The notes below the pieces were generated by a model. It was not told where the DNA came from. It did not search any database and saw only the letters and a list, made by a program, of their open reading frames with translations. The translations under genes and the position numbers were made by a program. A stretch of DNA of 64,000 bases from Oscillatoriaceae cyanobacterium Prado104. Its GTDB lineage: Bacteria > Cyanobacteriota > Cyanobacteriia > Cyanobacteriales > Microcoleaceae. The DNA is taken from assembly GCA_025454405.1 (NCBI GenBank), contig JALOON010000049.1:62001-126000 (forward strand). The letters run 5' to 3'. Positions 1 through 64,000 of the stretch are shown piece by piece (position 1 is the stretch's first letter; each line of letters starts with the position of its first letter).

Positions 1-573
1 AGTGATCGCAGCAGCGGGATTCGGATTGATGCCGATCGCCAGCAATCCCAAATATTTATCCTCGTGAATTAGAGGCACAAATACATCAGTAACTTCGCCA
101 TCCGGCGTCAAGTGCTGGCGCACCAAAGGCAAAGAATTTAAATTTTTCGATTCAATATCTGCCAAAAAATTATCCGGCAATTTAAGCTGGCGGCGCAGTG
201 TCAGGGAAGTTTGCACCTCGGATTCCGAGAAAGGAATCCCCAGGAAAATATCGCCTGCTTCGTCAGCGTACAGCATGTAGCGGACGCTAGAAGTGCTGTT
301 GTAAAATTGGCGGGAAAAGCGTGCCACTTCCGATCGGTCATTTTTCGCGATCGAAGGAGCAACATTTGCCGCTAACAGCAGTCCGAGGTCGCGGCCGTAG
401 CGAGTATCGTTGAGTCGGGCATCTTGCTGGATCGTATTGACAGCCCAGAAAGTAAGGCCGCTCATAATCAACGAAACTACGAGGGTAGTACCGGCCATCA
501 GGCGAGTCTGAAGGGTAAATTCCGACCACCAGCGGGCAATAATTTCTCCGATTTTGTTTAGTACGGCCAGCAT
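1..573 (-). CDS. nblS: NblS/Hik33-type sensor histidine kinase, N-terminal part only
   Basis: The first 191 codons of a gene that leaves the window at position 1. The protein begins MLAVLNKIGEIIARWW, then has a membrane helix at about residues 27-46 followed by the stretch DARLNDTRYGRDLGLLLAAN and a periplasmic/sensor region, which I recognise as the start of the cyanobacterial NblS (Hik33/DspA) kinase. This family controls responses to high light, nutrient stress and phycobilisome degradation, working with RpaB. The HAMP, PAS and kinase domains must lie outside. The start ATG at 571-573 follows an A/T-rich stretch directly next to a heptamer repeat array. purD lies upstream on the same strand with a 458-bp gap, which must hold the nblS promoter; I saw no clear RpaB (HLR1) site there. 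Confidence 0.88.
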   Translation of the reverse strand, partial: MLAVLNKIGEIIARWWSEFTLQTRLMAGTTLVVSLIMSGLTFWAVNTIQQDARLNDTRYGRDLGLLLAANVAPSIAKNDRSEVARFSRQFYNSTSSVRYMLYADEAGDIFLGIPFSESEVQTSLTLRRQLKLPDNFLADIESKNLNSLPLVRQHLTPDGEVTDVFVPLIHEDKYLGLLAIGINPNPAAAIT

Positions 574-579
574 TTTAAA

Positions 580-619
580 AAGAAGGAAGAAGGAAGAAGG
601 AAGAAGGAAGAAGGAAGAA
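580..619. repeat. Heptanucleotide array (GAAGGAA)n
   Basis: About five to six copies of a 7-bp unit, GAAGGAA on the plus strand, lie only a few bases upstream of the nblS start. The same unit recurs inside uvrC (21001-21053) and just before a glycosyltransferase start (55696-55757). This matches the short tandemly repeated repetitive (STRR) elements known in filamentous cyanobacteria. Confidence 0.9.
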
Positions 620-1031
620 TGCTAATCTAGGAAGGTTTTGGGTTATTCGGATCTTGCGTTTAATAAAGGGGACTTACTTATCATTTGAATTTTTAAAGCC
701 GAAGTAAATAAAGTAGCTGTCTTTATTTTGACATTTCTACATGAAAATTGCTTGAGAGTCGCAAGGCACGGCGATCGAGATTTGTCACCAGATTCGCACA
801 AAAGCAGCGCAAAATAAAGGGTAGCGATCGCCGTGGCAACCGCTGAAACAACACTATTTTGAGATTTGTGCCTCAGTTATAGCAGTCGCCAGAGCGATGA
901 AGACATTATCGAGCACTCAAACCTTGTTTTTCCTGCTTTTCCTTCCGGCCGGGGGAGTTCGGAGCTCTTGCTATATATGTGACATACTTTCACCCCGCAA
1001 CTCGAACAATCTTGGCTTGTACCAGAAGCAT

Positions 1032-2330
1032 TCACACTAGATTTTTGTCTGCCTTGCTTGCCAGTGCTCGTCGGCCGATATCGCGCCGGCAGTAAGCGCC
1101 CTCAAATTCGATGCAATCGACTGCTGCATAAACTTTGGAGATAGCTTGTTCTAAAGTATCTCCGGTAGCCGTGACACCCAAAACGCGCCCGCCGTCGGTA
1201 ACTAACTGCTGGTTCTTTAACTGAGTGCCGGCGTGAAAAACTTGGGCTCCTTTAGCTTCAGCTTCTTCAATACCTGAAATAACCTTGCCTTTTTGGTAAC
1301 TTCCCGGATAGCCGCCCGAGGCCAAAACCACGCATACAGCAGAGCCTGGATACCAGCGAATGTGCGAGAATTCTCCGAGGCGCTGCTTGCAGCAAGCTTC
1401 GATCAACTCTTCGAGAGGGGTTTCCAGCAGGGACAAAACCGCTTGAGTCTCGGGATCTCCGAAGCGACAGTTAAATTCCAAGACTTTCGGTTCTCCTTCC
1501 GGGGTAATCATCAAACCCGCGTACAGTACACCCCGATAATCGATGTTACGTTTTTTGAGTGCTGCGAGGGTGCGATCGAGAATTTCTTCTTGAATCCTGT
1601 CCATCAATTCGGGAGTGACGATAGGTGCTGGGGCGTAGGCACCCATCCCGCCTGTATTGGCCCCCGTATCACCTTCGCCAACGGGTTTGTGGTCCTGGGC
1701 GGGTAGCAGGGGTTCGATGGTGATGCCGTCGGTAAGGGCGAGGATCGAGACTTCTTGGCCTGTTAAATATTCTTCGACGAGGACTCGGATGTTGTCGGTG
1801 CCGAATTCACCCCGGAAAATGGTATCTATGGCGCTGCGGGCCATTTTCAGGTTAGTGGCTACCGTGACTCCTTTACCAGATGCGAGTCCGTCTGCTTTGA
1901 TCACAATGGGGGTTCCCTGTTCGGCAACGTATGCTTTAGCTTTTTGGGCGTCGGTAAACAAAGCTGCTTTGGGTGTTGGGATGCCTGCTTCGAGCATCAA
2001 TTGTTTTGCCCAGGATTTGCTCGATTCGATTTGTGCGCCGACTTGGGTAGGGCCGAAAACCGTGAATCTCCGCTGTTGGAAGTAGTCAACGATGCCTAAG
2101 GCCAGGGGCAATTCGGGGCCGACGACGACTAAGGAAATGTTGTTGACTGTGGCAAAGCGTTCCATGCCTTGAAAGTCATCTATGTTAAGCGGCAAGTTTT
2201 GGCAGCCTTTCAGGGTAGCTGTACCGCCGTTGCCCGGAACGCAGAATACTCGATCGATCCGCGCTGATTCAAGAAGTTTTTTTGCGATCGCGTGTTCGCG
2301 ACCTCCGTTACCCACTACCAAAACTTTCAC
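1032..2330 (-). CDS. purD: Phosphoribosylamine-glycine ligase (GAR synthetase)
   Basis: 432 residues, full length for PurD. It joins phosphoribosylamine and glycine using ATP, an early step of purine synthesis in the cytoplasm. Visible features are the N-terminal signature KVLVVGNGGREHA, an ATP-grasp region from about residue 100 to 295 with IKADGLASGKGV and EEYLTGQEVS, the FNCRFGDPETQ motif of the active site, and the C-terminal GARS domain. It is transcribed towards nblS. purK lies divergently beyond a 493-bp gap, so two purine genes flank one intergenic region, but I see no recognisable PurR-type operator or purine riboswitch there. Confidence 0.97.
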   Translation of the reverse strand: MKVLVVGNGGREHAIAKKLLESARIDRVFCVPGNGGTATLKGCQNLPLNIDDFQGMERFATVNNISLVVVGPELPLALGIVDYFQQRRFTVFGPTQVGAQIESSKSWAKQLMLEAGIPTPKAALFTDAQKAKAYVAEQGTPIVIKADGLASGKGVTVATNLKMARSAIDTIFRGEFGTDNIRVLVEEYLTGQEVSILALTDGITIEPLLPAQDHKPVGEGDTGANTGGMGAYAPAPIVTPELMDRIQEEILDRTLAALKKRNIDYRGVLYAGLMITPEGEPKVLEFNCRFGDPETQAVLSLLETPLEELIEACCKQRLGEFSHIRWYPGSAVCVVLASGGYPGSYQKGKVISGIEEAEAKGAQVFHAGTQLKNQQLVTDGGRVLGVTATGDTLEQAISKVYAAVDCIEFEGAYCRRDIGRRALASKADKNLV

Positions 2331-2515
2331 AGTATCCTCACTTATAAATTTTATCCCTGAATGGCCGATCTTCAGTGTTTGTACTTATGTATCTGGTTTT
2401 TGCAGCGTTGTCAATTATGCCATGCCGATCGCTGGCAATTTGCTAGATGCAACACTTTTTTCGATCGCCTGGGGCTTCTGATATCGCGTCCGGTCGATCG
2501 ATCGAGATTTGGATA

Positions 2516-2577
2516 GTTCGCAGTCAGGACGGAAGTCAGAGAAGAGCGGACTTCCGCCCTGACTGCGAACCTTTTTT
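2516..2577 (+). repeat. Long hairpin, 22-bp arms, T-tail on plus strand
   Basis: An inverted repeat with arms at 2516-2537 and 2549-2570 (one mismatch) and an 11-nt loop, followed by CTTTTTT. It has the form of an intrinsic terminator for plus-strand transcripts, but no plus-strand gene precedes it, so it is more likely one of the dispersed palindromic repeats of this genome. The rest of the 2331-2823 gap has only the promoter candidate below. Confidence 0.6.
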
Positions 2578-2764
2578 ATTACTGGTAATCGACCGGGCTT
2601 GATATGATACAACAACTCGGACTCGAACTCAGATGCGGGAACAAAAATCAGCAGAGTTCGGCAAGCAAAAAACCTGATTTACGGCAGTTTCTCGACCCCC
2701 AGCAAGTGCTGTTAAGCGCAAATTCTTCCCGAGATCGCTCAGAATTATGGCGCTGCTAAATTTA

Positions 2765-2793
2765 ATTCATCAGCATACAAATTACTGTAAAAT
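2765..2793 (+). promoter_or_regulatory. Possible purK promoter (-10 TAAAAT)
   Basis: TAAAAT at 2788-2793 lies 30 bp before the purK start codon and is a good sigma-70 -10 match; the -35 region about 17 bp upstream is poor. Weak evidence. Confidence 0.35.
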
Positions 2794-2823
2794 AGATGGG
2801 TTAAAAACCTGAAATTAACTCAG

Positions 2824-4005
2824 ATGAAATCAAGTCAAACTACAGACCATTTACCCGGAAAAATTCAGCGAGTAGGTGCGATCGGAGGCGGTCAGCTAGC
2901 GCTGATGATGGGAGATTCTGCTCGGAATCTGGGCATTGAATTGATAGTGCAAACACCCAGTGCTGCTGACCCGGCAGTTGCCGTTGCTGCGGGTAATGTC
3001 TTGGCAGCAATTGATGATGTTGGGGCGACTGCTAAATTAGCAGAACTCTGCGATGTTATTACTTTTGAAAATGAGTTTGTCAATCTCGAAGGTTTGGCAA
3101 AGTTAGCAGAAAAAGGCGTGTTATTTCGGCCGAGTTTGGCAGCTTTGACTCCACTGTTAGATAAGTACGTCCAGCGCTGTTATTTGCAAGATTTGGGTTT
3201 GCCAACTCCGAAGTTTTGGGCTTGGGAGGCGAGCGCTCCTTTACCTGAAGGAGCAATGAATTTTCCGTTGGTTATCAAGACTCGCCGCCACGGTTATGAC
3301 GGTCAAGGTACTTTTATTGTTAAAGATGCAGCGAGTTTTGAGTCAATTCGTGCTAAGTTAAAAGGGCAGCCTTTGCTGTTGGAAGAATTCGTACCCTTCG
3401 ATCGCGAGTTAGCTGCAATTGCCGCTCGATCGAACGCTGGCGAAATCGCAATTTATCCGATCGTGGAAACCCAGCAGGAAGATCGAGTTTGCCGCTTGGT
3501 AATTGCGCCTGCCGATATTAGTTTAGATGTTAAAGCGCAAGCAGAGTCGATCGCCCGCAAACTTCTCGACAGTTTGAAAGTTGTCGGCATTTTCGGCATT
3601 GAATTATTTTTAACCGCCGACGGCGAAGTGCTAGTAAATGAAATCGCACCCCGCACGCACAACTCGGGACATTTCTCGATCGATGCTTGCAAAACTTCAC
3701 AATTTGAACAGCATTTGCGTGCGGTTTGTCAACTGCCTTTAGGCAATTGCGACCTCAATTGTCAGGGTGCTGTAATGGTAAATTTACTCGGCTACGAATC
3801 TGCAGAGTCTGATTATTTAATGCAGCGTCAAAAACTGGCACAGCTCGAAGGTGCTTTCGTACATTGGTATGGTAAGAAAGAATCACGTCCGGGTCGCAAA
3901 CTAGGTCACGTTACAGTTGTGTTAGGCGACAAATCGGGAACAAACAGGCGGGCGCAGGCAGAGTCGATCTCCCGAAACATAGACGCCATCTGGAAAGCAA
4001 ATTAA
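2824..4005 (+). CDS. purK: 5-(carboxyamino)imidazole ribonucleotide synthase
   Basis: 393 residues, normal for PurK. It uses ATP and bicarbonate to convert AIR to N5-CAIR in purine synthesis. The N-terminal domain has GAIGGGQLALMMGDSARNLG; the ATP-grasp region includes TRRHGYDGQG and LLLEEFVPFDREL; the family motif EIAPRTHNSGHFSIDAC is intact near residue 280. No Shine-Dalgarno is visible before the ATG. The 6S RNA gene begins 59 bp downstream, an arrangement known from other cyanobacteria. Confidence 0.96.
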   Translation: MKSSQTTDHLPGKIQRVGAIGGGQLALMMGDSARNLGIELIVQTPSAADPAVAVAAGNVLAAIDDVGATAKLAELCDVITFENEFVNLEGLAKLAEKGVLFRPSLAALTPLLDKYVQRCYLQDLGLPTPKFWAWEASAPLPEGAMNFPLVIKTRRHGYDGQGTFIVKDAASFESIRAKLKGQPLLLEEFVPFDRELAAIAARSNAGEIAIYPIVETQQEDRVCRLVIAPADISLDVKAQAESIARKLLDSLKVVGIFGIELFLTADGEVLVNEIAPRTHNSGHFSIDACKTSQFEQHLRAVCQLPLGNCDLNCQGAVMVNLLGYESAESDYLMQRQKLAQLEGAFVHWYGKKESRPGRKLGHVTVVLGDKSGTNRRAQAESISRNIDAIWKAN

Positions 4006-4064
4006 ATCGATCGAGACTTGCCTTCTTACTTGCCAAAATCGAAAGAGTCGGTATATATTAAATA

Positions 4065-4256
4065 AAGGTTCTACTGCCGCGTTGGTGACTGCCAATAATG
4101 TTTTTTTGATCTATAACTCTTAACTCTAGGGAATCAAGATGTTTGGGCAGCAGTAAACTGGGCTTGTACCCAGAAACTTTAAGTCCGGGCCACGATACCC
4201 ACCTGGTGTCAAACCAGGTCAAAAGCTGAGGTAAGACGGCGTAGCGGGGAGCCTTA
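4065..4256 (+). ncRNA. ssaA: 6S RNA (ssaA/ssrS)
   Basis: A roughly 190-nt RNA directly downstream of purK, the known site of cyanobacterial 6S RNA. The ends form a closing stem: AAGGTTCT at 4065-4072 pairs with GGAGCCTT at 4248-4255 using G-U pairs. Inside are hairpins such as ACCTGGTGTCAAACCAGGT. A -10 box TATATT at 4054-4059 sits just before the predicted 5' end, which suggests the RNA has its own promoter as well as possible read-through from purK. 6S RNA binds RNA polymerase by mimicking an open promoter. Exact ends are inferred from the stem. Confidence 0.85.
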
Positions 4257-4269
4257 CTATAATACTGAG

Positions 4270-4305
4270 ATAGGCGCTGTGAAATACGGGTAGCCTATTT
4301 TTTTT
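4270..4305 (+). terminator. Intrinsic terminator of 6S RNA
   Basis: ATAGGC (4270-4275) pairs with GCCTAT (4293-4298) and a run of eight Ts follows. It lies 14 nt past the predicted 6S closing stem. Confidence 0.75.
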
Positions 4306-4379
4306 ATCTTTTTTTGCTATTTTTTATCAGACAGAACTTGCGCGCGGGTGCCATTATCGCTCGATCGACTATCAATTGA

Positions 4380-4456
4380 GCGACTATCAATTATCGACGA
4401 TCGCGAGCGAGGACGAGCCCACTACAACTATCAATTATCAACTGTCAACTGTTAGT
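4380..4456. repeat. Heptamer-type array (CAACTGT family) with GATCGCGAGCG unit
   Basis: Repeated CTATCAATT and TCAACTG units with an inserted CGATCGCGAGCGAGGACGAG segment. That segment recurs twice as a longer unit upstream of mutS (about 47633-47706). It fills most of the gap between the 6S terminator and the GST gene. Confidence 0.7.
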
Positions 4457-4516
4457 GTATTTATAATATCCTATTAATAAAAGCAGCAACCTTCTTCGCA
4501 AACAATTAATTAGTTT

Positions 4517-5305
4517 ATGAATCACTCAAAAATTACCAAGACTGAAGTCCTCCGCCTCATTACTATTCCTATCAGCCACTACTGCGAAAAAGTTCGTTGG
4601 GCGCTTGAATTACTGCAAATTCAATACATTGAAGAAAAGCACGTACCAGCTTTTCACCGATCGGTCACTCACAAATACGGAGGTAGCAGCGTTCCTGTTT
4701 TAGTTACCAAATCTGGCAATTTTACCGATTCAACAGATATCTTGCATTACCTCGATACAATAAATTTATCAGGCGTTCGCTTGTATCCCGAAGCACTTGA
4801 ATTGCGTCGAGGAGTCGAAGAACTCGAAGAGTTATTTGATGCGAAATTGGGAGTTGATATTCGGAATTGGGGATATTATTACCGATCGGGCGATCGCCAA
4901 ACAATGCGCAAAGCTTGGTGCAAAGACACGCCTCTGTTGGAGCGAGTTGGATTTGAAATAGCTTTTCCCTTCATTAGCGCCAAAGTGCGAAAACTCTACA
5001 GCATTACAGCAGAGTCGGCAGCTCGATCGCTCGCAGGAATTCGAGATATTTTCGATCGGGTCGATCGCATATTAGCCGATGGGAAACCGTATTTAGCGGG
5101 CGATAAATTATCGGCAGCAGACTTGACTTTTGCTGCACTAGCTGCTCCGGTTTTGTTGCCTCTAGAACATCCTGTTTTAGTGTCTCAAATTGAAGAATTG
5201 CCGGTTGAAATGGCGTCAGTAATTAAAGAATTGCAAACGACAGCAGCCGGAAGCCACGCACTGGGATTGTACCGAGAACACCGCCACCTCAAAAGAGAGG
5301 ACTGA
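4517..5305 (+). CDS. Glutathione S-transferase family protein
   Basis: 262 residues. The N-terminal 80 residues form a thioredoxin-like GST domain, with the active-site region ITIPISHYCEKVRWALE and the glutathione-contact segment GSSVPVLV..FTDSTDIL. The C-terminal half carries the all-helical GST domain with DRILADGKPYLAGDKLSAAD (about residues 185-205). The substrate cannot be told; glutathione-dependent detoxification or a disulfide role is likely. The stop codon TGA at 5303-5305 lies inside a dispersed palindrome (GAGGACTGAAGTCCTT), so the last residues are encoded by repeat DNA. Confidence 0.85.
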   Translation: MNHSKITKTEVLRLITIPISHYCEKVRWALELLQIQYIEEKHVPAFHRSVTHKYGGSSVPVLVTKSGNFTDSTDILHYLDTINLSGVRLYPEALELRRGVEELEELFDAKLGVDIRNWGYYYRSGDRQTMRKAWCKDTPLLERVGFEIAFPFISAKVRKLYSITAESAARSLAGIRDIFDRVDRILADGKPYLAGDKLSAADLTFAALAAPVLLPLEHPVLVSQIEELPVEMASVIKELQTTAAGSHALGLYREHRHLKRED

Positions 5306-5330
5306 AGTCCTTACTACAAACCTCTGGCAA

Positions 5331-5363
5331 ACCCAGTCGCGAAGGCAGAAACTGGGCTTTTTT
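5331..5363 (+). terminator. Intrinsic terminator after GST gene
   Basis: CCCAGT (5332-5337) pairs with ACTGGG (5351-5356), followed by CTTTTTT. It separates the GST gene from rpmI. Confidence 0.7.
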
Positions 5364-5513
5364 GGGACAATATCGGATCTTTGCCTTGAATCTTGTTGAA
5401 AAACCCGGTTTCTTTGGTATTTATGCATAAGTCCTGGAATCTCTTGGATCGCCCTTGCAAAAAGTAGCAAAAACGTGATAAGTTTAAAGCTTGTGTCCAA
5501 ATAACACCAGTCC

Positions 5514-5711
5514 ATGCCAAAACTCAAAACTCGCAAAGCAGCCGCAAAGCGCTTTAGAGCTACCGGCAGCGGTAAAATTGTGCGCCGCAAAGCCTACAAA
5601 AGCCATTTGCTGCAGCACAAAAGTTCAGCCCGCAAGAGTCGCTTATCTAAATTGGTCGTCATCGACGAGACTAACGACGATAACGTGCGGCTCATGCTTC
5701 CCTACTTGTAA
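5514..5711 (+). CDS. rpmI: 50S ribosomal protein L35
   Basis: 65 residues, typical L35: [20 protein letters not shown] at the start and the basic [20 protein letters not shown] core. First gene of the rpmI-rplT pair, 19 bp before rplT. infC, its usual neighbour in many bacteria, is not upstream here. No strong Shine-Dalgarno. Confidence 0.97.
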
Positions 5712-5730
5712 AGTTTAACGGAAATCAAAG

Positions 5731-6087
5731 ATGACACGGGTAAAACGCGGTAACGTCGCCCGATCGCGCCGCAAAAAAATTCTCAAACTAGCCAAGGGTT
5801 TCCGAGGCGCACAGTCCAAACAGTTTCGCACCGCCAACCAGCGGGTAATGCAGGCCCTGCGCAACAGCTATCGCGATCGTAAAAAACGCAAGCGCGATTT
5901 TCGCCGCCTGTGGATCGCTCGCATCAACGCAGCAGCCCGCCAGCACGGCACGAGTTACAGCCAGCTTATCGGCAACATGAAGAAAGCCAATATTGAAATC
6001 AATCGCAAAATGCTGGCACAATTGGCGATTCTCGATCCGGCAACTTTTGGTAAAGTCGTGGAAACTGCCAATAAAGCCAAATCGTAA
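5731..6087 (+). CDS. rplT: 50S ribosomal protein L20
   Basis: 118 residues, full length. Recognised by [20 protein letters not shown], the [15 protein letters not shown] segment and [14 protein letters not shown]20 binds 23S rRNA early in large-subunit assembly and in some bacteria represses its own operon; no leader structure of that kind was identified here. A perfect hairpin follows at 6117-6144 (TAGGAGCAAC/GTTGCTCCT) without a T run. Confidence 0.97.
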
Positions 6088-6339
6088 AAGTTTGAAGGAT
6101 GCTGGGAAGAAATTTGTAGGAGCAACTCGATAGCGGTTGCTCCTGCGGACGCATCAAATAAATCTCAGGAGTTGAAACTGCTGTTATTAAATAATAAGTT
6201 CGTCGGACATTTCCCTCCTTCCTTCTGCTTTCTCTTTTACTCCTTTCTTTCTGAATTTTGAGTCAACAAAAGCGAGCGACAACGCTCGCACCAATGAAAA
6301 ATAATAACAAATAACCAGACAACTGATAACTAACAACTG

Positions 6340-6434
6340 TCAACTCAAAACTCAAAACTCTCTCACTCCCTCTCAACTCAAAACTCAAAACTCAAAACTC
6401 AAAACTCTCTCACTCCCTCTCAACTCAAAACTCC
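6340..6434. repeat. Heptamer array (CAAAACT)n, duplicated block
   Basis: Runs of CAAAACT/CAACTCA separated twice by CTCTCTCACTCCCTCT. The whole motif is doubled and ends 24 bp before the ycf37 start. The remainder of the 6088-6458 gap holds a hairpin at 6117-6144 and one palindrome, GCGAGCGACAACGCTCGC (about 6272-6289). Confidence 0.85.
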
Positions 6435-6458
6435 CGAATTACCAAATTTTAAAAATCT

Positions 6459-6989
6459 ATGGATAGCAGTTTACCCGTTGTTTACCTGTCAGTGTTGCTA
6501 GCCATACTGGCGATCGCTGCGTGGTTTATTGTGCGTCAAATCTTCACAACTCGCAAGTTAGACAGTTCTTTATCGCGCTTGGAAAACAAGCTTACCAAAG
6601 AGAAAGGGACTGCGCAGGAATATTACGAATTGGGCAGTATTTATCTAGACAAAAAGCTGTACGGTCAAGCGATCGTACTTTTTCAAAAAGCTCTGAAAGC
6701 CTCTGATTTAGAAGGCTATGAAAATGTCGCGATAGTTTACAATGCCCTGGGTTATGCGCATTTCGGTCAAGAACAGTACGACATAGCAATCCGCCAGTAC
6801 AAAGAAGCTATCAAATTGCTGCCGCAGTACGTTACAGCTCTCAACAATCTGGCTCACTCTTACGAGCGCAAGAAACTAACAGCTCAAGCCTTAGAAACTT
6901 ACGAAGAAGCCCTTACCTACGAACCAGACAATACTACTGCCAAACGGCGAGTAGAATCCCTCCGCAAGCGGTTAGCGCTCTCTAATTAA
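6459..6989 (+). CDS. ycf37: Ycf37-like TPR membrane protein (photosystem I assembly)
   Basis: 176 residues. One N-terminal membrane helix (about 8-27, VYLSVLLAILAIAAWFIVRQ) is followed by KLDSSLSRLENKLTKEKGTA and three TPR units (about 52-165) such as YELGSIYLDKKLYGQAIVLF and ALNNLAHSYERKKLTAQALE. This length and layout match cyanobacterial Ycf37 and plant Pyg7, membrane-anchored factors that help assemble photosystem I. A generic TPR protein remains possible, but the helix plus the SRLENKLTKEKGTAQEYYE region is characteristic. Confidence 0.75.
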   Translation: MDSSLPVVYLSVLLAILAIAAWFIVRQIFTTRKLDSSLSRLENKLTKEKGTAQEYYELGSIYLDKKLYGQAIVLFQKALKASDLEGYENVAIVYNALGYAHFGQEQYDIAIRQYKEAIKLLPQYVTALNNLAHSYERKKLTAQALETYEEALTYEPDNTTAKRRVESLRKRLALSN

Positions 6990-7023
6990 ATGCAATCGAT
7001 CGCAGAAATACAAATTTTAGCAA

Positions 7024-7052
7024 CCTAGTTTCATCAAGAAACTGGGTTTTTT
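7024..7052 (+). terminator. Intrinsic terminator after ycf37
   Basis: CCTAGTTTC (7024-7032) pairs with GAAACTGGG (7038-7046, one G-T pair), then six Ts. Confidence 0.75.
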
Positions 7053-8211
7053 CTGCCAGCACTTAAAGATGCAGCAGGAATTAGCTCGCGTTCTATAGCT
7101 CTATTGAAAAATTATTCAAATAGCTTATAGATCGATCGCGTCAGTTCTGAAATACAAGCGATCGCTAGAATTCAATATTACAGCTTTTTTCAGGTATGTT
7201 CGGCACGCACCGCAGGTAGGGACAAGGCTGAGCCTCAATCCCTACAGGCTATTGAATGTACCTCAGAAATCTGCAATCTGCTGTAAATAACAAGTTAGAT
7301 ATTCTAATTGTTGGAAAAGCTAATTATTTTCCCGCTCGCGCTCGCATAGCAGTTTTCAAACCAGCGAGATCCGGGTCCATAGATAGCCAATTACCAATTA
7401 GCAGGTCTACCTAACTGAGAAAGGCTATCTCTATTCAGAAACTGCTAGAGATCGGTATTTGTGACAGGACTAATAAAATCTCTCCTTGTGACATTACCGA
7501 GATTGGCCAATAGATAAACTATACCAACCACCATCTGATAACATAAATACAGCACATTTGAAACGGTCGAGTCAAATGCAATTAGTCGAAAAAGACCCAA
7601 TACGGTTGCAGAAAAAAATTAAGTAGAATGAGATCGGAAGTGCATTTTAGTTCAAAAAAACTCCCCATATGACAGCCTCATAAAGTATCAAGAGGTTTCC
7701 TTGTTAACTCAAACGACCTTGTAAATGACCGACAAATAACAGGTTTGAAGCAACTCTTACTCCAACAACTTACACATAAAAAGCTATTGCATTCGAGGCT
7801 AAAACCATACTTGCGCAAGATATATGCGTACAATTAAGTGAGTGAAAAATACCTTTTTAAAGGCAAACATATCGCTCGCGATCTGTATAAAATAGGAGTG
7901 GGTAATAGCATAAATGTTAATAGCAAGGGCAGTAAGAACATCGCTAAAAAAGTAATCCCTGATATTTTTTAGGGGCAGGGGTGGGATTGCCACTTCCCAA
8001 TCGCCTGAGGAACTTGAACTGAGATTGCTAACGTAGCGCGAGAATATTGCCCGCTTTTGAGTAGGTTGGCCCGGAGTTCTAGGAGCGGTTAAGTTTTAAG
8101 AACAGCAATACTGCTGGGGCGCGATCGCTCGCAGCCATTTAAGCTGCTGTCAAAATCCGGCGAAGTTCCTGCAACGCCACCAAGTCCCAAAAATTAAAGG
8201 AGAAAAACATA
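7053..8211. other. Long gap without a convincing gene
   Basis: About 1.16 kb. I see a hairpin at about 7216-7245 (GTAGGGA...TCCCTAC enclosing GGCTGAGCC), scattered CGATCG-rich words, and no reading frame with protein-like composition. One minus-strand frame at 7799-7993 has no start signal or family resemblance. The downstream end should contain the promoter of the signalling operon. AT content rises between 7550 and 7950. Confidence 0.5.
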
Positions 8212-8589
8212 GTGACATCAATTCTCGTTGTCGAAGATTCGTGGTTGACTCGCAGGGTAATCTGCAAAATCTTGCGGGCAGAAGGATACGAGACTTGGGA
8301 AGCCTCTAGCGGGCCGGAAGCCCTGGAGATGATTCAGACTCAAACCCCAAGCTGCATGCTGTTGGACTTGCTGATGCCCGACATGGAAGGTCGAGAAGTC
8401 CTGCAAGCCATGCGCGACAGGGGGTTAAAAATACCGACGATCGTAATTACCGCAGACATCCAAGCCACCACCCGCGAGGAATGCATGGAACTCGGGGCCC
8501 TAGCCGTCATTCACAAAATGCCCAACTCAGAGGAACTGATCGGGTGGATCGAGAAAGCTCTGGGCGCCAGCGAGGAGGGCGCCCGATGA
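8212..8589 (+). CDS. Single-domain response regulator (CheY-like receiver)
   Basis: 125 residues, GTG start preceded by AAAGGAGAAAAACATA, a strong Shine-Dalgarno. A complete receiver domain with the acidic pair E8-D9, phospho-acceptor D52 (MLLDLLMPDMEG), T80 and K102 (VIHKMP). There is no output domain, so it should work by protein contact. Its last four bases overlap the start of the CheC-like phosphatase gene (ATGA), which argues that the phosphatase acts on this receiver. The cognate kinase is not adjacent. Confidence 0.93.
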   Translation: MTSILVVEDSWLTRRVICKILRAEGYETWEASSGPEALEMIQTQTPSCMLLDLLMPDMEGREVLQAMRDRGLKIPTIVITADIQATTREECMELGALAVIHKMPNSEELIGWIEKALGASEEGAR

Positions 8590-9197
8590 AATTAAGCGCT
8601 CGACAGCTCGATGCCTTGCAGGAACTCGTCAACATCGGGATCGGTCAAGCAGCAGGGATCTTGAACGATATGATCGACTCCCCCATTCGCTTGCAAATCC
8701 CGTACCTCCAAATTCTTTCTCCCACGGACGTGCAAGAGGAGTTAGAACACCACCTTAACGGCGAGCAAATAGCCGCCGTCCAGCTCAAATTTATGGGTTC
8801 CTTCGGAGGAGTTGCCCAGCTAGTCTTTCCCACCAACAGCGCGGCCCTGCTCGTTACCATGCTGACAGGGGAAGAACTCGGTACTCACGACCTGGATTCA
8901 GTCAAAATTGGTACGCTGAGTGAAGTGGGAAATATTGTAATCAACGGAGTCATGGGTGCAATCAGTAACGTGCTTCAGCAGCGCCTGAACTACTCGATTC
9001 CCAGTTATACCGAAGGGACGGTCGCCACTTTGCTCACAACATCTGGCGGTTTGTCTGCTGATACAGTCGTTTTATTGGCCCAGACCCGTTTCATTATTGA
9101 AAGGCTGCACATTGAAGGAGATATCATCCTCATTTTCAATGTCATTTCCTTTGACACCTTGTTGGCTGCTATCAATCAACTTGCCGGGGGTCTATGA
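8586..9197 (+). CDS. CheC-like receiver phosphatase
   Basis: 203 residues from the ATG that overlaps the receiver stop. Longer upstream starts would run through the receiver gene and are unlikely. CheC phosphatases carry two copies of [D/S]-x3-E-x2-N-x22-P. Copy one fits exactly: D9, E13, N16, P39. Copy two has E113, N116 and the proline 22 residues after N116, with G109 in place of D/S. Both active sites therefore look usable for dephosphorylating a CheY-type receiver. The gene overlaps the diguanylate cyclase gene by ATGA, so all three are translationally coupled. Confidence 0.88.
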   Translation: MKLSARQLDALQELVNIGIGQAAGILNDMIDSPIRLQIPYLQILSPTDVQEELEHHLNGEQIAAVQLKFMGSFGGVAQLVFPTNSAALLVTMLTGEELGTHDLDSVKIGTLSEVGNIVINGVMGAISNVLQQRLNYSIPSYTEGTVATLLTTSGGLSADTVVLLAQTRFIIERLHIEGDIILIFNVISFDTLLAAINQLAGGL

Positions 9198-11362
9198 TTG
9201 ACGAGGAGAGCAAAACTATTGAGGAGAAGTTTGGAGTGCTCGACAGCGTACCAGTCGGCGCTTGCCTGCTGCGAGATGACTTTGTGGTGCTATTTTGGAA
9301 CACCTGCCTGGAAGACTGGACCAAAATTCCCCGCAGCCAAATTTTGGGCGCAAAGATCGCAGACCATTTTCCTCACCTGAATCAACCCAAGTACGCAACT
9401 CGCTTCCAGCAAATCTTTGCAGGAGGTCCGCCGACAATTTTTTCTTCTCAAATTCACAAACACTTGATTCCAGCTACTTGGCAAGACGGCCAGCAGCGCA
9501 TCCAGCAAACTACAGTGACTGCTGTGCCGGCTTTGGAAACTGGCAATGTTCCACCAGAGGCGATCGACTTGCCTCTGTCAAGTATTGGGTCGGAACTAGA
9601 TGGTATTGCAGGACAAGCAGAACCTGCTAGAACTTCTATTTTTGCTTCAGGAACGCTGCCGCCAAGCAGTCAATCATTTTACGCATTGCTGGTGATTCAG
9701 GACGTGACTGACCTCACCCACCGCATTCAAGCTTACCGGACAATGCGCGATCAAGCTTTAGAAGAGGTGAAAGTACGGCAGCGGGTTGAGGAAGAATTGC
9801 GATCGAGCCAGCATTTCATCCAGCAGATTGCCGACGCGGCACCTTATTTGCTGTACATTTACGACTTGACCGAACAGCGCAATGTCTACGTCAACGGTCA
9901 AGCTTCTAAATTGCTGGGCTACACTCCCCAAGAAATTTTACAGATGCAAACAGCTTTGTACTCTAGTTTGGTGTACCCAGAAGATGTCCCGCAACTGGCA
10001 GCCCACCTGCACCAATTTTTCTCGCTGGAAGAAGGCCGGATTTTGGAGTTGGAGTACCGCCTCCAACACCGATCGGGCGAATGGCGCTGGTTTCGCTGCC
10101 GCGACCAAGTGTTTGCCCGCACGCCCGAAGGTCGGCCCAAACAAATTTTCGGTACAGCTCAAGATATCACGGAGTACAAGCGCGCGGAAGAAGCACTGCG
10201 CCAGCAGAAAGAACGAGAACTGTTGATGGCGACGATTACTCAGCACATCCGCCAGTCTCTGGATTTGGACCAAGTGCTGGGAACTACGGTTACGGAAGTG
10301 CGCCAGTTCCTGCAGGCCGATCGGGTGACGATCGTCCGCTTTCAACCGAATACGGGCAGTGCGTGCGCTACGCCGGCTACGGGGGATGTGATGGTGGAAT
10401 CGGTAGCGCCTAACTGCCGGCCGATGTTGGGGGAAACGCTGCAAAATTTCTGTTTTGACGAGTTCTTTCTGGAAGCTTACAAACATCGCGGCATCCGACC
10501 GATCGCGGATGTGGGCGCTGCCGATCTGCCCCAAAATCAACTCGACCTGCTGGCGCAATTTGATGTGAAAGCTTATTTGGTGGTGCCTCTGGTGCAGGGG
10601 GAGGAATTGTGGGGGCTGTTAATGGCCCACCAGTGCAGTCCCCGCCAGTGGATGCAGTTGGAGGTGGAGTTGCTGTCGAATCTAGCAGCACAGTTGGCGA
10701 TCGCGATCGTGCAAGCGGAACTCTACGAACAGTTGCAGGAGGCCAACCAAAAACTAGAGCGGTTGGCTACTTTAGACGAACTCACGCAGCTAGCCAACCG
10801 CCGGCGCTTCGACCAATACTTAGAAATCGAGTGGCGCAGACAAGCGCGGGAACAAACGCCTTTATCCCTAATTTTGTGCGATATTGATTCTTTTAAAAGT
10901 TACAACGATACTTACGGGCATCCAGGGGGAGACGATTGCTTGCGGCAGGTCGCTGGGGCGATCGCCAGTGCAGTCAAACGCCCCTCTGACTTAGCAGCCC
11001 GCTACGGTGGCGAAGAATTTGCTGTTATTTTGCCGAATACTAAAATCAAAGGGGCTTTGCAGGTTGCCGAACAGATCCGCACTCAGATCGCTGCTTTGCG
11101 GGTTCCTCACGCCGCTTCTGCGGTGAGTCAGTACGTTACTGTCAGTTTGGGCGTGGCGAGTATAGTTCCGGCATCCGACTCCGGAGCCGAAATTTTGATT
11201 GCGGCAGCCGACCAAGCACTTTATCAAGCTAAAGCTCAAGGGCGCGATCGCATTCAACTTTACCAGCCCGACAGCGCTAACAAGCCGAACGGGGCCGCAC
11301 ATCCGGGACGCTCTGTTGATTTTCCCCGATCGACTAATTTGCCTTCTGCCACAAGCGCTTGA
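9194..11362 (+). CDS. PAS/GAF-domain diguanylate cyclase
   Basis: 722 residues. Order: divergent PAS (about 10-165, with a variable insert), coiled-coil (170-200), PAS with PAC (205-335, YRLQHRSGEWRWFRCRDQVF), GAF (345-505), GGDEF (530-690). The active-site motif is GGEEF at 605-609, and the inhibitory I-site RPSD lies at 596-599, exactly five residues before it, so the enzyme should make cyclic di-GMP and be product-inhibited. No membrane helix: a cytoplasmic sensor. Third gene of the overlapping operon. The reading frame stays open past the stop into a transposase remnant. Confidence 0.95.
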   Translation: MIDEESKTIEEKFGVLDSVPVGACLLRDDFVVLFWNTCLEDWTKIPRSQILGAKIADHFPHLNQPKYATRFQQIFAGGPPTIFSSQIHKHLIPATWQDGQQRIQQTTVTAVPALETGNVPPEAIDLPLSSIGSELDGIAGQAEPARTSIFASGTLPPSSQSFYALLVIQDVTDLTHRIQAYRTMRDQALEEVKVRQRVEEELRSSQHFIQQIADAAPYLLYIYDLTEQRNVYVNGQASKLLGYTPQEILQMQTALYSSLVYPEDVPQLAAHLHQFFSLEEGRILELEYRLQHRSGEWRWFRCRDQVFARTPEGRPKQIFGTAQDITEYKRAEEALRQQKERELLMATITQHIRQSLDLDQVLGTTVTEVRQFLQADRVTIVRFQPNTGSACATPATGDVMVESVAPNCRPMLGETLQNFCFDEFFLEAYKHRGIRPIADVGAADLPQNQLDLLAQFDVKAYLVVPLVQGEELWGLLMAHQCSPRQWMQLEVELLSNLAAQLAIAIVQAELYEQLQEANQKLERLATLDELTQLANRRRFDQYLEIEWRRQAREQTPLSLILCDIDSFKSYNDTYGHPGGDDCLRQVAGAIASAVKRPSDLAARYGGEEFAVILPNTKIKGALQVAEQIRTQIAALRVPHAASAVSQYVTVSLGVASIVPASDSGAEILIAAADQALYQAKAQGRDRIQLYQPDSANKPNGAAHPGRSVDFPRSTNLPSATSA

Positions 11363-11653
11363 CCAAATAATTGGGTTTCAAGCCCCGTCGTTAAAATAGC
11401 TCAGCAAGTAGAGAAACAATTAGAATCAGCCAACATCTTAGACACTCAAGAGGTGAGCGACCGACAGATACTATCAGAATACAAAGCACAGCAAAGCAAC
11501 GAGAGAGGATTTAGATTTATCAAAGATCCATTGTTTTTTACATCAAGCTATCCAGTGAAAAATCCCGAGCGATCGAGAGCTGACATAGCCGACATAGAAG
11601 CAGTCCTAGACTTGCTGGACGGACAGATGCTGACTAGAGCGCCAGTTCAGTAG
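11363..11653 (+). pseudogene. IS1634-type transposase tail fused to an element-gene remnant
   Basis: Immediately after the cyclase stop the same frame reads KIAQQVEKQLESANILDTQE, then SEYKAQQSNERGFRFIKDPLFFTSS, which I recognise as the C-terminal part of IS1634-family transposases. The N-terminal four fifths are missing. After VKNPERS the frame switches to RADIADIEAVLDLLD, closely matching the C-terminus of the small protein at 19862-20146 (KADLADVEAILELLA). So an IS fragment has been joined to the end of a second, related integrative element. A GTG at 11453 could start translation but a functional product is unlikely. Confidence 0.72.
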
Positions 11654-11794
11654 ACGTGGTTGACAAAAATATCCACATATGTATCCAACGAAAAATGGTT
11701 GATTTGCTACAACGGGAGTTGTACGTTTCAATTTGCAATAATCGCTGAAATAGCGATCGAGCCGATGAGAATGATTCTACTGAACCGATGCTCT

Positions 11795-11923
11795 AGTCAA
11801 TCTACCAGCAGATCGCCCGTAACACCGAACATCAAAAAGCCTCAAACCCTTGATTTCTGGTAGGTTTGAGGCTGAAATTTCGGTAAGCGGGCAGCGGGAA
11901 TCGAACCCGCATAATTAGCTTGG
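11795..11923 (-). repeat. Left attachment repeat with tRNA-Gly 3' half and terminator
   Basis: 129 bp shared with 20217-20345. Read on the minus strand it begins in a tRNA anticodon loop (CCAAGCTAA), has a perfect T-stem/loop GCGGGTTCGATTCCCGC (11894-11910 reversed), acceptor strand TGCCCGC and discriminator T at 11886, and then a terminator hairpin (AGCCTCAAACC/GGTTTGAGGCT, 11838-11873) with a T run. The tRNA 5' half is absent; beyond 11923 the sequence is integrase leader. Resemblance to tRNA-Gly(UCC) of cyanobacteria is by recognition. Confidence 0.88.
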
Positions 11924-11972
11924 CTTTTGTTTACAATAGTTTGCGAGTTTTGCTAGGTTCACTTCTCAAGAA

Positions 11973-11992
11973 TTGTATCCAGTTTGTATCCA
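11973..11992 (+). promoter_or_regulatory. Paired TTGTATCCA sites (integrase arm-type candidates)
   Basis: TTGTATCCA at 11973-11981 and again at 11984-11992, 11 bp apart (one helical turn), 38 bp before the integrase gene. The same nonamer occurs three times next to the right end (20160-20210), which is the arrangement of integrase arm-binding sites. Confidence 0.6.
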
Positions 11993-12030
11993 AACAGTGT
12001 AAACTCGGGATATTGAGTTGGTAACAAGTC

Positions 12031-13266
12031 ATGACTAACCTGCCACCAGCTAGGGCAAAAAAAGGGTCTGTAGTGGTTCAGACCAATGAAGGAAGGTTGC
12101 GCCTGCAAATGCCCAGGCACCTTTATGGGGGCAACAGAAAATTTCTTTACCTAAATTTGGCTGACACCCCAGAAAACTGGAAGCTGGCAGAAGCCAAGGC
12201 GCAACTAATTGAATCTGATATTAAGTTCGAGCGCTTTGATGCCACCCTCAAAAAGTACAAACCGCAGACTCATTTGACTGTTATCGAGACTGTTAAACCA
12301 GTTCCCCAGTTAACGCTAACCGAGTTGTTTACTAAGTATTTGGAATTCAAAAAACCCACTTACAAGCCTACAACTTTCGGCTATATGGAAACGCTGCACG
12401 AATATCTCGGCCGCTGTCCCCATCAATCTTTATCTGAGGACAGCGCGCTGCAAATACGTGCCTGGTTTCTGGCAGATACAACTAACAGCATGACCAAGCG
12501 CTTGCTTACCCACTTAAATGCAGCGGTTCGATGGGGAATTAAATTTAAGATTGTTAGCAGCTTGACTGTATCGCCTTTTGAGGGAATGGCGGCAGATTTG
12601 CCAAAACACAACTGGGAAAGCGACCCGGAACCTAACGCTTTCACGCCCGCAGAAAAGCAGCTTGTTTTGGATGCTTTTAAAAACCACAAAGGTACTTGGA
12701 ACGGTAGGGGCGAAGCCGGACAGAAGTTCTGTTTTTATTACCCGATGGTACGCTTTTGGTTCCTCACTGGTTGCCGTCCCTCCGAGGCGATCGGACTGCG
12801 CTGGTGCGATGTGTCTGCTGACTTTTCTTACATTGTGTTTAACGGCAGCGTCCAGCATTCTAAAGGCAAAGAGGTAAGGGTTGAGGGTAGCAAAAACAAC
12901 AAGCGGCGCAAGTTTCCTTGCAACGAAGAACTGAGTCAGTTGCTGCAAAGTATCAAGCCTCAAAGCTCGCTCGATCGCGATAAGTTAGTGTTTCCGTCGC
13001 CTGTAAAAGGAGGGGCGATTAATTACAACAATTTCACCAAACAGGTGTGGCACAAACTGGTTGACCCTATCACCAAAAACAGTCGCGACGCATCGGACGA
13101 TCGCAAGACGACAACTCCCTATTCTTGCAGGGATACTTTTATTACCGAACAGGTAGGTAAAGGTGTGCCGAGTGCGGTGATTGCTAAGTGGTGCGATACG
13201 TCAGAAAAAGTAATTAATTCCACCTACTTAGATGGCAAGATTTTAGAACACTTGCGACCGCTTTAA
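12031..13266 (+). CDS. int: Tyrosine recombinase / integrase
   Basis: 411 residues. Core-binding helical domain at about 95-170 (LTLTELFTKYLEFKKPTYKP) and catalytic domain at about 205-405. Catalytic residues visible: R249 in LTGCRPSEAIGLRW, R367 in PYSCRDTF, and the nucleophile Y399 in INSTYLDG. At the usual H of the HxxR box there is Y364, a substitution seen in several integrases. It should cut within the tRNA-derived repeat. Position directly inside the left repeat and plus-strand orientation fit an integrase reading into its element. Confidence 0.94.
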   Translation: MTNLPPARAKKGSVVVQTNEGRLRLQMPRHLYGGNRKFLYLNLADTPENWKLAEAKAQLIESDIKFERFDATLKKYKPQTHLTVIETVKPVPQLTLTELFTKYLEFKKPTYKPTTFGYMETLHEYLGRCPHQSLSEDSALQIRAWFLADTTNSMTKRLLTHLNAAVRWGIKFKIVSSLTVSPFEGMAADLPKHNWESDPEPNAFTPAEKQLVLDAFKNHKGTWNGRGEAGQKFCFYYPMVRFWFLTGCRPSEAIGLRWCDVSADFSYIVFNGSVQHSKGKEVRVEGSKNNKRRKFPCNEELSQLLQSIKPQSSLDRDKLVFPSPVKGGAINYNNFTKQVWHKLVDPITKNSRDASDDRKTTTPYSCRDTFITEQVGKGVPSAVIAKWCDTSEKVINSTYLDGKILEHLRPL

Positions 13267-13459
13267 GCTGTTAATATATTGACTTTCCCGTCAATTTATT
13301 AGATACAAAACTTAACGCAAAAAAGATTGACAAATTGGCAGCAACCATCGATCGTATGTAATTAAGGAAGATTTGATACGCGCGGTTAGTGCGGTCTCGC
13401 AAACCAACACTAACTACGACTTCCCCAACTGTTTATCCGACAATTGGAGCTTAACAATT

Positions 13460-13819
13460 ATGACAATTAAAAACGATTGTCCTGCGGGGCGATCGCAATT
13501 CTTAACGCAACCAGACACGCGAAAGTATGTTCTGGGATGGTTGGGATTAGGCAGCTACGCACAGCACCCGATAATTCCCGCCAACCTACCGCAACCCGAA
13601 TTTTTTATCGGGTCAAAAGTTGCTGACCATTGGGTTGACGAGTTTGGCGCAAACTGCATCGAATATGGCGAAATTGTGGGTGTTTGCTGGCAGATAAACA
13701 AACAAGAATGGGGCTATTTTGTCAACTGGTACAAAGGAGCCGGACCGGATTGGTTGTACCCCTGTTTTGACGGATCGTTAGTTGTTAGTGGCGTTTTACG
13801 GAGTGCTAACAATGACTGA
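13460..13819 (+). CDS. Hypothetical element protein A
   Basis: 119 residues from an ATG preceded by GGAG eight bases upstream; a longer TTG start at 13373 is possible but lacks such a site. The product is soluble, rich in Trp and Tyr, with GSKVADHWVDEFGANCIEYGE and GVCWQINKQEWGYFVNWYKG. That middle part could be a small beta-barrel, but I recognise no family. It overlaps the next gene by eight bases, so it is translationally coupled to it. Confidence 0.65.
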   Translation: MTIKNDCPAGRSQFLTQPDTRKYVLGWLGLGSYAQHPIIPANLPQPEFFIGSKVADHWVDEFGANCIEYGEIVGVCWQINKQEWGYFVNWYKGAGPDWLYPCFDGSLVVSGVLRSANND

Positions 13820-14285
13820 AGCTGTCACCCACTACCGCCGGATCGACCGACTCAAAGCACGGGCTTTAGAACTGGGATTTACCAACACCGACGCTAAGGA
13901 GTTTGGCAAGCTGTCCAAAACAGCAACGTGGGAAGCATTGCTCAACTTCTACGAAGTAGACACCGACGCGCCAACTTTCGGCTATAAATCACTTGACACA
14001 ATAGAATACACTCCGATTGCATCCGACAGCGGTCAAATCGTTAGCAGCAATCAACAACAGTCACTTGACACAGCAGATTGCTGGACTAATGACGGCACGT
14101 TTCCCGTCCACAGCATCGACGTGAAAACAGTCGCAGCCGGGTTCTTTGCGTGGGTTGACCCGCTGCAATTGCTAGCGTACTTCTTCATCTCGATCGGACT
14201 GTTTGTGCTGCTAATTTCCGTGCTGCCAAACCCGTTTAAATTCGTGCCTTCTTGCATCCGTATCAACATTCAAATAGGAGAGTAA
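13812..14285 (+). CDS. Hypothetical element protein B with C-terminal membrane helix
   Basis: 157 residues from the ATG overlapping the previous stop. The N-terminal 60 residues are polar and helical (HYRRIDRLKARALELGFTNT); the C-terminal part has one clear membrane helix (LLAYFFISIGLFVLLISVL, about 128-146). The topology is that of a tail-anchored protein. Function unknown. Three bases separate it from the next gene. Confidence 0.65.
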   Translation: MTEAVTHYRRIDRLKARALELGFTNTDAKEFGKLSKTATWEALLNFYEVDTDAPTFGYKSLDTIEYTPIASDSGQIVSSNQQQSLDTADCWTNDGTFPVHSIDVKTVAAGFFAWVDPLQLLAYFFISIGLFVLLISVLPNPFKFVPSCIRINIQIGE

Positions 14286-14288
14286 ATC

Positions 14289-14771
14289 ATGGGAGCAATG
14301 GCAGCTTTATTCGGTGGCGATCGCAGCGATGCCATCAGCAGCAAAAACGAGAAACTAACCTCGCCGACCGATTCCAAAGCCATCACGCCAACCAATCCCG
14401 GTAACTTCAGTTCCATCCGCACGACTCCGATATGCGACAGCCCCCGCTATTTCAACAAGGAAGAAGCCGACGCTCTGAAAGAATTGGCGAAGGAGAAAAC
14501 CGACGGGGCAAAACAAGCCAAGCGCGCCTACAAAGCAATGGGGCAAATCGAAGAAGCTGACGCGACAGTCCACAAAGCTCACCGGGGGTATCAAAAAAAG
14601 GTTGCTTCCGGCGAACTCAAAAAAAAGCGCGCCGACGTAGGGCTAGCGACGCACCTGCAAGGCTTAGCGCCCGGTTACGCTCGACTGGGAATGCGTTTAG
14701 AAAAAGCCGAAACCGACGCTAACACGAGAATTGAAGCTATCAAAGCCAAGTTATTAGGGGGAGGCAAATAA
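14289..14771 (+). CDS. Hypothetical element protein C, charged helical
   Basis: 160 residues, with a good ribosome site (ATAGGAGAGTAAATC) before the ATG. The first 50 residues are Ser/Thr/Pro-rich and probably disordered; the rest is very rich in Ala, Lys and Glu (EEADALKELAKEKTDGAKQA) and should form long helices or a coiled coil. No catalytic motif seen. A DNA- or membrane-associated structural role is only a guess. Confidence 0.65.
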   Translation: MGAMAALFGGDRSDAISSKNEKLTSPTDSKAITPTNPGNFSSIRTTPICDSPRYFNKEEADALKELAKEKTDGAKQAKRAYKAMGQIEEADATVHKAHRGYQKKVASGELKKKRADVGLATHLQGLAPGYARLGMRLEKAETDANTRIEAIKAKLLGGGK

Positions 14772-15026
14772 ATGCAGGACTACAAAGAGTACGGCCATCC
14801 AGACAACCCGCCGACAGCAGATGAGCTGGCAACTTGTATCGCCCTTTTGCAGGGGGCAAAGATCCGCGCTCAAATCCACATTTCCAACCCGTGGGGCTTG
14901 AGCTGGCTGCAGCCACCGGAACAAGAATTAATGGATTCAGCCAGCGACGCTATTGATAGCGCCACTAAATCCCTCGAAAGCCTAAGAAGTGTTTTGAGAG
15001 ATATCCCTAGGGAAGGAGGCAAGTAA
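14772..15026 (+). CDS. Hypothetical element protein D
   Basis: 84 residues, starting at the base after the previous stop, with GGGGGAGG upstream as a ribosome site. Sequence such as DELATCIALLQGAKIRAQIH and DAIDSATKSLESLRSVLRDI suggests two amphipathic helices. Not recognised. Its end (GGAGGCAAGTAA ATG) supplies the ribosome site for the next gene. Confidence 0.6.
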   Translation: MQDYKEYGHPDNPPTADELATCIALLQGAKIRAQIHISNPWGLSWLQPPEQELMDSASDAIDSATKSLESLRSVLRDIPREGGK

Positions 15027-15293
15027 ATGAGAGCGATCGCACTTGGCAACAACTTTCTGCTGACTGCGATTGCCTCTAGCTTCCTGTGCTGGCTGGCATC
15101 GCTCCATCCCAACCTGCTACTTCTAGTGCAGGCACTGTTCGTTCTCAAACTCCTGATTTCCGCTGCTGCGTGGCTGCTAGATGATTTCATCGTTCGCGCT
15201 TTACAAATCGACCTGCTGGAACTGAGAGGGCGGTTAATTGCCACCGCGATCGGAACTTTAATCGGCGTGGGGGTAATGCTATGTCGGGTTTAA
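15027..15293 (+). CDS. Hypothetical element protein E, small multi-pass membrane protein
   Basis: 88 residues, mostly hydrophobic. Three possible membrane helices: about 5-25, 30-52 and 68-86, with a short charged stretch (DLLELRGR) between the last two. It overlaps the next gene by 13 bases. Small membrane proteins paired with a coiled-coil membrane protein could form an immunity, entry-exclusion or holin-like unit, but nothing in the sequence decides this. Confidence 0.6.
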   Translation: MRAIALGNNFLLTAIASSFLCWLASLHPNLLLLVQALFVLKLLISAAAWLLDDFIVRALQIDLLELRGRLIATAIGTLIGVGVMLCRV

Positions 15294-15847
15294 AAGCAAC
15301 CGTTTTAACTGTCTCGGGTATCGCCCTGTGGCTAGCCCCGCCATTCCTTTTAACCCGCAAAGTACCCCTGCACAATTTAGTCACGGGGGTAGCGCTGGTA
15401 GGTGGTTTTGCTTGCTGTTTGGAAGCTCGCAAACTCGCTCTAAAAGTAGCGAAAGAGGAAGAATTCGAGGCAATGAAACAACGGGCAATTGAAGCCGATT
15501 TAGTGGATGAAATCGGCACATCTACTTACGTTTCCGAACAGCAACGCCGTCAGGAAGCAGAACGCATTCTGAACGGCACCGCCGAACGTTCCGAAGCCGT
15601 AGAACACTTAGAACGCTCGCTGGAACTGGACTGCGACGATTCGGAACGGTTGGAACGTTCCGAAGAAAATCAATTAACCGAGGAAGAACGTTCAATCTTA
15701 GAACGCATCCTGCAACTCAAAGCTAAGGGATACGGCAAGGCGAAAATCATCTTTGAAATTTGGGGTGTCAATAAAGGTGGTAGCGCCAAATACAAAGCTG
15801 CTGAATCCGAATACGAACGGTTAGTTAACGAGGGGGAAAATCGATGA
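15281..15847 (+). CDS. Hypothetical element protein F, membrane anchor plus Glu/Arg-rich coiled coil
   Basis: 188 residues. Two N-terminal hydrophobic helices (about 5-22 and 31-48) are followed by a long highly charged helix (residues 55-140, many ERLERSEE-type repeats) and a compact C-terminal segment AKIIFEIWGVNKGGSAKYKA that resembles a small helix-turn-helix seen in cyanobacterial proteins of unknown role. GAACGTTCCGAA-like words recur in the DNA of the charged part. Last four bases overlap the next gene. Confidence 0.62.
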   Translation: MSGLKATVLTVSGIALWLAPPFLLTRKVPLHNLVTGVALVGGFACCLEARKLALKVAKEEEFEAMKQRAIEADLVDEIGTSTYVSEQQRRQEAERILNGTAERSEAVEHLERSLELDCDDSERLERSEENQLTEEERSILERILQLKAKGYGKAKIIFEIWGVNKGGSAKYKAAESEYERLVNEGENR

Positions 15848-16125
15848 GTTTAGACCTGCGATTGACGGGCGTAAAAGCGGAAATAGAACAAGCCTTGACC
15901 GCACTAAGAACGCAGGGTTGCAGGTGGGATTCTAACAGCAGGTATTACCCGCAACGGGGCGAAACTGGGAAGTTTGCTTACTACCTAAACAACTTCGCGA
16001 CACCTGCGACTGTTCCACCAACACAGCCCGTACCTGCCCAAAACAACAACGAACCGCAGCCCGGGCCCTATGACGCGGTGTTAGGTGGCAAGGGGCGATC
16101 GGACCCTAAATCCGTCGGGTTCTAA
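15844..16125 (+). CDS. Hypothetical element protein G
   Basis: 93 residues, ATG overlapping the previous stop. The first 55 residues are folded-looking (LTGVKAEIEQALTALRTQGC, then RWDSNSRYYPQRGETGKFAY) and the tail is Pro/Gln-rich. I have the impression of similar short proteins in cyanobacterial plasmids, but no function is known to me. Confidence 0.6.
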   Translation: MSLDLRLTGVKAEIEQALTALRTQGCRWDSNSRYYPQRGETGKFAYYLNNFATPATVPPTQPVPAQNNNEPQPGPYDAVLGGKGRSDPKSVGF

Positions 16126-16209
16126 AACCCGTGTTACGTCTCGTTCGTCGAATGCTTTTACACTTACATCCGACGAGTGAGTTTTCGGAGAGAAACGGGA
16201 TGTAAATCG

Positions 16210-16243
16210 GACGCAACTGTCTAAAGGTTTAGACAGTTGCGTC
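16210..16243. promoter_or_regulatory. Perfect 16-bp-arm palindrome upstream of replication genes
   Basis: GACGCAACTGTCTAAA (16210-16225) and its exact reverse complement (16228-16243) separated by two bases. It lies in the only sizeable gap of the element (16126-16280) together with a looser inverted pair (ACATCCGACGAG/CGGGATGT). There is no T run, so a protein-binding operator or an origin structure is more likely than a terminator. Confidence 0.6.
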
Positions 16244-16280
16244 TAAGCATCAGTAAGCAGTTGTTGAGTAATATTTAAAA

Positions 16281-16631
16281 ATGGAAATCAAAGCTTACCT
16301 AGACAGACTAAGACGGCTCATGGGCTTACCCGCTAAAGGGGAGACTGAAGAGGAAGAACAGAGGATAATTGCTGCTGTGATGAGCTTACCCTGGCTTCAG
16401 GCTGAGGTTTTACAGTTGATATATTCCTGGCAACTCCCATGTAGCATGACTATCTACGTCTGTGAGGTTATTGCTAAGGAAGTAGTAAAGTCCAGTACGA
16501 CTCGCGGGCCGCCACAAGCCTTTATCCCCATTCCCAATAAGACCGAGCTGGGTGGTTGCGCTCGCAGCGACTCACTTGTCCGCTTGCTGATTTTTTGGCG
16601 AGCGGTTCCTCCCGTGCAATTCATGCTCTAA
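16281..16631 (+). CDS. Hypothetical element protein H
   Basis: 116 residues. The first 70 residues look like a genuine helical protein (MEIKAYLDRLRRLMGLPAKG, IAAVMSLPWLQAEVLQLIYS), while the last 35 are of odd composition and may be read-through into leader DNA of the next gene. No ribosome site is obvious. A short DNA-binding regulator is possible from its place between the palindrome and the primase gene. Confidence 0.45.
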   Translation: MEIKAYLDRLRRLMGLPAKGETEEEEQRIIAAVMSLPWLQAEVLQLIYSWQLPCSMTIYVCEVIAKEVVKSSTTRGPPQAFIPIPNKTELGGCARSDSLVRLLIFWRAVPPVQFML

Positions 16632-16738
16632 GTTTTTTCAAAACCTGCAAACGCCAAAAAACCGCTGCCTTCGATTGGAACCCGAGGATGCAACGGCTTT
16701 TGGTACTCAAACCGCCTTTAGGGCGGACAAATTTCGTT

Positions 16739-19624
16739 ATGTATTCAAATGATACATCAGATTTCGCATCAAAGCTAGTCAGCGCTTCTAAGACAAATCC
16801 TTGCCCGCACTGCGGTAAGCCGGACTGGTGCTACAGCATTGGCGAGCTTTCGGTTTGCAAGCGGCAGTCTCCCCCAGCGATCGGCTGGGAAATCACCAGC
16901 AAAGCTGACAGTGAGGGAACGCCCTACTACGCACCAATTCAAGAGAAAAAAGCAGTCCGCCCCGCGCAGACCCGATATTGGGAGTATCCAGCGCGTGACG
17001 GTTCGCCGCTAGTCCGAGTCAAGCGGATCGATTTCGGTGACGGTCATCGCGACAAAAAAATCTCTCAGGAACACTGGGACGGCAAGCGCTGGATTCCCAA
17101 CCTTAAAGACATCGATCGCACCAACATCCCGATTTACCGCTACGCCGAAGTCCAAAAAGCGATCGCCGAAAACAAACTCATTTTCATTGCTGAGGGTGAA
17201 CCCTGTGCCGATGCTTTGCGGGAGTTGGGACTGACTGCTACCACCAACATCGGCGGTGCTGAAAAATGGAAGTCATCTGACACAAGTGATTTAGTTGGCG
17301 CGCAAGTCGCAATCGTTCTCGATCGAGACCAACCGGGACTCAAGCGCGCCGCTCTCCTAAGTCAAGAATTCCCAGACGCTCTGTGGCTGTACCCCTACCC
17401 AAACTCTCCTATTTGGAACAATCCCCCGGTGTCAGATGGATTGGATGTAGCCGATTGGATTGCCAGCCACAAACTCACGAAGGAAGAAATACTCGCAGCA
17501 GTCGGAGAGCGCAAACTGGCAGCGCCACCAACAGCAAAAATTTACAATTTTCCAAAACCCGAAATCCCCAGCCCCAACCTTGACAATTTGGCAGCCGAAA
17601 TCGACGAACTGCTAGCCGCCGATCTGAAGCGATCGCAACTCAAAATTAAATTTGCAGGGCTAGCTCAAAAATTCCGACTCAGCCCTAACGAAGTAGAGAA
17701 AATTTACCGCGATCGGGAACAGGAATTAGAACAGGAAGCCGATCGCGAAGATGTAGCGACAGAAGTTGCGCGGTTGCTGGGTTCTAAATCAGCCAGTTTG
17801 AAGCTGGCAGAGATTTTGCCCCAAACCCTAGCAGAGCCGATCGACAGGCTGGCAAAAATGATGAATCTCAAACCAGAATGCTACCTGCTAGCGCTGCTAA
17901 TTCAGTGCGGTAGCCTGCTCAAAGTCGGCACCGGCACGATGGTTTGCAAAAAGAGCGACTGGGAAAGCAACACGAATTACTACGGGGTATTAGTTGCCGA
18001 AAGCTCGCAAAAGAAATCTCCTGTCATGCGGGCAATAATTGACAAGCCAATGGCGAAGTTGCTGGACAAAAGCGAGCGACAGTATGAAGCTGCTTTAGCC
18101 GCCTACGAATCCGAGCTAGCATCCTGGTCTAAAGATTCTGGCGAACCAAAACCAAAAGAGCCAGCTAAAAAAATCTATTCCTTCACCGAAGCAACGATCG
18201 AAGGAATTGCCAAACAAGTTAGCAAATTACCGGAACAGGCGATGTTGTGGGTTTGCGACGAACTGGCTGGAACTTTTAAATCTGCCAACCAATACCGAGG
18301 CGGGCGCGGCGGGGACGAAGAGAAAATCTTGGAATACTGGAACGGCAGCAGGACAGCGACCCTTCGCGCCGGCAAGGAACCAGTTTGCGTGCGAAATGTT
18401 GGGCTGTCGATTTTCGGCGCTATCCAGCCGGGGGTTTTGGCTGGATTCTTGGGTGACGGTTCCGACAGCAACGGCAAATTTGCGCGGTTCGACTTCATCC
18501 ACCAACCGCTAGCTGCTACCAAACTCCGATCGATGTCTGGGTCTGTTGATTTGACTCCCATGTTGAGCGCTCTCTACGAAAAACTTGACTCGCTACCCCC
18601 CAGAAAATTCGCAATCGATCCAAAGGCAGGGGAGCTGTTTGAGGAATTCAACGATTTCTGTGAGGAACAAAGGATATCTCACCCGAAACAGGGCATGAGG
18701 GCGATGTGGGGTAAAGCACCAGAGAAGGTAGCCAAGTTGGTGACGATTCTGCACTGCCTTCACGCCGCGCACAATGGCACGGAAATCTCAGAAAGCGTTC
18801 CGATCGACACAGTGCGGACTGCCATCAAATTTGTGAACTTCACGATCGACCAAGCTTTGAGCCTGAATCTGGAACTATGCGATCGCACAGCGCTGGCTCC
18901 TAATCTGGCAAAAATTATTGCTTTGGCAGAGCGCAAGGGCGGGACTGTTTCAACCCGTGAAGCTCAAAACAACTTTCCCCTTAAACAACGACCAACCGCT
19001 CAACAAATACGGGAATTGTTTGGCGAACTCAGTTTAATGAAGTACGGAGAAGTTACAAAAACAGGAAAAACCATATCTTTTGTCTTGACTACAACCACAA
19101 TGACTACAATAGCCTCAAAGCAAGATACGGCAAGGGTTGAGGATGACTACAATGACCATTCTGGCTTGACTACAGTGACTACAGTAAACGAGGCTACTGT
19201 AGTCAATCGTAGTCACACTGTAGTCAAGGGTAGACTACAGTCAGAACCCTGTCCTAGCAAAGGTTTAGATGCCATTGTAGTCACTGTAGTCACGAATTCA
19301 CCACCTTTGCAAAACTCAGAACCCTTAATGATGAGCTGTACTACAGAAGTGCCGTCAGAACCGGTTCTCGAATCTGTACAAAATCACCCCCCGCTGTCAG
19401 AGCCTGAAAAAGTTAGCAGTGAGGGTGAGGGCGATATCAAAGTAGGCGATCGGGTTGAGATTTTCGGTAGCACTGCCAAGCACTACAACGGCGTCACAGG
19501 GACTGTTATCGACGTGTGGTACACGAGTAAAGGTGAAGAGTACGCCGTAGAGTTTGACGAAATCGTGGGCAATCTCGCAAACCTTTCAAGTTTCCCCGCC
19601 TCTGAAGTAAGGAAGTTGGAATAG
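16739..19624 (+). CDS. Zinc-ribbon/Toprim primase fused to DUF3987 helicase-like domain
   Basis: 961 residues from the ATG at 16739; longer frames exist but read through non-protein-like sequence. Order: zinc ribbon C22-x2-C25...C31...C40; Toprim with E152 (IAEGEP) and D195-R196-D197 (LDRDQPG); linker; DUF3987 ATPase-like domain (about 380-760) with AESSQKKSP in the P-loop place and Walker B LWVCDE (D507, E508); a Thr/Val-rich disordered linker; and an SH3-like C-terminal domain (VGDRVEIFGSTAKHYNGVTG, about 895-955). Such fusions start replication in plasmids and satellites. The P-loop is unorthodox, so helicase activity is uncertain. A short hairpin (CCGCC/GGCGG) precedes the start. Confidence 0.85.
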   Translation: MYSNDTSDFASKLVSASKTNPCPHCGKPDWCYSIGELSVCKRQSPPAIGWEITSKADSEGTPYYAPIQEKKAVRPAQTRYWEYPARDGSPLVRVKRIDFGDGHRDKKISQEHWDGKRWIPNLKDIDRTNIPIYRYAEVQKAIAENKLIFIAEGEPCADALRELGLTATTNIGGAEKWKSSDTSDLVGAQVAIVLDRDQPGLKRAALLSQEFPDALWLYPYPNSPIWNNPPVSDGLDVADWIASHKLTKEEILAAVGERKLAAPPTAKIYNFPKPEIPSPNLDNLAAEIDELLAADLKRSQLKIKFAGLAQKFRLSPNEVEKIYRDREQELEQEADREDVATEVARLLGSKSASLKLAEILPQTLAEPIDRLAKMMNLKPECYLLALLIQCGSLLKVGTGTMVCKKSDWESNTNYYGVLVAESSQKKSPVMRAIIDKPMAKLLDKSERQYEAALAAYESELASWSKDSGEPKPKEPAKKIYSFTEATIEGIAKQVSKLPEQAMLWVCDELAGTFKSANQYRGGRGGDEEKILEYWNGSRTATLRAGKEPVCVRNVGLSIFGAIQPGVLAGFLGDGSDSNGKFARFDFIHQPLAATKLRSMSGSVDLTPMLSALYEKLDSLPPRKFAIDPKAGELFEEFNDFCEEQRISHPKQGMRAMWGKAPEKVAKLVTILHCLHAAHNGTEISESVPIDTVRTAIKFVNFTIDQALSLNLELCDRTALAPNLAKIIALAERKGGTVSTREAQNNFPLKQRPTAQQIRELFGELSLMKYGEVTKTGKTISFVLTTTTMTTIASKQDTARVEDDYNDHSGLTTVTTVNEATVVNRSHTVVKGRLQSEPCPSKGLDAIVVTVVTNSPPLQNSEPLMMSCTTEVPSEPVLESVQNHPPLSEPEKVSSEGEGDIKVGDRVEIFGSTAKHYNGVTGTVIDVWYTSKGEEYAVEFDEIVGNLANLSSFPASEVRKLE
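19087..19291. repeat. Iteron-like cluster of GACTACA / TGTAGTC inside the primase gene
   Basis: Eleven copies within 205 bp. Direct GACTACA at 19087, 19102, 19145, 19168, 19177 and 19233; inverted TGTAGTC at 19198, 19219, 19276 and 19285, plus CGTAGTC at 19208. Two pairs are 9 bp apart. In protein they give a low-complexity Thr/Val linker, so the DNA pattern, not the protein, seems to be what is kept. Candidate replication origin or binding array. Confidence 0.7.
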
Positions 19625-19797
19625 TACGATCGCGGATTTTGGCTCAACTCGATCGGGATTTTGAGCCAAATCTTCCCCTGACCGGGGAAGACTTGGCTCA
19701 AATCACCGCTCAACATCGGCACTGCCAGTACAAAACTCAACTAGCGGGGGTATCCCCCCAGTCTGTTCACATGACACAGGTGATTGACAGCTTGATA

Positions 19798-19813
19798 CCG
19801 TAATTGATTACGG
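19798..19813. promoter_or_regulatory. Operator-like palindrome before the RHH-like gene
   Basis: CCGTAAT (19798-19804), two bases, ATTACGG (19807-19813): a perfect 16-bp palindrome, with TTGACA-like sequence just upstream at about 19784-19789 that could serve as a -35 element. It lies 48 bp before the start of the small protein, so autoregulation is plausible. The remaining 19625-19861 gap has a hairpin ATCTTCCCC/GGGGAAGA (about 19668-19690) and repeated GGCTCAA words. Confidence 0.55.
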
Positions 19814-19861
19814 AAACAGACTGTGGTAGGTTGTTAGTGTAAATCACGCGACACAAGTGAA

Positions 19862-20146
19862 ATGAGTAAGAATGTCAATGATGCAAGCTTGGCAAACCTC
19901 AAGCACTTTGAGGGGAAGTGGCGGCACGGGCAAACTCGCACTATCAGAGTGCCGATCGCACTTGCCGATCGCATACTCGCTTATGCGCGCCGTCTGGATA
20001 GCGGTGAATCACTTGACACACTCGAATTACCTGACGCTGCTGACTTACTAAACCAGTTGAAAGCCAAGCGCAAGCGATCGAAAGCTGATTTAGCTGATGT
20101 AGAGGCGATTTTGGAGTTGCTAGCAGAGGTGAACGGCTCAAACTAA
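19862..20146 (+). CDS. Small ribbon-helix-helix-like protein
   Basis: 94 residues. The segment QTRTIRVPIALADRILAYAR (about residues 24-43) has the strand-helix pattern of a ribbon-helix-helix DNA-binding domain; the C-terminus KRSKADLADVEAILELLAE forms a short acidic helix. A related C-terminus survives in the scar left of the element (11560-11650). Placed at the right end between a palindrome and the attachment repeat, it may regulate excision or itself. The DNA-binding call is by pattern only. Confidence 0.65.
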   Translation: MSKNVNDASLANLKHFEGKWRHGQTRTIRVPIALADRILAYARRLDSGESLDTLELPDAADLLNQLKAKRKRSKADLADVEAILELLAEVNGSN

Positions 20147-20159
20147 CCGTGGGAAAGGA

Positions 20160-20210
20160 TTGTATCCAATTTGTATCCAAAACTCGCAAATCGGAGTCAA
20201 TTTGTATCCA
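20160..20210 (+). promoter_or_regulatory. Three TTGTATCCA sites at the right end
   Basis: Copies at 20160-20168, 20171-20179 and 20202-20210; the first two are 11 bp apart, the third about three helical turns further on and seven bases from the attachment repeat. Together with the left pair they look like integrase arm-binding sites. A weaker copy (TGTATCCAA, 11680-11688) marks the older scar left of the element. Confidence 0.6.
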
Positions 20211-20216
20211 ATTCCC

Positions 20217-20345
20217 AGTCAATCTACCAGCAGATCGCCCCTAACCCCGAACATCAAAAAGCCTCAAACCCTTGATTTCTGGTAGGTTTGAGGCTGAAAT
20301 TTCGGTAAGCGGGCAGCGGGAATCGAACCCGCATAATTAGCTTGG
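20217..20345 (-). repeat. Right attachment repeat with tRNA-Gly 3' half and terminator
   Basis: Copy of 11795-11923 with two mismatches. On the minus strand the tRNA part runs from TTCCAAGC (anticodon TCC readable here) to the acceptor end. The 5' half of the tRNA, expected to the right at 20346-20376, is not there: the following 105 bp to uvrC show only a small hairpin (TAGCAAGCTA). So the tRNA gene was not restored at this end. Confidence 0.88.
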
Positions 20346-20450
20346 AATGATACTGCAAAGTTCTAAAAATAGCAAGCTATTTGTAAAAAAAATTTGGGGA
20401 CTCGGCTTTTCCCCTTGGAACAAGGGGCTTCAGGAAGATAGAATTCGCCA

Positions 20451-22484
20451 TCACGGATGAAAATAATCGTAAATTTGCTGCGCCAGACGCGGGCCGATTC
20501 CAGGAACTTCTGCCAATTGCGCGGGAGTCGCCAAGCGGAGGTAGTCGATCGACCGGAAATGTGCTAGCAATTGTTTTTGTCGGTGGTGTCCCAATCCGGG
20601 AATTTCATCCAAGCGCGATCGCTTCATTCTTTCGCTTCTTTTATCCCGGTGGAAACCGATCGCAAATCTGTGCGCCTCATCCCGCACTCTACGCAATAAT
20701 TGTACTCCCGGCTGCTCTGAATTAGTTGGCAGCGGCAAAGATTCCCCCGGCAAAAATATCTCTTCTCGCTGCTTTGCCAAACTGACAACGCGCAACTCTT
20801 CTAACAAATTCATTTCCCGCAAAACTGCCACAACTGCTGACAGTTGACCTTTGCCACCATCTATCATAATTAAATCGGGTTTGTCGGCAATGCGATCGAC
20901 CGCTGCAAAACTGCTGATTGCTTCCTGTCCTCCTAAATCGCTAAATTCTTTTTCCTTACCCCTGACTTCTTCTTGTTCCTCAAAATCATTTAATTCACTT
21001 TCTTCCTCCTTCCTTCTTCCTTCTTCCTTCTTCCTTCTTCCTTCTTCCTTCTTATTTCGGAATCTGCGGCCGATAACTTCTGCTAAGCTAGCAAAATCGT
21101 CGGAATGACCCGACTTAATTTCAGGATTTTTAATTTTGTAGTGGCGGTAGTGCTGGTTGGCGGGCAAACCGTCAATAAATACAACGCGGGAAGCTACGGC
21201 GTCAGAACCTTGGATGTGAGAAATATCGTAACCTTCGATGCGGTGTGGCAATTCCGGCAAATCGAGGATTTCTGCTAAATCTTGCATTGCTTGAGAATTG
21301 CGATCGCTCAGTTTTTGCATCCTCGCTAATTCATACTCAGCGTTGCGTTCTACCATGTCGATCAGTTCTGCTTTAGTTTGCCGCAGCGGTGTCAAAATTG
21401 CAACTTTTCGACCCTTGCGATCGCTCAACCAATCTGCTAGTATTTCTGTTTCGGGCAACTCGTACTGTACCAAAATTTCGCTGGGAATTTCTACAGGTTC
21501 TACATTTTGATAGTGTTCCTCCAAAACTCGCTGCAAAATCGCTCCCATTTCTACTAATTCTTGCCCTCCGTTACTGGGGGAAGGTTGAGAGGGGATATCT
21601 GCCATAAATCCCAATCTTCCTACCAATTGACCCGCACGAATTTGGAACAATTGAATGCAAGCGTGTTGGGTATCTGCCGCCAGCGCGATCGCATCTCTGG
21701 AAACAGTATCGTCTGGCAAAGATACTTTTTGACCTGCACTCAAAGACTCCAAACCTTTAATTCGATCGCGAATGCGCGCCGCCGTTTCAAAGTTTAAATC
21801 TGCGGCTGCTTGTTCCATTTGCGGTTGCAGCAATTCAATTAATTCTTGAGTCCTTCCCTGGAAAATCATCGCTACTTTTTGGATCGTTTTCCGGTATTCT
21901 TCCGGCGAAATTAACCCCTGACAAACACCGACGCAACGACCGATGTCGTAGTTCAAGCAGGGGCGGTCTTTAAACAGCGGTTGGGGGCGCTGCCGCAGGG
22001 GGAAAATTCGCTTGATTAAATGCAGCGTGCTCCGCAGCGCCCCGGTATCGACGTAGGGGCCGTAATAGCGGTCTTTTGCATTACCTGCGCGGCGCTTGCG
22101 AGTGATGAAAATGCGGGGGTATTCTTCCGACCAGGTGATGCACAAATAGGGATATTTTTTATCATCCTTAAGGAGGACGTTAAAGTAGGGTTGGTGTTGT
22201 TTTACGAGGTTGGCTTCTAATGCTAAAGCTTCGGCTTCGGTGTCGGTAGCGATGAATTCGATTTCCCGCACTTGCTGTACCATCATGGCGATGCGGGGGC
22301 TGAGGTTTTGGCTGTCGCGGAAATAGGAACGGACGCGGTTTCTGAGTTTTTTTGATTTGCCGATGTAAAGGATGCGATCGCTCTCGTCTTTCATTAAATA
22401 TACACCGGGAACTGCCGGAATTTCTTTGAGAATGCCGGACAAGCGTTCTGTATCTTTAACTAGGGGTAGCGTTTTTTTAGTCAT
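20451..22484 (-). CDS. uvrC: Excinuclease ABC subunit C
   Basis: 677 residues, longer than the usual 600-630. Makes the two incisions beside DNA damage in nucleotide excision repair. Order: GIY-YIG nuclease (about 20-100, [20 protein letters not shown]), UVR domain that contacts UvrB (about 215-250), RNase H-like nuclease (ISHIQG, then [15 protein letters not shown]), and the two helix-hairpin-helix motifs at the end ([20 protein letters not shown]). Between IGRRF and PDLIMIDGG there is an extra stretch of about 50 residues starting [18 protein letters not shown], produced by an in-frame heptamer array. The domains on both sides are intact, so the enzyme should still work. Confidence 0.96.
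21001..21053. repeat. Heptamer array (TTCCTTC)n inside uvrC
   Basis: About seven copies of the 7-bp unit, read in frame by uvrC as a seven-residue period KKEEGRR (three units = 21 bp = 7 codons). Same unit as at 580-619 and 55696-55757, which are outside genes. Confidence 0.92.
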
Positions 22485-22547
22485 TAGTCATTAGTCATCA
22501 GTCAACAATCATCATAGCACATCCTGCTGCCTAGTTAACAGTCTATT

Positions 22548-25500
22548 TTACCTCATTCCAGTGCAGGTAAAAGCTGCCCAGTAAAAAGGGTGAGAGAAAG
22601 GTTGTGATTCTTGACAAATTTTATCTAAACTTTGGCGATATTGATGAATTTTGTTGCCAAGTTGAGCAGATTTTTTGTACTCTTCATCCCAGTGCCAATA
22701 AATAGGAGAATCTACCAATTCAGCATCTCGATTTGCCTTGGCTTTTTTGCGAAGTTCTTCAGTTTCTTTAAGTTGCTGTGTCAAAAATTGTGCGAGTTGG
22801 GGTTTGTAACTAGCATCAAAAGTATTGCCCGCAAGCGATCGCAATTTAAGTTGAGCTTGTCTAATAGCTTCGGGACGATTCTTTCTCTGCTGCCACTCTT
22901 GATAGTAAAATATCGAAAAAAGTGCTGTCGCTAGATCGTCAACAGCCCAAAGCGTACTAATAACACTTCTGGCTCCTGCCGACAAGAAAGCCGTTGAAAA
23001 TGTGAGGATATCGCCAGTAATTTCACTCAATCCCAATCCTGTTTCGCAGCAGGAAAGAAATACATCCGACAACTGAGGGAGACGCCATGCGGGAGTCATT
23101 AACTGACCTAAAGTAATGCAGCCATCTCCTAAAATTAAGGTCGATTCTAAGGGATTGTCAAGGCGCGACTGGGCGTGGTGGCTGGAGTGGAGAATTTGGA
23201 CGGTTTGCGCCAATTGTCGGTAGTTACTAACTGTAGCTTGACGGCGACCTTTTAAGCGTCGATCGTCCGAGATGTTATAAATAACTGCTAGTTGCTCTCC
23301 TTCAAAGCTGGCAAAAGGTAAGTCACCCGTCGCATCTTCAATTGTGCCGCAATTCAGATTGCTGCTGGAAGGGCGCTGCTGGCAAAATTCTAGGATTTGA
23401 CAACTGGGTGCGTAACGAATCAGAAACTTGTCTCCCAAATATCGGTTGTCTCCAATGGGCAGTGCAGCGAAGGGGATGTGATGCAGGGCATAATGAGGAA
23501 TTACAATCAGTTCGGAAATCCCTTCTAAATGCCACAAAATCAGGTCATTCAAATTTAACATTTTTGCGAGTTCAGCTAGCATACTAACTAACTCTTCTTC
23601 CCAATAATTATTATCGTCAACATATTGTCCCAACCAATTTTCGATAATCCATTCGTGCAAAGTATCTAATCCTAAATTAGCGCAACTTTGCAGGGTAATC
23701 TCATTTTGCCTCACCACGAAGATCGAGGTGTCGCTAGCAGTAGTGTAAAAGCTCAGAATGGCAGTATTTGGTTTGTCGATAAGTCGCTGGATGGATGAGA
23801 ATTTAAGAGGATTGACTCGAATTTGACCCGCAAGCACTGGATCTAGACGGCGGAGTTGTTCCCAAATTAGGAGCTTATTAGCTTCCAGAGAAGCTATTGT
23901 TTGATTGTAAGCTTCTACTGCTGCACGGCTGTTATCCAGCTTGGTGTTATCAAAGTCACTACTAGGTTTATTGCGCCCTCGTTCCTTGTCAATTTGTTGC
24001 TGCAACCGTTCAAAGTCCTGCAAATACTGTTGAATTTCAGCAGGAATTTCTGCACTTGAATAGAGGTCATTACTTGCCATCAAATCTACGAGGCGTTTGG
24101 AGCGCGATCGCTCTACATATTCAACAGCTTTATCTAACTGCTTGTTATTGATGCAAGCTTGCACGATGTTTGCGTAAATGTCGATCGCTTCTGACACAAT
24201 TTCTTGGCGGCGAGATTCAGAATTTGCCCAAGTACGGCTAATTTCAACGGCTTCAATTGCCATACTGTATCCCTCAATGGCTAATTGCCAATCTGCAACT
24301 ATAAATGCTATGTTTCCCAGCATTTTTCCAGAGTTGGCGCATTCAAATGGGAAAGCAGTTGGTGTGAAAATTTCCATTGCTTTTCGATAATACGCGATCG
24401 CCTCAAAGTTTCGATTAAGATTAAGGTAGGCATTACCCAAATTCATTTGAGTCATAGCCCACTCTCTAGGAAAATCATCGGGCTTAAAGACTTTTAAAGC
24501 AGATTGATGGGCGGCAATAGCCATTTCTAAATTCTCATTTCGATCGCCCTCAAGTCGAGCCCTATAAGCATTGCCCAGATTCGTTTGCACTCCTGCCCAA
24601 CCTGAAGGAAAAGCGTCTTGAGTGTAAACTTGCAATGCTTCTTTGTTAGCTGCGATCGCCCTTTCAATATTTTCTACCGGATCGCCGTGAAGTCGGTGGC
24701 GGTAAGCAGAAGCAAGATTCATTTGAGTTTGCGCCCAAAGTTCCGGGGATTCTTCGCGGGTGCGGAATAACAGAGCATTTTGATAGCAATCAATTGCTTG
24801 TTCCAAATTTTCCGCCTTGTCACCATAAATGCGATCGCGGTAAATAATACCTAAATTGTTTTGAAGTTGAGCCCATGCTACCGGATTTACTTCGCGGGTG
24901 TCAACTTCCATTGCTGCAAAACAAGCGGTTATTGCTAATTCTGCATTTTCTAATCGATCGCCGCGAATTCTGTTGCCCCAAGCAAGAGCCAAAGTATTTT
25001 GAATTGCAGCCCAGTTTTCTGGAAATGCTTCGCGGGTAAATACTTGTAGGGCATTTTGGCAGCAGGCGATCGATCGCTCTTGATTTTCGGCGAAATTGCC
25101 TTTAAAACGGTGATAATAAGCTCTGCCAAAAAACATCTGACAATGTGCCCACCCTTCTGGAAGAGATTCGCGGGTTAAGACAGTAGCAGCAATTTCATAA
25201 CCTGCGATCGCAATCTCTAAATTGTTAGCTTGATTTCCTTTTTTAAATTCATGGAGGCACAAACTTAAGCCTATAATGCCAGCAGCAATTTCTTTTTTCT
25301 CTTCTGGTGGCACTTCAGATAACGTAGCAGACGATTTATCTCGCAACACCTTAATAAAGTGTTCGTCAAGTAGATATTGGTTAGCTTCAAGCACGAGATT
25401 AACTTCTGGCAGTCCCGTGAAAAAATGCTTGTCGGATCTATCGGCATTGGTTTTCACCAATCTGTCAGCAGTGTCGAGTCTATTTGAGTTTGTTTCCACC

Positions 25501-27512
25501 AATCCATCTACAGTTTGGAAATTCCTTTCACTTTCATTAATGGCTTTGAATAATTGAAACAATAAACGATAGCGAATTTCCTCTTGGATGGAGTTCCATT
25601 GTTCGGGAAATTTTTCTTGGGTAAAAACAGTGGCAGCAATTTCGTAGCCTGCCTTAGCAATATTCCAGTTGTTTTCTTCATCGCCTTTATCAAAATGTTG
25701 AATCAGCTTGCTGAAACTGAGAATTGCCGCTGCTATATTGATTTCTTCGGCTGGGCCTAATTTAGATAAAAATAATTTTATCAGGTTTAATTTTTCTACT
25801 AAACTGTCGTTCAGTTGCTCTAAATTTCCTTCAAGAAGTTGGTAGAAAACTTGCGGGTTATTTTCGCTTTCGAGAGCTGTTTTCAAAGCTCGATCGAGAA
25901 ACTGCCCCAATGAAGTTACTTGCTGTAATTGAACATCTTGCAGCAGTTCTAAAATAAAAGGAGAGCCGGAACGTTCAGCATATTCTCTGGCTCGATCGCG
26001 CTCTCCACAGGCGAGGCAAAGCGTTACTATTTGCAGGTAAGCAGAAAATTTTTCAGGAATTTCTGACTCTAAAGATTCGGTCATTCCCCAGCGATCGAGC
26101 AACTCTACAGCTTCAATGACAATCGCAAAAGATGCAAAAGCTTCTATCTTTTTACCAGCAGCCAGTGCTAGCTTTCCCAACTCAAGTCCGGTTCCGATAC
26201 ACTCTCTAGGAAATGAACTGGGAGTAAAGACAGTTAATGCCGCTTCAAAACAGGTTAAAGCGTCAGCAATTTGTCCTATTTTGCGGTAAGCTTTGCCCAA
26301 ATCAGACTGGGTATTAGCCCATCTTTCTGGATAGATTTCGGGAGAATAAATTTGTAAGGCGGCTTGATAAGCCGCGATCGCCCGTTCCAGATTCTGTGTT
26401 TTGTCCCCTAAAACTCTTTCAGTATAAGCAGTGCCGAGGTGCCATTGACTGCTAGCCCAATCGGCATCAGTGCGAACTTTTAAGGCGACTTGATAACAGG
26501 CGATCGCTTGCTCTAAATTTTGCGATCGATCTCCTGTAACTCTCCGAGTGTAAGCAACTCCGAGATTATTTTGCAGCCTTCCCCAAAGTTCGGGATCTCG
26601 ATCGCGGCTAACAACTTGTAAGGCTGTTTCATAACAGGCGATCGCCTTTTCTAAATTCTCAGATTCATCTCCGACGATTCTGTCACTGTAAACAAGACCG
26701 AGATTATTTTGCACCATCGCCCACTCTTGGGGAGAAGTATCGCGAGTGGAAATTTGCAGAGCATTCGTACAAGCGGTGAGGGCTTTTTCAAGGTTGTCGG
26801 AGCGATCGCCCCTCCTCCGATGGCGGTATGCTGGGGCTAAATCGTTTTGGATTTTTACCCACATTTCGGGTAAAACATCACGAGTTAAAATCTTGGCAGA
26901 TCCTTCAAAACCTGCAATGGCAATTTCCAGGTTAATTGCTCTGTTGCCTAGTGGGAATAGCCAGAGAGATTCGCAGAAAGATATCAGAAAAAGTGCGATC
27001 GCTTTTTTCAGTTTTGGCTCGCTTTGCAGGAGCGTGTAATCTATCCAGAGACAAAATTGCTGCAAAAAATCTTTATTCAGTTTGTCGCAATTAGTGGCTA
27101 ATATCAAATTAACAGTTTTTGAATCACTTGGGTTGAGCGAAATTATCCGCAATACTTCCCACAAGAAAGCCGGAGCTTTAACAAAAGTACCTGTTAATGG
27201 CGAGCCATCAGCTCCTATGTAAGAATTATATAAAAAATCAGCCAAATCGATTAAAAATTCAGCTCCTAAGAGATCCCGCTGCGCTACAAAAATTGTAGCT
27301 ACCATTTCCATCATTTCCACCAAACCAACATCCACCAAGTCCGCGTGCTTCCTTAAAATCTTGATTTCCTTACCGCGCGGACATTTGAGGAGATCTTGAA
27401 TTAGTTTGGAATAAGCTTGTTGGCGTTTTGCCGCTTGGGGAGTGTTTTTCGGGCCGAATCCTTTAGCCATATTCTGTACGGGTTGCGAAGGGAGACTACA
27501 TATACACATCAC
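22548..27512 (-). CDS. Giant TPR-CHAT protease-like protein
   Basis: 1654 residues (1640 if it starts at the second Met, 27470, MAKGFGPKN, which may be the true start). Residues about 180-470 and 730-1120 carry many TPR units of the type ENLEKAIACYETALQ..W..VQNNLGLVY. A coiled-coil link follows (about 1180-1260), then a C-terminal CHAT domain (about 1390-1650). CHAT proteins are caspase/separase-like cysteine proteases; the catalytic pair is visible as H1445 (LHSSHHAQ) and C1489 (LSCCETG). The substrate is unknown. It lies 15 bp after a DUF1822 gene and a sigma-like gene, a set I have seen together in other cyanobacteria. TPRs probably sense a partner and release the protease. Confidence 0.9.
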   Translation of the reverse strand: MMCICSLPSQPVQNMAKGFGPKNTPQAAKRQQAYSKLIQDLLKCPRGKEIKILRKHADLVDVGLVEMMEMVATIFVAQRDLLGAEFLIDLADFLYNSYIGADGSPLTGTFVKAPAFLWEVLRIISLNPSDSKTVNLILATNCDKLNKDFLQQFCLWIDYTLLQSEPKLKKAIALFLISFCESLWLFPLGNRAINLEIAIAGFEGSAKILTRDVLPEMWVKIQNDLAPAYRHRRRGDRSDNLEKALTACTNALQISTRDTSPQEWAMVQNNLGLVYSDRIVGDESENLEKAIACYETALQVVSRDRDPELWGRLQNNLGVAYTRRVTGDRSQNLEQAIACYQVALKVRTDADWASSQWHLGTAYTERVLGDKTQNLERAIAAYQAALQIYSPEIYPERWANTQSDLGKAYRKIGQIADALTCFEAALTVFTPSSFPRECIGTGLELGKLALAAGKKIEAFASFAIVIEAVELLDRWGMTESLESEIPEKFSAYLQIVTLCLACGERDRAREYAERSGSPFILELLQDVQLQQVTSLGQFLDRALKTALESENNPQVFYQLLEGNLEQLNDSLVEKLNLIKLFLSKLGPAEEINIAAAILSFSKLIQHFDKGDEENNWNIAKAGYEIAATVFTQEKFPEQWNSIQEEIRYRLLFQLFKAINESERNFQTVDGLVETNSNRLDTADRLVKTNADRSDKHFFTGLPEVNLVLEANQYLLDEHFIKVLRDKSSATLSEVPPEEKKEIAAGIIGLSLCLHEFKKGNQANNLEIAIAGYEIAATVLTRESLPEGWAHCQMFFGRAYYHRFKGNFAENQERSIACCQNALQVFTREAFPENWAAIQNTLALAWGNRIRGDRLENAELAITACFAAMEVDTREVNPVAWAQLQNNLGIIYRDRIYGDKAENLEQAIDCYQNALLFRTREESPELWAQTQMNLASAYRHRLHGDPVENIERAIAANKEALQVYTQDAFPSGWAGVQTNLGNAYRARLEGDRNENLEMAIAAHQSALKVFKPDDFPREWAMTQMNLGNAYLNLNRNFEAIAYYRKAMEIFTPTAFPFECANSGKMLGNIAFIVADWQLAIEGYSMAIEAVEISRTWANSESRRQEIVSEAIDIYANIVQACINNKQLDKAVEYVERSRSKRLVDLMASNDLYSSAEIPAEIQQYLQDFERLQQQIDKERGRNKPSSDFDNTKLDNSRAAVEAYNQTIASLEANKLLIWEQLRRLDPVLAGQIRVNPLKFSSIQRLIDKPNTAILSFYTTASDTSIFVVRQNEITLQSCANLGLDTLHEWIIENWLGQYVDDNNYWEEELVSMLAELAKMLNLNDLILWHLEGISELIVIPHYALHHIPFAALPIGDNRYLGDKFLIRYAPSCQILEFCQQRPSSSNLNCGTIEDATGDLPFASFEGEQLAVIYNISDDRRLKGRRQATVSNYRQLAQTVQILHSSHHAQSRLDNPLESTLILGDGCITLGQLMTPAWRLPQLSDVFLSCCETGLGLSEITGDILTFSTAFLSAGARSVISTLWAVDDLATALFSIFYYQEWQQRKNRPEAIRQAQLKLRSLAGNTFDASYKPQLAQFLTQQLKETEELRKKAKANRDAELVDSPIYWHWDEEYKKSAQLGNKIHQYRQSLDKICQESQPFSHPFYWAAFTCTGMR

Positions 27513-27527
27513 CCATCCGCTTCAAAA

Positions 27528-28289
27528 TTACGCAACATCCCTCCAAATTCCTGCTAACTTCTCCAGCAGCGCTTCGGCTAAATCTTGTAAGTCAGTGTCG
27601 GTGCTATCGGCACTTTCACGAGTAAAATCTCCTCCTGCGGCACTCCCGGCCAATACTTCTCCCGCTGCGTACCGCCATTCGTACTCCTCGCAAGTTCGAT
27701 AAATCCGCTCCAATTGGGCAACAATATTGCTGGGCGATCGAGCTTCTATTTGAGAGCGCACTCGTACAGCCACCGGATCGTCTGTTTCTAAGAAAGATAT
27801 TGCTTCTTCTAAACGAGTAATTTGTTCGATTAAAAAGTCGATCGGCATCAATTCTGCTATCGCTAACTGTTGCGGTGGGTTCGAGCTATCTAAGGTTGGG
27901 GCAAATCCCAATAGTTGCACGGAATCCAGGCGATCGCTAAACTGTACCCCCACATATCCAATCCGATTTTCTATTACTTCTTCTGGTAAGAAGATAGTTG
28001 TTTCACCAGGTAAAACCGGGCGACATTCTAGGGAGCCAATGCCGGGAATTACCAAATCTGCGACATTAACTATCGCAACTTTTACAGGATTGAAACTATC
28101 AGATAGATTCAAATCTGTTTCAATTTGCAGCCATTTTAAATAGCTGCGAACTGCATAAACTGCTATCGCGTTTAAGTAAACTCGTTTTCCTTTTGGGACT
28201 GTACTTTGAACCGCAGCAAGTTGTCGCGCCCTTTCGTGCGCTTTTAACTCTAGCGGTACTGTTAATAGAGGTAGTTCTGCGGTGTTCAC
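27528..28289 (-). CDS. DUF1822 family protein
   Basis: 253 residues. Recognised as DUF1822 by the opening LLTVPLELKAHERARQLAAV, the segment RVYLNAIAVYAVRSYLKWLQ, and IENRIGYVGVQFSDRLDSVQ. The function of this cyanobacterial family is unknown. Start ATG overlaps the stop of the sigma-like gene (ATGA) and the stop is 15 bp from the TPR-CHAT gene, so all three are coupled. The tail after residue 200 is Gly/Ala/Ser-rich and looks flexible. By position it could be the protease substrate, or an anti-sigma factor, but that is inference. Confidence 0.8.
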   Translation of the reverse strand: MNTAELPLLTVPLELKAHERARQLAAVQSTVPKGKRVYLNAIAVYAVRSYLKWLQIETDLNLSDSFNPVKVAIVNVADLVIPGIGSLECRPVLPGETTIFLPEEVIENRIGYVGVQFSDRLDSVQLLGFAPTLDSSNPPQQLAIAELMPIDFLIEQITRLEEAISFLETDDPVAVRVRSQIEARSPSNIVAQLERIYRTCEEYEWRYAAGEVLAGSAAGGDFTRESADSTDTDLQDLAEALLEKLAGIWRDVA

Positions 28290-28981
28290 GATCCTGATTC
28301 CTGTTTATATCCTAGAGTACGGGCGATTTCTTGCAACGAGGGTTCGCATTTTCTCTTCCAATGAGAATTCAGAGTTGTGTATTTAACATTTAATTCTGTT
28401 GCTAAGTCTTGAAATTTGTCAGGAGGGTCTTTTAAAACTCTTCTCAGGCTGAGGAATTGGCAGTTACACTCAGGGTAAGAACGAGGGTAGCTATTTTTTA
28501 GCTTGCCTTCTGGATCTTGCTCTATGTAAATTTCTAGTTGCAGAGCTATTCGCTGAGTGGTTTCTTTCTGAGCGTTTTCAATGAGTCCATCCAAGCCGCT
28601 GAGTGTCAAGTCGGGTAACAGTTCGAGCCGAGTTGTTTCTCCAGAATCCAGCGCGATCGGAGCATCTAAATTAATTGGAGCATCTTTGTCAGGAGAATAC
28701 AAATCTTGAATTCGCCAACCCAGATAACCGTTAATCCAGTTAACCAAACTTGTTGAAATAGAAGGCGCTCTTGGCTCGAATTCATCAATATTTTCAAAGA
28801 ACCATTCTAAAGTACGGTTAAAGGCGTCGGGATAATTTGGATGAGTTGATTTTTTGAGTTTTGGTAGTTGCTGAATTTCCCGCAATAGCTGATTCATGGC
28901 CGTTCGCCATTTTATGCTTTGGGCTGGGTTTTGGCGCACTTCTGCGATTAAAGCGCTTAACCGTCGATCTAGGTCATCCAT
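28286..28981 (-). CDS. Sigma-70-like (ECF-type) transcription factor
   Basis: 231 residues. The middle part (FNRTLEWFFENIDEFEPRAP, NWINGYLGWRIQDLYS) fits a divergent sigma region 2, and the C-terminus (PDKFQDLATELNVKYTTLNS, then HWKRKCEPSLQEIARTLG) a region-4 helix-turn-helix. Length and order fit the ECF-like factors placed upstream of DUF1822 and CHAT genes in cyanobacteria. It overlaps the DUF1822 gene by four bases and begins 33 bp after the HNH gene. Sequence support is moderate; a plain HTH regulator is the alternative. Confidence 0.65.
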   Translation of the reverse strand: MDDLDRRLSALIAEVRQNPAQSIKWRTAMNQLLREIQQLPKLKKSTHPNYPDAFNRTLEWFFENIDEFEPRAPSISTSLVNWINGYLGWRIQDLYSPDKDAPINLDAPIALDSGETTRLELLPDLTLSGLDGLIENAQKETTQRIALQLEIYIEQDPEGKLKNSYPRSYPECNCQFLSLRRVLKDPPDKFQDLATELNVKYTTLNSHWKRKCEPSLQEIARTLGYKQESGS

Positions 28982-29014
28982 GCGACTTTTTTGAGGAGCA
29001 AGTTAGTTTGTTGA

Positions 29015-29311
29015 TTAGCTTTGAAAATTCGCGATCGTGCGAAAATCCTCAGCTATTTTCTCATTTAATTGAGTTCTAGGTGTGCGTAAATTCTTGCCAG
29101 GGGGAGGAAATAGGCTGTTGCCACGCGAATTATTGCAACTGAAGCAAGCTAAACGCAGGTTTGAGAGTGCGTTAGACCCGCCTCGGCTTTTCGGGAGTAA
29201 GTGTTCGATGGTTCTTTCTGATTTCTGCATCGGTTTGTTGCACCAGTGGCAGCAGTTTCCGTACATTTGCAGGAGTTGGCGGGTTTTACGGCGTTTTGCA
29301 GCAGGGTACAT
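29015..29311 (-). CDS. Small HNH endonuclease
   Basis: 98 residues, a minimal HNH nuclease: C-x2-C zinc ligands in CCHWCNKP, the catalytic TIEHLLPKSRGG, the N of ALSNLRLAC, and a second Cys pair ACFSCN. Such small proteins are common in cyanobacteria and their targets are mostly unknown. It is first in line before the sigma/DUF1822/TPR-CHAT genes, only 33 bp upstream on the same strand, so it may be co-transcribed with them; whether it belongs functionally is unclear. Confidence 0.88.
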   Translation of the reverse strand: MYPAAKRRKTRQLLQMYGNCCHWCNKPMQKSERTIEHLLPKSRGGSNALSNLRLACFSCNNSRGNSLFPPPGKNLRTPRTQLNEKIAEDFRTIANFQS

Positions 29312-29403
29312 AAAGCTTTGGGAGCCTCACGGCGATTAGGTGTTCGTTTACCTATCAGCCCCTTGCTAAAAATTTACGCAGCCATAATTTACAGGATGGT
29401 TAA

Positions 29404-29546
29404 TACCAATTTTTTATGAGGCTGCATAGAATCCGATCCCCCCTACCCCCCCTTAATAAGGGGGGAACAAGATTCTTCTCAAAGTCCCCCTTCTTAAGGG
29501 GGATTTAGGGGGATCGAGATATGTGCAACTTCATATTAAATTGGTA
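29404..29546. repeat. MITE-like element with TACCAAT ends
   Basis: 143 bp with imperfect terminal inverted repeats (TACCAATTTTTTATGAGGCT versus TACCAATTTAATATGAAGTT) around an inner palindrome built from GATCCCCCCTACCCCCCC and CCCCCTTAAG units. The inner unit recurs at 33340-33380, 33550-33622 and 57000-57116. No coding capacity. It takes up most of the 29312-29639 gap; the rest is heptamer-like TCAGTCA words. Confidence 0.75.
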
Positions 29547-29639
29547 TAAGAGTTCTCAAATGCTGGGATGGAAAGATGCAAAATCCTAGTTTGGTATCAG
29601 TCATCAGTCATTATCGATGACCGATTACCGATTACCCAT

Positions 29640-30392
29640 TTACAAAATCTGAGACAAAAACTTGCGCGTGCGCTCTTCTTTCGGGTTTTGAAAAAACTGT
29701 TCCGGCCCGGCTTCTTCAACTAAAACACCGCCGTCCATCAGTACAATTCGATCGGCCACTTCGCGAGCAAATCCAACTTCGTGAGTCACCACTACCATTG
29801 TAATTCCTGTTTGAGCTAAATTCCGCATGACATCTAAAACTTCCCGCACCATCTCCGGATCTAATGCTGATGTCGGTTCGTCAAACAGCATGATTTTCGG
29901 CTGCATTGCTAAAGAACGTGCAATTGCTACCCGCTGTTGCTGTCCGCCAGATAGCTGTCCGGGATATTTTTTTGCTTGTTCTAGAATTCCGACTCTTTCT
30001 AACCATTGCATCGCTATTTCTTCGGCTTTTTTCTTCGACTTTCGGAGCACCCACACTGGGGCTAACATGACGTTTTGCAGTACGGAGAGGTGGGGAAACA
30101 GGTTGAATTGTTGAAATACCATGCCTACTTCCCGGCGAATTGCTTCGATGTTGCGCAAGTCGTGGGAAAGTTCGATGCCGTCGATCGTAATTTTACCTTG
30201 TTGGTATTCTTCTAGTGCGTTAAATGTGCGAATAAATGTGGATTTTCCCGAACCGGAGGGGCCCATGACGACAACTACTTCGCCTCGGTTTACGTTCATG
30301 CTGACGCCGCGCAGTACGTGAAATTGTCCGTACCATTTGTGGACGTTTTCTGCGATGATTACTTGTTCTGGGGCTGTTTGTTGAGTTTGCAT
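29640..30392 (-). CDS. aapP: Polar amino-acid ABC transporter, ATP-binding protein
   Basis: 250 residues from the ATG at 30390-30392; a longer frame to 30476 would read through a GCTGATGAAC repeat and is rejected. Walker [10 protein letters not shown], signature LSGGQQQR, Walker [13 protein letters not shown] and the switch H in VVVTHEVG are all intact. [13 protein letters not shown] and [10 protein letters not shown] are typical of the GlnQ/AapP branch. It powers the two permeases encoded upstream. In Anabaena the matching N-II system (NatFGH-BgtA) takes up acidic and neutral polar amino acids. Confidence 0.93.
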
Positions 30393-30404
30393 ATGTTTTC
30401 TTTT

Positions 30405-30447
30405 TAACCGCTGATGAAGGCTGATGAACGCTGATGAACGCTGATGG
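30405..30447. repeat. AACCGC(TGATGAACGC)n repeat
   Basis: Three to four copies of a 10-bp unit GCTGATGAAC led by TTTTTAACC, directly before the aapP start. The same repeat precedes cysQ (51802-51840), and a degenerate one covers the PfkB start (about 54620-54670). Confidence 0.8.
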
Positions 30448-30607
30448 ATGTTTGTATTGCTGAAATCTTGCACCAATATAATCGGGGACTTTTTCGTGGG
30501 GTGGGCGGGTTTATTTAAGCTGTTTGCAAGCTTTAATGTTGTTGGCGAACCCGCCCCTACAGGTTATTGAGAATGTTGCAACTTGTCTGAGGGCTTAGGA
30601 TTAAGCG

Positions 30608-30658
30608 AAACTGTCAACTGTCAACTATCAACTGTCAACTGTCAACTGTCAACTATCT
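30608..30658. repeat. Heptamer array (CAACTGT)n at the aapM stop
   Basis: Seven CAACTGT/CAACTAT units. The aapM stop codon (30653-30655) is inside the array. Confidence 0.88.
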
Positions 30659-31837
30659 ATGTCCTACTCCTAAGTTTCGCTCGATTTTGCGGCTGGCTTG
30701 GGATATTGAATAGCAGAATATCCAGTAGATGATGCCAACGAATATGTAAACTTCGGCGTATCTGCCGATGTAGGATGGATTTGCTAAAATTGCGCGGGAT
30801 ATTCCGATTAATTCTAGCATTCCGAATAGGGAAAGCAGGGAAGTGTCCATGAACAATCCGATGAATTGACCTCCGATCGCGGGTATGACTGTTCGCAGTG
30901 CTTGAGGCAGTACAATTAATATTGTCAGTAGGGGTGTATTGAGTCCGAGGGCTCTTGCTGCTTCGATTTGTCCTCTCGGTATGGCTTGCAATCCGCCGCG
31001 CACGTTTTCTGCTAAGTATGCTGCACTAAATAATGTTAGTCCGGCGATCGCTCTGACTACTCTATCTAATTTAGGATATTCAGGAGGCAAGAACAGTTGC
31101 AGCATTACTTGACCTAAAAATAAAATGCCGATTAAGGGCAAGCCGCGAATAATTTCAATGTACAATGTTGACAGCAGTTTGACGACTGGCAACGTACTTT
31201 GTCTGCCGAGGGCTAGCAATACTCCTAAAGGAAAAGAAAGCACAATACTAATAATTGCTAAAAATAATGTCAGCACTAAGCCGCCCCAATCGTTTGTGTC
31301 TACTTCTCTCAAACCCAAGCCACCCTTAATCAACCACAAGATGACTGGAAATGAAAGCGCCCAGAATCCGGGCATCCAACTCATAATTTTGGGGTTGATT
31401 TGTCTTCCGGCTAGATAGCTGGCTGCGATCGCGACGATAATTCCTAAAATGTAAAAGCGAGATGTCAGGTCGATCGGGGAAATTAGCGCGATCGCCACCG
31501 CACCGCCGAGTATAATTAATAATCTTTCTTGCCGCTGAATGTTTCCCCAAGTTAAGCCGCCCAATACAGCAATTATCGCTGCTATTACCCACAGCCGCCA
31601 ATAAGATTCGCTGGGAAATCTGCCTGCAAAAAATAGTGGCAAGTTGGCTTCTAAGACTCGCCATTGAGCTTTGGTTGTTGCCCAAACGATGATTCCTTTG
31701 ATGATTTGGAAACTGACAATCAGGCAAACAACTGTCAGAATGCTGTTGTACCAGGTACTGAATAAGTTTTTGCGCGCCCAATTCCCAGGGGTTGGCGATT
31801 CGGTGGCTGGTGGCGGCAGTACGGGGATGGTTTCCAT
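30653..31837 (-). CDS. aapM: Polar amino-acid ABC transporter permease (second)
   Basis: 394 residues, like AapM/BztC-type permeases with an N-terminal extension. N-terminal hydrophobic helices (about 30-165) precede the conserved permease core (about 185-385) with LVLTLFLAIISIVLSFPLGV and the cytoplasmic EAA loop AARALGLNTPLLTILIVLPQ that contacts the ATPase. The protein is in the inner membrane. Its last codons are encoded by the heptamer array. It is third in the order binding protein, permease, permease, ATPase, with the usual aapJQMP arrangement. Confidence 0.92.
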   Translation of the reverse strand: METIPVLPPPATESPTPGNWARKNLFSTWYNSILTVVCLIVSFQIIKGIIVWATTKAQWRVLEANLPLFFAGRFPSESYWRLWVIAAIIAVLGGLTWGNIQRQERLLIILGGAVAIALISPIDLTSRFYILGIIVAIAASYLAGRQINPKIMSWMPGFWALSFPVILWLIKGGLGLREVDTNDWGGLVLTLFLAIISIVLSFPLGVLLALGRQSTLPVVKLLSTLYIEIIRGLPLIGILFLGQVMLQLFLPPEYPKLDRVVRAIAGLTLFSAAYLAENVRGGLQAIPRGQIEAARALGLNTPLLTILIVLPQALRTVIPAIGGQFIGLFMDTSLLSLFGMLELIGISRAILANPSYIGRYAEVYIFVGIIYWIFCYSISQASRKIERNLGVGHR

Positions 31838-31889
31838 ATTGTAGATTTTTGATTGGCTATTTGAGATAGGGGAATTGAAGATTTTTGAT

Positions 31890-32015
31890 AGTCAACTATC
31901 GGGATTTTTGAGTTGTGAGTTTTGAGATTTGAATTAAGATATGAGTTTTGAGTTGTGAGTTGTGAATTAAGAAATGTCTTTAACTCAAAACTCAAAATTT
32001 AAAACTCAAAACTTT
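31890..32015. repeat. Heptamer arrays (CAAAACT / AGTTTTG)
   Basis: Two opposed blocks: TTTTGAGTTGTGAG on the plus strand (about 31905-31965), then AACTCAAAACTCAAAA (about 31980-32012). They fill the whole gap between the two permease genes, and the first could pair with the second. Confidence 0.85.
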
Positions 32016-32018
32016 TCT

Positions 32019-33233
32019 TTATCTCTCTTTGAGTTGTACGGTTTGATTGTACCAATTCATGAACAGAGAAATCGTCAAACTAATAGTTAGGTATGTTACC
32101 ATAATAATCAGCATGGCTTCGATCGCCCGTCCGGTTTGATTCAATGTCGGCGAAGCAACCACGAAGTAAATGTCGGGATAAGCAATCGCCACCGCCAAAC
32201 TCGAATTCTTAGCTAAATTTAAATACTGGCTGGTTAAAGGCGGAATAATTACTCGCAAAGCTTGGGGCAAAATTACCAGCCGCATTGCAAGTCCCGATTT
32301 CAATCCTAAAGATTTGGCTGCTTCTAACTGTCCTTTCGGAACTGATTGAATGCCGGCGCGGACAATTTCGGCAATGTAGCTGCCAGTATACAAGCTCAAT
32401 CCTGTTACTAACGCCGCAAATTCTGGAGTTAATTTTAATCCTCCTTGTAGTTGCAATTCTGGTGTCAAAATGGGAAAATCTAGCCTAAATGGCAGATTTT
32501 TGGCAATAATTAAAGCTAAAATTGCACTCAGGACGATCGCGCCTCCTGCCCATAACAACTGCCTTCCCTGTTGCCCTTGTTCCAGCATCACGCGAGTCCG
32601 CCACTGCCACAACCCGACGGCTGCTAAAAGTCCGATCGCTAGCAAAATCAACCAAATTTCCCAACCGGGTAAAACAGCAGGCCAAGGTACGGCAATTCCG
32701 CGATTTGTCAAGTAAATCGGACCTCTTAGCTGTTGGTTGTCTTCGATTTTTGGCAGGGAAATAAACACTGCAAAATACCAAAAAAATAATTGCAGCAACA
32801 ACGGCGTATTTCGCAGAATTTCCACGTACAACCCTGCCAAATTTCGCAGCAGCCAGTTATCGGAAAGGCGAGAAATTCCTACAGTCAAACCCGCAATTGT
32901 TGCTAAAAAAATGCCGATCGCCATCACCCGCAGGGAGTTGATTAAACCTACAAGATAAGCTTGCCCGTAACTGTTTTCAGGACTGTAGGCAATAGCGGTT
33001 TCGCCGATGTCGAAGGATGCTTGAGAGTTGAGAAAGTCAAAGCCAAATTCGATTCCCAGTTGCGCGTAATTGGCAATGAGATTGTCTGCAAGAATGGCAG
33101 CAACAGCGATAACTGAAATTAGCGCGATTGCCTGTCCGGCAATTTTCCAAAAGCGATCGTCTCGCAGCAGTTTTGAGATATCTTTAAACTTCGATGATTT
33201 CTGAGTTTTGGCGTCTTGAGGTTTTGCATTCAT
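32019..33233 (-). CDS. aapQ: Polar amino-acid ABC transporter permease (first)
   Basis: 404 residues. A long N-terminal segment with a membrane helix (about 31-52) and an extra periplasmic loop, then the permease core in two halves (about 95-160 and 265-395) separated by an insert with two further helices, as in AapQ/BztB. EAA loop: LEAAKSLGLKSGLAMRLVIL. RNTPLLLQLFFWYF and the TGSYIAEIVRAGIQSVPKGQ block are diagnostic of polar amino-acid permeases. It pairs with aapM in the membrane. Confidence 0.93.
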   Translation of the reverse strand: MNAKPQDAKTQKSSKFKDISKLLRDDRFWKIAGQAIALISVIAVAAILADNLIANYAQLGIEFGFDFLNSQASFDIGETAIAYSPENSYGQAYLVGLINSLRVMAIGIFLATIAGLTVGISRLSDNWLLRNLAGLYVEILRNTPLLLQLFFWYFAVFISLPKIEDNQQLRGPIYLTNRGIAVPWPAVLPGWEIWLILLAIGLLAAVGLWQWRTRVMLEQGQQGRQLLWAGGAIVLSAILALIIAKNLPFRLDFPILTPELQLQGGLKLTPEFAALVTGLSLYTGSYIAEIVRAGIQSVPKGQLEAAKSLGLKSGLAMRLVILPQALRVIIPPLTSQYLNLAKNSSLAVAIAYPDIYFVVASPTLNQTGRAIEAMLIIMVTYLTISLTISLFMNWYNQTVQLKER

Positions 33234-33339
33234 AAGTTTTCAACTAGCAGGAAAAATATGCTTAAGAGAAAGCCTCGCACTGCATACTATTGGTGGAAAC
33301 TTAAAACTATACTACTTGAAAAATCTCGCTTTTAGCTGA

Positions 33340-33622
33340 GTCTAGATCCCCCTAAATACCCCTTAAAAAGGGGGACTTTGAGACTTTGAACTGGTTCCCA
33401 GGCTCTGCCTGGGAACCCATGTCCCGAGGCTCTGCCTCGCCTGCTCCCGCGAAAGGGATACTAGAGGCAGAGCCTCTAGATCTGCATTACCAGGCAGAGC
33501 CTGGTAACGAGTAAAAAACGAGTAAAACGAGTAAGCCTGGTAACGAGTAATTTCCTCCCCCTTTTTAAAGGGGGAGAAAATCTTGCTCCCCCCTTTTTAA
33601 GGGTGGCTGGGGGGGATCGAGT
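33340..33622. repeat. Cluster of GGCTCTGCC palindromes flanked by GATCCCCC repeats
   Basis: Four palindromes share the core GGCTCTGCC/GGCAGAGCC: 33393-33417, 33425-33439, 33461-33479 and 33487-33507, each with different flanks. GAGTAAAACGAGTAA direct repeats follow. On both sides lie pieces of the CCCCCTTAAAAAGGGGG family. This fills the gap between aapQ and aapJ, where mRNA hairpins could set different amounts of binding protein and permease. Confidence 0.85.
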
Positions 33623-33646
33623 TTAATGACTAATGACTAATAGAAA

Positions 33647-34741
33647 TTATCGGAATGGCGGCGAGTACAGCAAACCTCCATCTTTCCAAAGTTTGTTTTG
33701 ACCCCTGTCTAACTTGAGAACGCTTTTCGGACCGATGTTGCGATCGAACATTTCCCCGTAATTTCCGACTTGCTTAACGACGCGGAGAGCAAAATCGTTC
33801 GGGAGTCCCAAACCTTTACCTAAATCTCCTTCTTTTCCTAGCAAACGTTTGACATTCGGATCTGTAGTGCTGGCTGCCATTTGGTCTGCATTTCCAGAAT
33901 TAATCCCTAAATCTTCAGCTTCGATAGCCGCGAAAACAATCCATCTCACTGCATCCGCCCATTTAGGATCGCCGCTTTTGACTGCGGGGGCTAGCGGTTC
34001 TTTTGACATCACTACGGGCAAAATTACGTTATTTTCCGAATCAGGTAAAGTTGTGCGCTTGGACACGAGTTGCGATCGATCGGCCGTCACTCCCTGACAG
34101 CGACCTTCTTGATAAGCTGCAAAGGTAGCATTCACATCTTGAAATACTACTGGAGTGTATTTAACTCCCAATTTGCGCATTTGGTCGGACAAGTTTTGTT
34201 CGGTACTCGTACCTGTTTGCACGCAGATCGATTTGCCTCCAAAGTCTTTTAAACTTTTAATCCCGCTGTTTTGTTTGACCATGATGCTTTGAGAGTCGTA
34301 AAAGATAACCGGGGCAAATTCTAGTCCGGTGCTGCTGTCGCGACTTGCGGTGTATGTGGTGTTGCGACTGAGAATGTCAATTTCCCCCGATTGCAAAACA
34401 GTAAATCTTTCTGCTGCGTTGAGATTGCGGTATTCGACTTTTTCCGGATCGTTAAATAGGGCGGTGGCAATTGCCCTGCAAACATCGACATCCAGTCCCG
34501 AATATTTGCCTTTTTCATCTACAAAGCTAAACCCGGGGAGTTGACCGCTGACGCCGCAAATCAGCTTGCCGCGGCTCAAAATTGTATCTAAGCGACTCGG
34601 GCCTTGTTGCGATTGACCTTCGGTATTGGCTGCTTGTCCTGCTTGTCCCGCTTGTCCGACAGGGATCGATCGATCCCTGCAAGATGATAGCGGTACGGCG
34701 GCTAACAAAGTTGCCAACAGTAGAAATCCCCATTTACGCAT
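33647..34741 (-). CDS. aapJ: Amino-acid ABC transporter substrate-binding lipoprotein
   Basis: 364 residues. Signal peptide with lipobox PLSSC (lipid-anchored Cys at 21), then SBP_bac_3 domain: LDTILSRGKLICGVSGQLPG, the GLDVDVCRAIATALF strand-helix, and CVQTGTSTEQNLSDQMRKLG. It catches polar amino acids in the periplasm and delivers them to aapQ-aapM. Residues 25-50 are a Gln/Gly/Ala linker with a short GQAGQAGQA repeat. First gene of the transporter cluster. Confidence 0.93.
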   Translation of the reverse strand: MRKWGFLLLATLLAAVPLSSCRDRSIPVGQAGQAGQAANTEGQSQQGPSRLDTILSRGKLICGVSGQLPGFSFVDEKGKYSGLDVDVCRAIATALFNDPEKVEYRNLNAAERFTVLQSGEIDILSRNTTYTASRDSSTGLEFAPVIFYDSQSIMVKQNSGIKSLKDFGGKSICVQTGTSTEQNLSDQMRKLGVKYTPVVFQDVNATFAAYQEGRCQGVTADRSQLVSKRTTLPDSENNVILPVVMSKEPLAPAVKSGDPKWADAVRWIVFAAIEAEDLGINSGNADQMAASTTDPNVKRLLGKEGDLGKGLGLPNDFALRVVKQVGNYGEMFDRNIGPKSVLKLDRGQNKLWKDGGLLYSPPFR

Positions 34742-34993
34742 AAATTTTAGTAGAACGCTTGCCTCACGATCCTACATCGCAACTGTAGAGAACTGCGGCC
34801 AGATCGCAACGCGCAACTGCCTCCCGCTAGAAGTTAGACAAATTGCACCCGCACTGTGCCAGTTATTTTTTACCTGAGAATTCACCCAGCAACTGGGTTT
34901 GTTTGCGAAATTGTTCGACGCAGCTTTGAATCTGATGCACGATCGGGTTTCTTCGGTACGCTGCGACATTGTGTCAATTTTGATTTTACGGGT

Positions 34994-35221
34994 TCACAGC
35001 AGCTCTGGGGCAAGACGCTGCTGAGCTAAATCCCGGATCAGGGACAGTCGAGACTGAATGTATTTGTCAAACAAATCTTTGTCTTTGCCATTGAGTGCAG
35101 AGTTAGCTGTTAACTGTTTGAGCAACCACTGTGCCAGGGCGGCATCGTCCAAAGTCACTAACAGAGTGGCTTGGGTGGTTTCAATTAATGACCATAGTTG
35201 GCGTAACATTACTGGAGTCAT
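34994..35221 (-). CDS. Conserved hypothetical, 75 residues
   Basis: The frame runs to 35296, but the ATG at 35219-35221 is preceded by AAGGAGGTTGT, the best Shine-Dalgarno in the window, so I take it as the start. The protein is helical and soluble: MLRQLWSLIETTQATLLVTL, then DDAALAQWLLKQLTANSALN and YIQSRLSLIRDLAQQRL. Not recognised as a named family; it looks like a small cyanobacterial protein. Neighbours give no hint. Confidence 0.72.
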   Translation of the reverse strand: MTPVMLRQLWSLIETTQATLLVTLDDAALAQWLLKQLTANSALNGKDKDLFDKYIQSRLSLIRDLAQQRLAPELL

Positions 35222-35464
35222 ACAACCTCCTTGGGCGTGAATGGCCGCTGAATAAGCTGGCTGGGCGATAGGCTGGTCTTCGTGTTTTGGGCCCATATAC
35301 GAAAAGCACCCTGAGGCCGATCTGCTTAATTATTATTTAATATTCCACAGGATAACTCAATACAGTAGTGTCAAAAGCTACAATGCACAAGATGTAATAA
35401 GAGTTCCCAATCCCGTTACCTAAACATAAATATTGTGATTAAACGTTAAATTTATTTACACAAT

Positions 35465-35562
35465 GGAGAGGGGGAGAGTGGGAGAGGGGGAGAGTGGGAG
35501 AGGGGGAGAGTGGGAGAGGGGGAGAGTGGGAGAGGGGGAGAGTGGGAGAGGGGGAGAGTGGA
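35465..35562. repeat. 16-bp tandem repeat, about six copies
   Basis: Unit GGGAGAGTGGGAGAGG repeated without change. It is purine-only except one T per unit, so one strand could form triplex or slipped structures. Part of the 35222-35732 gap. Confidence 0.9.
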
Positions 35563-35566
35563 AGTT

Positions 35567-35745
35567 CTGAGTTTTAAGTTTTGAGTTTTGAATTGTGAAG
35601 TGTCTTTAACTCACAACTCAAAATTCACAATGAGTTTTAAGTTTTGAGTTTTGAATTGAGAACTGTATTTAACTCAAAACTCAAAATTCAAAACTCAAAA
35701 CTCCTGAGAAACTCAAAACTCCTTACCAACTGTCAACTGTCAACT
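35567..35745. repeat. Heptamer arrays AGTTTTG/CAAAACT and CAACTGT at the kinase stop
   Basis: AGTTTTGAGTTTTGA then CAAAACTCAAAACT blocks twice in opposed order, ending in CAACTGT units. The stop codon of the downstream-reading hybrid kinase (35733-35735) lies in the last CAACTGT units. Confidence 0.88.
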
Positions 35746-38700
35746 GACTGCTGGTGAGAGATGAATTCTTGGACTCGGGCCAGAATAGTTTCTAATTCAG
35801 GAATGAGTTGAGCTGCACTCTCCAAATCATTGGATTTGGCGAGACTTTGAAGTTGAGCGGCAATCTCGGGCATCAAGCGCACGGCGGCTGTCGCGCTGAC
35901 ACCCTTAATTTGGTGAGCGCGGCGGGCTACTGTTTCAGCATCTCCGGCAGCGATCGCACTTTTAGCTGCTGCTAAATAGCTGCTAGCATCAGTTACAAAA
36001 GCTTGCAAAATTTCCCGTTCAAATTCTAGATCTGCACCAGCAATTTCGTGCAAGCGTTTCAAATCGACTGCCGATTCGCTCGGAGGGTTTTCCTGTGCTT
36101 CTGGCTGATTTGTTGGGAGTTGAATTTTTAAATTTGCCGACCAATTTTCCAGGAGAGATTTTAACTGTTCGATCGCAATAGGTTTGCTGATATAATCGTC
36201 CATACCAGCAGCGAGACACTTTTCGCGATCGCCCTTCAAAGCATTAGCCGTCATCGCAATCACTACTGTTTTTTCCTGGGGCTGCATTTTCCCTGCTGCA
36301 ATGTCTGCAGCTTCCTGACGGCGCAGTCGAACGGTAGCTTCGTAACCGTCCAAAACAGGCATTTGACAGTCCATCAACACCAGATCGTACTTTTTAAGGG
36401 CAAGCATAGATAGCGCCTCTTCACCGTTATTCGCTACATCCGCGGCGCATCCCAAAACTCTCAGTTGATTCAAACCTACTTTTTGATTGATCGGAGTATC
36501 TTCAACCAACAAAATTTTCAATTTACCTAGTTGCTCGTTGTTAGCAATTAATTCTCGATCGTCCGCGCTCTTTGGATTCCGAATTGCAGCATCAGGAGCG
36601 ATCGCGTTTGCCAAACAATCAAACAGCCTGTGAACTTTCACTGGTTTAGTTAAATAGCTAGTAAAACCGCTATTAACCAAGCGTTTTGCTTCTTCTAGCT
36701 GAGTCATAGAAGTCATTACCACCCACTTGGTTTGCTGCATTGCCACCTCAGAAATAATCAAGCGTTCCAGGCTGCCCGCCACCATTTCCGGCAACTGAAT
36801 GTCAACTAAAGCGAGGTCGTAAGGACGATCGGCACCGAGCGCTTTGTAACAAGAGGAAATTGCCATCCAGCCGCTTTCAACTTCCTCAATTTCCATTCCC
36901 CACAAAACAGCCATTTTATGCAGCATTTTTCGCACCGCCTGCTTGTCGCTGGCAACTAATATCTTTCGCCCTGCAAGCACTGTTTGCAAATTCACTTCGC
37001 AAGCTTTCTCTCCAGCTAGTTCTTGCTTGAGGGCGGGCAAAGTAAACCAAAAAGTCGAACCCTTGCCTGGGGTACTTTCTACACCAATTTTGCCATCCAT
37101 CAGCTCCACTAACTGCTTGCAAATTGCCAATCCCAAACCAGTGCCACCGTACTTTCTAGTAGTAGAAGCATCGACTTGACTAAAAGATTGAAACAACTTT
37201 TTCTGGTCTTCTGAAGAAATTCCGATTCCTGTATCGGTGACTTTTACCAGCAATACTTCGGGAGAATTTGTGCCAAGTTTTACGGGCTGGATCTCTTCTA
37301 AAATTTTTGCATCAGAGCTTGCTGTTAGCAGTGCTGTATTCCGGCAAATAGAGACCTCAATTACCACTTCCCCAGCTTCTGTAAATTTAATCGCATTCGA
37401 TACCAAATTAGCGATTACTTGTCGCAGGCGCGCTGCATCGCCTCTAATTTGCAGCGGCAGGTCCGTGTCAATCAGTGCCACCAATTCAATGCCCTTTTTC
37501 TGGGCTGGAGTTGCCAGCAAATCCAGCACTTCATCCAAACAAATACTCAGGTCAAATTCTATAGTTTCCAAGCGCATTTCTCCAGCTTCCAGTTTGGATA
37601 AATCGAGAATATCGTTAATGATAGAGAGCAGGTTTTGACCGCTGACTTTCAGAGTCTGCACGAAGTCGAGCTGTTCGTTAGTAAGATTGGTTTTCAGCAG
37701 CAAATCGGTCATGCCCATCACCCCATTCATTGGAGTGCGAATTTCATGACTCATATTTGCTAAAAATAGCGACTTCATCCGAGATGCTTGAACAGCCTCT
37801 TCTCGGGCTTGCTGCGCTTGTTCAAACAGAGTAGATTGTTGAATTGCGATCGCTAACTGCACGCTCAATCTTCCCAGCAAATCTACCTCCGAATCACTCC
37901 AAATACGCGGGCCGCTGCACTGCTGGGCTACCAGGAGTCCCCACAAGCGACTTCGATCGGTTTCTAAACCAGTTTCGGGCCGATCGATTTGGCGTTCCTG
38001 TGCGAGATCTTGTGCTGTCCTATCTCGATCTTCATCGCCGATAAAAATTGGTGCCACTAAATTAGCCCGCACCTGCAAACTAGCAAGAAAATCCCTGTGC
38101 TGGCAGCTCAAATTGGCAGTATAAATATCTTCAATAGCTTGAATTTTTCCAGCGCTGTACAGCGCTCTATAGCTTTCTTCAAAATAGCTGGTTTGCAGTT
38201 TAATTCCCAGCATTGGCGTTCGATCGTCACCTACAGATTCAACAACAACAATTCCCGTACCGTCAGATTCAAAACAATAAATTACTGCCCGATCTGTTGC
38301 TAGCAATTGGCGGACTTCTGCTACGGCAGTGCTCAGGGTTTGAGTGAGGTTGAGGGACTGGCGGACGCGCTGGGCGATCGCGGAAACCAGCCGTTCTTGT
38401 TCTGCTTGTTCCCGGAGTTTTCTCTCAGCTTGCTTGCGTTCGGTGACATCGCGAATGACTGTGGCAAAACACAAAGGTTCGCTGGTTTGAGGGTGATTGA
38501 CCAAAAAAATATTCATTAACACATCAATGGGTTTTTTGGTGCGCAAGTGTTGCAGTTGTCCTTCTCCTTGCCACTGTCCCCGATCGAGAATTTGGGGCAA
38601 TATTTCTTGAATGAATTCTCCTTGAAAATTGCGACCTATATAATCCCAAATCTCTGTATCGACGGCTTGGGAAATATTCTCCAATCCCACTAATTGCCGT

Positions 38701-40847
38701 CCGGCTTCGTTGACAAACAAGGTTTGCCCTTCGAGGGTAGCCATGCCGATAAAATCGCTGCTGTTTTCAATCAGGGAAACAAATTTTTGCCGTTCTTCTT
38801 CTGCTCTTTTGCGTTCGGTAATGTCGCGCTTGACCCAAACGTGACAAATGACATCGCCGCCGTTATTAATTACGGAATATGCCGCCACGTCGATCGCCAG
38901 CATCCGTCCTTGTTTCGTGAGGTTAGTAATTTCACCCCGAAACGTTCCGCCTTCTGCTAAACTCTTAGCAATTACATGAAATCTCTCTCCGGCAATCAGT
39001 TGCGGGTGTTCTGCTTCTAATTCGGCATCCGTATATCCTAACAGCGATTGGTGAGCGCAGTTTTGTTCCAGGAAAAATCCGTCAGCATCGATAATCACGA
39101 GGGCGTCGTTGGAGTTAAGAAATATTTCTCGGTAAAGTTTGAGTTTTTCCTCAGCTCGCTTGCGTTTGGTGATGTCCCTTTTGACGATCGCGTGACAAAC
39201 TATATTGCCAGCCTCATTGTGTACTGAAAAAGCCAAAAGTTCGACTTCAAGTGTTCCTGCTTGCCCGGCCTTAAAGCAGGTAATTTCTCCTCGGTAAATT
39301 CCGGTTTTTGCTAAACTTTGCACCACGTCAGAAAATGCCTGTTCTCCGATGCATGCTGCGGGTGTTTCTCTCTGCAATTCCCAGCGATCGTAGCCCAGCA
39401 AAGCAGCATGAGCTGGATTTTGTTCTAAGTAATATCCCTGGGGGTCAAGAATGGCGATCGCATCGTTGGATTTGAGAAAGATTTCTTGGTAAAGTTGCAG
39501 TTTCAACTCGGCTTGTTTGCGATTGCTAATGTCTACAAAAAAACCGCAGTAAATAATCTTGCCTCCTTGCATCTCTGGTTGGGAAGCTCCTTGAATCCAT
39601 TTAAGTTTTCCTGATGGAGTAATAATTCTTCCTTCCCAGCGCCACGGCTGCAAATTTTCAGCAGACAGCGCGATCGAGTTTAAAAATTCATCCCGATCTT
39701 CGGGATGAATCATATTAATAATTAGCTCGCTATTTTGTTGGGCGGCTTCGGGTTCTATTTCATATAATTCCCGGCAGCCTGCGCTCACAAATGACAAAAC
39801 GATCGAGCCGTCGGGATGCAAGTCAAATTGATACACTGTACCCGGTATGCTGGCAGTAATTTTTTGCAGTTTGGCTTGGGTTTGACGCATTGCTTCGTCT
39901 GCTGCGGAACATTCTGCAATCTCGCGGGAAATACCTAAAATTGCAAAGATGTTTCCCGCAGCGTCTGACAGCGGGATTTTCTGGGTGTTAAAGACGCGCG
40001 TTTCGCTGCCTGGAAGGACGATCGTACTGCAAGGATCGCGAACTGTTTCCCCGGCAAGTACAGCCCGATCTTCCGCGCGCCAGCCCCGAGTTCCGGAGGC
40101 GCGATCGCCAAATACTACTGCTTTTGCAAACCCCAACTCGATGTCATCTTTACCGATAATTTCCGCAACAGTTTTGCCCAGATATTTCGCAAAACTTTGA
40201 TTGACAAAAATATATCTAAACTCTCTGTTTTTAACAACAAGTAAATCGGGTATCGAGTCAAATAAAATTTTTAATAGCTCGCTCGGAATTGCCGAATTTA
40301 AAAATAATTTATTGGCTGTTGCAATTGCTAAATTTTGTCTTCTAAGTGCTAGGTCAATAGCAGCTTTCGAGCAGATTTGACCGCAGGTATAGAGCAAGCA
40401 TAAATGTTCAAAATTAAAAGCATTTGCTGGCTCGGCAGCGATTAAAAACAATCCCAGCACTTCTTCACCTTCATCTGGAACTGCCGCCATCAAAACAGAT
40501 TTAAAACCGACAAAAGGTGGTCCTTCGGTATTGCGAACCCAGTCTTGATTTCCCCCCTGCCATGCAGCGCGAGCTTGTTGCAGGCGAATCTCAATTTCGG
40601 CTTTTATCCCAGCAGTTAGAGGTGGCGAGTGTTGCAAGTAGATTCGCTCGTCTGGTAGTGTCAAAAGTGCGATCGCTCCCACCGGAATCAGTCGCCCGAT
40701 GCATTCAATACCCGCAGACCAAATTTCTTCAGGATTGAGAGCGTCTTGAACTTTTGCAGTAAGTTCGTTGAGAACTTGCAGTTCCAAGGTCCGCTGGCGG
40801 ACTTTTTCTTTGAGGCTGGTGGCTAGGATTTGCATTGTAATCACCAC
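35733..40847 (-). CDS. Hybrid sensor histidine kinase with five PAS, two GAF, two REC and HPt
   Basis: 1704 residues, GTG start (another GTG follows, and an ATG at 40835). Order: GAF (about 20-170), PAS 1-5 (about 195-310, 325-440, 455-560, 575-685, 690-810), GAF (830-1005), HisKA with H1034 (MSHEIRTP), HATPase (1135-1285), REC1 with D1349, REC2 with D1493 (LVLMDCQMPVLDG), HPt with H1645 (RRAHQIKG). A complete four-step phosphorelay in one chain. REC1 has ILVASDK in place of the normal acidic pair, so it may be weak. No membrane helix: the input is cytoplasmic. No output regulator is adjacent. C-terminal SVDS is repeat-encoded. Confidence 0.95.
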   Translation of the reverse strand: MVITMQILATSLKEKVRQRTLELQVLNELTAKVQDALNPEEIWSAGIECIGRLIPVGAIALLTLPDERIYLQHSPPLTAGIKAEIEIRLQQARAAWQGGNQDWVRNTEGPPFVGFKSVLMAAVPDEGEEVLGLFLIAAEPANAFNFEHLCLLYTCGQICSKAAIDLALRRQNLAIATANKLFLNSAIPSELLKILFDSIPDLLVVKNREFRYIFVNQSFAKYLGKTVAEIIGKDDIELGFAKAVVFGDRASGTRGWRAEDRAVLAGETVRDPCSTIVLPGSETRVFNTQKIPLSDAAGNIFAILGISREIAECSAADEAMRQTQAKLQKITASIPGTVYQFDLHPDGSIVLSFVSAGCRELYEIEPEAAQQNSELIINMIHPEDRDEFLNSIALSAENLQPWRWEGRIITPSGKLKWIQGASQPEMQGGKIIYCGFFVDISNRKQAELKLQLYQEIFLKSNDAIAILDPQGYYLEQNPAHAALLGYDRWELQRETPAACIGEQAFSDVVQSLAKTGIYRGEITCFKAGQAGTLEVELLAFSVHNEAGNIVCHAIVKRDITKRKRAEEKLKLYREIFLNSNDALVIIDADGFFLEQNCAHQSLLGYTDAELEAEHPQLIAGERFHVIAKSLAEGGTFRGEITNLTKQGRMLAIDVAAYSVINNGGDVICHVWVKRDITERKRAEEERQKFVSLIENSSDFIGMATLEGQTLFVNEAGRQLVGLENISQAVDTEIWDYIGRNFQGEFIQEILPQILDRGQWQGEGQLQHLRTKKPIDVLMNIFLVNHPQTSEPLCFATVIRDVTERKQAERKLREQAEQERLVSAIAQRVRQSLNLTQTLSTAVAEVRQLLATDRAVIYCFESDGTGIVVVESVGDDRTPMLGIKLQTSYFEESYRALYSAGKIQAIEDIYTANLSCQHRDFLASLQVRANLVAPIFIGDEDRDRTAQDLAQERQIDRPETGLETDRSRLWGLLVAQQCSGPRIWSDSEVDLLGRLSVQLAIAIQQSTLFEQAQQAREEAVQASRMKSLFLANMSHEIRTPMNGVMGMTDLLLKTNLTNEQLDFVQTLKVSGQNLLSIINDILDLSKLEAGEMRLETIEFDLSICLDEVLDLLATPAQKKGIELVALIDTDLPLQIRGDAARLRQVIANLVSNAIKFTEAGEVVIEVSICRNTALLTASSDAKILEEIQPVKLGTNSPEVLLVKVTDTGIGISSEDQKKLFQSFSQVDASTTRKYGGTGLGLAICKQLVELMDGKIGVESTPGKGSTFWFTLPALKQELAGEKACEVNLQTVLAGRKILVASDKQAVRKMLHKMAVLWGMEIEEVESGWMAISSCYKALGADRPYDLALVDIQLPEMVAGSLERLIISEVAMQQTKWVVMTSMTQLEEAKRLVNSGFTSYLTKPVKVHRLFDCLANAIAPDAAIRNPKSADDRELIANNEQLGKLKILLVEDTPINQKVGLNQLRVLGCAADVANNGEEALSMLALKKYDLVLMDCQMPVLDGYEATVRLRRQEAADIAAGKMQPQEKTVVIAMTANALKGDREKCLAAGMDDYISKPIAIEQLKSLLENWSANLKIQLPTNQPEAQENPPSESAVDLKRLHEIAGADLEFEREILQAFVTDASSYLAAAKSAIAAGDAETVARRAHQIKGVSATAAVRLMPEIAAQLQSLAKSNDLESAAQLIPELETILARVQEFISHQQSVDS

Positions 40848-40975
40848 AAGGGGTTTTGATGATTTATATTATAAGTTAGTCATTATGAAAAATTTTAAAC
40901 CTTAAATTATAAAACATATTTCACTAAAAAACTACTGTTTTGGATTAGACCTGCATTCAACCTGTGACAAACTGA

Positions 40976-41084
40976 TACTAAATCCGGATTACTTACCCCC
41001 ATACAGGAATTTAGGAAGCTCTTTTCTCCCCCTCCCCCGCCGAGCTTTAGTCGATCGAGGGGATGATACGTCCCGGATTTGGTA
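40976..41084. repeat. MITE-like element, TACYAAATCCGG ends
   Basis: About 109 bp. Left end TACTAAATCCGG (40976-40987), right end CCGGATTTGGTA (41073-41084), with inner CCCCC and GGGG arms. It matches the 50428-50545 element in ends and size. Confidence 0.7.
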
Positions 41085-41090
41085 GGAGGC

Positions 41091-41143
41091 CTGCTGCGGG
41101 AGCAAAGCGCCGCTACAAGGCGCGTGCGTTGCTCCCGCAGCAG
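41091..41143 (-). terminator. Long GC-rich hairpin after fasciclin gene
   Basis: Perfect 15-bp arms CTGCTGCGGGAGCAA (41091-41105) and TTGCTCCCGCAGCAG (41129-41143), 15 bp past the fasciclin stop on its strand. There is no T run, so it may be a repeat that acts as an mRNA 3' stabiliser. Confidence 0.5.
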
Positions 41144-41158
41144 AGTTTGACGGCGAAA

Positions 41159-41560
41159 TTAACCCATGAGAATCACGGTATCGATTACGTGAATCACGCC
41201 GTTGTCAGCCTCGATATCTGGAGCAACAACTGTAGCATTTTTTACCTCAAAACCGTCGGAGCAATCGATTTTAATGGGTGAACCTTCTAGGGAAGTAACA
41301 GAACCGAGTTTTGCCAAGTCAGCTTTCATAAACTTGCCAGAGACTACGTGAAACATCAGAATCCTGGTAAGTTGGGGAACGTTCTGCACTAGGGTGGTGA
41401 TGGTTCCGGGCGGCAATTTGGCGAAAGCATCGTCATTGGGCGCAAAGACTGTGAAAGGGCCCGGACTTTTGAGGGCGTCTACTAAATTCGCTACTTGCAC
41501 GGCCGTTACGAGGGTTTGGAAGGAACCCGCACCTACGGCAATATCAACAATATCAGGCAT
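41159..41560 (-). CDS. Fasciclin (FAS1) domain protein
   Basis: 133 residues, a single FAS1 domain with no signal peptide: [20 protein letters not shown], the first box [15 protein letters not shown], the central [13 protein letters not shown], and the second box [17 protein letters not shown]1 proteins usually mediate adhesion outside the cell; the cyanobacterial single-domain form without a leader is widespread and its role is unclear. Monocistronic. Confidence 0.92.
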
Positions 41561-41756
41561 TGTGTTTTACCTCATCTGGGACAAAAAGTTCTATTAAGTT
41601 ATCGTAAGCTGAGGCGGTCAAGAATACCTGCTGTCTTTAATATCAGTTGAGTTAATCTGAACCATTCAATTTAAAATTTAAAATCTTTAGTTGCGATCGA
41701 CATTCACTCCTTCCTTTGATGGCTGCGTTGCTGCAAGCAGAGAAACCAGTTTGTAG

Positions 41757-41774
41757 TGCGGACTTAAGTCCGCA
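41757..41774. repeat. Palindrome TGCGGACTTAAGTCCGCA
   Basis: A perfect 18-bp palindrome in the 41561-42048 gap. It recurs identically at 43810-43827. The gap also has AACCGGGTTTCGG (about 41893-41907) and otherwise AT-rich DNA holding the promoter of the next gene. Confidence 0.85.
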
Positions 41775-42048
41775 CGCTCGATCCTTAATTATTGGGATCG
41801 ATCGGACAGGATCTGATAGCCTGATTAATTACTCAAGCCGATCGCCAGCTTAATTTTAGCACAGTCTTATCATGGCGCTCGGGTGGATTTCCCGAAACCG
41901 GGTTTCGGTCAATATCTGATTTTAACTAACAGTCACTAGGAAGAAATCGAGTTTGTTTGGGAGTGATTTATTTATGATAATATAACTAAGTTAATAGCCT
42001 GCAAACTTCGTTACAACTGATATCTTTAGCGCCGGAGGATCGGTCAAA

Positions 42049-42651
42049 ATGTCCGCGATTATTTTAAGTACGATCGGTCAAATTATAGAACTAGCCAACG
42101 CAGAAGTTATTTTCTATCCCCGCCTCTTCCCGCAGCCAGAAAGCCACCAACTATTTGCCGAATTATGGGAGCGAATTGAATGGAAACAAGAACCGATTAA
42201 AATCTTTGGCAAATCCGTGCTTCAGCCTCGGTTAACTGCTTATTACGGTACTCAGGCTTATACTTACTCCGGCGTTACCATGCAACCTTTACCCTGGAAT
42301 GAACCTTTGTTGCAAATCAAGCAAATAATCGAACCTTTAGTTCATACTCAGTTTAACGGGGTTTTGATGAATTTATATCGCAACGGTCAAGATTATATGG
42401 GCTGGCACAGCGATGACGAGAACGAATTAGTCAAAGGTTCGACAATCGCTTCCCTCAGCTTTGGAGAAAGCAGGCGTTTTATCTTGAGACGGAGGGACAA
42501 CCATCAAATCAAAGTCGAATTAAATTTGGGTGATGGCGATTTTTTGGTGATGGGGGGCGATACTCAGAAGTTTTGGCAGCATCACGTGCCGAAAATGGCT
42601 AAATCCGATCGTCCGAGAATTAATTTGACTTTTCGGGTTATCGAACACTAA
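42049..42651 (+). CDS. alkB: AlkB-like 2-oxoglutarate/Fe(II) dioxygenase
   Basis: 200 residues, ATG preceded by CGGAGGATCG. Iron ligands H and D in MGWHSDDEN and the distal H in WQHHVPK; the 2-oxoglutarate-binding arginines are in RPRINLTFR. ASLSFGESRRFILR is the family substrate-lid region. It should remove alkyl groups from DNA or RNA bases. Length and the MNLYRNGQDYMGWHSDDE motif fit the ALKBH2/3-like bacterial branch. No Ada-type regulator nearby. Confidence 0.93.
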   Translation: MSAIILSTIGQIIELANAEVIFYPRLFPQPESHQLFAELWERIEWKQEPIKIFGKSVLQPRLTAYYGTQAYTYSGVTMQPLPWNEPLLQIKQIIEPLVHTQFNGVLMNLYRNGQDYMGWHSDDENELVKGSTIASLSFGESRRFILRRRDNHQIKVELNLGDGDFLVMGGDTQKFWQHHVPKMAKSDRPRINLTFRVIEH

Positions 42652-42659
42652 TTGCTACT

Positions 42660-42830
42660 CTCGATCGAGAAGCCGGGTTGCTTTCAATATCTAGTTGTCA
42701 CCGCCATTATCTCAGAAAAAACCTGGTTTCTTTGGTCTAATAATCGCGGCGATCGAGCAACTGGGTTTCGATCGATATCTAATTGTTACCAACAGTTTTT
42801 CGGAAGGAACCCGGTTTCTTTGAGGATAGT
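42660..42830. repeat. Three degenerate AACCGGGTTTCTTTGG repeats
   Basis: GCCGGGTTGCTTTCAATATC, ACCTGGTTTCTTTGGT, ACTGGGTTTCGATCGATATC and ACCCGGTTTCTTTGAGG in about 60-bp steps between alkB and the converging toxin gene. Related words occur at 5397, 41893, 50660 and 58531. Confidence 0.7.
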
Positions 42831-43193
42831 TTATCGATCGGAATCAAATTCAGCTAAGATACTGCGAATCTCATTCGGACTGATATCTTCCCGCTCTGAC
42901 TTAGAGTAGATTGTTAATAAAAGTACGCTTGCCTGTGACTCAATTTGATAGATGAGTCGATAACCGGCGCTTTTCCCTTTTTGGATGTCACTATTTTTGA
43001 CTCTCACCTTTACAATAACATATTCCTCTCCCATTCCGGTAAGGCGATTGCCTGTAAAATTCCCTCCTTGCAGTTGTTCGATAATTGGCTGAGTATCTAA
43101 CCGGATCTTTCGATATTTTTTCGATAATTCCTGCAGATTTCGTTTGTACTCAGGTGTTAAATCAATTTGAACCAAAGGCGTGTCATTCGACAT
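42831..43193 (-). CDS. RelE/ParE-superfamily toxin
   Basis: 120 residues. IDLTPEYKRNLQELSKKYRK at the start, the central GNRLTGMGEEYVIVKVRVKN, then GKSAGYRLIYQIESQASVLL and LLTIYSKSEREDI give the beta-rich RelE/HigB-like fold: the basic GYRLIY strand and IYSKSE motif are typical. Such toxins cut mRNA on ribosomes or target gyrase. Its start lies inside the end of the upstream antitoxin gene (11-base overlap), the standard antitoxin-first order. Confidence 0.85.
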   Translation of the reverse strand: MSNDTPLVQIDLTPEYKRNLQELSKKYRKIRLDTQPIIEQLQGGNFTGNRLTGMGEEYVIVKVRVKNSDIQKGKSAGYRLIYQIESQASVLLLTIYSKSEREDISPNEIRSILAEFDSDR

Positions 43194-43452
43194 CTATTCC
43201 CTCCCACATTTGAGAAAGAGGTATGCGTTGTCCTGCCTTGGCTTCCTGCAATGCTCTTCTGAGACTAGCTTTTATTTCTTCAATGGGAGTATCATCAGGA
43301 TCGATTTCAGCTTCTTCTGTTTCAGCTTCTTCTGTTAATTCGGGAAAAAGTACAATAACTCGGACTCGACTGGGGGCGAAGTTTTCAATGGGTCGATCGA
43401 GAGATAGTTGTCCTTTTTCATCCAGCGTTCCCGTTACTTCAATAGCTTTCAT
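43183..43452 (-). CDS. Antitoxin of the RelE/ParE pair
   Basis: 89 residues from the ATG at 43450-43452; an upstream extension to 43533 lacks protein character. The N-terminus MKAIEVTGTLDEKGQLSLDR is a beta-rich AbrB/SpoVT-like start common in cyanobacterial antitoxins of this kind, followed by an acidic stretch (EEAETEEAEIDPDD) and a helical tail that should wrap the toxin. Likely represses its own promoter; no operator was identified. Confidence 0.8.
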   Translation of the reverse strand: MKAIEVTGTLDEKGQLSLDRPIENFAPSRVRVIVLFPELTEEAETEEAEIDPDDTPIEEIKASLRRALQEAKAGQRIPLSQMWEGIDVE

Positions 43453-43586
43453 CTGTTTTGAATCGAGTGATTTCACATCAATTATAGCACAATTGTTGAT
43501 ATTTGTATGAAAACTGCCGTGCCAAATTCTCAATATTTATCGGAAAGCGGTACTGCTTGAAGATATCTGCTTAACCCGAAAGTCCG

Positions 43587-43606
43587 ACAGGGAATTAATT
43601 CCCTGT
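43587..43606. repeat. Palindrome ACAGGGAATTAATTCCCTGT
   Basis: A perfect 20-bp palindrome flanked by AGTCCG and CTCATAGCAAAAGTCCTC. Two relatives with the same flanks lie at 46838-46855 and 46960-46980. The rest of 43534-43896 has a G-rich GGGAGAG block (about 43660-43700) and the hairpin below. Confidence 0.85.
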
Positions 43607-43806
43607 CTCATAGCAAAAGTCCTCCTAAGAAACTCATCCCAAATCCTAGTTAAAAACTCTCAAGAGAGGGGGAGAGGGGGAGAGGGGGGGAGGGGGGAGA
43701 GTTTCTTTGGTTCATAACGGGCGTGCAGCGTCCGTGGGACGCTCTAAAGAGGACTGAAGAGGCAAGCATTTCATGTTCGATCGATTGCCATAATAAAAAC
43801 AGTTTG

Positions 43807-43854
43807 TAGTGCGGACTTAAGTCCGCAGCATTTTGCTGACTTAAGTCCGTACTA
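43807..43854. repeat. Double hairpin with GGACTTAAGTCC cores
   Basis: GTAGTGCGGACTTAAGTC and GACTTAAGTCCGTACTAC form a larger inverted repeat, each arm being itself palindromic. Located 43 bp past the lysC stop; could act as a 3' mRNA structure. Confidence 0.8.
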
Positions 43855-43896
43855 CGAACCTTAATTATTGCGCTCGATCGAAAAACCGATCGCACC

Positions 43897-45705
43897 TCAA
43901 GCAGGAACTTGAATTTTTTCAGTTCCAGCTAACTCAAATGCTGCGTGAATTGCTTTCAAAGCAGTTACCCCTTGTGCCTCATCCACAACGCAGCTAATCT
44001 TAATCTCAGAAGTAGCAATCATTTGAATGTTTATACTTTGTCGCGACAGCGCTTCAAACATTTTCGCCGCCACTCCCGGATGCGCTAACATCCCGGAACC
44101 GACAACGCTAACTTTAGCAATTTGCGTATCTAGTGCTACTTCACCCCAGCCGAATTCAGGGGCTGTTTTTTCCAAAATTGTTTTAGCGGCTTCGGCGTCA
44201 ATTTGCGCGACGGTAAATGCAATATCGCGAGTTAAGATGCCGTCGATATTGTGGCAGCGCTGCGACTGAATGATCGTATCTACGCTGATGTTTTCTTCGG
44301 CTAAAAGTCCGAACATTCTTGCTGCTACTCCGGGCCGATCGGGCAAGTGGCGAATTGCCAAACGCGCTTGATTGACATCGAGGGCTACCGCACGCACTAC
44401 AGGCGCTTGTTTCGATGGTGAATGCAGCGCGATCGGGGAATTGGCAACATCAAATACTTCGCACAGTTCGGCAACAGCCCGATCGCAATCTTCGGCATCG
44501 ATCGTGCAGCTAACTTTCACCTCGGAAGTTGAAATCATTTGTATGTTAATTCCGGCATTTGCTAAAGTTTTAAACATCTCGGCCGCCACCCGCGGACGCC
44601 CGATCATGCCCGCACCTGCAATGCTAACTTTCGCGATCGGTTTTTCTTGCGTCTTGACTTCCGGTTCTCCCAATTCCGGCCGGGAATTCTTGCCGAGGGC
44701 GGGGATAATTGCATCAGCAACCGCAGCCGCTTGTTTGAGGGAATTTTGGGTTACGGTAAAGGCAATATCGTTAGTATTTCCTTCATGAATTGACTGAATA
44801 ATTAAGTCTACATCAAGATTTTGCTGGGCGATCGCGCCGAACAACCTGGCTGCAACTCCGGGGCGATCCGGCAAACGCAGCAGCGACACTCCCGCCTGAT
44901 CCAAGTCAAATTCCACCGCATCCACCGCTTTTGCGAGCTCCAAGCCTTCCAACGGGCGCGGCTTGGGAGGCGGCGACACCACCCGCGTGCCGGGGGCGTC
45001 ACTCCAGCTAGAAAGCACAACCAGCGGTACGCCGTAATTCTTGGCAATTTCCACGGCGCGGGGGTGCAAAACTTTTGCGCCCAAACTCGCCAATTCCAGC
45101 ATTTCATCGCAGGTGATTTCGTCCATCAACTGCGCCTCGGGAACCAAGCGCGGATCTGTAGTCAGGATTCCGGGAACGTCGGTATAAATTTCGCACTTGT
45201 CGGCCCGCAGTGCCGCCGCCAGCGCCACCGCCGAAGTGTCGGAACCGCCCCGCCCGAGGGTGGTAATTTCCAGTTCCCCAGCGTCGGCGATGCCTTGGAA
45301 ACCGGCAACGACAACGACTTTACCGCTGTTTAACTGACTTTCGAGGCGGTTCGGATCGATGCGCAAAATCCGGGCGCGGGTGTGGGCGGCTTCGGTGACG
45401 ATGCCGACTTGCGCCCCGGTGAGGGAAATTGCGGGCTGTCCTAATTCTTGCAATGCCATGCTGAGAAGCGCGATCGAGACTTGTTCCCCGGTGGAAAGCA
45501 ACATATCCATTTCCCGGCGGTTGGGATTGGCGGAAATTTCTTTGGCGAGTTTGACTAAGCCGTCGGTGGTTTTGCCCATTGCTGAAACTACGACAACTAC
45601 GGAATTGCCGAGTTGTGCGGTTTTGGCAACTCGTCGGGCTACTTCTTGAATCCGTTCTACCGTACCAACCGATGTGCCGCCGTATTTCTGAACAATTAGT
45701 GCCAT
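43897..45705 (-). CDS. lysC: Aspartate kinase with four ACT domains
   Basis: 602 residues from [14 protein letters not shown] (a Met four codons upstream is possible). Phosphorylates aspartate, the first step towards lysine, threonine and methionine. Catalytic domain about 1-245 with [24 protein letters not shown] and EIYTDVPGI. The C-terminal 340 residues contain two pairs of ACT domains (repeated [20 protein letters not shown] and [20 protein letters not shown]), the enlarged form typical of cyanobacteria and needed for feedback control by lysine and threonine. The two ACT pairs are clearly an internal duplication. Confidence 0.96.
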
Positions 45706-45976
45706 AGATTTATACAAAATAATGCAATTCTTAAGTTAATATACGCAAAATTTTCGCGATAGCCGATGAATGTTTGGATTATTTTTGAGGAGGCTGCCGG
45801 TTGGCGATGTTCGATCGGGCGACTCGTTCGCATTCCGATCGAGCCTTTGGGCCGGCCAAGGACTCGACACTGTTGTGTTCCTATATACGATATAGATTTT
45901 AACATGAGTTTTTATTTAATAATTTAAGTGCTAAAATATTATGATAAAAATCCCGAGAATTGAGGAGCATTAAACA

Positions 45977-46780
45977 ATGAAAGTTTTAACTTCTCTCGAA
46001 CAAGAAGAAATAGAATATCCTAGCGGTGATGGAGAACCGATGGCGGAAAGCGATATAACTGGCAAATACGTATTTTACGGGCTAGGAACTTTGAAGCTGC
46101 ATTTTCGAGAGCGATCGGATGTCTACGTGTCAGCAAATTCTTTCATCTATTACGAAGAAGGCAACAGAGAAGCAGTTGTAGCTCCTGATGTCTATGTAGT
46201 TTTTGGAGTATCGAACAAGGAAAGAAAGAACTACAAACTGTGGAGGGAAAACGGGATAGCCCCGCAGTTTGTTCTCGAAGTAACATCGGAAACAACGCAG
46301 GATAAAGACCAACTAACTAAACCAGAAATTTACAAAAAACTGGGAGTGACCGAATACTTTCAGTTCGATCCGTCGGGGGATTATCTCAATCCTATTTTAC
46401 AGGGGGTGCGCTTGGTAAATGGCGAATACGAGCCGATCGCAATTAACAGGATATCCTTCGATACGCTGTGGCTGTACAGCGAAGTATTGGAATTGGAATT
46501 GCACGTAATTTCTGGAGAATTTAGGTTTAGAAATCCTGAAACGGGAGAGTTTCTCAGAACAATGGAGGAAGAACAAGAAGGGCGACTTGCAGAGCGACAA
46601 GGGCGACTTGCAGCCGAAGCAGCTTTTCAACAATCCGAACAAGCAAGGCAAGCAGCCGAGTTAACCTTGCGCGCGGCTGTTTCTCAATTGTTAAATTTAG
46701 GAATGAATTTAGAGCAAGTCGCACAAACGCTGAATTTACCAATATCGGAGGTGCAGCGATTAATAGGAGAAAAGGAATAG
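45977..46780 (+). CDS. Uma2 family (DUF820) putative nuclease
   Basis: 267 residues. Core of the restriction-endonuclease-like fold: VAPDVYVVFGV with the acidic D, then APQFVLEVTSETTQDKDQLT (the ExK-like pair), KPEIYKKLGVTEYFQFDPSG and LQGVRLVNGEYEPI. A Gln/Ala/Glu coiled coil (about 195-235, RLAERQGRLAAEAAFQQSEQ) and a short HTH-like tail (LGMNLEQVAQTLNLPISEVQ) follow. Cyanobacterial genomes carry dozens of such genes; their biological role is unsolved. Starts after GAGGAG, a good ribosome site. Confidence 0.9.
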   Translation: MKVLTSLEQEEIEYPSGDGEPMAESDITGKYVFYGLGTLKLHFRERSDVYVSANSFIYYEEGNREAVVAPDVYVVFGVSNKERKNYKLWRENGIAPQFVLEVTSETTQDKDQLTKPEIYKKLGVTEYFQFDPSGDYLNPILQGVRLVNGEYEPIAINRISFDTLWLYSEVLELELHVISGEFRFRNPETGEFLRTMEEEQEGRLAERQGRLAAEAAFQQSEQARQAAELTLRAAVSQLLNLGMNLEQVAQTLNLPISEVQRLIGEKE

Positions 46781-46802
46781 ATTTCTCGAAATAATCAGCG
46801 CA

Positions 46803-47012
46803 AAATCAGTCGGTTTTAACCGACTTTCGCTATGAGACGGGGAATTAATTCCCCGGCGGGCTTGTGGGCGAAGCGAAGCGGAGGGAATGAAAGGAATTTT
46901 GGCGCAGTTGGTTTATTCGTCAGTGCGAGGGTTTAACAGTTCGTCAGCTCCACAGTCCGACAGGGGTTGCAAACCCCTGTCTCATAGCGAAAGTCCTCTT
47001 TCAGAGGACTGA
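46803..47012. repeat. Two palindromic repeats with GAATTAATTC / GGTTGCAAACC cores
   Basis: CGGGGAATTAATTCCCCG (46838-46855) and ACAGGGGTTGCAAACCCCTGT (46960-46980), both flanked by GACTTTCGCTATGAGAC or CTCATAGCGAAAGTCCTC; same family as 43587-43606. Confidence 0.82.
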
Positions 47013-47110
47013 TTTGTTTTTGAGTTTTTAGGGTGATGACACAACTGTGTTGTGCCCCTACAGGTGATATTTATTTTATGATTTGTAGGGATACAGCATA
47101 CGGCACTGCC

Positions 47111-47280
47111 GTGTCCGGGTAAATAAATTGGGAAATTATTAATATAATATGATGGTATTTATTTGAGGATTTGTAGGGACAAGGCACTGCCGTGTCCGGG
47201 TAAGTAAAATGAGAAATTATTAATATAATATGATGGTATTTATTTGAGGATTTGTAGGGACAAGGCACTGCCGTGTCCGG
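47111..47280. repeat. 81-bp tandem repeat
   Basis: Two full units (47111-47191 and 47192-47272) beginning GTGTCCGGGTAA and ending GGCACTGCC, nearly identical, with a partial unit before and the start of another after. The period of exactly 81 bp keeps a minus-strand frame open, but there is no sign it is a gene. It holds ATTTGTAGGGACAAGG, a phrase also present at 7218. Confidence 0.9.
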
Positions 47281-47632
47281 GCAGTTCGATCGGGATGCGA
47301 TCGCTCTCATATGGGATCGATCGCGCCTGGTTGACAGAAAGTAATATAATGTTCGATCGAGCGCAATATCAGACCGCAATATATTAGTAAGGGAGGTTTC
47401 ATCTGATGGCGACCGACAAATTTCAGCCCAACTCTAAGTTTCGCTCGGGCGATCGAATATAATATTTCGATCGCGAGCGGGTAAATTGCTATTTAACTTT
47501 GAGTGGAGACCGATTTACTAGATTTTTAGGCCGAGACAATAACTGTCAGCGAATTCTTATTAAGGAATATTACACCAAGCTAAAAGTTATTGCATCCTGC
47601 CAAGCTTGCGCTAAAGTTATTAAAGATTAAAG

Positions 47633-47790
47633 ACGATCGCGAGCGGGGACGCTGGCACTATAATTATCGACGATCGCGAGCGGGGACGCTGGCACTACAA
47701 CTATCAACTATCAACAATTCCGCACGAAGCTACCGCGACAGCTTTCCAACTGTCAACTGTCAACTCAACTATCAACTGTCAACTATCTTT
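47633..47790. repeat. Double GATCGCGAGCGGGGACGCTGG unit plus CAACTGT array before mutS
   Basis: A 37-bp unit occurs twice in tandem (about 47633-47669 and 47670-47706), then CAACTATCAACTGTCAACT heptamers run to one codon before the mutS ATG. Translation in the mutS frame is open through the array, so automated start calls will be too long. Confidence 0.85.
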
Positions 47791-50418
47791 ATGCCTTACA
47801 CTGCATCTACCCCAACAGATCCGAATCAAGCTAACATCCGCAATGCCGACTACAGGGAACTAGAATTCACCAAGCTGACGCCGATGTTGCAACATTATGT
47901 TAATGTAAAAAACCAGTATCCTCACGCACTGTTATTTTTTCGAGTCGGCGATTTTTTCGAGTGTTTTTTTCAAGATGCAGTGACGATTTCGCGCGAATTA
48001 GAACTGGTTTGCACTGCCAAGGAAGGAGGCAAAGAAATCGGTAAAGTACCGATGACGGGAGTGCCTCACCACGCGCTCGATCGCTACAGTTCGACTTTAG
48101 TAGAAAAAGGCTATGCTGTAGTAGTTTGCGACCAAGTAGAAGATGCCGCGATTGCGGCGAAAGAAGGCCGTCAAGTCAAAAGAGAAATTACCCGCATCCT
48201 GACTCCCGGAACTTTAACAGATGACGGAATGCTCAAGCCGCGTCAAAATAATTTCTTAGCCGCCGTTGTTATCGCTGGCGAACATTGGGGTTTGTCTTAT
48301 ACTGATATTTCTACTGGAGAATTCCTCACTACACAATCAGATAATTTAGAACAATTAACTTTAGAATTGCTGCGCTTGCAACCTGCGGAAGTGTTGGTGC
48401 CGACTAACGCGCCGGATTTGGTAAGTATGCTGCGCCCCGGAGAAAAGTCCGATAATTTGCCCGATTGTTTGCCGAATTCATTTTGCTATTCTTTGCGATC
48501 GCAAATTCCCTTTACTTTAGCAGAAGCGAAACAGAGAATCCAGCAAAAATTCCAAGTTCGATCGCTCGAAGGTATGGGATGCAGCCACCTGCCCCTCGGC
48601 GTGCGCGCTGCCGGCGGTTTGCTGCAATATCTGGAAGAAACTCAAAAGGAAAACGCCGTGCCTTTGCAAAGATTGCATACTTACAATCTCTGCGACTTTC
48701 TGATATTAGATTACCAAACCAGGCGCAATTTAGAAATAATTCAAACAGTCAGAGATGGAACTTTTTACGGTTCTTTGTTGTGGGCGATCGACAAAACCAG
48801 TACCGCAATGGGAGGCCGTGCTTTGCGCCGCTGGCTGCTGCAACCTTTACTCGACATTAAAGGCATTCGCGCCCGCCACGACACTGTTGAAGAATTAGTT
48901 GAAAACCACACTTTGCGCCAAAATTTGCAATATTTGCTGCGCCAAATTTACGATATCGAACGACTTACGGGACGCGCGGGTTCCGGTACGGCTAGCGCGC
49001 GGGATTTGGTTGCTTTAGCTGATTCTTTGAGCAAGCTGCCAGTATTAGCTGACATCGCTGCCGACGGTCGATCGCCCTATTTGAAAGCGCTGCAAACTAT
49101 GCCGCCGATATTAGCAGAATTAGCCGATAAAATTCACGACCATTTAGTTGACGAACCGCCGATTCATTTAAAGGAAGGAGGTTTGATTCGATCGGGCGTT
49201 AATGCCATGCTCGATGAAATGCGGGAAACCGCTTCAGAAGACCAAGAATGGATTGCCAATTTGGAGGCGAACGAGCGACAGCGCACGGGAATTTCTAACT
49301 TAAAAGTAGGCTATAATAAAGCTTTTGGCTATTATATCAGCATTACTAAATCCAAGGTAGATTTAGTTCCGAGCAACTACACTCGCAAGCAAACTCTCAC
49401 TAACGAGGAACGCTACAGTACCGAAGAGTTAAAAGAAAGAGAAGTTAGAATCCTGACAGCGCGCGAAGATTTAAATCAATTGGAATACGATATTTTTGCT
49501 AAAGTGCGATCGGACGTAGGGGAGCACGCCGAAATTATTCGCAGCGTTTCCCGCACGGTAGCAGCGGCGGATGTGTTGTGCGGCTTAGCAGAAGTAGCAG
49601 TTTATCAGAATTACTGCCGCCCGCACATCACAGAAAGTCGGGAAATTAAAATTATTGAAGGCTGCCATCCGGTGGTAGAAAAATCTTTGCCGGCTGGTTT
49701 TTTCGTGCCGAATTCTGCTTTTTTGGGCAGGGAAGATTCCCAAAAATACCCGGATTTAATTATTTTAACCGGACCGAATGCCAGCGGTAAAAGCTGTTAT
49801 TTGCGGCAAGTCGGCTTGATTCAATTGATGGCGCAAATGGGCAGTTTCGTGCCTGCAAAAGCTGCGAGTTTGGGAATTTGCGATCGCATTTTTACCCGCG
49901 TGGGTGCTGTGGACGATTTGGCAACCGGTCAATCGACATTTATGGTAGAAATGAACGAAACAGCAAATATTTTGAATCACGCCACGCCAAAATCGCTAGT
50001 TTTACTAGATGAAATAGGCAGGGGAACGGCGACATTTGACGGACTTTCGATCGCGTGGTCCGTGGCGGAATATTTGGCAAGCGAAGTGCGATCTAGAACA
50101 ATTTTTGCTACGCACTATCACGAATTGAACGAGTTAGCGTCGATATTAAATAATGTAGCAAACTATCAAGTAACTGTCAAAGAAATGCCGGATAAAATTG
50201 TATTTTTGCACCAAGTTCAACCCGGTGGTGCTGATAAATCCTACGGCATTGAAGCGGGGAGATTGGCAGGTTTGCCGCCGTCGGTGATTGAGAGGGCGAG
50301 ACAAGTAATGAAGCAGATTGAGAAACACAGTAAAATTGCGATCGGGCTGCGGAAAGGAGTTAAAAGACAGGGAAAACAAGAGTCTGAAGGGGAACAATTG
50401 GATATTTTTGATGATTGA
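47791..50418 (+). CDS. mutS: DNA mismatch repair protein MutS
   Basis: 875 residues from [16 protein letters not shown] reject a start 67 codons upstream because it is repeat DNA. Mismatch-recognition F-x-E is present in [11 protein letters not shown]; the connector, lever and clamp follow; the ATPase has Walker [11 protein letters not shown], and Walker [16 protein letters not shown], with the signature [13 protein letters not shown]. The dimer contact helix-turn-helix is near [14 protein letters not shown]. Recognises mismatches in DNA and recruits MutL. No ribosome site is visible because the heptamer array reaches the start. Confidence 0.97.
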
Positions 50419-50427
50419 AATAACTAA

Positions 50428-50545
50428 TACCAAATCCGGGTATACTACCCCTTTTATTGTCATTGCGAGCGCGAGCGTTGCAATCGCAAAGATTCTGACT
50501 CCCAACAGATGATTTATAAAGGGGATGACAAACCCGGATTTGGTA
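50428..50545. repeat. MITE-like element with 14-bp perfect ends
   Basis: 118 bp; TACCAAATCCGGGT at 50428-50441 and its exact complement at 50532-50545, with further pairing between TACTACCCCTTTTAT and ATAAAGGGGATGACA. It is 10 bp past mutS. Same family as 40976-41084. Confidence 0.85.
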
Positions 50546-50555
50546 TAACAGCTAA

Positions 50556-50750
50556 TACCAAATTCATAAAGTCATGCTGCAGATAAATTGGGCAACTATT
50601 TATTACTCAAGGGGTTGGGCAGTAGATACAGCAGTTTTCAGGTATGTGAGGTACAAAGAAACCCGGTTTCGCCAAAGTTACCGGGTTTGGAGGTGTGTAC
50701 TTCATAAACTTGCAATCTGCTGTAGGTAGCGCTACTTTATGAAAATGGTA
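50556..50750. repeat. Second MITE-like element, TACCAAATTCATAAAGT ends
   Basis: 195 bp with ends TACCAAATTCATAAAGT and ACTTTATGAAAATGGTA (14 of 17 pair). Contains an AACCCGGTTTCGCC...GGTAACTTTGG hairpin. Only 10 bp from the previous element. The rest of the gap to cysQ (50751-50914) shows nothing notable. Confidence 0.72.
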
Positions 50751-50914
50751 TAAGCCGAGTCATTAAATCGATCGCTGTTGCCATTTTTCCTGTCAGATAT
50801 TAGCTTTGATAGTTCCTTAACCGACAAGTTCATAATTGCTGTTTCAATTTCTTTAAGGCTCCTACATCTTGCCAACTTATGATATTATAGCAAATTATTT
50901 AAGGGCGATCGCGC

Positions 50915-51793
50915 TTACTTCAAACTCGCATCAATCTCGGCTAAAATTCCCTCAGCAGCCGCGCACAAATCATCGTGACAGCAACCGTTACTCGCCAACA
51001 ATCCCCCCCACTGACTGACATCCCCTCGGTTGTATTCCAAAGCAGAACCGTCAAAACGAGTAAATCGCCCGCCCGCTTCTGTTAAAATTAATTCCGGTGC
51101 GGCTAAATCCCAATCTTTCGGCGCGGATTTTCCCGAAAGCGCAATATAAACATCGGCTTTTTGTTCGACAATTGTCGCGATTTTGCAGCCGATGCTGCCG
51201 ACAGCTAGTTGATTGTGACAGGGGAATTTTTGCAACAATTTATTAAATCGATCGCCCCTGTGACTGCGGCTGGTTACTATGGATAAATCCGCCACTATAT
51301 CTCGCGCCGATACTTGCAATTTTACAGCAGAACCGCCTCTTGTTTCCGCAAAAGCCCCGGCATTCTGGATTGCGTAATAAATTTTTTGTTGTTCCGGCCA
51401 AGCGACAACTGCCAAGACGGGTTTTCCTCGATATGCTAATGCAATATGTACGGCAAATTCCCCCGTCCTGTCAATAAAATCTCGCGTTCCATCCAAGGGG
51501 TCGATAATCCAAACCCAAGCTTGAGGTAAGGGAACTTGACCGTTTTTTGCTAAATAAGCTTTGTAAGTTTCTTCGCTGAGATAGCCGAATTCTGAGTTTC
51601 CAAAAACTGATTGCAACTCCTGCAGGATGCAAGAGTTGACAGCTACATCGGCGGCGGTAACGGGGCCGTCTTTTTGTTCTTGAATGTCGAGGCTGGGAGT
51701 TGCAGCATTGGGGTGGTAGTAGGACTGCAGGATATCTGCGGCTTTCCAAGCGGTAGAACGTGCTATTTCGCTTAATTGTTCGAGATTTTTCAT
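50915..51793 (-). CDS. cysQ: 3'(2'),5'-bisphosphate nucleotidase
   Basis: 292 residues from the ATG at 51791-51793; the 41 codons upstream are repeat-derived. Inositol-monophosphatase superfamily: metal-binding IIDPLDGTRDFI, and WDLAAPELILTEAGG with the last ligand. Removes the 3'-phosphate from PAP left over from sulfate assimilation, relieving toxicity; close relatives act on fructose-1,6-bisphosphate or inositol phosphate. The GEFAVHIALAYRGKPVLAVV segment fits CysQ best. Confidence 0.88.
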   Translation of the reverse strand: MKNLEQLSEIARSTAWKAADILQSYYHPNAATPSLDIQEQKDGPVTAADVAVNSCILQELQSVFGNSEFGYLSEETYKAYLAKNGQVPLPQAWVWIIDPLDGTRDFIDRTGEFAVHIALAYRGKPVLAVVAWPEQQKIYYAIQNAGAFAETRGGSAVKLQVSARDIVADLSIVTSRSHRGDRFNKLLQKFPCHNQLAVGSIGCKIATIVEQKADVYIALSGKSAPKDWDLAAPELILTEAGGRFTRFDGSALEYNRGDVSQWGGLLASNGCCHDDLCAAAEGILAEIDASLK

Positions 51794-51801
51794 TTTTGCA
51801 A

Positions 51802-52022
51802 CCGCAGATTTGGCTGATGAACGCTGATGAACGCTGATGGAATGACAAAAATTTGTTGTTTTAAGCAGTTGACAGTTAACAATTATCAGCTTCCCCGATC
51901 GCATATCAACTGTCAACTGTCAGGGGAAGTTCTGAGTTTTAAGTTTTGAGTTTTGAATAAAAACTGTCTTTAACTCAAAACTCAAAACTCAAAATTCAAA
52001 ACTCCTTACCAACTGTCAACTA
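51802..52022. repeat. Mixed repeats between cysQ and the cupin gene
   Basis: GCTGATGAACGC units (51802-51840) next to the cysQ start, CAACTGTCAACTGTCA (about 51905-51920), then AGTTTTGAGTTTTGA and CAAAACTCAAAACTC (51930-52005), and CCAACTGTCAACTA (52009-52022) running into the cupin gene stop. Confidence 0.85.
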
Positions 52023-53147
52023 CATATTAACGTGGGGGTATTTCCATTCGTAGTAATTGGGAAACACGAAGTTAGTAAACGAAACTGAAATACTCACATC
52101 TAACGATTTAACGTGGTGCCACCAACCCACTGGAATAAAGATGGCTTCTCCCGGTTCTAAAATCACTTCGATGATTTTTGCTTCTTTATAAAGCGGATAC
52201 TTTTCGTAGTCGGGATTTTCGCCGTCTACTTTGCTGAAAACTCCGATATGGTTGTAAAGCAGGGGTGTTTGCTGCGGGCAAATCAATTTAATTAGCTTGC
52301 GTCCCGATACTTGAGTTAAGATTAAATTAACCGGATCGTGGTGCAGCGGCGTAATCGTGCCTTTCGGTCCGAACCAAAAGAAAACTCTGCCTTTTGTATC
52401 TTCGGGATTTAAGTATTCTGGGAAAATTTCGATGTCGTTAAATAGTGGTTTGAATTCTTCTCTTTCCAGGGTTTGGTTGTTGGCTACCATGTAGTAGTCG
52501 TTGCCTGTTCCGCCATTGACGACCATATCTACATATTCGCGGAATAAAACGAGTTTTCTGTGATTTTCTATCTTAATTTCGTAGTCCGGATCGGCGTTGC
52601 GATTGGCTTGAATTTGGACTTCGGCGTGACCGTATTTTTCGCGCAAATATTCCGGCGTCCACAACTGCAAGGCTTTCCAGTTGTGCATGATGTTGGTGAT
52701 AATTACTGGAGTGTTTTTGGCGTAGTAGTTTTCGAGAAAATACTCGCGGGACAGACTGCTTTTGCGTTCGATCGTCCCGAATTTCGAGGATAATGATGCT
52801 AGTTGGTTGGCAATGCTGAGGTGCGATTCGAGTTTGTTTAATAATTGCACGAAGTTGTTGCCTGCTTGGAAGTAAGGGTGAGATGAGATTTCCCTAACTT
52901 CTGCGGTTGCCATTTCTGCATCGATGCCGATACTTACCAAGCCTTGAATGATGTCTGCGTCGGGTTTATTTAATAATTTGTTGGCTGCTACCCACTGTTT
53001 TAAGTTGTCGGGGACTTCTTTTTTGCTTTGGGCTGCAAGTAAATTGGGCAGGTTTTGTGTCAGCCATTCTAGGTTAACTTGCTGTTGTTCTGTGAGGGTA
53101 ATCCGCAAAGGGGGAAGGGTGATGCTTAAAGGTTGGGTGTCAGGCAT
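52020..53147 (-). CDS. Cupin-like/JmjC-type 2-oxoglutarate dioxygenase
   Basis: 375 residues. An N-terminal helical region of about 130 residues (LRITLTEQQQVNLEWLTQNL) precedes a cupin_8/JmjC domain: iron ligands H-x-D in PLHHDPVNLIL and the distal H in IFIPVGWWHHVKSL, plus the K of SGRKLIKLICP for 2-oxoglutarate. SREYFLENYYAKNTPVIITN is the usual entry motif. Probably hydroxylates a protein or peptide; the target is unknown. Its stop codon abuts the heptamer array. Confidence 0.9.
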   Translation of the reverse strand: MPDTQPLSITLPPLRITLTEQQQVNLEWLTQNLPNLLAAQSKKEVPDNLKQWVAANKLLNKPDADIIQGLVSIGIDAEMATAEVREISSHPYFQAGNNFVQLLNKLESHLSIANQLASLSSKFGTIERKSSLSREYFLENYYAKNTPVIITNIMHNWKALQLWTPEYLREKYGHAEVQIQANRNADPDYEIKIENHRKLVLFREYVDMVVNGGTGNDYYMVANNQTLEREEFKPLFNDIEIFPEYLNPEDTKGRVFFWFGPKGTITPLHHDPVNLILTQVSGRKLIKLICPQQTPLLYNHIGVFSKVDGENPDYEKYPLYKEAKIIEVILEPGEAIFIPVGWWHHVKSLDVSISVSFTNFVFPNYYEWKYPHVNM

Positions 53148-53247
53148 GATTCGGGTATTTTGGTTGGGGATAGTTTGGTTTTGCTTGTTTGTGTGTTACC
53201 AATATAGCAATCTTGTTCGAGTTGCGAATGTTTGTATTTTTTTTTAA

Positions 53248-53480
53248 CGAACCGCAGAGGGCGCAGAGGGAACAGAGTTGGAGGGAAAGGAGAGTTTCGC
53301 GGATGCTAGAAGGGTTGCCATGATGATTTTTGCCCAACAAGCTTTACCATATTCTTTTTTCCGAGTGCGATCGCCCGCATCCGGATGTTTCGGTTAATTT
53401 AAACTTAAGTAAGTTCACCTAATTAAACAATTGATAGTTAATAGTTGATAGTTGATAGTTAATAGTTGATAGTCGATCGT
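53248..53480. repeat. Dispersed repeat and GATAGTT heptamers
   Basis: AACCGCAGAGGGCGCAGAGG (about 53252-53272) is a widespread cyanobacterial repeat; AATAGTTGATAGTTGATAGT heptamers lie at 53432-53478. Confidence 0.75.
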
Positions 53481-53504
53481 TTACCTCTCCCCATCTCCCC
53501 ATCA

Positions 53505-53745
53505 TCCCATCCCCCCACCAACCACCCATCCGCTAAATCCGCTACCAAATCCGCTGCTTACCGCCCCCCACCAACCACCCAGATGTACCCCCAAAATCCC
53601 GCCCCCCACCAACAACCCATCCGCTAAATCCGCTACCAAATCCGCTGCTTACCGCCCCCCCACCAACCACCCATATGTACCCCAAAAATCCCGCCCCCCA
53701 CCAACCACCCATCCGCTACCAAATCCGCTACTTACCGCCCCATCT
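53505..53745. repeat. 91-92-bp C-rich tandem repeat
   Basis: About 2.6 copies of a unit with CCACCAACCACCCATCCGCT, ACCAAATCCGCTGCTTACCG and a spacer GATGTACCCCCAAAATCCC; unit starts at about 53527, 53618 and 53710. Very strand-biased (almost no G). Immediately downstream of the PfkB gene stop. Confidence 0.88.
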
Positions 53746-53761
53746 CCCCTCTTATTTCTAC

Positions 53762-54658
53762 TTAAGTTTGCCAGTTTTTTATCCATTTGCGAGTTCCGAG
53801 AAATTTGCAGGAATCAGTTGCAACTTTAGCAGCAGCAGCTAAGGCATTTGTAAAGTTAGCTTGCAAAATGTAGTGGCAGAAAGCGCCGTGAAAGATGTCT
53901 CCGGCCCCGGATGTATCTACAGCTTGAATTTGAGGTATTTCTAAACTGCCGTATGTGTTATTGCTGAAGTATTCGATCGGTCTTTCTCCACGAGTAATGG
54001 CAATGTTGGAAATTCCGGCTGCTGACAAACAAGCAAAAACTTGCTGGGAATTATGGCAGTCTGGCGGATAAAAATTATCCGAACAGATCGCCCATTCAAC
54101 GAAGGGCAGTATTTCCTCCAATCCAGGTTTCCAACTGCCGCCATCAAGGACGATCGAGATGTTTTTAGATTTAGCAATTCGAGCAATTTCTTGACTCGCT
54201 GCGATTTGATGTCCGTCAATCAGTACGATATTAACCGATGCTAACACATCAGGATTAATTGCTTGACTCCCAGCCTGAGATTTAGTAGCATTAATCGAGA
54301 TAACCGCCCGATCGCCCGTTGTTTCAGTTACGATAATCGAAGAAACAGGCGGCGAGTCCGATCGCCCCGGTTCCAGATCGATTACCTTGACATTATACTC
54401 AGCTAAATCGGCATGAATTAAACGGGCGATCGGGTGATTTCCCAATACCGCCCCCAACACCGCCGCATTACCCAAACTGCCAAAAGCAACCGCAGCATTT
54501 GCCGCCGGCCCGCCCGCAATAATGGTAGAATCAACAGCAACAACCTTCTGATTTTCACCCGGAGGCTTCTCGGCCAAATAAACCAAATCCAAAGTTGCCA
54601 ATCCCAAAAACAATCCCGTTTTCCGATCTGCGTTCATCCACGTTAATCTCGCACTCAT
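53762..54658 (-). CDS. PfkB-family sugar kinase
   Basis: 298 residues as given, but the first Mets (54658 and 54637) lie in a degenerate GCTGATGAACGC repeat, so the true start may be a TTG shortly after, giving LFLGLATLDLVYLAE. The ribokinase fold shows the N-terminal IIAGGPAANAAVAFGSLG and the catalytic DTSGAGDIFHGAF (aspartate base). The substrate is uncertain: ribokinase, fructokinase or nucleoside kinase. Divergent from rsmI with only a 27-bp gap, so the promoters must overlap one of the genes. Confidence 0.85.
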   Translation of the reverse strand: MSARLTWMNADRKTGLFLGLATLDLVYLAEKPPGENQKVVAVDSTIIAGGPAANAAVAFGSLGNAAVLGAVLGNHPIARLIHADLAEYNVKVIDLEPGRSDSPPVSSIIVTETTGDRAVISINATKSQAGSQAINPDVLASVNIVLIDGHQIAASQEIARIAKSKNISIVLDGGSWKPGLEEILPFVEWAICSDNFYPPDCHNSQQVFACLSAAGISNIAITRGERPIEYFSNNTYGSLEIPQIQAVDTSGAGDIFHGAFCHYILQANFTNALAAAAKVATDSCKFLGTRKWIKNWQT

Positions 54659-54685
54659 CAGCGGTTAAAAATAAACAATCTCCCC

Positions 54686-55561
54686 ATGCAATCGCATCCC
54701 AACACAGGAACACTTTACATCGTAGCAACCCCGATCGGCAACCTCGAAGACATGACATTTCGGGCAATCCGCATTTTGCAAACAGCAGACTTAATTGCCG
54801 CCGAAGACACCCGCCATACGGGCAAACTTTTACACCACTTTGAAATCAAAACCCCCCAAATCAGCTATCACGAACACAACCGACAGCAGCGCCTTCCCGA
54901 AATCCTCGAACAACTGCATTTAGGCAAAAATATCGCCCTCGTCACCGATGCCGGAATGCCGGGAATTTCCGATCCGGGCTTTGAATTAGTCAGAGCTTGC
55001 GCCGATGCTAATATTAACATTATCCCGATTCCCGGTGCGAGTGCTTGTATAGTAGGAATAAGCGCGTCGGGCTTGCCGACAGACAGATTCGTATTTGAAG
55101 GTTTTTTGCCCGTCAAAGGCAAAGAACGCCAGCAAAGTTTGACAGCTTTACAAACAGAATCTCGCACGATCGTTTTATACGAATCTCCCCACCGCTTGCG
55201 CGAAACTTTACAAGATTTAGCAGATGTTTTGGGAACGAACAGACAGATTGTGTTGGCAAGGGAACTAACTAAAATGCACGAAGAATTTTGGCGCGGTAGT
55301 TTGAAAAACGCGATCGAACTCTATACCACACGAGAACCCCAAGGAGAATTTACCCTCGTAATCGCCGGCCTGGAAGCAGCAAAAAAAATCTACTCTGAAG
55401 ATACCCTTAAAGCAGAATTGAAAACGATCGTGGTATCGGGTGTCAGCCGTTCCCAAGCCAGCCGCCAACTCGCCCAACAACTAGGAATCAACCGCCGCCA
55501 ACTCTACCAACTCGCCCTCACAATAGACTTAAATAGCGAACAGTTGACAGTTGATAGCTGA
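54686..55561 (+). CDS. rsmI: 16S rRNA (cytidine-1402-2'-O)-methyltransferase
   Basis: 291 residues. SAM-dependent tetrapyrrole-methylase fold: LYIVATPIGNLEDMTFRAIR, AAEDTRHTGKLL, the VTDAGMPGISDPGFELV loop and IPGASACIVGISASGLPTDR. Methylates the ribosome decoding site. The last residues QLTVDS come from the heptamer array that follows, so the natural end of the gene has been replaced by repeat sequence. Confidence 0.95.
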   Translation: MQSHPNTGTLYIVATPIGNLEDMTFRAIRILQTADLIAAEDTRHTGKLLHHFEIKTPQISYHEHNRQQRLPEILEQLHLGKNIALVTDAGMPGISDPGFELVRACADANINIIPIPGASACIVGISASGLPTDRFVFEGFLPVKGKERQQSLTALQTESRTIVLYESPHRLRETLQDLADVLGTNRQIVLARELTKMHEEFWRGSLKNAIELYTTREPQGEFTLVIAGLEAAKKIYSEDTLKAELKTIVVSGVSRSQASRQLAQQLGINRRQLYQLALTIDLNSEQLTVDS

Positions 55562-55590
55562 CAGTTGACAGTTGACAGTTGATAGTTGAT
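55540..55590. repeat. Heptamer array (ACAGTTG)n across the rsmI stop
   Basis: ACAGTTG/ATAGTTG units from 55540 to 55590; the rsmI stop TGA at 55559-55561 is one of the units. Confidence 0.88.
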
Positions 55591-55695
55591 AGTTTAGGAG
55601 GCAGAAACTGGGCAGCTTTACATACCCCCGATTTCTTTGGTTTTGTATCAGTAAATCTTAGGGTGCGCAGTGCGCACCTTACACTACAAATCAGT

Positions 55696-55757
55696 AAGAT
55701 TTTCTTCCTTCTTCCTTCTTTCTTCTTCCTTCTTCCTTCTTCCTTCTTCCTTCTTAA
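55696..55757. repeat. Heptamer array (TTCCTTC)n before the glycosyltransferase
   Basis: About eight units ending eight bases before the start codon. The array is open in the gene's frame (would read [11 protein letters not shown]), which makes a falsely long start likely. Confidence 0.9.
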
Positions 55758-55764
55758 AAAATCT

Positions 55765-56982
55765 ATGGTACGCGGCAACTACGATCGACAAAAACCCTAC
55801 CTCCACAACCCCCACATCAACAAACCCATCGAAGAAATTTATGCAGACTTAGATGCCTTTAGCTGGGAGATATTTGAAGACCAACCCCACCGCTTCGATA
55901 CCGTCAGTTTCTACGTCTTGCTTCCCCCTTTAAACTACGAAGGCAAATTCATCAAAGGGATTTTTTTCAGTGAAGGAGTCGAACTGATCAACAAACTGTT
56001 TCCCCAACTTTCCGAAGCGTTTTTAGCCTTTACTTATTCTCCAGGAATTTCCTATTCTTGGGCTCCCGTAGCTGATGCTTATTCGAGTTTGTACAAAAAC
56101 CCGCAGCGCGATCGATGGTTTCGCAAAACTTATCCCGATCGCGCCCTAAAACCAATTATACCCCTGCAAGATACCGATTTTGTCAACGAATACTTGCTTT
56201 GCCCGAGAAATGTTCCCGAAAAAGATATCGACCTCCTCGCTGTCGCCCGCCTTTCCGAAGAGAAAAACTTGCCTGCAATTGCCAAAGCCTTAAAAGTTTA
56301 TCGGCAAAAATACCCGCAAAAACCGATAAAATTAACAGTTGTCACCGGGCATGATTTTGACACCAAAACAATGCAAGGTCTGGACGAATACGCCTTAAAT
56401 GTATGGCGGCAAGTCGAAACAATTTTAACCAATCCCTTCGACTACATTAATTTAATACCGAGAGTGGATTACTACAATGAAATGCCTGTATATTACTCGC
56501 GATCGCGCGCATTTGTCCTCGGTTCGCTGCTGGAAGGAAAAAACCGGGGAATTACCGAAGCAATGAGTTGCAACGTGCCAGTAATTTGTTTTGAAGAATT
56601 CAATCAATACGCCAGGGGAGATTCGCCAGTTTTTCCCGAAGGTGCGGGGCTTTACGCGAAATTTGACCCGGAATCTTTAGCCGATACTATTCATACAGTT
56701 TTGGAAAATTCCAATGAGTTTAAACCGCGATATCAGTATTTAAAACATTGCGGTCGCAAGAACTTTTTTAACACTTGCATTGATAGTTTTCCCTACTACC
56801 AGCACAACATTCCTGACTACAAACCCGGAGATGCTATTAACAATTTGTGGCTGGATTTAGCGGTGCAGCAAAACTATCAAGTTAGTTTGTCCGACTTTTT
56901 GTACTCGCGATCGCCCATTGCCCACCTGCGCGGGATAAGTGTAATTGAGCAAAATCTCGGCGAACTGACAAAATTTATCTAG
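55765..56982 (+). CDS. Glycosyltransferase, GT1/GT4-like
   Basis: 405 residues from the ATG after the heptamer array. The C-terminal half has the GT-B nucleotide-sugar site: LLAVARLSEEKNLPAIAKAL and the acceptor-loop E-x7-E in LGSLLEGKNRGITEAMSCNV. The N-terminal half (about 30-150) is less typical. Probably adds sugars to a polysaccharide or lipid; the substrate is unknown. No signal peptide and no operon partner. A long convergent gap with repeats separates it from gmk. Confidence 0.86.
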   Translation: MVRGNYDRQKPYLHNPHINKPIEEIYADLDAFSWEIFEDQPHRFDTVSFYVLLPPLNYEGKFIKGIFFSEGVELINKLFPQLSEAFLAFTYSPGISYSWAPVADAYSSLYKNPQRDRWFRKTYPDRALKPIIPLQDTDFVNEYLLCPRNVPEKDIDLLAVARLSEEKNLPAIAKALKVYRQKYPQKPIKLTVVTGHDFDTKTMQGLDEYALNVWRQVETILTNPFDYINLIPRVDYYNEMPVYYSRSRAFVLGSLLEGKNRGITEAMSCNVPVICFEEFNQYARGDSPVFPEGAGLYAKFDPESLADTIHTVLENSNEFKPRYQYLKHCGRKNFFNTCIDSFPYYQHNIPDYKPGDAINNLWLDLAVQQNYQVSLSDFLYSRSPIAHLRGISVIEQNLGELTKFI

Positions 56983-56999
56983 CAATTTTACCTGAGTCT

Positions 57000-57116
57000 A
57001 GATCCCCCTAAATCCCCCTTAAGAAGGGGGACTTAAGAGCGCTTTGAGTCCCTCCTTCTTAAGGACTTAACAGCGCTTCCGGTCCCCCCCTTCTTAAGGG
57101 GGGCTAGGGGGGATCG
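57000..57116. repeat. GATCCCCC palindromic repeat overlapping the gmk end
   Basis: GATCCCCCTAAATCCCCCTT and its inverted partners AAGGGGGGCTAGGGGGGATC (57093-57114), with AGGACTTAACAGCGCTTCCG between. The right arm contains the gmk stop codon (57104-57106). Confidence 0.82.
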
Positions 57117-57670
57117 ACCTCTAGGAATAAAAGCGATTCCAACCGCTGCAAAGCAACATCTAAATCATCATTAATCACCTGAAAATCAAATTCCCCCGCA
57201 GCTTCAATCTCCTCCTTTGCCCGCAACAAACGGCGCGCGATCGCACTTTCGGAATCTTGACCGCGACTCCGCAACCGCCGCTCCAATTCTTCCCATGAAG
57301 GAGGTAAAATAAACACTCGCAAAGCCTCTGGAAATTTATTTCTAATCTGCCTTGCCCCTTCGAGTTCAATTTCCAATATGACCCATTTTCCCTCATCGAT
57401 TCCTTGCTTGATACTAAAATACGGAGTGCCGTAAAAGTTGCCCGCAAACTCGGCCCACTCCGCCAATTCGCCAGCCTCAACCATTTCCTCGAAACGGCTG
57501 CGGCTGACAAAATAGTAATGTTTTCCTTCAATTTCTCCCTCGCGGGGCTGGCGAGTTGTCACAGATACCGAAAGATACAATTCCTGATGGCGATTCAAGA
57601 GCGATCGTACCAGAGTGCCTTTCCCCACACCGCTAGGTCCCGTCAGAACAATTAATTTACCTGCTTTCAT
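57104..57670 (-). CDS. gmk: Guanylate kinase
   Basis: 188 residues. Phosphorylates GMP to GDP. P-loop [15 protein letters not shown]-site Y/E residues in [20 protein letters not shown], and the lid region. The last residues EVDPP and the stop codon TAG come from the GATCCCCC repeat, an unusual repeat-made C-terminus. remA lies 77 bp upstream on the same strand, an order conserved in cyanobacteria and Firmicutes. Confidence 0.96.
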
Positions 57671-57747
57671 GTTGCAAATAGAAACACCTAAAAATTCAGT
57701 TTTCGCCTACTGTAAACTTTAGGCGTTTTTATTGCAACCGATCGAAC

Positions 57748-58014
57748 TCAGTCCTCCTTACCCGGACTGTCTTTGCTGACTACAAAACGATTTGCCACCG
57801 TTTCCGGTTGGATCGCCGAGAGAATTACGTGACTCGAATCAGTAATAATTACTGCCCTCGTGCGGCGTCCGTAAGTAGCATCAACCAGTTGTCCCCGCTC
57901 GCGCGCATCAGTAATTATACGCTTAATTGGTGCCGACTCCGGACTGACAATGGCAATAACTCTGTTCGCAGAGACGATGTTGCCAAAACCGATATTAATT
58001 AACTGAATATCCAT
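57748..58014 (-). CDS. remA: RemA-like (DUF370) regulatory protein
   Basis: 88 residues: [40 protein letters not shown], and [20 protein letters not shown]. These are the diagnostic blocks of DUF370. In Bacillus, RemA binds DNA and activates biofilm matrix genes; the cyanobacterial role is not settled. Linked to gmk as in many genomes. Confidence 0.93.
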
Positions 58015-58691
58015 GAATATCTCAATTTATTAGGTGAACGAAAAACTGTCAATCCTTATTTATTATCATATATAACAACATTTTTTTTTACAAACCTAAA
58101 ATTATTTATAGCTGATTTTTTGGGTTTTTACCTAAATTTTTGTCTGTTTTTAGAGGCAGAGTCCGCCTCTCTTTATCAAAACTTTAAAAAAATAGCGCTG
58201 TTGGCTGCTCTATATTAAAGATTTAGTAAAAGTTTTAATGTTTAATTCCTAATTACAAAGTATTCTTGCTGTTGAAGAGCAAAAAAAATTAATATTAAGA
58301 AATATCAAGTAAAATTAAAATGCAATTTTAAGTAATAGTACCGATCCACCAAGTAAAAGCACATTCGCGCATCCGCGATCTACTGACAGTAAAAATACAG
58401 AGTCTGAGTTTAGTTGACAGAATTTCCTGTGTTTGTGAAATTTGATTAAAGCAAAGTATTCATGATTCACAACACTGCAGGAATTAATCTCTGTTTGTCG
58501 GGAGTTGTACGATCTACTTCTCTAAAAAAAACCAGGTCTTTTACAAAATAAAAGACCCGGTTTCAAATAATACCATTTCGGCAAAATTAAGTTTTAAATT
58601 TTGAACTTCAGAACTGTATTTAACTCAAAACTCAAAACTCTTTCAGAACTGTCTTTAACTCAAAACTCAAAACTCAAAACTCAAAACTCCT
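58015..58691. other. AT-rich gap with hairpin and heptamers
   Basis: About 680 bp. AT-rich, without a coding frame. A terminator-like hairpin ACCAGGTCTTTT/AAAAGACCCGGT (58531-58542, 58550-58561) faces the prlC end, and CAAAACT arrays run from about 58603 to the prlC stop. The upstream part should carry the remA-gmk promoter. Confidence 0.6.
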
Positions 58692-60791
58692 TTAAGCTGC
58701 CAAACCGCTGTGCCGCAACAAAGCCTTAGTGCTCGGTTCCCGCCCCCGGAAGGTTTTAAAAACTTCCATCGGGTGCAAACTGCCGCCCAATCCTAACACT
58801 GTATCTCGAAAACGCTTGCCCGTAGATGCGATCGCGCTGGCATCCTCCAAACCCGCTTCTTCAAAGGCCGCAAAAGCATCGGCGCTGAGTACTTCCGCCC
58901 ATTTATAACTGTAATAACCCGCCGCGTAACCGCCCGCAAAAATATGTCCGAAAGCGCACAAAAATGCATCTTCTTTCAACGGCGGCAACACAGTTGTATT
59001 TTTCGCAATCCGGTTGCGCACCTCGGCTACAGTTTCGCTGCCTCCTGGTTGGTAGCGGTGGTGCAATTCGATATCGACAGTGGCAAAATGGACTTGCCTT
59101 AACATGGCACTGCCGCTCATGTAATGGCGCGCTGCGAGCAGTTTTTGGTAATAGTGTTCCGGCAAAGTTTCCCCAGTTTCGTAATGCTTTGCCATGCCGA
59201 ACAACGTAGCGCGATCGTAACACCAATTTTCCATAAATTGACTGGGCAATTCCACCGCATCCCACTCAACATTGTTGATGCCAGAAGCACCCGGATAGTC
59301 TACAGTTGTTAGCATGTGCTGCAAACCGTGACCGAATTCGTGAAACAAAGTTTCGACTTCTCCAAAAGTCATCAAACTCGGTTTGCCGTCAACTGGCGGA
59401 GTTTGATTGCACACCAAATATGCCACCGGCAAGCGCGTTGCAGTCGTTCCCGCTTCCACGAATTTAGCGCGCACGATGCACTCGTCCATCCACGCACCAC
59501 CGCGCTTTTCTGCAGGGCGGCTGTAGGCATCTAAATAGAAATAGGCGATCGCATTTCCCGCCTCATCATCTATTTGGAAATAGCGGACATCTTCGTGCCA
59601 GATTGGCGCTCGATCGTCCGCAGCTTTTACTGTCACGCCGAACAGCCGATTTACTAAGCCAAATAAACCCTCCAATACCTGCGGCAAAGCAAAATAAGGG
59701 CGCAATTCTTCAGCGCTGAAAGCAAACTTTTCTTCGCGCCGTCTTTCCGACCAAAAACCGACATCCCAGTGCGTCAATTCTGAGGCTTCCGGCGCGCCTT
59801 TTTCCGCCGCAAATTCCTGCAATTCTGCTAAGTCTTTAACAGCAGCATCGTAACTGGCTTGGCGCAATTCTTCCAACAAGTTTTCTACTGCGGCCACGTT
59901 GGGAGCCATTTTGCTTGCTAAACTCAATTCAGCAAAACTTTCAAACCCCAACAAAGCAGCTTTTTCTTGACGCAATGCTAAAATTCGATCGATAAGCGGC
60001 CAGTTGTTCAAATCTCCGCTAGCAGCGCGAGAGATTAAAGCTTTGTAAAGCTTTTCGCGCAAGTCGCGGCGGGTACTGTGCTGCATAAAAGGACCGTAAC
60101 TGGGAAAGTCTAAAGTTATCCGCCAAGGACCGTTTTCGGCAGTGGCATTTTCTTCGCCTGCAGTGCGGGCGGCTTGTGCTGCCAAACTCAACAAACTGGG
60201 CGGTAAACCATCAACTTCCTCTTGATTTGTCAGGGTGAGACTGAAGGCTTTGGTAGCGTCGAGGACATGGTTGGAAAATTTGGTAGCAATTTCTGCTAGT
60301 TCTAATTGAATCGCATTAAATCGCTCTTTTTTCTCGCCTTCTAAACTGATGCCGGAAAGTTGCGCGTCGCGAATGTTGGCTTCTACAATTCGCTTTTGTG
60401 CTGGTTCTAAGCTGTCCCAACTGTCGCTTTCGCGGAGTGCTTTAAATGCGTCGTAAAGTGGCTTGCTTTGGCTGAGTTTGTTCCAAAATTGTACTACTTG
60501 CGGCTGTACTGTTTCGTGGGCCGATCGCAATTCTGGACTGTTTTTCACGCCCATCAAATGCCCGACAATACTCCAAGTCCAATTCAAACGTTCTCCGAGT
60601 CGCTGCAAGGGTTCTACTAAGCCCTCCCAAGTCGGTTTGACGGAGGTTTCTAAGTTAGCTAATTCTGTTTCTAATTCTGCCAGCAGTTGAGTTACAGCAG
60701 GAACTACGTGCTCCGGCGCGATCGCATCAAATGGGGGCAGTCCTTTGCCTGTGAGTAAGGGATTTTGGGTAACGGTAAGAGTTGCTGTCAT
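58692..60791 (-). CDS. prlC: Oligopeptidase A (M3 family zinc metallopeptidase)
   Basis: 699 residues, normal for PrlC/OpdA. The zinc site HEFGH (H484-H488) is followed by the third ligand in GINNVEWDAVELPSQFME. The helical N-terminal domain and the AYFYLDAYSRPAEKRGGAWM block are typical of the family. Degrades short peptides in the cytoplasm. Monocistronic, with a CAAAACT array at its end. Confidence 0.95.
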   Translation of the reverse strand: MTATLTVTQNPLLTGKGLPPFDAIAPEHVVPAVTQLLAELETELANLETSVKPTWEGLVEPLQRLGERLNWTWSIVGHLMGVKNSPELRSAHETVQPQVVQFWNKLSQSKPLYDAFKALRESDSWDSLEPAQKRIVEANIRDAQLSGISLEGEKKERFNAIQLELAEIATKFSNHVLDATKAFSLTLTNQEEVDGLPPSLLSLAAQAARTAGEENATAENGPWRITLDFPSYGPFMQHSTRRDLREKLYKALISRAASGDLNNWPLIDRILALRQEKAALLGFESFAELSLASKMAPNVAAVENLLEELRQASYDAAVKDLAELQEFAAEKGAPEASELTHWDVGFWSERRREEKFAFSAEELRPYFALPQVLEGLFGLVNRLFGVTVKAADDRAPIWHEDVRYFQIDDEAGNAIAYFYLDAYSRPAEKRGGAWMDECIVRAKFVEAGTTATRLPVAYLVCNQTPPVDGKPSLMTFGEVETLFHEFGHGLQHMLTTVDYPGASGINNVEWDAVELPSQFMENWCYDRATLFGMAKHYETGETLPEHYYQKLLAARHYMSGSAMLRQVHFATVDIELHHRYQPGGSETVAEVRNRIAKNTTVLPPLKEDAFLCAFGHIFAGGYAAGYYSYKWAEVLSADAFAAFEEAGLEDASAIASTGKRFRDTVLGLGGSLHPMEVFKTFRGREPSTKALLRHSGLAA

Positions 60792-61062
60792 GGAATTTTA
60801 TTGTCACCTGTTAAAACAATTAAGCGAACCGAATCTGAAGTCGATCGTTGTGCCGGTCGATGTCGGTTTACTTATCTTTCTCATTTGTAACACAGTATCG
60901 GGTTGGTAGCTTGGGTCGGAGCGGGTTTATCAATATTGTGGATGTGAATTAGAGATTTTGGCGACCACCCCTATGAGATTTATATTTGTTTGACCTTTAT
61001 TCAACACGTAAGATTGGTTAAAAAACTCTCAACCCTTCGGCAATCTCAGGGCAAGCTATTAA

Positions 61063-61437
61063 CTATACTATTTCTAGCGTTAAAATACCCTGCGGTTTAT
61101 TAACAACTAGCTGCATCCTGTCTAACCATTGCGAACCGATTAAAATTTCTGGGAGTTCACCTCCAACATGAACCGGAACGGTAAATTCTTGACTGTCAAC
61201 AATTACTCGACCTTCATAAATGTCAAATAAAGCATCTCCCCGCGCTGTCGCCATCTTGAATTTAGACTTAACTAACAGCCACTCTAAAGCTTCCATATCT
61301 TGAAAATTAATTGCTAAATAGCCAGCGGTAAAACCTGTATCTAACATCACTTCTACAGGAAAAATCTCGCCATTAGAGGCAATCAATTCTATTTCAAAAA
61401 ACAACTCTCCATTTTCTCCAAACCAACCTGAAATCAT
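61063..61437 (-). CDS. Retropepsin-like aspartic protease domain protein
   Basis: 124 residues. The single active-site motif VEVMLDTGFTAGYLAI (D-T-G) and the later LIGSQWLDRMQLVVN (the hydrophobic-G-x-x-W/L strand) fit clan AA retropepsin-like small proteases that act as dimers. Common in cyanobacteria, with unknown targets. ATG overlaps the previous gene stop by four bases (ATGA), so the two are produced together. Confidence 0.82.
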   Translation of the reverse strand: MISGWFGENGELFFEIELIASNGEIFPVEVMLDTGFTAGYLAINFQDMEALEWLLVKSKFKMATARGDALFDIYEGRVIVDSQEFTVPVHVGGELPEILIGSQWLDRMQLVVNKPQGILTLEIV

Positions 61438-61757
61438 ATCCGACCGCAGACCCCACTTTCATTGAGACGAAAGGCTGTTAGCATCACATTTTTATCGCTG
61501 TAATGTTCCTTGATTTTTTGAACGATGCCTAAAAGTGTGGGGTCAATTAAGTATTCTTCGCTGTCCGGCTCGATCGCAATAAACCAATTGTAATGCTGGT
61601 CGATCAGTTCGGGCCGAAGTCGCTCGAATATTGCTCGGCAGCGCAAACCTAGTTCATTCTTTTCGGCTTCGCGCCTAGCTAATTCTTCGGGCGGTATCAT
61701 TCGATCGGGAGAAATTCTAGCCCGCAGGGCTTTTCGCTTTGGCGATAGCTGAGTCAT
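61434..61757 (-). CDS. Hypothetical protein paired with the aspartic protease
   Basis: 107 residues. RARISPDRMIPPEELARREA at the start, then RAIFERLRPELIDQHYNWFI and AIEPDSEEYLIDPTLLGIVQ. A compact alpha-beta protein of a type repeatedly found directly before retropepsin-like genes in cyanobacteria; it may be the protease's regulator or an antitoxin-like partner. The name of the family is not known to me. Confidence 0.75.
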   Translation of the reverse strand: MTQLSPKRKALRARISPDRMIPPEELARREAEKNELGLRCRAIFERLRPELIDQHYNWFIAIEPDSEEYLIDPTLLGIVQKIKEHYSDKNVMLTAFRLNESGVCGRI

Positions 61758-61914
61758 GGTGTTGTTTTAATTCAATTTATGGATTGACTTATTTTAGCTT
61801 ACAACTATTATTTTATCTATGTATTGGTAAATTCTGCTACTAAAACATTTGGAAAAATAATTATTAATATTTTTTAAAATTATTGCTCCTAGCAACAACT
61901 CCAGTGTAAAATAC

Positions 61915-61935
61915 CGAAAATGGTTATCATTCCAC
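61915..61935 (+). promoter_or_regulatory. Possible Zur/Fur-type operator
   Basis: GAAAATGGTTATCATTCC around an imperfect dyad (AATG/CATT with TTATC) resembles Fur-superfamily boxes. It begins within a few bases of a TAAAAT -10 element (61907-61912), about 45 bp before the COG0523 gene, a normal place for zinc-dependent repression. Confidence 0.5.
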
Positions 61936-61976
61936 GACAGTAGAGACAACGATCGAGGAAAAGTAGAGGTAAAGTT

Positions 61977-62960
61977 ATGGTGATGGCTGGAGCGATCGAA
62001 TCAATTCCCGAATCAATTCCCGTAACCGTTCTCACAGGCTATCTGGGTGCAGGCAAAACAACGCTGCTGAACCGCATTTTAACCCACGAGCACGGCAAAA
62101 AAGTTGCAGTAATCGTCAACGAATTCGGCGAAGTAGGGATCGACAACCAACTGGTAATCGACGCTGATGAAGAAATTTTCGAGATGAACAACGGCTGCAT
62201 TTGCTGTACGGTTCGCGGCGACTTAATTCGGATTATCGGCAACTTAATGAAACGCCGCAATAAATTCGACCACTTAGTTATCGAAACCACGGGTTTAGCC
62301 GACCCAGCACCCGTAATCCAAACATTTTTTGTTGACGAAGATATGCGAGATAAACTGCTGTTGGATGCAGTTGTCACCGTAGTCGATGCCAAACACATCT
62401 GGCAGCACTGGGATGCCGATGAAGCCCAAGAACAAATTGCCTTTGCCGACGTAGTTTTGCTCAACAAAACAGATTTAGTCACCCCTGAAGAGTTGGCAGA
62501 ATTAGAAAAACGGATTCGAGGCATGAATGTCATGGCAAAAATCTACCGCACCCGCAATTCCGAAGTAGAAATGGATGCTTTGTTGGGAGTCAAAGCCTTC
62601 GATTTGAACCGGGCTTTAGAAATCGAACCGGACTTTTTGGAAGAACACGCCCACGAACACGACGCAACAGTAACTTCAGTCGCGATCGTCGAACCGGGGA
62701 CGCTTGACGGCAACAAATTCAGCGATTGGATCGGCGAACTGCTGCGGACGCAAGGGCCGGATATTTTTCGGACAAAAGGCATTTTAAACATGGCTGGAGA
62801 AGACCGGAGATTTGTGTTTCAAGGAGTACACATGCTGTTTGACGGTAAGCCCGATCGAGCTTGGAAACCGACCGAAACTCCGAAAAACGAGCTCGTATTC
62901 ATCGGTCGTAACTTAAATGCCACTCAATTAACCGAGGATTTCCGCAAGTGTCTAGTTTAA
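61977..62960 (+). CDS. COG0523 (CobW/ZNG1-like) metallochaperone GTPase
   Basis: 327 residues; GAGG seven bases before the ATG supports this start over the Met two codons later. Walker A TGYLGAGKTTLLNR, the metal-binding CICCTVRGDL (C-x-C-C), switch-II ETTGLADPAP, and LLNKTDLVTPEE for guanine recognition; the C-terminal CobW_C domain begins near residue 220. The acidic/His stretch EEHAHEHDATV is a further metal site. Such proteins insert zinc (or cobalt) into target enzymes under metal shortage. The next gene overlaps its end by 13 bases. Confidence 0.94.
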   Translation: MVMAGAIESIPESIPVTVLTGYLGAGKTTLLNRILTHEHGKKVAVIVNEFGEVGIDNQLVIDADEEIFEMNNGCICCTVRGDLIRIIGNLMKRRNKFDHLVIETTGLADPAPVIQTFFVDEDMRDKLLLDAVVTVVDAKHIWQHWDADEAQEQIAFADVVLLNKTDLVTPEELAELEKRIRGMNVMAKIYRTRNSEVEMDALLGVKAFDLNRALEIEPDFLEEHAHEHDATVTSVAIVEPGTLDGNKFSDWIGELLRTQGPDIFRTKGILNMAGEDRRFVFQGVHMLFDGKPDRAWKPTETPKNELVFIGRNLNATQLTEDFRKCLV

Positions 62961-64000
62961 AAAAAACTGGCAAAACCAAGGCAAGCAAAAGCGAATCAAT
63001 GCTGCAATTTCACGCCAAAGAAATGCTGTCTGACTACGTAACTGCCGTTACTTGGTCGCCAGATGGCAAAACTTTAGCAATCTGTTCCGCTGCCGGGGAA
63101 GTAATGTTAGCAACTGTCAGTCCAATGAATAAATTGGTCTTGCGATCGCTGCAAACAGCTACTGGGAACTCAACAGATTGCTTGGCTTTTTCCTCAGACA
63201 GCCAACTCCTAGCAGCGGGAGGACAGGACGGAAAAGTGCGGATTTGGCACATTGAATCTGGGGAATTAATCGCCGATTTGGACAACAAGCGCGTGTGGGT
63301 TGATAAATTAGCTTGGTGTCCGAGTTGCAACGAATTAGCATTCAGTATGGGTCGCTGCGTTCAAGTTTGGAATGCTGCAGACAATACAGTTGAAGTAACC
63401 CTGAATTTCGACTCATCTTCGGTGCTAGATTTAGCATGGCATCCGGTGGTTAAATACCTGGCAATTAGCGGCTATCAAGGTGTCAAAGTTTGGAACGGTG
63501 CAGATTGGGATGAAGACCCGCATATTTTAACAGTACCGTCTGCCACTGGTGCGGTTGCTTGGTCGCCTTCGGGACAATATTTAGCCTGCGGCAATATCGA
63601 CAATACTTTAATTGTCAGCGAATGGGGCAGTTCCGAACCTTGGGTAATGCAAGGTTTTCCCGGCAAAGTGAGGCAATTAGCTTGGTCGGATAAAACTAAT
63701 TCATTGGGCGCACCTTTATTAGCTGCTGCGAGTTCCGATGGCATTGCCGTTTGGGAAAGACAAGCTGATGAAAGCATCGGTTGGGAAGGTTGGGGATTGG
63801 AAGTGCATGAAAAAGTTGTCAGGGCGATTTCTTTTCAACCCCAGACATTTTTGTTAGCTTCGGCAGCCGAAGACGGTCAAATTTGCTTGTGGTACGAAGC
63901 CGAACAATTGCTGCAAATTCTTGAGGGTGCGGTCCGAGGTTTTTCCTGTCTCGCGTGGCATCCCGAAGGTCAATTTCTTGCAGGCGGCGGCTGCGATGGC
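62948..64000 (+). CDS. WD40-repeat protein, N-terminal 351 codons
   Basis: Runs off the window without a stop. GTG start at 62948 overlapping the COG0523 gene, with GAGG 10 bases before; an ATG at 62999 is the alternative. About seven beta-propeller blades are readable, e.g. VTAVTWSPDGKTLAICSAAG, GGQDGKVRIWHIES and VLDLAWHPVVKYLAISGYQG. A probable scaffold for protein contacts. The overlap suggests translation coupling to the GTPase; WD40 proteins linked to COG0523 genes may be partners or metal targets. Confidence 0.9.
   Translation, partial: MSSLKKTGKTKASKSESMLQFHAKEMLSDYVTAVTWSPDGKTLAICSAAGEVMLATVSPMNKLVLRSLQTATGNSTDCLAFSSDSQLLAAGGQDGKVRIWHIESGELIADLDNKRVWVDKLAWCPSCNELAFSMGRCVQVWNAADNTVEVTLNFDSSSVLDLAWHPVVKYLAISGYQGVKVWNGADWDEDPHILTVPSATGAVAWSPSGQYLACGNIDNTLIVSEWGSSEPWVMQGFPGKVRQLAWSDKTNSLGAPLLAAASSDGIAVWERQADESIGWEGWGLEVHEKVVRAISFQPQTFLLASAAEDGQICLWYEAEQLLQILEGAVRGFSCLAWHPEGQFLAGGGCDG

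What the first reader, a model, noticed from the sequence alone, without database searches (positions are those of the whole stretch)
22548..29311. Compact HNH / sigma-like / DUF1822 / TPR-CHAT operon resembling a CRISPR-free protease signalling system
Seen: three tightly coupled genes (4-base overlap, then 15 bp) plus an HNH nuclease gene 33 bp upstream on the same strand. The CHAT domain retains its His/Cys pair (H1445, C1489) at the end of a 1654-residue TPR protein. Known: in type III-E CRISPR loci a TPR-CHAT protease (Csx29) cleaves Csx30, which frees a sigma factor (CASP-sigma). Inference: here the DUF1822 protein could be the substrate or anti-sigma factor, with its flexible Gly/Ala/Ser-rich tail as a cleavage region, so protease activation would switch on a sigma regulon. 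The trigger would be sensed by the TPR array instead of a CRISPR RNA.
Basis: partly seen in the sequence, partly recalled or inferred. Interest (0 to 1): 0.75.

Follow-up and report, generated by a model that had tools for sequence, protein, structure and literature searches.

The report
Mobile protease–sigma–nuclease cassette in cyanobacteria
Some filamentous cyanobacteria and their plasmids carry a compact, mobile set of four genes (a small DNA-cutting enzyme, a gene-switching sigma factor, a likely sigma-holding protein and a large caspase-like protease) behind one shared promoter; it resembles, without any CRISPR, the protease alarm of type III-E CRISPR systems.

Summary
Four genes and a promoter block form one discrete unit. 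Compared with close relatives, similarity starts at the promoter and stops just after the protease gene. In 16 of 16 same-genus genomes with both flanks on one contig the flanks lie 75-960 bp apart; here 7.1 kb. The sigma-like protein has a predicted sigma fold. The CHAT domain's nearest solved relatives are Csx29. DUF1822 comes in two forms that follow the protease partner: with an Ig-like C-terminal domain beside EACC2-type CHAT proteins (47 ORFs), without it beside TPR-CHAT (30; one frameshifted exception, 15 with neither). This suggests contact between DUF1822 and protease. The short form has a linker with a conserved Arg before a C-terminal helix, a possible cleavage site. An ECF-like block precedes HNH in 26 of 27 main-clade loci and occurs exactly once in this genome; a minority of sister sigma loci have a similar element. 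The wider family (EACC2-caspase, ECF sigma, DUF1822) is in print; my searches found no report of the TPR-CHAT/HNH cassette. That TPR-CHAT cleaves DUF1822 and frees sigma is inferred, not shown. A new variant of a known kind.

The parts
22535..29403 (-). Whole cassette (promoter, HNH, sigma, DUF1822, TPR-CHAT), approximate borders by similarity; the insertion relative to relatives spans about 22477-29637
   Evidence: blastn of window 18548-33420 against 20 loci: with the 6 Microcoleaceae loci similarity runs from window 29403-29380 to 22568-22535, none in the flanks held; empty site in relatives
29353..29380 (-). Conserved ECF-like promoter block TGCGTAAATTTTT-N9-CTGATA, ending 41 nt before the HNH start codon
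   Evidence: exact in 26 of 27 main-clade loci, from which the pattern was drawn; only exact match in the 8.5-Mb genome
29015..29311 (-). Small stand-alone HNH nuclease (98 aa), first gene after the promoter block
   Evidence: Pfam HNH_5 4e-13, HNH 3.6e-11; found in 26 of 27 main-clade loci (window; 21 by phmmer; L027, L069, L070, L071 by tblastn); dN/dS 0.09-0.26 in 4 of 5 comparisons, one saturated
28286..28981 (-). ECF-like sigma factor (231 aa; region 2 and region 4 folds, predicted)
   Evidence: AlphaFold2 model, mean pLDDT 82, pTM 0.41; fold matches
27528..28289 (-). Short-form DUF1822 protein (253 aa): N domain, helical middle, linker, C-terminal helix; lacks the Ig-like C-terminal domain
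   Evidence: domain layout from the model of homologue L089
27594..27668 (-). Flexible Gly/Ala/Ser-rich linker of DUF1822 (about residues 208-232), candidate cleavage region
   Evidence: alignment; corresponding region of L089 has pLDDT under 50 at residues 220-227
27618..27620 (-). Codon of Arg224 (TRE motif), candidate cleavage point
   Evidence: Arg followed by Glu or Asp in the linker of 34 of 36 short-form proteins; the other two have Arg-Asn
22548..27512 (-). TPR-CHAT protease (1654 aa from GTG; likely start ATG near 27470)
22557..23528 (-). CHAT domain (residues 1329-1652)
   Evidence: Pfam CHAT 3.4e-40; all 7 PDB sequences matched by this region are CHAT/TPR-CHAT/Csx29 chains
23175..23177 (-). 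Catalytic His1446 codon
   Evidence: aligned to Csx29; kept in 32 of 32 aligned proteins
23046..23048 (-). Catalytic Cys1489 codon

Best explanation
A mobile, self-regulated protease-sigma switch. At rest the short DUF1822 protein holds the ECF-like sigma factor (inferred from translational coupling and near-constant pairing). When the TPR region of the TPR-CHAT protease meets its unknown trigger, CHAT (His1446/Cys1489) cuts DUF1822 in its flexible linker, perhaps near Arg224, separating the C-terminal helix and freeing sigma (inferred). Sigma then transcribes from the operon's own TGCGTnAwTTTTT-N9-CTGwTA block, whose first product is the HNH nuclease, followed by more sigma, DUF1822 and protease: a positive feedback loop with a DNA-cutting payload, plausibly a defence or cell-suicide response. 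Shown by sequence: gene order, domain content, intact dyad, cassette borders and insertion, conserved promoter block, partner-dependent DUF1822 architecture. Predicted: sigma fold, disordered linker. Inferred: anti-sigma action, cleavage, cut site, autoregulation by this sigma, HNH as payload, defence role.
For: Pairing: of the 54 loci fetched by DUF1822 similarity (L065-L118), 53 have the sigma gene directly upstream. Sigma fold: the 50 VIA rows are sigma factors or RNA-polymerase/transcription-complex entries (where the title does not name the chain I take it to be sigma), led by sigmaE with anti-sigma RseA (1or7_B, Z 9.1, 152 aligned, rmsd 19.4); region 2 alone aligns at rmsd 2.5-2.8 over 84-87 residues (5wuq_B, 2o7g_A, 4lup_A). 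Nearest solved relatives of the CHAT region are Csx29/TPR-CHAT chains. Partition: of 93 DUF1822 ORFs, 47 with the C-terminal domain have an EACC2-type CHAT gene downstream, 30 without it have TPR-CHAT, 1 without it has EACC2 (its C-terminal domain follows in the next ORF), 15 have neither. Bridging proteins L089 and L043 have N domain, middle and C-terminal domain beside EACC2. Promoter: exact block once in this genome. With the class II pattern, not fitted to class I, 4 of 54 class I sigma upstreams (2 of the 54 too short to test; L022 and L047 are near relatives) have a site within 3 mismatches in 400 bp, where about 0.08 would be expected from the genome-wide rate (my arithmetic). L078, the one main-clade locus without HNH, also lacks the block. 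Mobile unit; conjugative plasmids.
Against: No binding or cleavage evidence. The DUF1822 profile gave only two weak PDB sequence hits, neither an anti-sigma factor nor Csx30, and its N domain was not searched by fold on its own. No Foldseek match of the sigma model reaches E 0.001, and unrelated helical chains share the list; middling Z is common for helical models (note). An Arg also lies in the corresponding stretch of bridging proteins paired with EACC2, so it may not mark a TPR-CHAT site; Csx30 cut sites are not conserved among Craspases (PMC11106740, passages). The partition counts related loci: the N-domain tree needs 5 label changes at best and well-supported branches force only 1; 15 of 93 ORFs have neither partner by my rule, and in L088 TPR-CHAT lies upstream, not downstream. 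The promoter pattern was drawn from the main-clade loci, so 26 of 27 is descriptive; at 3 mismatches the genome gives 68 hits against 42 for the reversed control. The refined class I pattern (7 of 49 sigma upstreams against 10 of 789 other ORFs, p 2e-5) was drawn up after seeing those upstreams, so its p is too good; 42 of 49 have no such site. The block is absent within 400 bp of sigma in the deeper class II loci tested (L040, L088, L090, L099, L101, L107, L110, L115), and HNH was not found in the 9 loci outside the main clade that I searched. No defence data; the window flanks are housekeeping genes.
Confidence: 0.45

Rival explanations
1. DUF1822 is an adaptor, not an anti-sigma factor. It bridges sigma to the protease so that CHAT cuts sigma itself, or a third protein, and the protease ends rather than starts the transcriptional response.
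For: Close sigma-DUF1822 pairing and partner-dependent DUF1822 architecture fit an adaptor equally well. The C-terminal domain of class I DUF1822 has an Ig-like, interaction-type fold. No similarity to solved anti-sigma factors was found.
Against: The short form keeps a linker with a conserved Arg before a conserved helix, modelled as disordered in a homologue, which looks more like a substrate than a plain adaptor.
Confidence: 0.25
2. A stress or development regulator rather than a defence switch: the cassette is a horizontally spread variant of a family that controls surface and matrix genes, and HNH is incidental.
For: Some class I loci carry the promoter element upstream of neighbouring genes that look secreted or SdrD-like by eye, and a class I plasmid locus sits beside S-layer family and ShlB-type secretion genes. 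HNH is not found in class II loci outside the main clade.
Against: The class II block occurs exactly once in this genome, in front of HNH, and HNH is kept under purifying selection in the main clade.
Confidence: 0.18
3. The promoter block is a housekeeping promoter or another regulator's site; sigma acts elsewhere, and the protease has unrelated targets.
For: No promoter measurement was possible; only a minority of class I sigma genes have a similar site.
Against: The same -35/-10 layout and spacing recur at some paralogous sigma loci, including a 2-mismatch site about 110 bp upstream of another sigma paralogue in a genome scan (L179).
Confidence: 0.12

Closest known systems
EACC2-caspase / ECF sigma / DUF1822 neighbourhoods (eLife 2021, PMC8195603, authors recalled as Kaur, Iyer, Burroughs, Aravind; section 9 read in full, other passages)
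   Same: ECF sigma and DUF1822 genes next to a caspase-fold peptidase; the paper already proposes autopeptidase activation with an ultimate step through the coupled sigma factor.
   Different: There the peptidase is EACC2 plus caspase domain with variable C-termini. Here it is a C-terminal CHAT on a long TPR protein without the EACC2-type region, DUF1822 lacks its Ig-like C-terminal domain, an HNH gene is linked, and the unit is a discrete inserted cassette with its own promoter block. The sigma-DUF1822 passage of section 9 mentions none of these; figures and supplements were not seen.
Type III-E CRISPR CASP/Craspase: Csx29, Csx30, CASP-sigma (Science 2022, PMC10028731; passages read; first author recalled as Strecker)
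   Same: TPR-CHAT protease whose CHAT domain is the nearest solved relative, an ECF-like sigma, and a third protein with a flexible region; CASP-sigma motifs in its own locus point to positive autoregulation in that paper.
   Different: No Cas7-11 among the cassette genes, no CRISPR-like array seen in window 10000-45000, NCBIfam Csx29 score 75.5 bits against a cut-off of 300, no Csx30 among the PDB hits of the DUF1822 profile.
Protease-cut anti-sigma factors RseA and RsiW (as described in PMC10028731 passages)
   Same: Logic: a protease releases an ECF sigma factor; sigmaE-RseA is the top fold match of the sigma model.
   Different: In that description DegS cuts a transmembrane segment of RseA; DUF1822 showed no homology to solved anti-sigma factors.

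Membership tests
Type III-E CASP (Craspase) | TPR-CHAT protease that passes the Csx29 family cut-off | tested here: not met
   75.5 bits, cut-off 300, match limited to residues 1253-1526
Type III-E CASP (Craspase) | Cas7-11 gene and CRISPR array in the locus | tested here: not met
   No CRISPR-like array among the repeats of window 10000-45000; the cassette holds only the four genes described and is inserted between an ABC-transporter ATPase gene and uvrC, named by eye. Cas7-11 was not sought elsewhere in the genome.
Type III-E CASP (Craspase) | Csx30 homologue as substrate | tested here: inconclusive
   No NCBIfam hit for the window DUF1822; no Csx30 among PDB sequence hits of the DUF1822 profile; the fold rows were filled by the C-terminal domain, which the window protein lacks
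EACC2-caspase/sigma/DUF1822 systems | Homologous sigma and DUF1822 pair | tested here: met
   DUF1822 2.7e-40
EACC2-caspase/sigma/DUF1822 systems | EACC2 N-terminal domain on the peptidase | tested here: not met
   phmmer with the first 320 residues of four class I CHAT proteins of this genome (taken as EACC2-type from the paper's description; no EACC2 model was available) marks none of the TPR-CHAT proteins downstream of short DUF1822
ECF sigma factor | Regions 2 and 4 folds | tested here: met
   (predicted model, pTM 0.41, the two domains being loosely placed)
ECF sigma factor | Binds core RNA polymerase and starts transcription | not testable with these tools
   needs an experiment
CHAT peptidase | His/Cys dyad | tested here: met
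   H1446 and C1489, kept in 32 of 32 aligned proteins (four duplicate loci and proteins with a CHAT match above E 1e-30 were left out)
CHAT peptidase | Proteolytic activity | not testable with these tools
   needs an experiment
Anti-sigma factor | Binds and inhibits the cognate sigma | not testable with these tools
   Only linkage and translational coupling were seen

The most novel reading that the evidence does not exclude
A mobile, CRISPR-free suicide or defence module in which a TPR-sensing caspase-like protease cuts a DUF1822 anti-sigma factor at a flexible linker, and the freed sigma drives mainly its own operon, firing a self-amplifying burst of an HNH nuclease. Exchange between its EACC2 and TPR-CHAT forms would show how protease-sigma alarms are rewired to new sensors.
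Probability: 0.27. Interest if true: 0.86.

Novelty: new variant of a known kind. Interest (0 to 1): 0.62.

Why it matters
If right, the protease-to-sigma signalling known from type III-E CRISPR would be one case of a broader bacterial alarm logic that works without guide RNA and with exchangeable sensors. The cassette is small and self-contained, offers a candidate cut site, catalytic residues, promoter and payload, and can be rebuilt in E. coli or a laboratory Nostoc, so a largely uncharacterised cyanobacterial family (DUF1822: 2 papers in the library searched) becomes directly testable.

Tried and rejected
Viral carriage: a scan of IMG/VR with the short-form DUF1822 profile gave 23 pattern matches, none encoding a relative. 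A large regulon of the class II sigma: not supported; in this genome the pattern has one exact site and the next best have 2 mismatches. A looser pattern gave 10 sites in four genomes, 4 of them the cassettes; the other six lie inside or at the edge of a called ORF. Sequence search for the sigma in Pfam, NCBIfam and PDB was weak (4 of 21 members hit sigma70-ECF), so fold was used. DUF1822 profile against PDB found nothing convincing. Fold search of the DUF1822 model was dominated by its Ig-like C-terminal domain; the N domain remains unassigned. No Rfam family in 18000-34000. PADLOC hits are HNH (mostly PtuB) and TPR models and a weak BovA match in CHAT. The Fisher p of the partition (9e-21) overstates independence; see the tree.

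Rows dropped before counts: loci L025, L026, L030, L121 as duplicates of L065, L119, L115, L085; L034, L035, L037 left out of the tree as divergent; L043 left out of the 36 short forms; the 93 ORFs do not include the window itself. The stretches fetched (L025-L064) were chosen by sigma hits, so sigma-DUF1822 pairing in them is partly by selection. Of the 15 ORFs with neither partner: L038, L066, L072 end their contigs; L095 has a TPR-CHAT fragment just over my E-value limit; L088 has TPR-CHAT upstream; L046, L113, L118 have an EACC2-type gene elsewhere in the locus; L034, L035, L037 are divergent; L028, L036, L062, L110 remain unexplained.
Full report
What is there. On the minus strand of window 22548-29311 lie four genes in one direction: HNH nuclease, sigma-like protein, DUF1822 protein, TPR-CHAT protein, with a 33-bp gap, a 4-bp overlap and a 15-bp gap. 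Many orthologues start the TPR-CHAT protein at MAKGFG or equivalent, so the GTG at 27512 is probably not the true start. The host genome has 8.5 Mb, 43 CHAT matches, 6 DUF1822 matches and 5 matches to the sigma gene, the window's own included. CHAT alone is ordinary here; the linked set is not.

The sigma protein. Sequence libraries barely recognise it: for the window protein no Pfam or NCBIfam hit passes a cut-off, and 4 of 21 family members match the sigma70-ECF model. The AlphaFold2 model from 32 sequences has mean pLDDT 82 and pTM 0.41. Foldseek's best match is E. coli sigmaE with RseA (E 0.04, probability 0.98), none reaches E 0.001, and unrelated helical chains are in the list. In the second look the 50 rows shown are sigma factors or RNA-polymerase/transcription-complex entries, led by 1or7_B at Z 9.1 (152 aligned, rmsd 19.4, the two domains sitting differently); region 2 aligns to SigW, SigC and sigmaE at rmsd 2.5-2.8 over 84-87 residues. 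Helical folds can give middling Z by chance, but the uniformity of the list makes a sigma fold the sound reading.

The DUF1822 protein. I sorted the DUF1822 genes of the fetched loci by what lies downstream. Class I: sigma, DUF1822 with a C-terminal domain, then a CHAT protein whose N-terminal region I call EACC2-type after the paper's description (no EACC2 model was available to test the name). Class II: sigma, short DUF1822, then TPR-CHAT. Of 93 ORFs, 47 had the C-terminal domain and an EACC2-type gene, 30 lacked it and had TPR-CHAT, 1 lacked it and had EACC2 (L043, where the domain sits in the next ORF after a frameshift), 7 had the domain and 8 lacked it without either partner by my rule (the 15 are listed under Tried and rejected). 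Among the 54 loci fetched by DUF1822 similarity, 53 have sigma directly upstream. L089 carries N domain, the class II middle region and the C-terminal domain together, beside an EACC2-type gene. So the C-terminal domain travels with EACC2, while the middle region can occur with either. The L089 model (mean pLDDT 81) shows an alpha/beta N domain, helical middle, a low-confidence linker (residues 220-227 under pLDDT 50), a long helix, another disordered stretch and a beta sandwich resembling Ig-like domains (best Z 8.2 over 81 residues, rmsd 2.4). The window protein ends after the long helix. In its linker an Arg followed by Glu or Asp is present in 34 of 36 short-form proteins, and Arg-Asn in the other two. 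The N-domain tree (91 rows) puts 27 class II rows, the window among them, in one well-supported clade (the main clade); the class II label needs 5 changes on the best tree but strong branches force only 1. The partition is striking but rests on few independent events.

The protease. The CHAT region matches Csx29/TPR-CHAT chains among solved structures (7 sequences, best 6e-7) and the NCBIfam Csx29 model at 4.1e-21, far below its cut-off. Aligned to Csx29 the dyad is H1446 and C1489, both kept in 32 of 32 aligned proteins. Against Nostoc orthologues the least conserved parts are around residues 101-200 and 501-700; in the two deeper homologues profiled (L107, L115) much of 401-800 is missing. 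Eight of eight EACC2-type proteins looked at keep their own His and Cys motifs.

The promoter and HNH. Upstream of HNH a block TGCGTnAwTTTTT-N9-CTGwTA is exact in 26 of the 27 main-clade loci. The pattern came from these loci, so that count is descriptive. In this genome it has one exact match, the next best having 2 mismatches; at 3 mismatches there are 68 hits against 42 for the reversed control. Evidence not fitted to class I: with the same pattern 4 of 54 class I sigma upstreams (two of the 54 too short to test) have a site within 3 mismatches in 400 bp (L022, L047, L092, L122), against about 0.08 expected from the genome-wide rate (my arithmetic). A pattern refined after seeing these gives 7 of 49 sigma genes against 10 of 789 other ORFs (p 2e-5, optimistic). 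A further class I pattern was run over seven genomes that carry class I loci: hits with at most one mismatch number 2, 3, 1 and 2 in G292-G295, 4 in this genome (three before a vWA-like gene, one the cassette) and none in G011 and G193; 6 of the 8 in G292-G295 lie on the contig of the sigma locus, but three of those six had been used to draw the pattern. Some stand before neighbouring genes that look secreted. A 2-mismatch site lies about 110 bp upstream of another sigma paralogue (L179). HNH is found in 26 of 27 main-clade loci (L069 and L071 matched over 70 residues only); the exception, L078, lacks the exact block as well. HNH was not found in 9 class II loci outside the clade. The four genes evolve under purifying selection (dN/dS 0.09-0.34 in 19 of 20 comparisons, one saturated).

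A mobile cassette. Window DNA compared with six Microcoleaceae loci is similar only from about 29403-29380 to about 22568-22535 and unrelated in the flanks held (for L070 only 200 bp of upstream DNA is held); with fourteen further loci the similarity also stays inside the operon. Of 20 same-genus genomes searched with each flank, this one included, 16 others have both flanks on one contig, and there the matches lie 75-960 bp apart against 7,109 bp here; one more has them on two contigs and two lack a strong match. Six loci from five of these genomes were aligned directly: similarity ends at window 22476 on one side and resumes at 29637-29640 on the other. Relatives at 62-65% DUF1822 identity sit on plasmids typed as conjugative in Nostoc sp. 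UHCC 0926, Aulosira laxa NIES-50 and Nostoc carneum NIES-2107. A scan of viral contigs found none.

How it probably works. Gene order, translational coupling, sigma fold, intact protease, partner-dependent DUF1822 and the conserved block in front of HNH fit a protease-released sigma factor that fires its own operon, with HNH as payload. The step from linkage to cleavage is inference. The adaptor reading of DUF1822 is the strongest rival.

What is known. PMC8195603 (section 9 read) reports ECF sigma and DUF1822 genes beside EACC2-caspase proteins and proposes peptidase activation with a transcriptional output. PMC10028731 (passages) shows Csx30 binding and inhibiting CASP-sigma, Csx29 cleaving Csx30, and CASP-sigma motifs in the CASP locus itself. 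PMC7159879 and PMC11119718 (searched for terms, passages seen) hold no mention of CHAT; PMC9679502 (one passage) only names DUF1822 genes. Searches for DUF1822 (2 papers), EACC2/EACC1, CHAT with sigma factors or cyanobacteria and Csx30/CASP-sigma showed no description of this TPR-CHAT/HNH cassette; only open-licence papers are held, and for most hits I saw only the listing and the start of the abstract. The cassette is best filed as a new variant of the sigma-DUF1822-caspase family that may work like CASP but is not a member of it.

Noticed in passing
L096 4376, L100 3407, L103 6456, L163, L165, L168: A TTGCATAAwTTTT-N10-CTGAkA element with a similar tail (AAyATATAGAGG in several) stands before genes that look secreted or SdrD-like by eye, next to class I sigma-DUF1822-EACC2 loci or (L163) on another contig: a possible surface-gene regulon.
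   Followed up: partly
G000:C131:15280-15473 (L128, L176): Three near-identical tandem copies of the class I promoter element, 83 bp apart, upstream of a gene that looks like a vWA-domain protein by eye.
   Followed up: no
L089 5696-7060; L043 5889-7206: Bridging DUF1822 architectures (N domain, class II middle, C-terminal domain) next to EACC2-type CHAT; L043 is split by a frameshift.
   Followed up: yes
L085/L121 8741-15504; L077 8810-15496: TPR-CHAT genes in two pieces in Nostoc carneum (annotated transposase between them) and Nostoc sp. XA010 (cause not examined).
   Followed up: no
L028 8636-9910; L040 8036-9196; L101 7093-7998: Sigma proteins with N-terminal extensions of about 60-190 residues of unknown kind.
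   Followed up: no
window 29403-29560: Imperfect inverted repeat with G and C runs just outside the cassette's promoter end, possibly a small mobile repeat (seen in the sequence).
   Followed up: no
phylum survey, family f31 genomes: Single weak DUF1822 matches (best E-values about 1e-4 to 1e-16) in about 100 small genomes of one family; not checked whether they are true relatives.
   Followed up: no
window 29015-29311: In NCBIfam the HNH protein scores best against the IscB and Cas9d models (2.4e-10, 1.8e-7), well below their cut-offs.
   Followed up: no
L122 (Nostoc sp. UHCC 0302 plasmid): Class I sigma, DUF1822 and CHASE2 genes followed by DUF928, S-layer family and ShlB-type secretion genes.
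   Followed up: no
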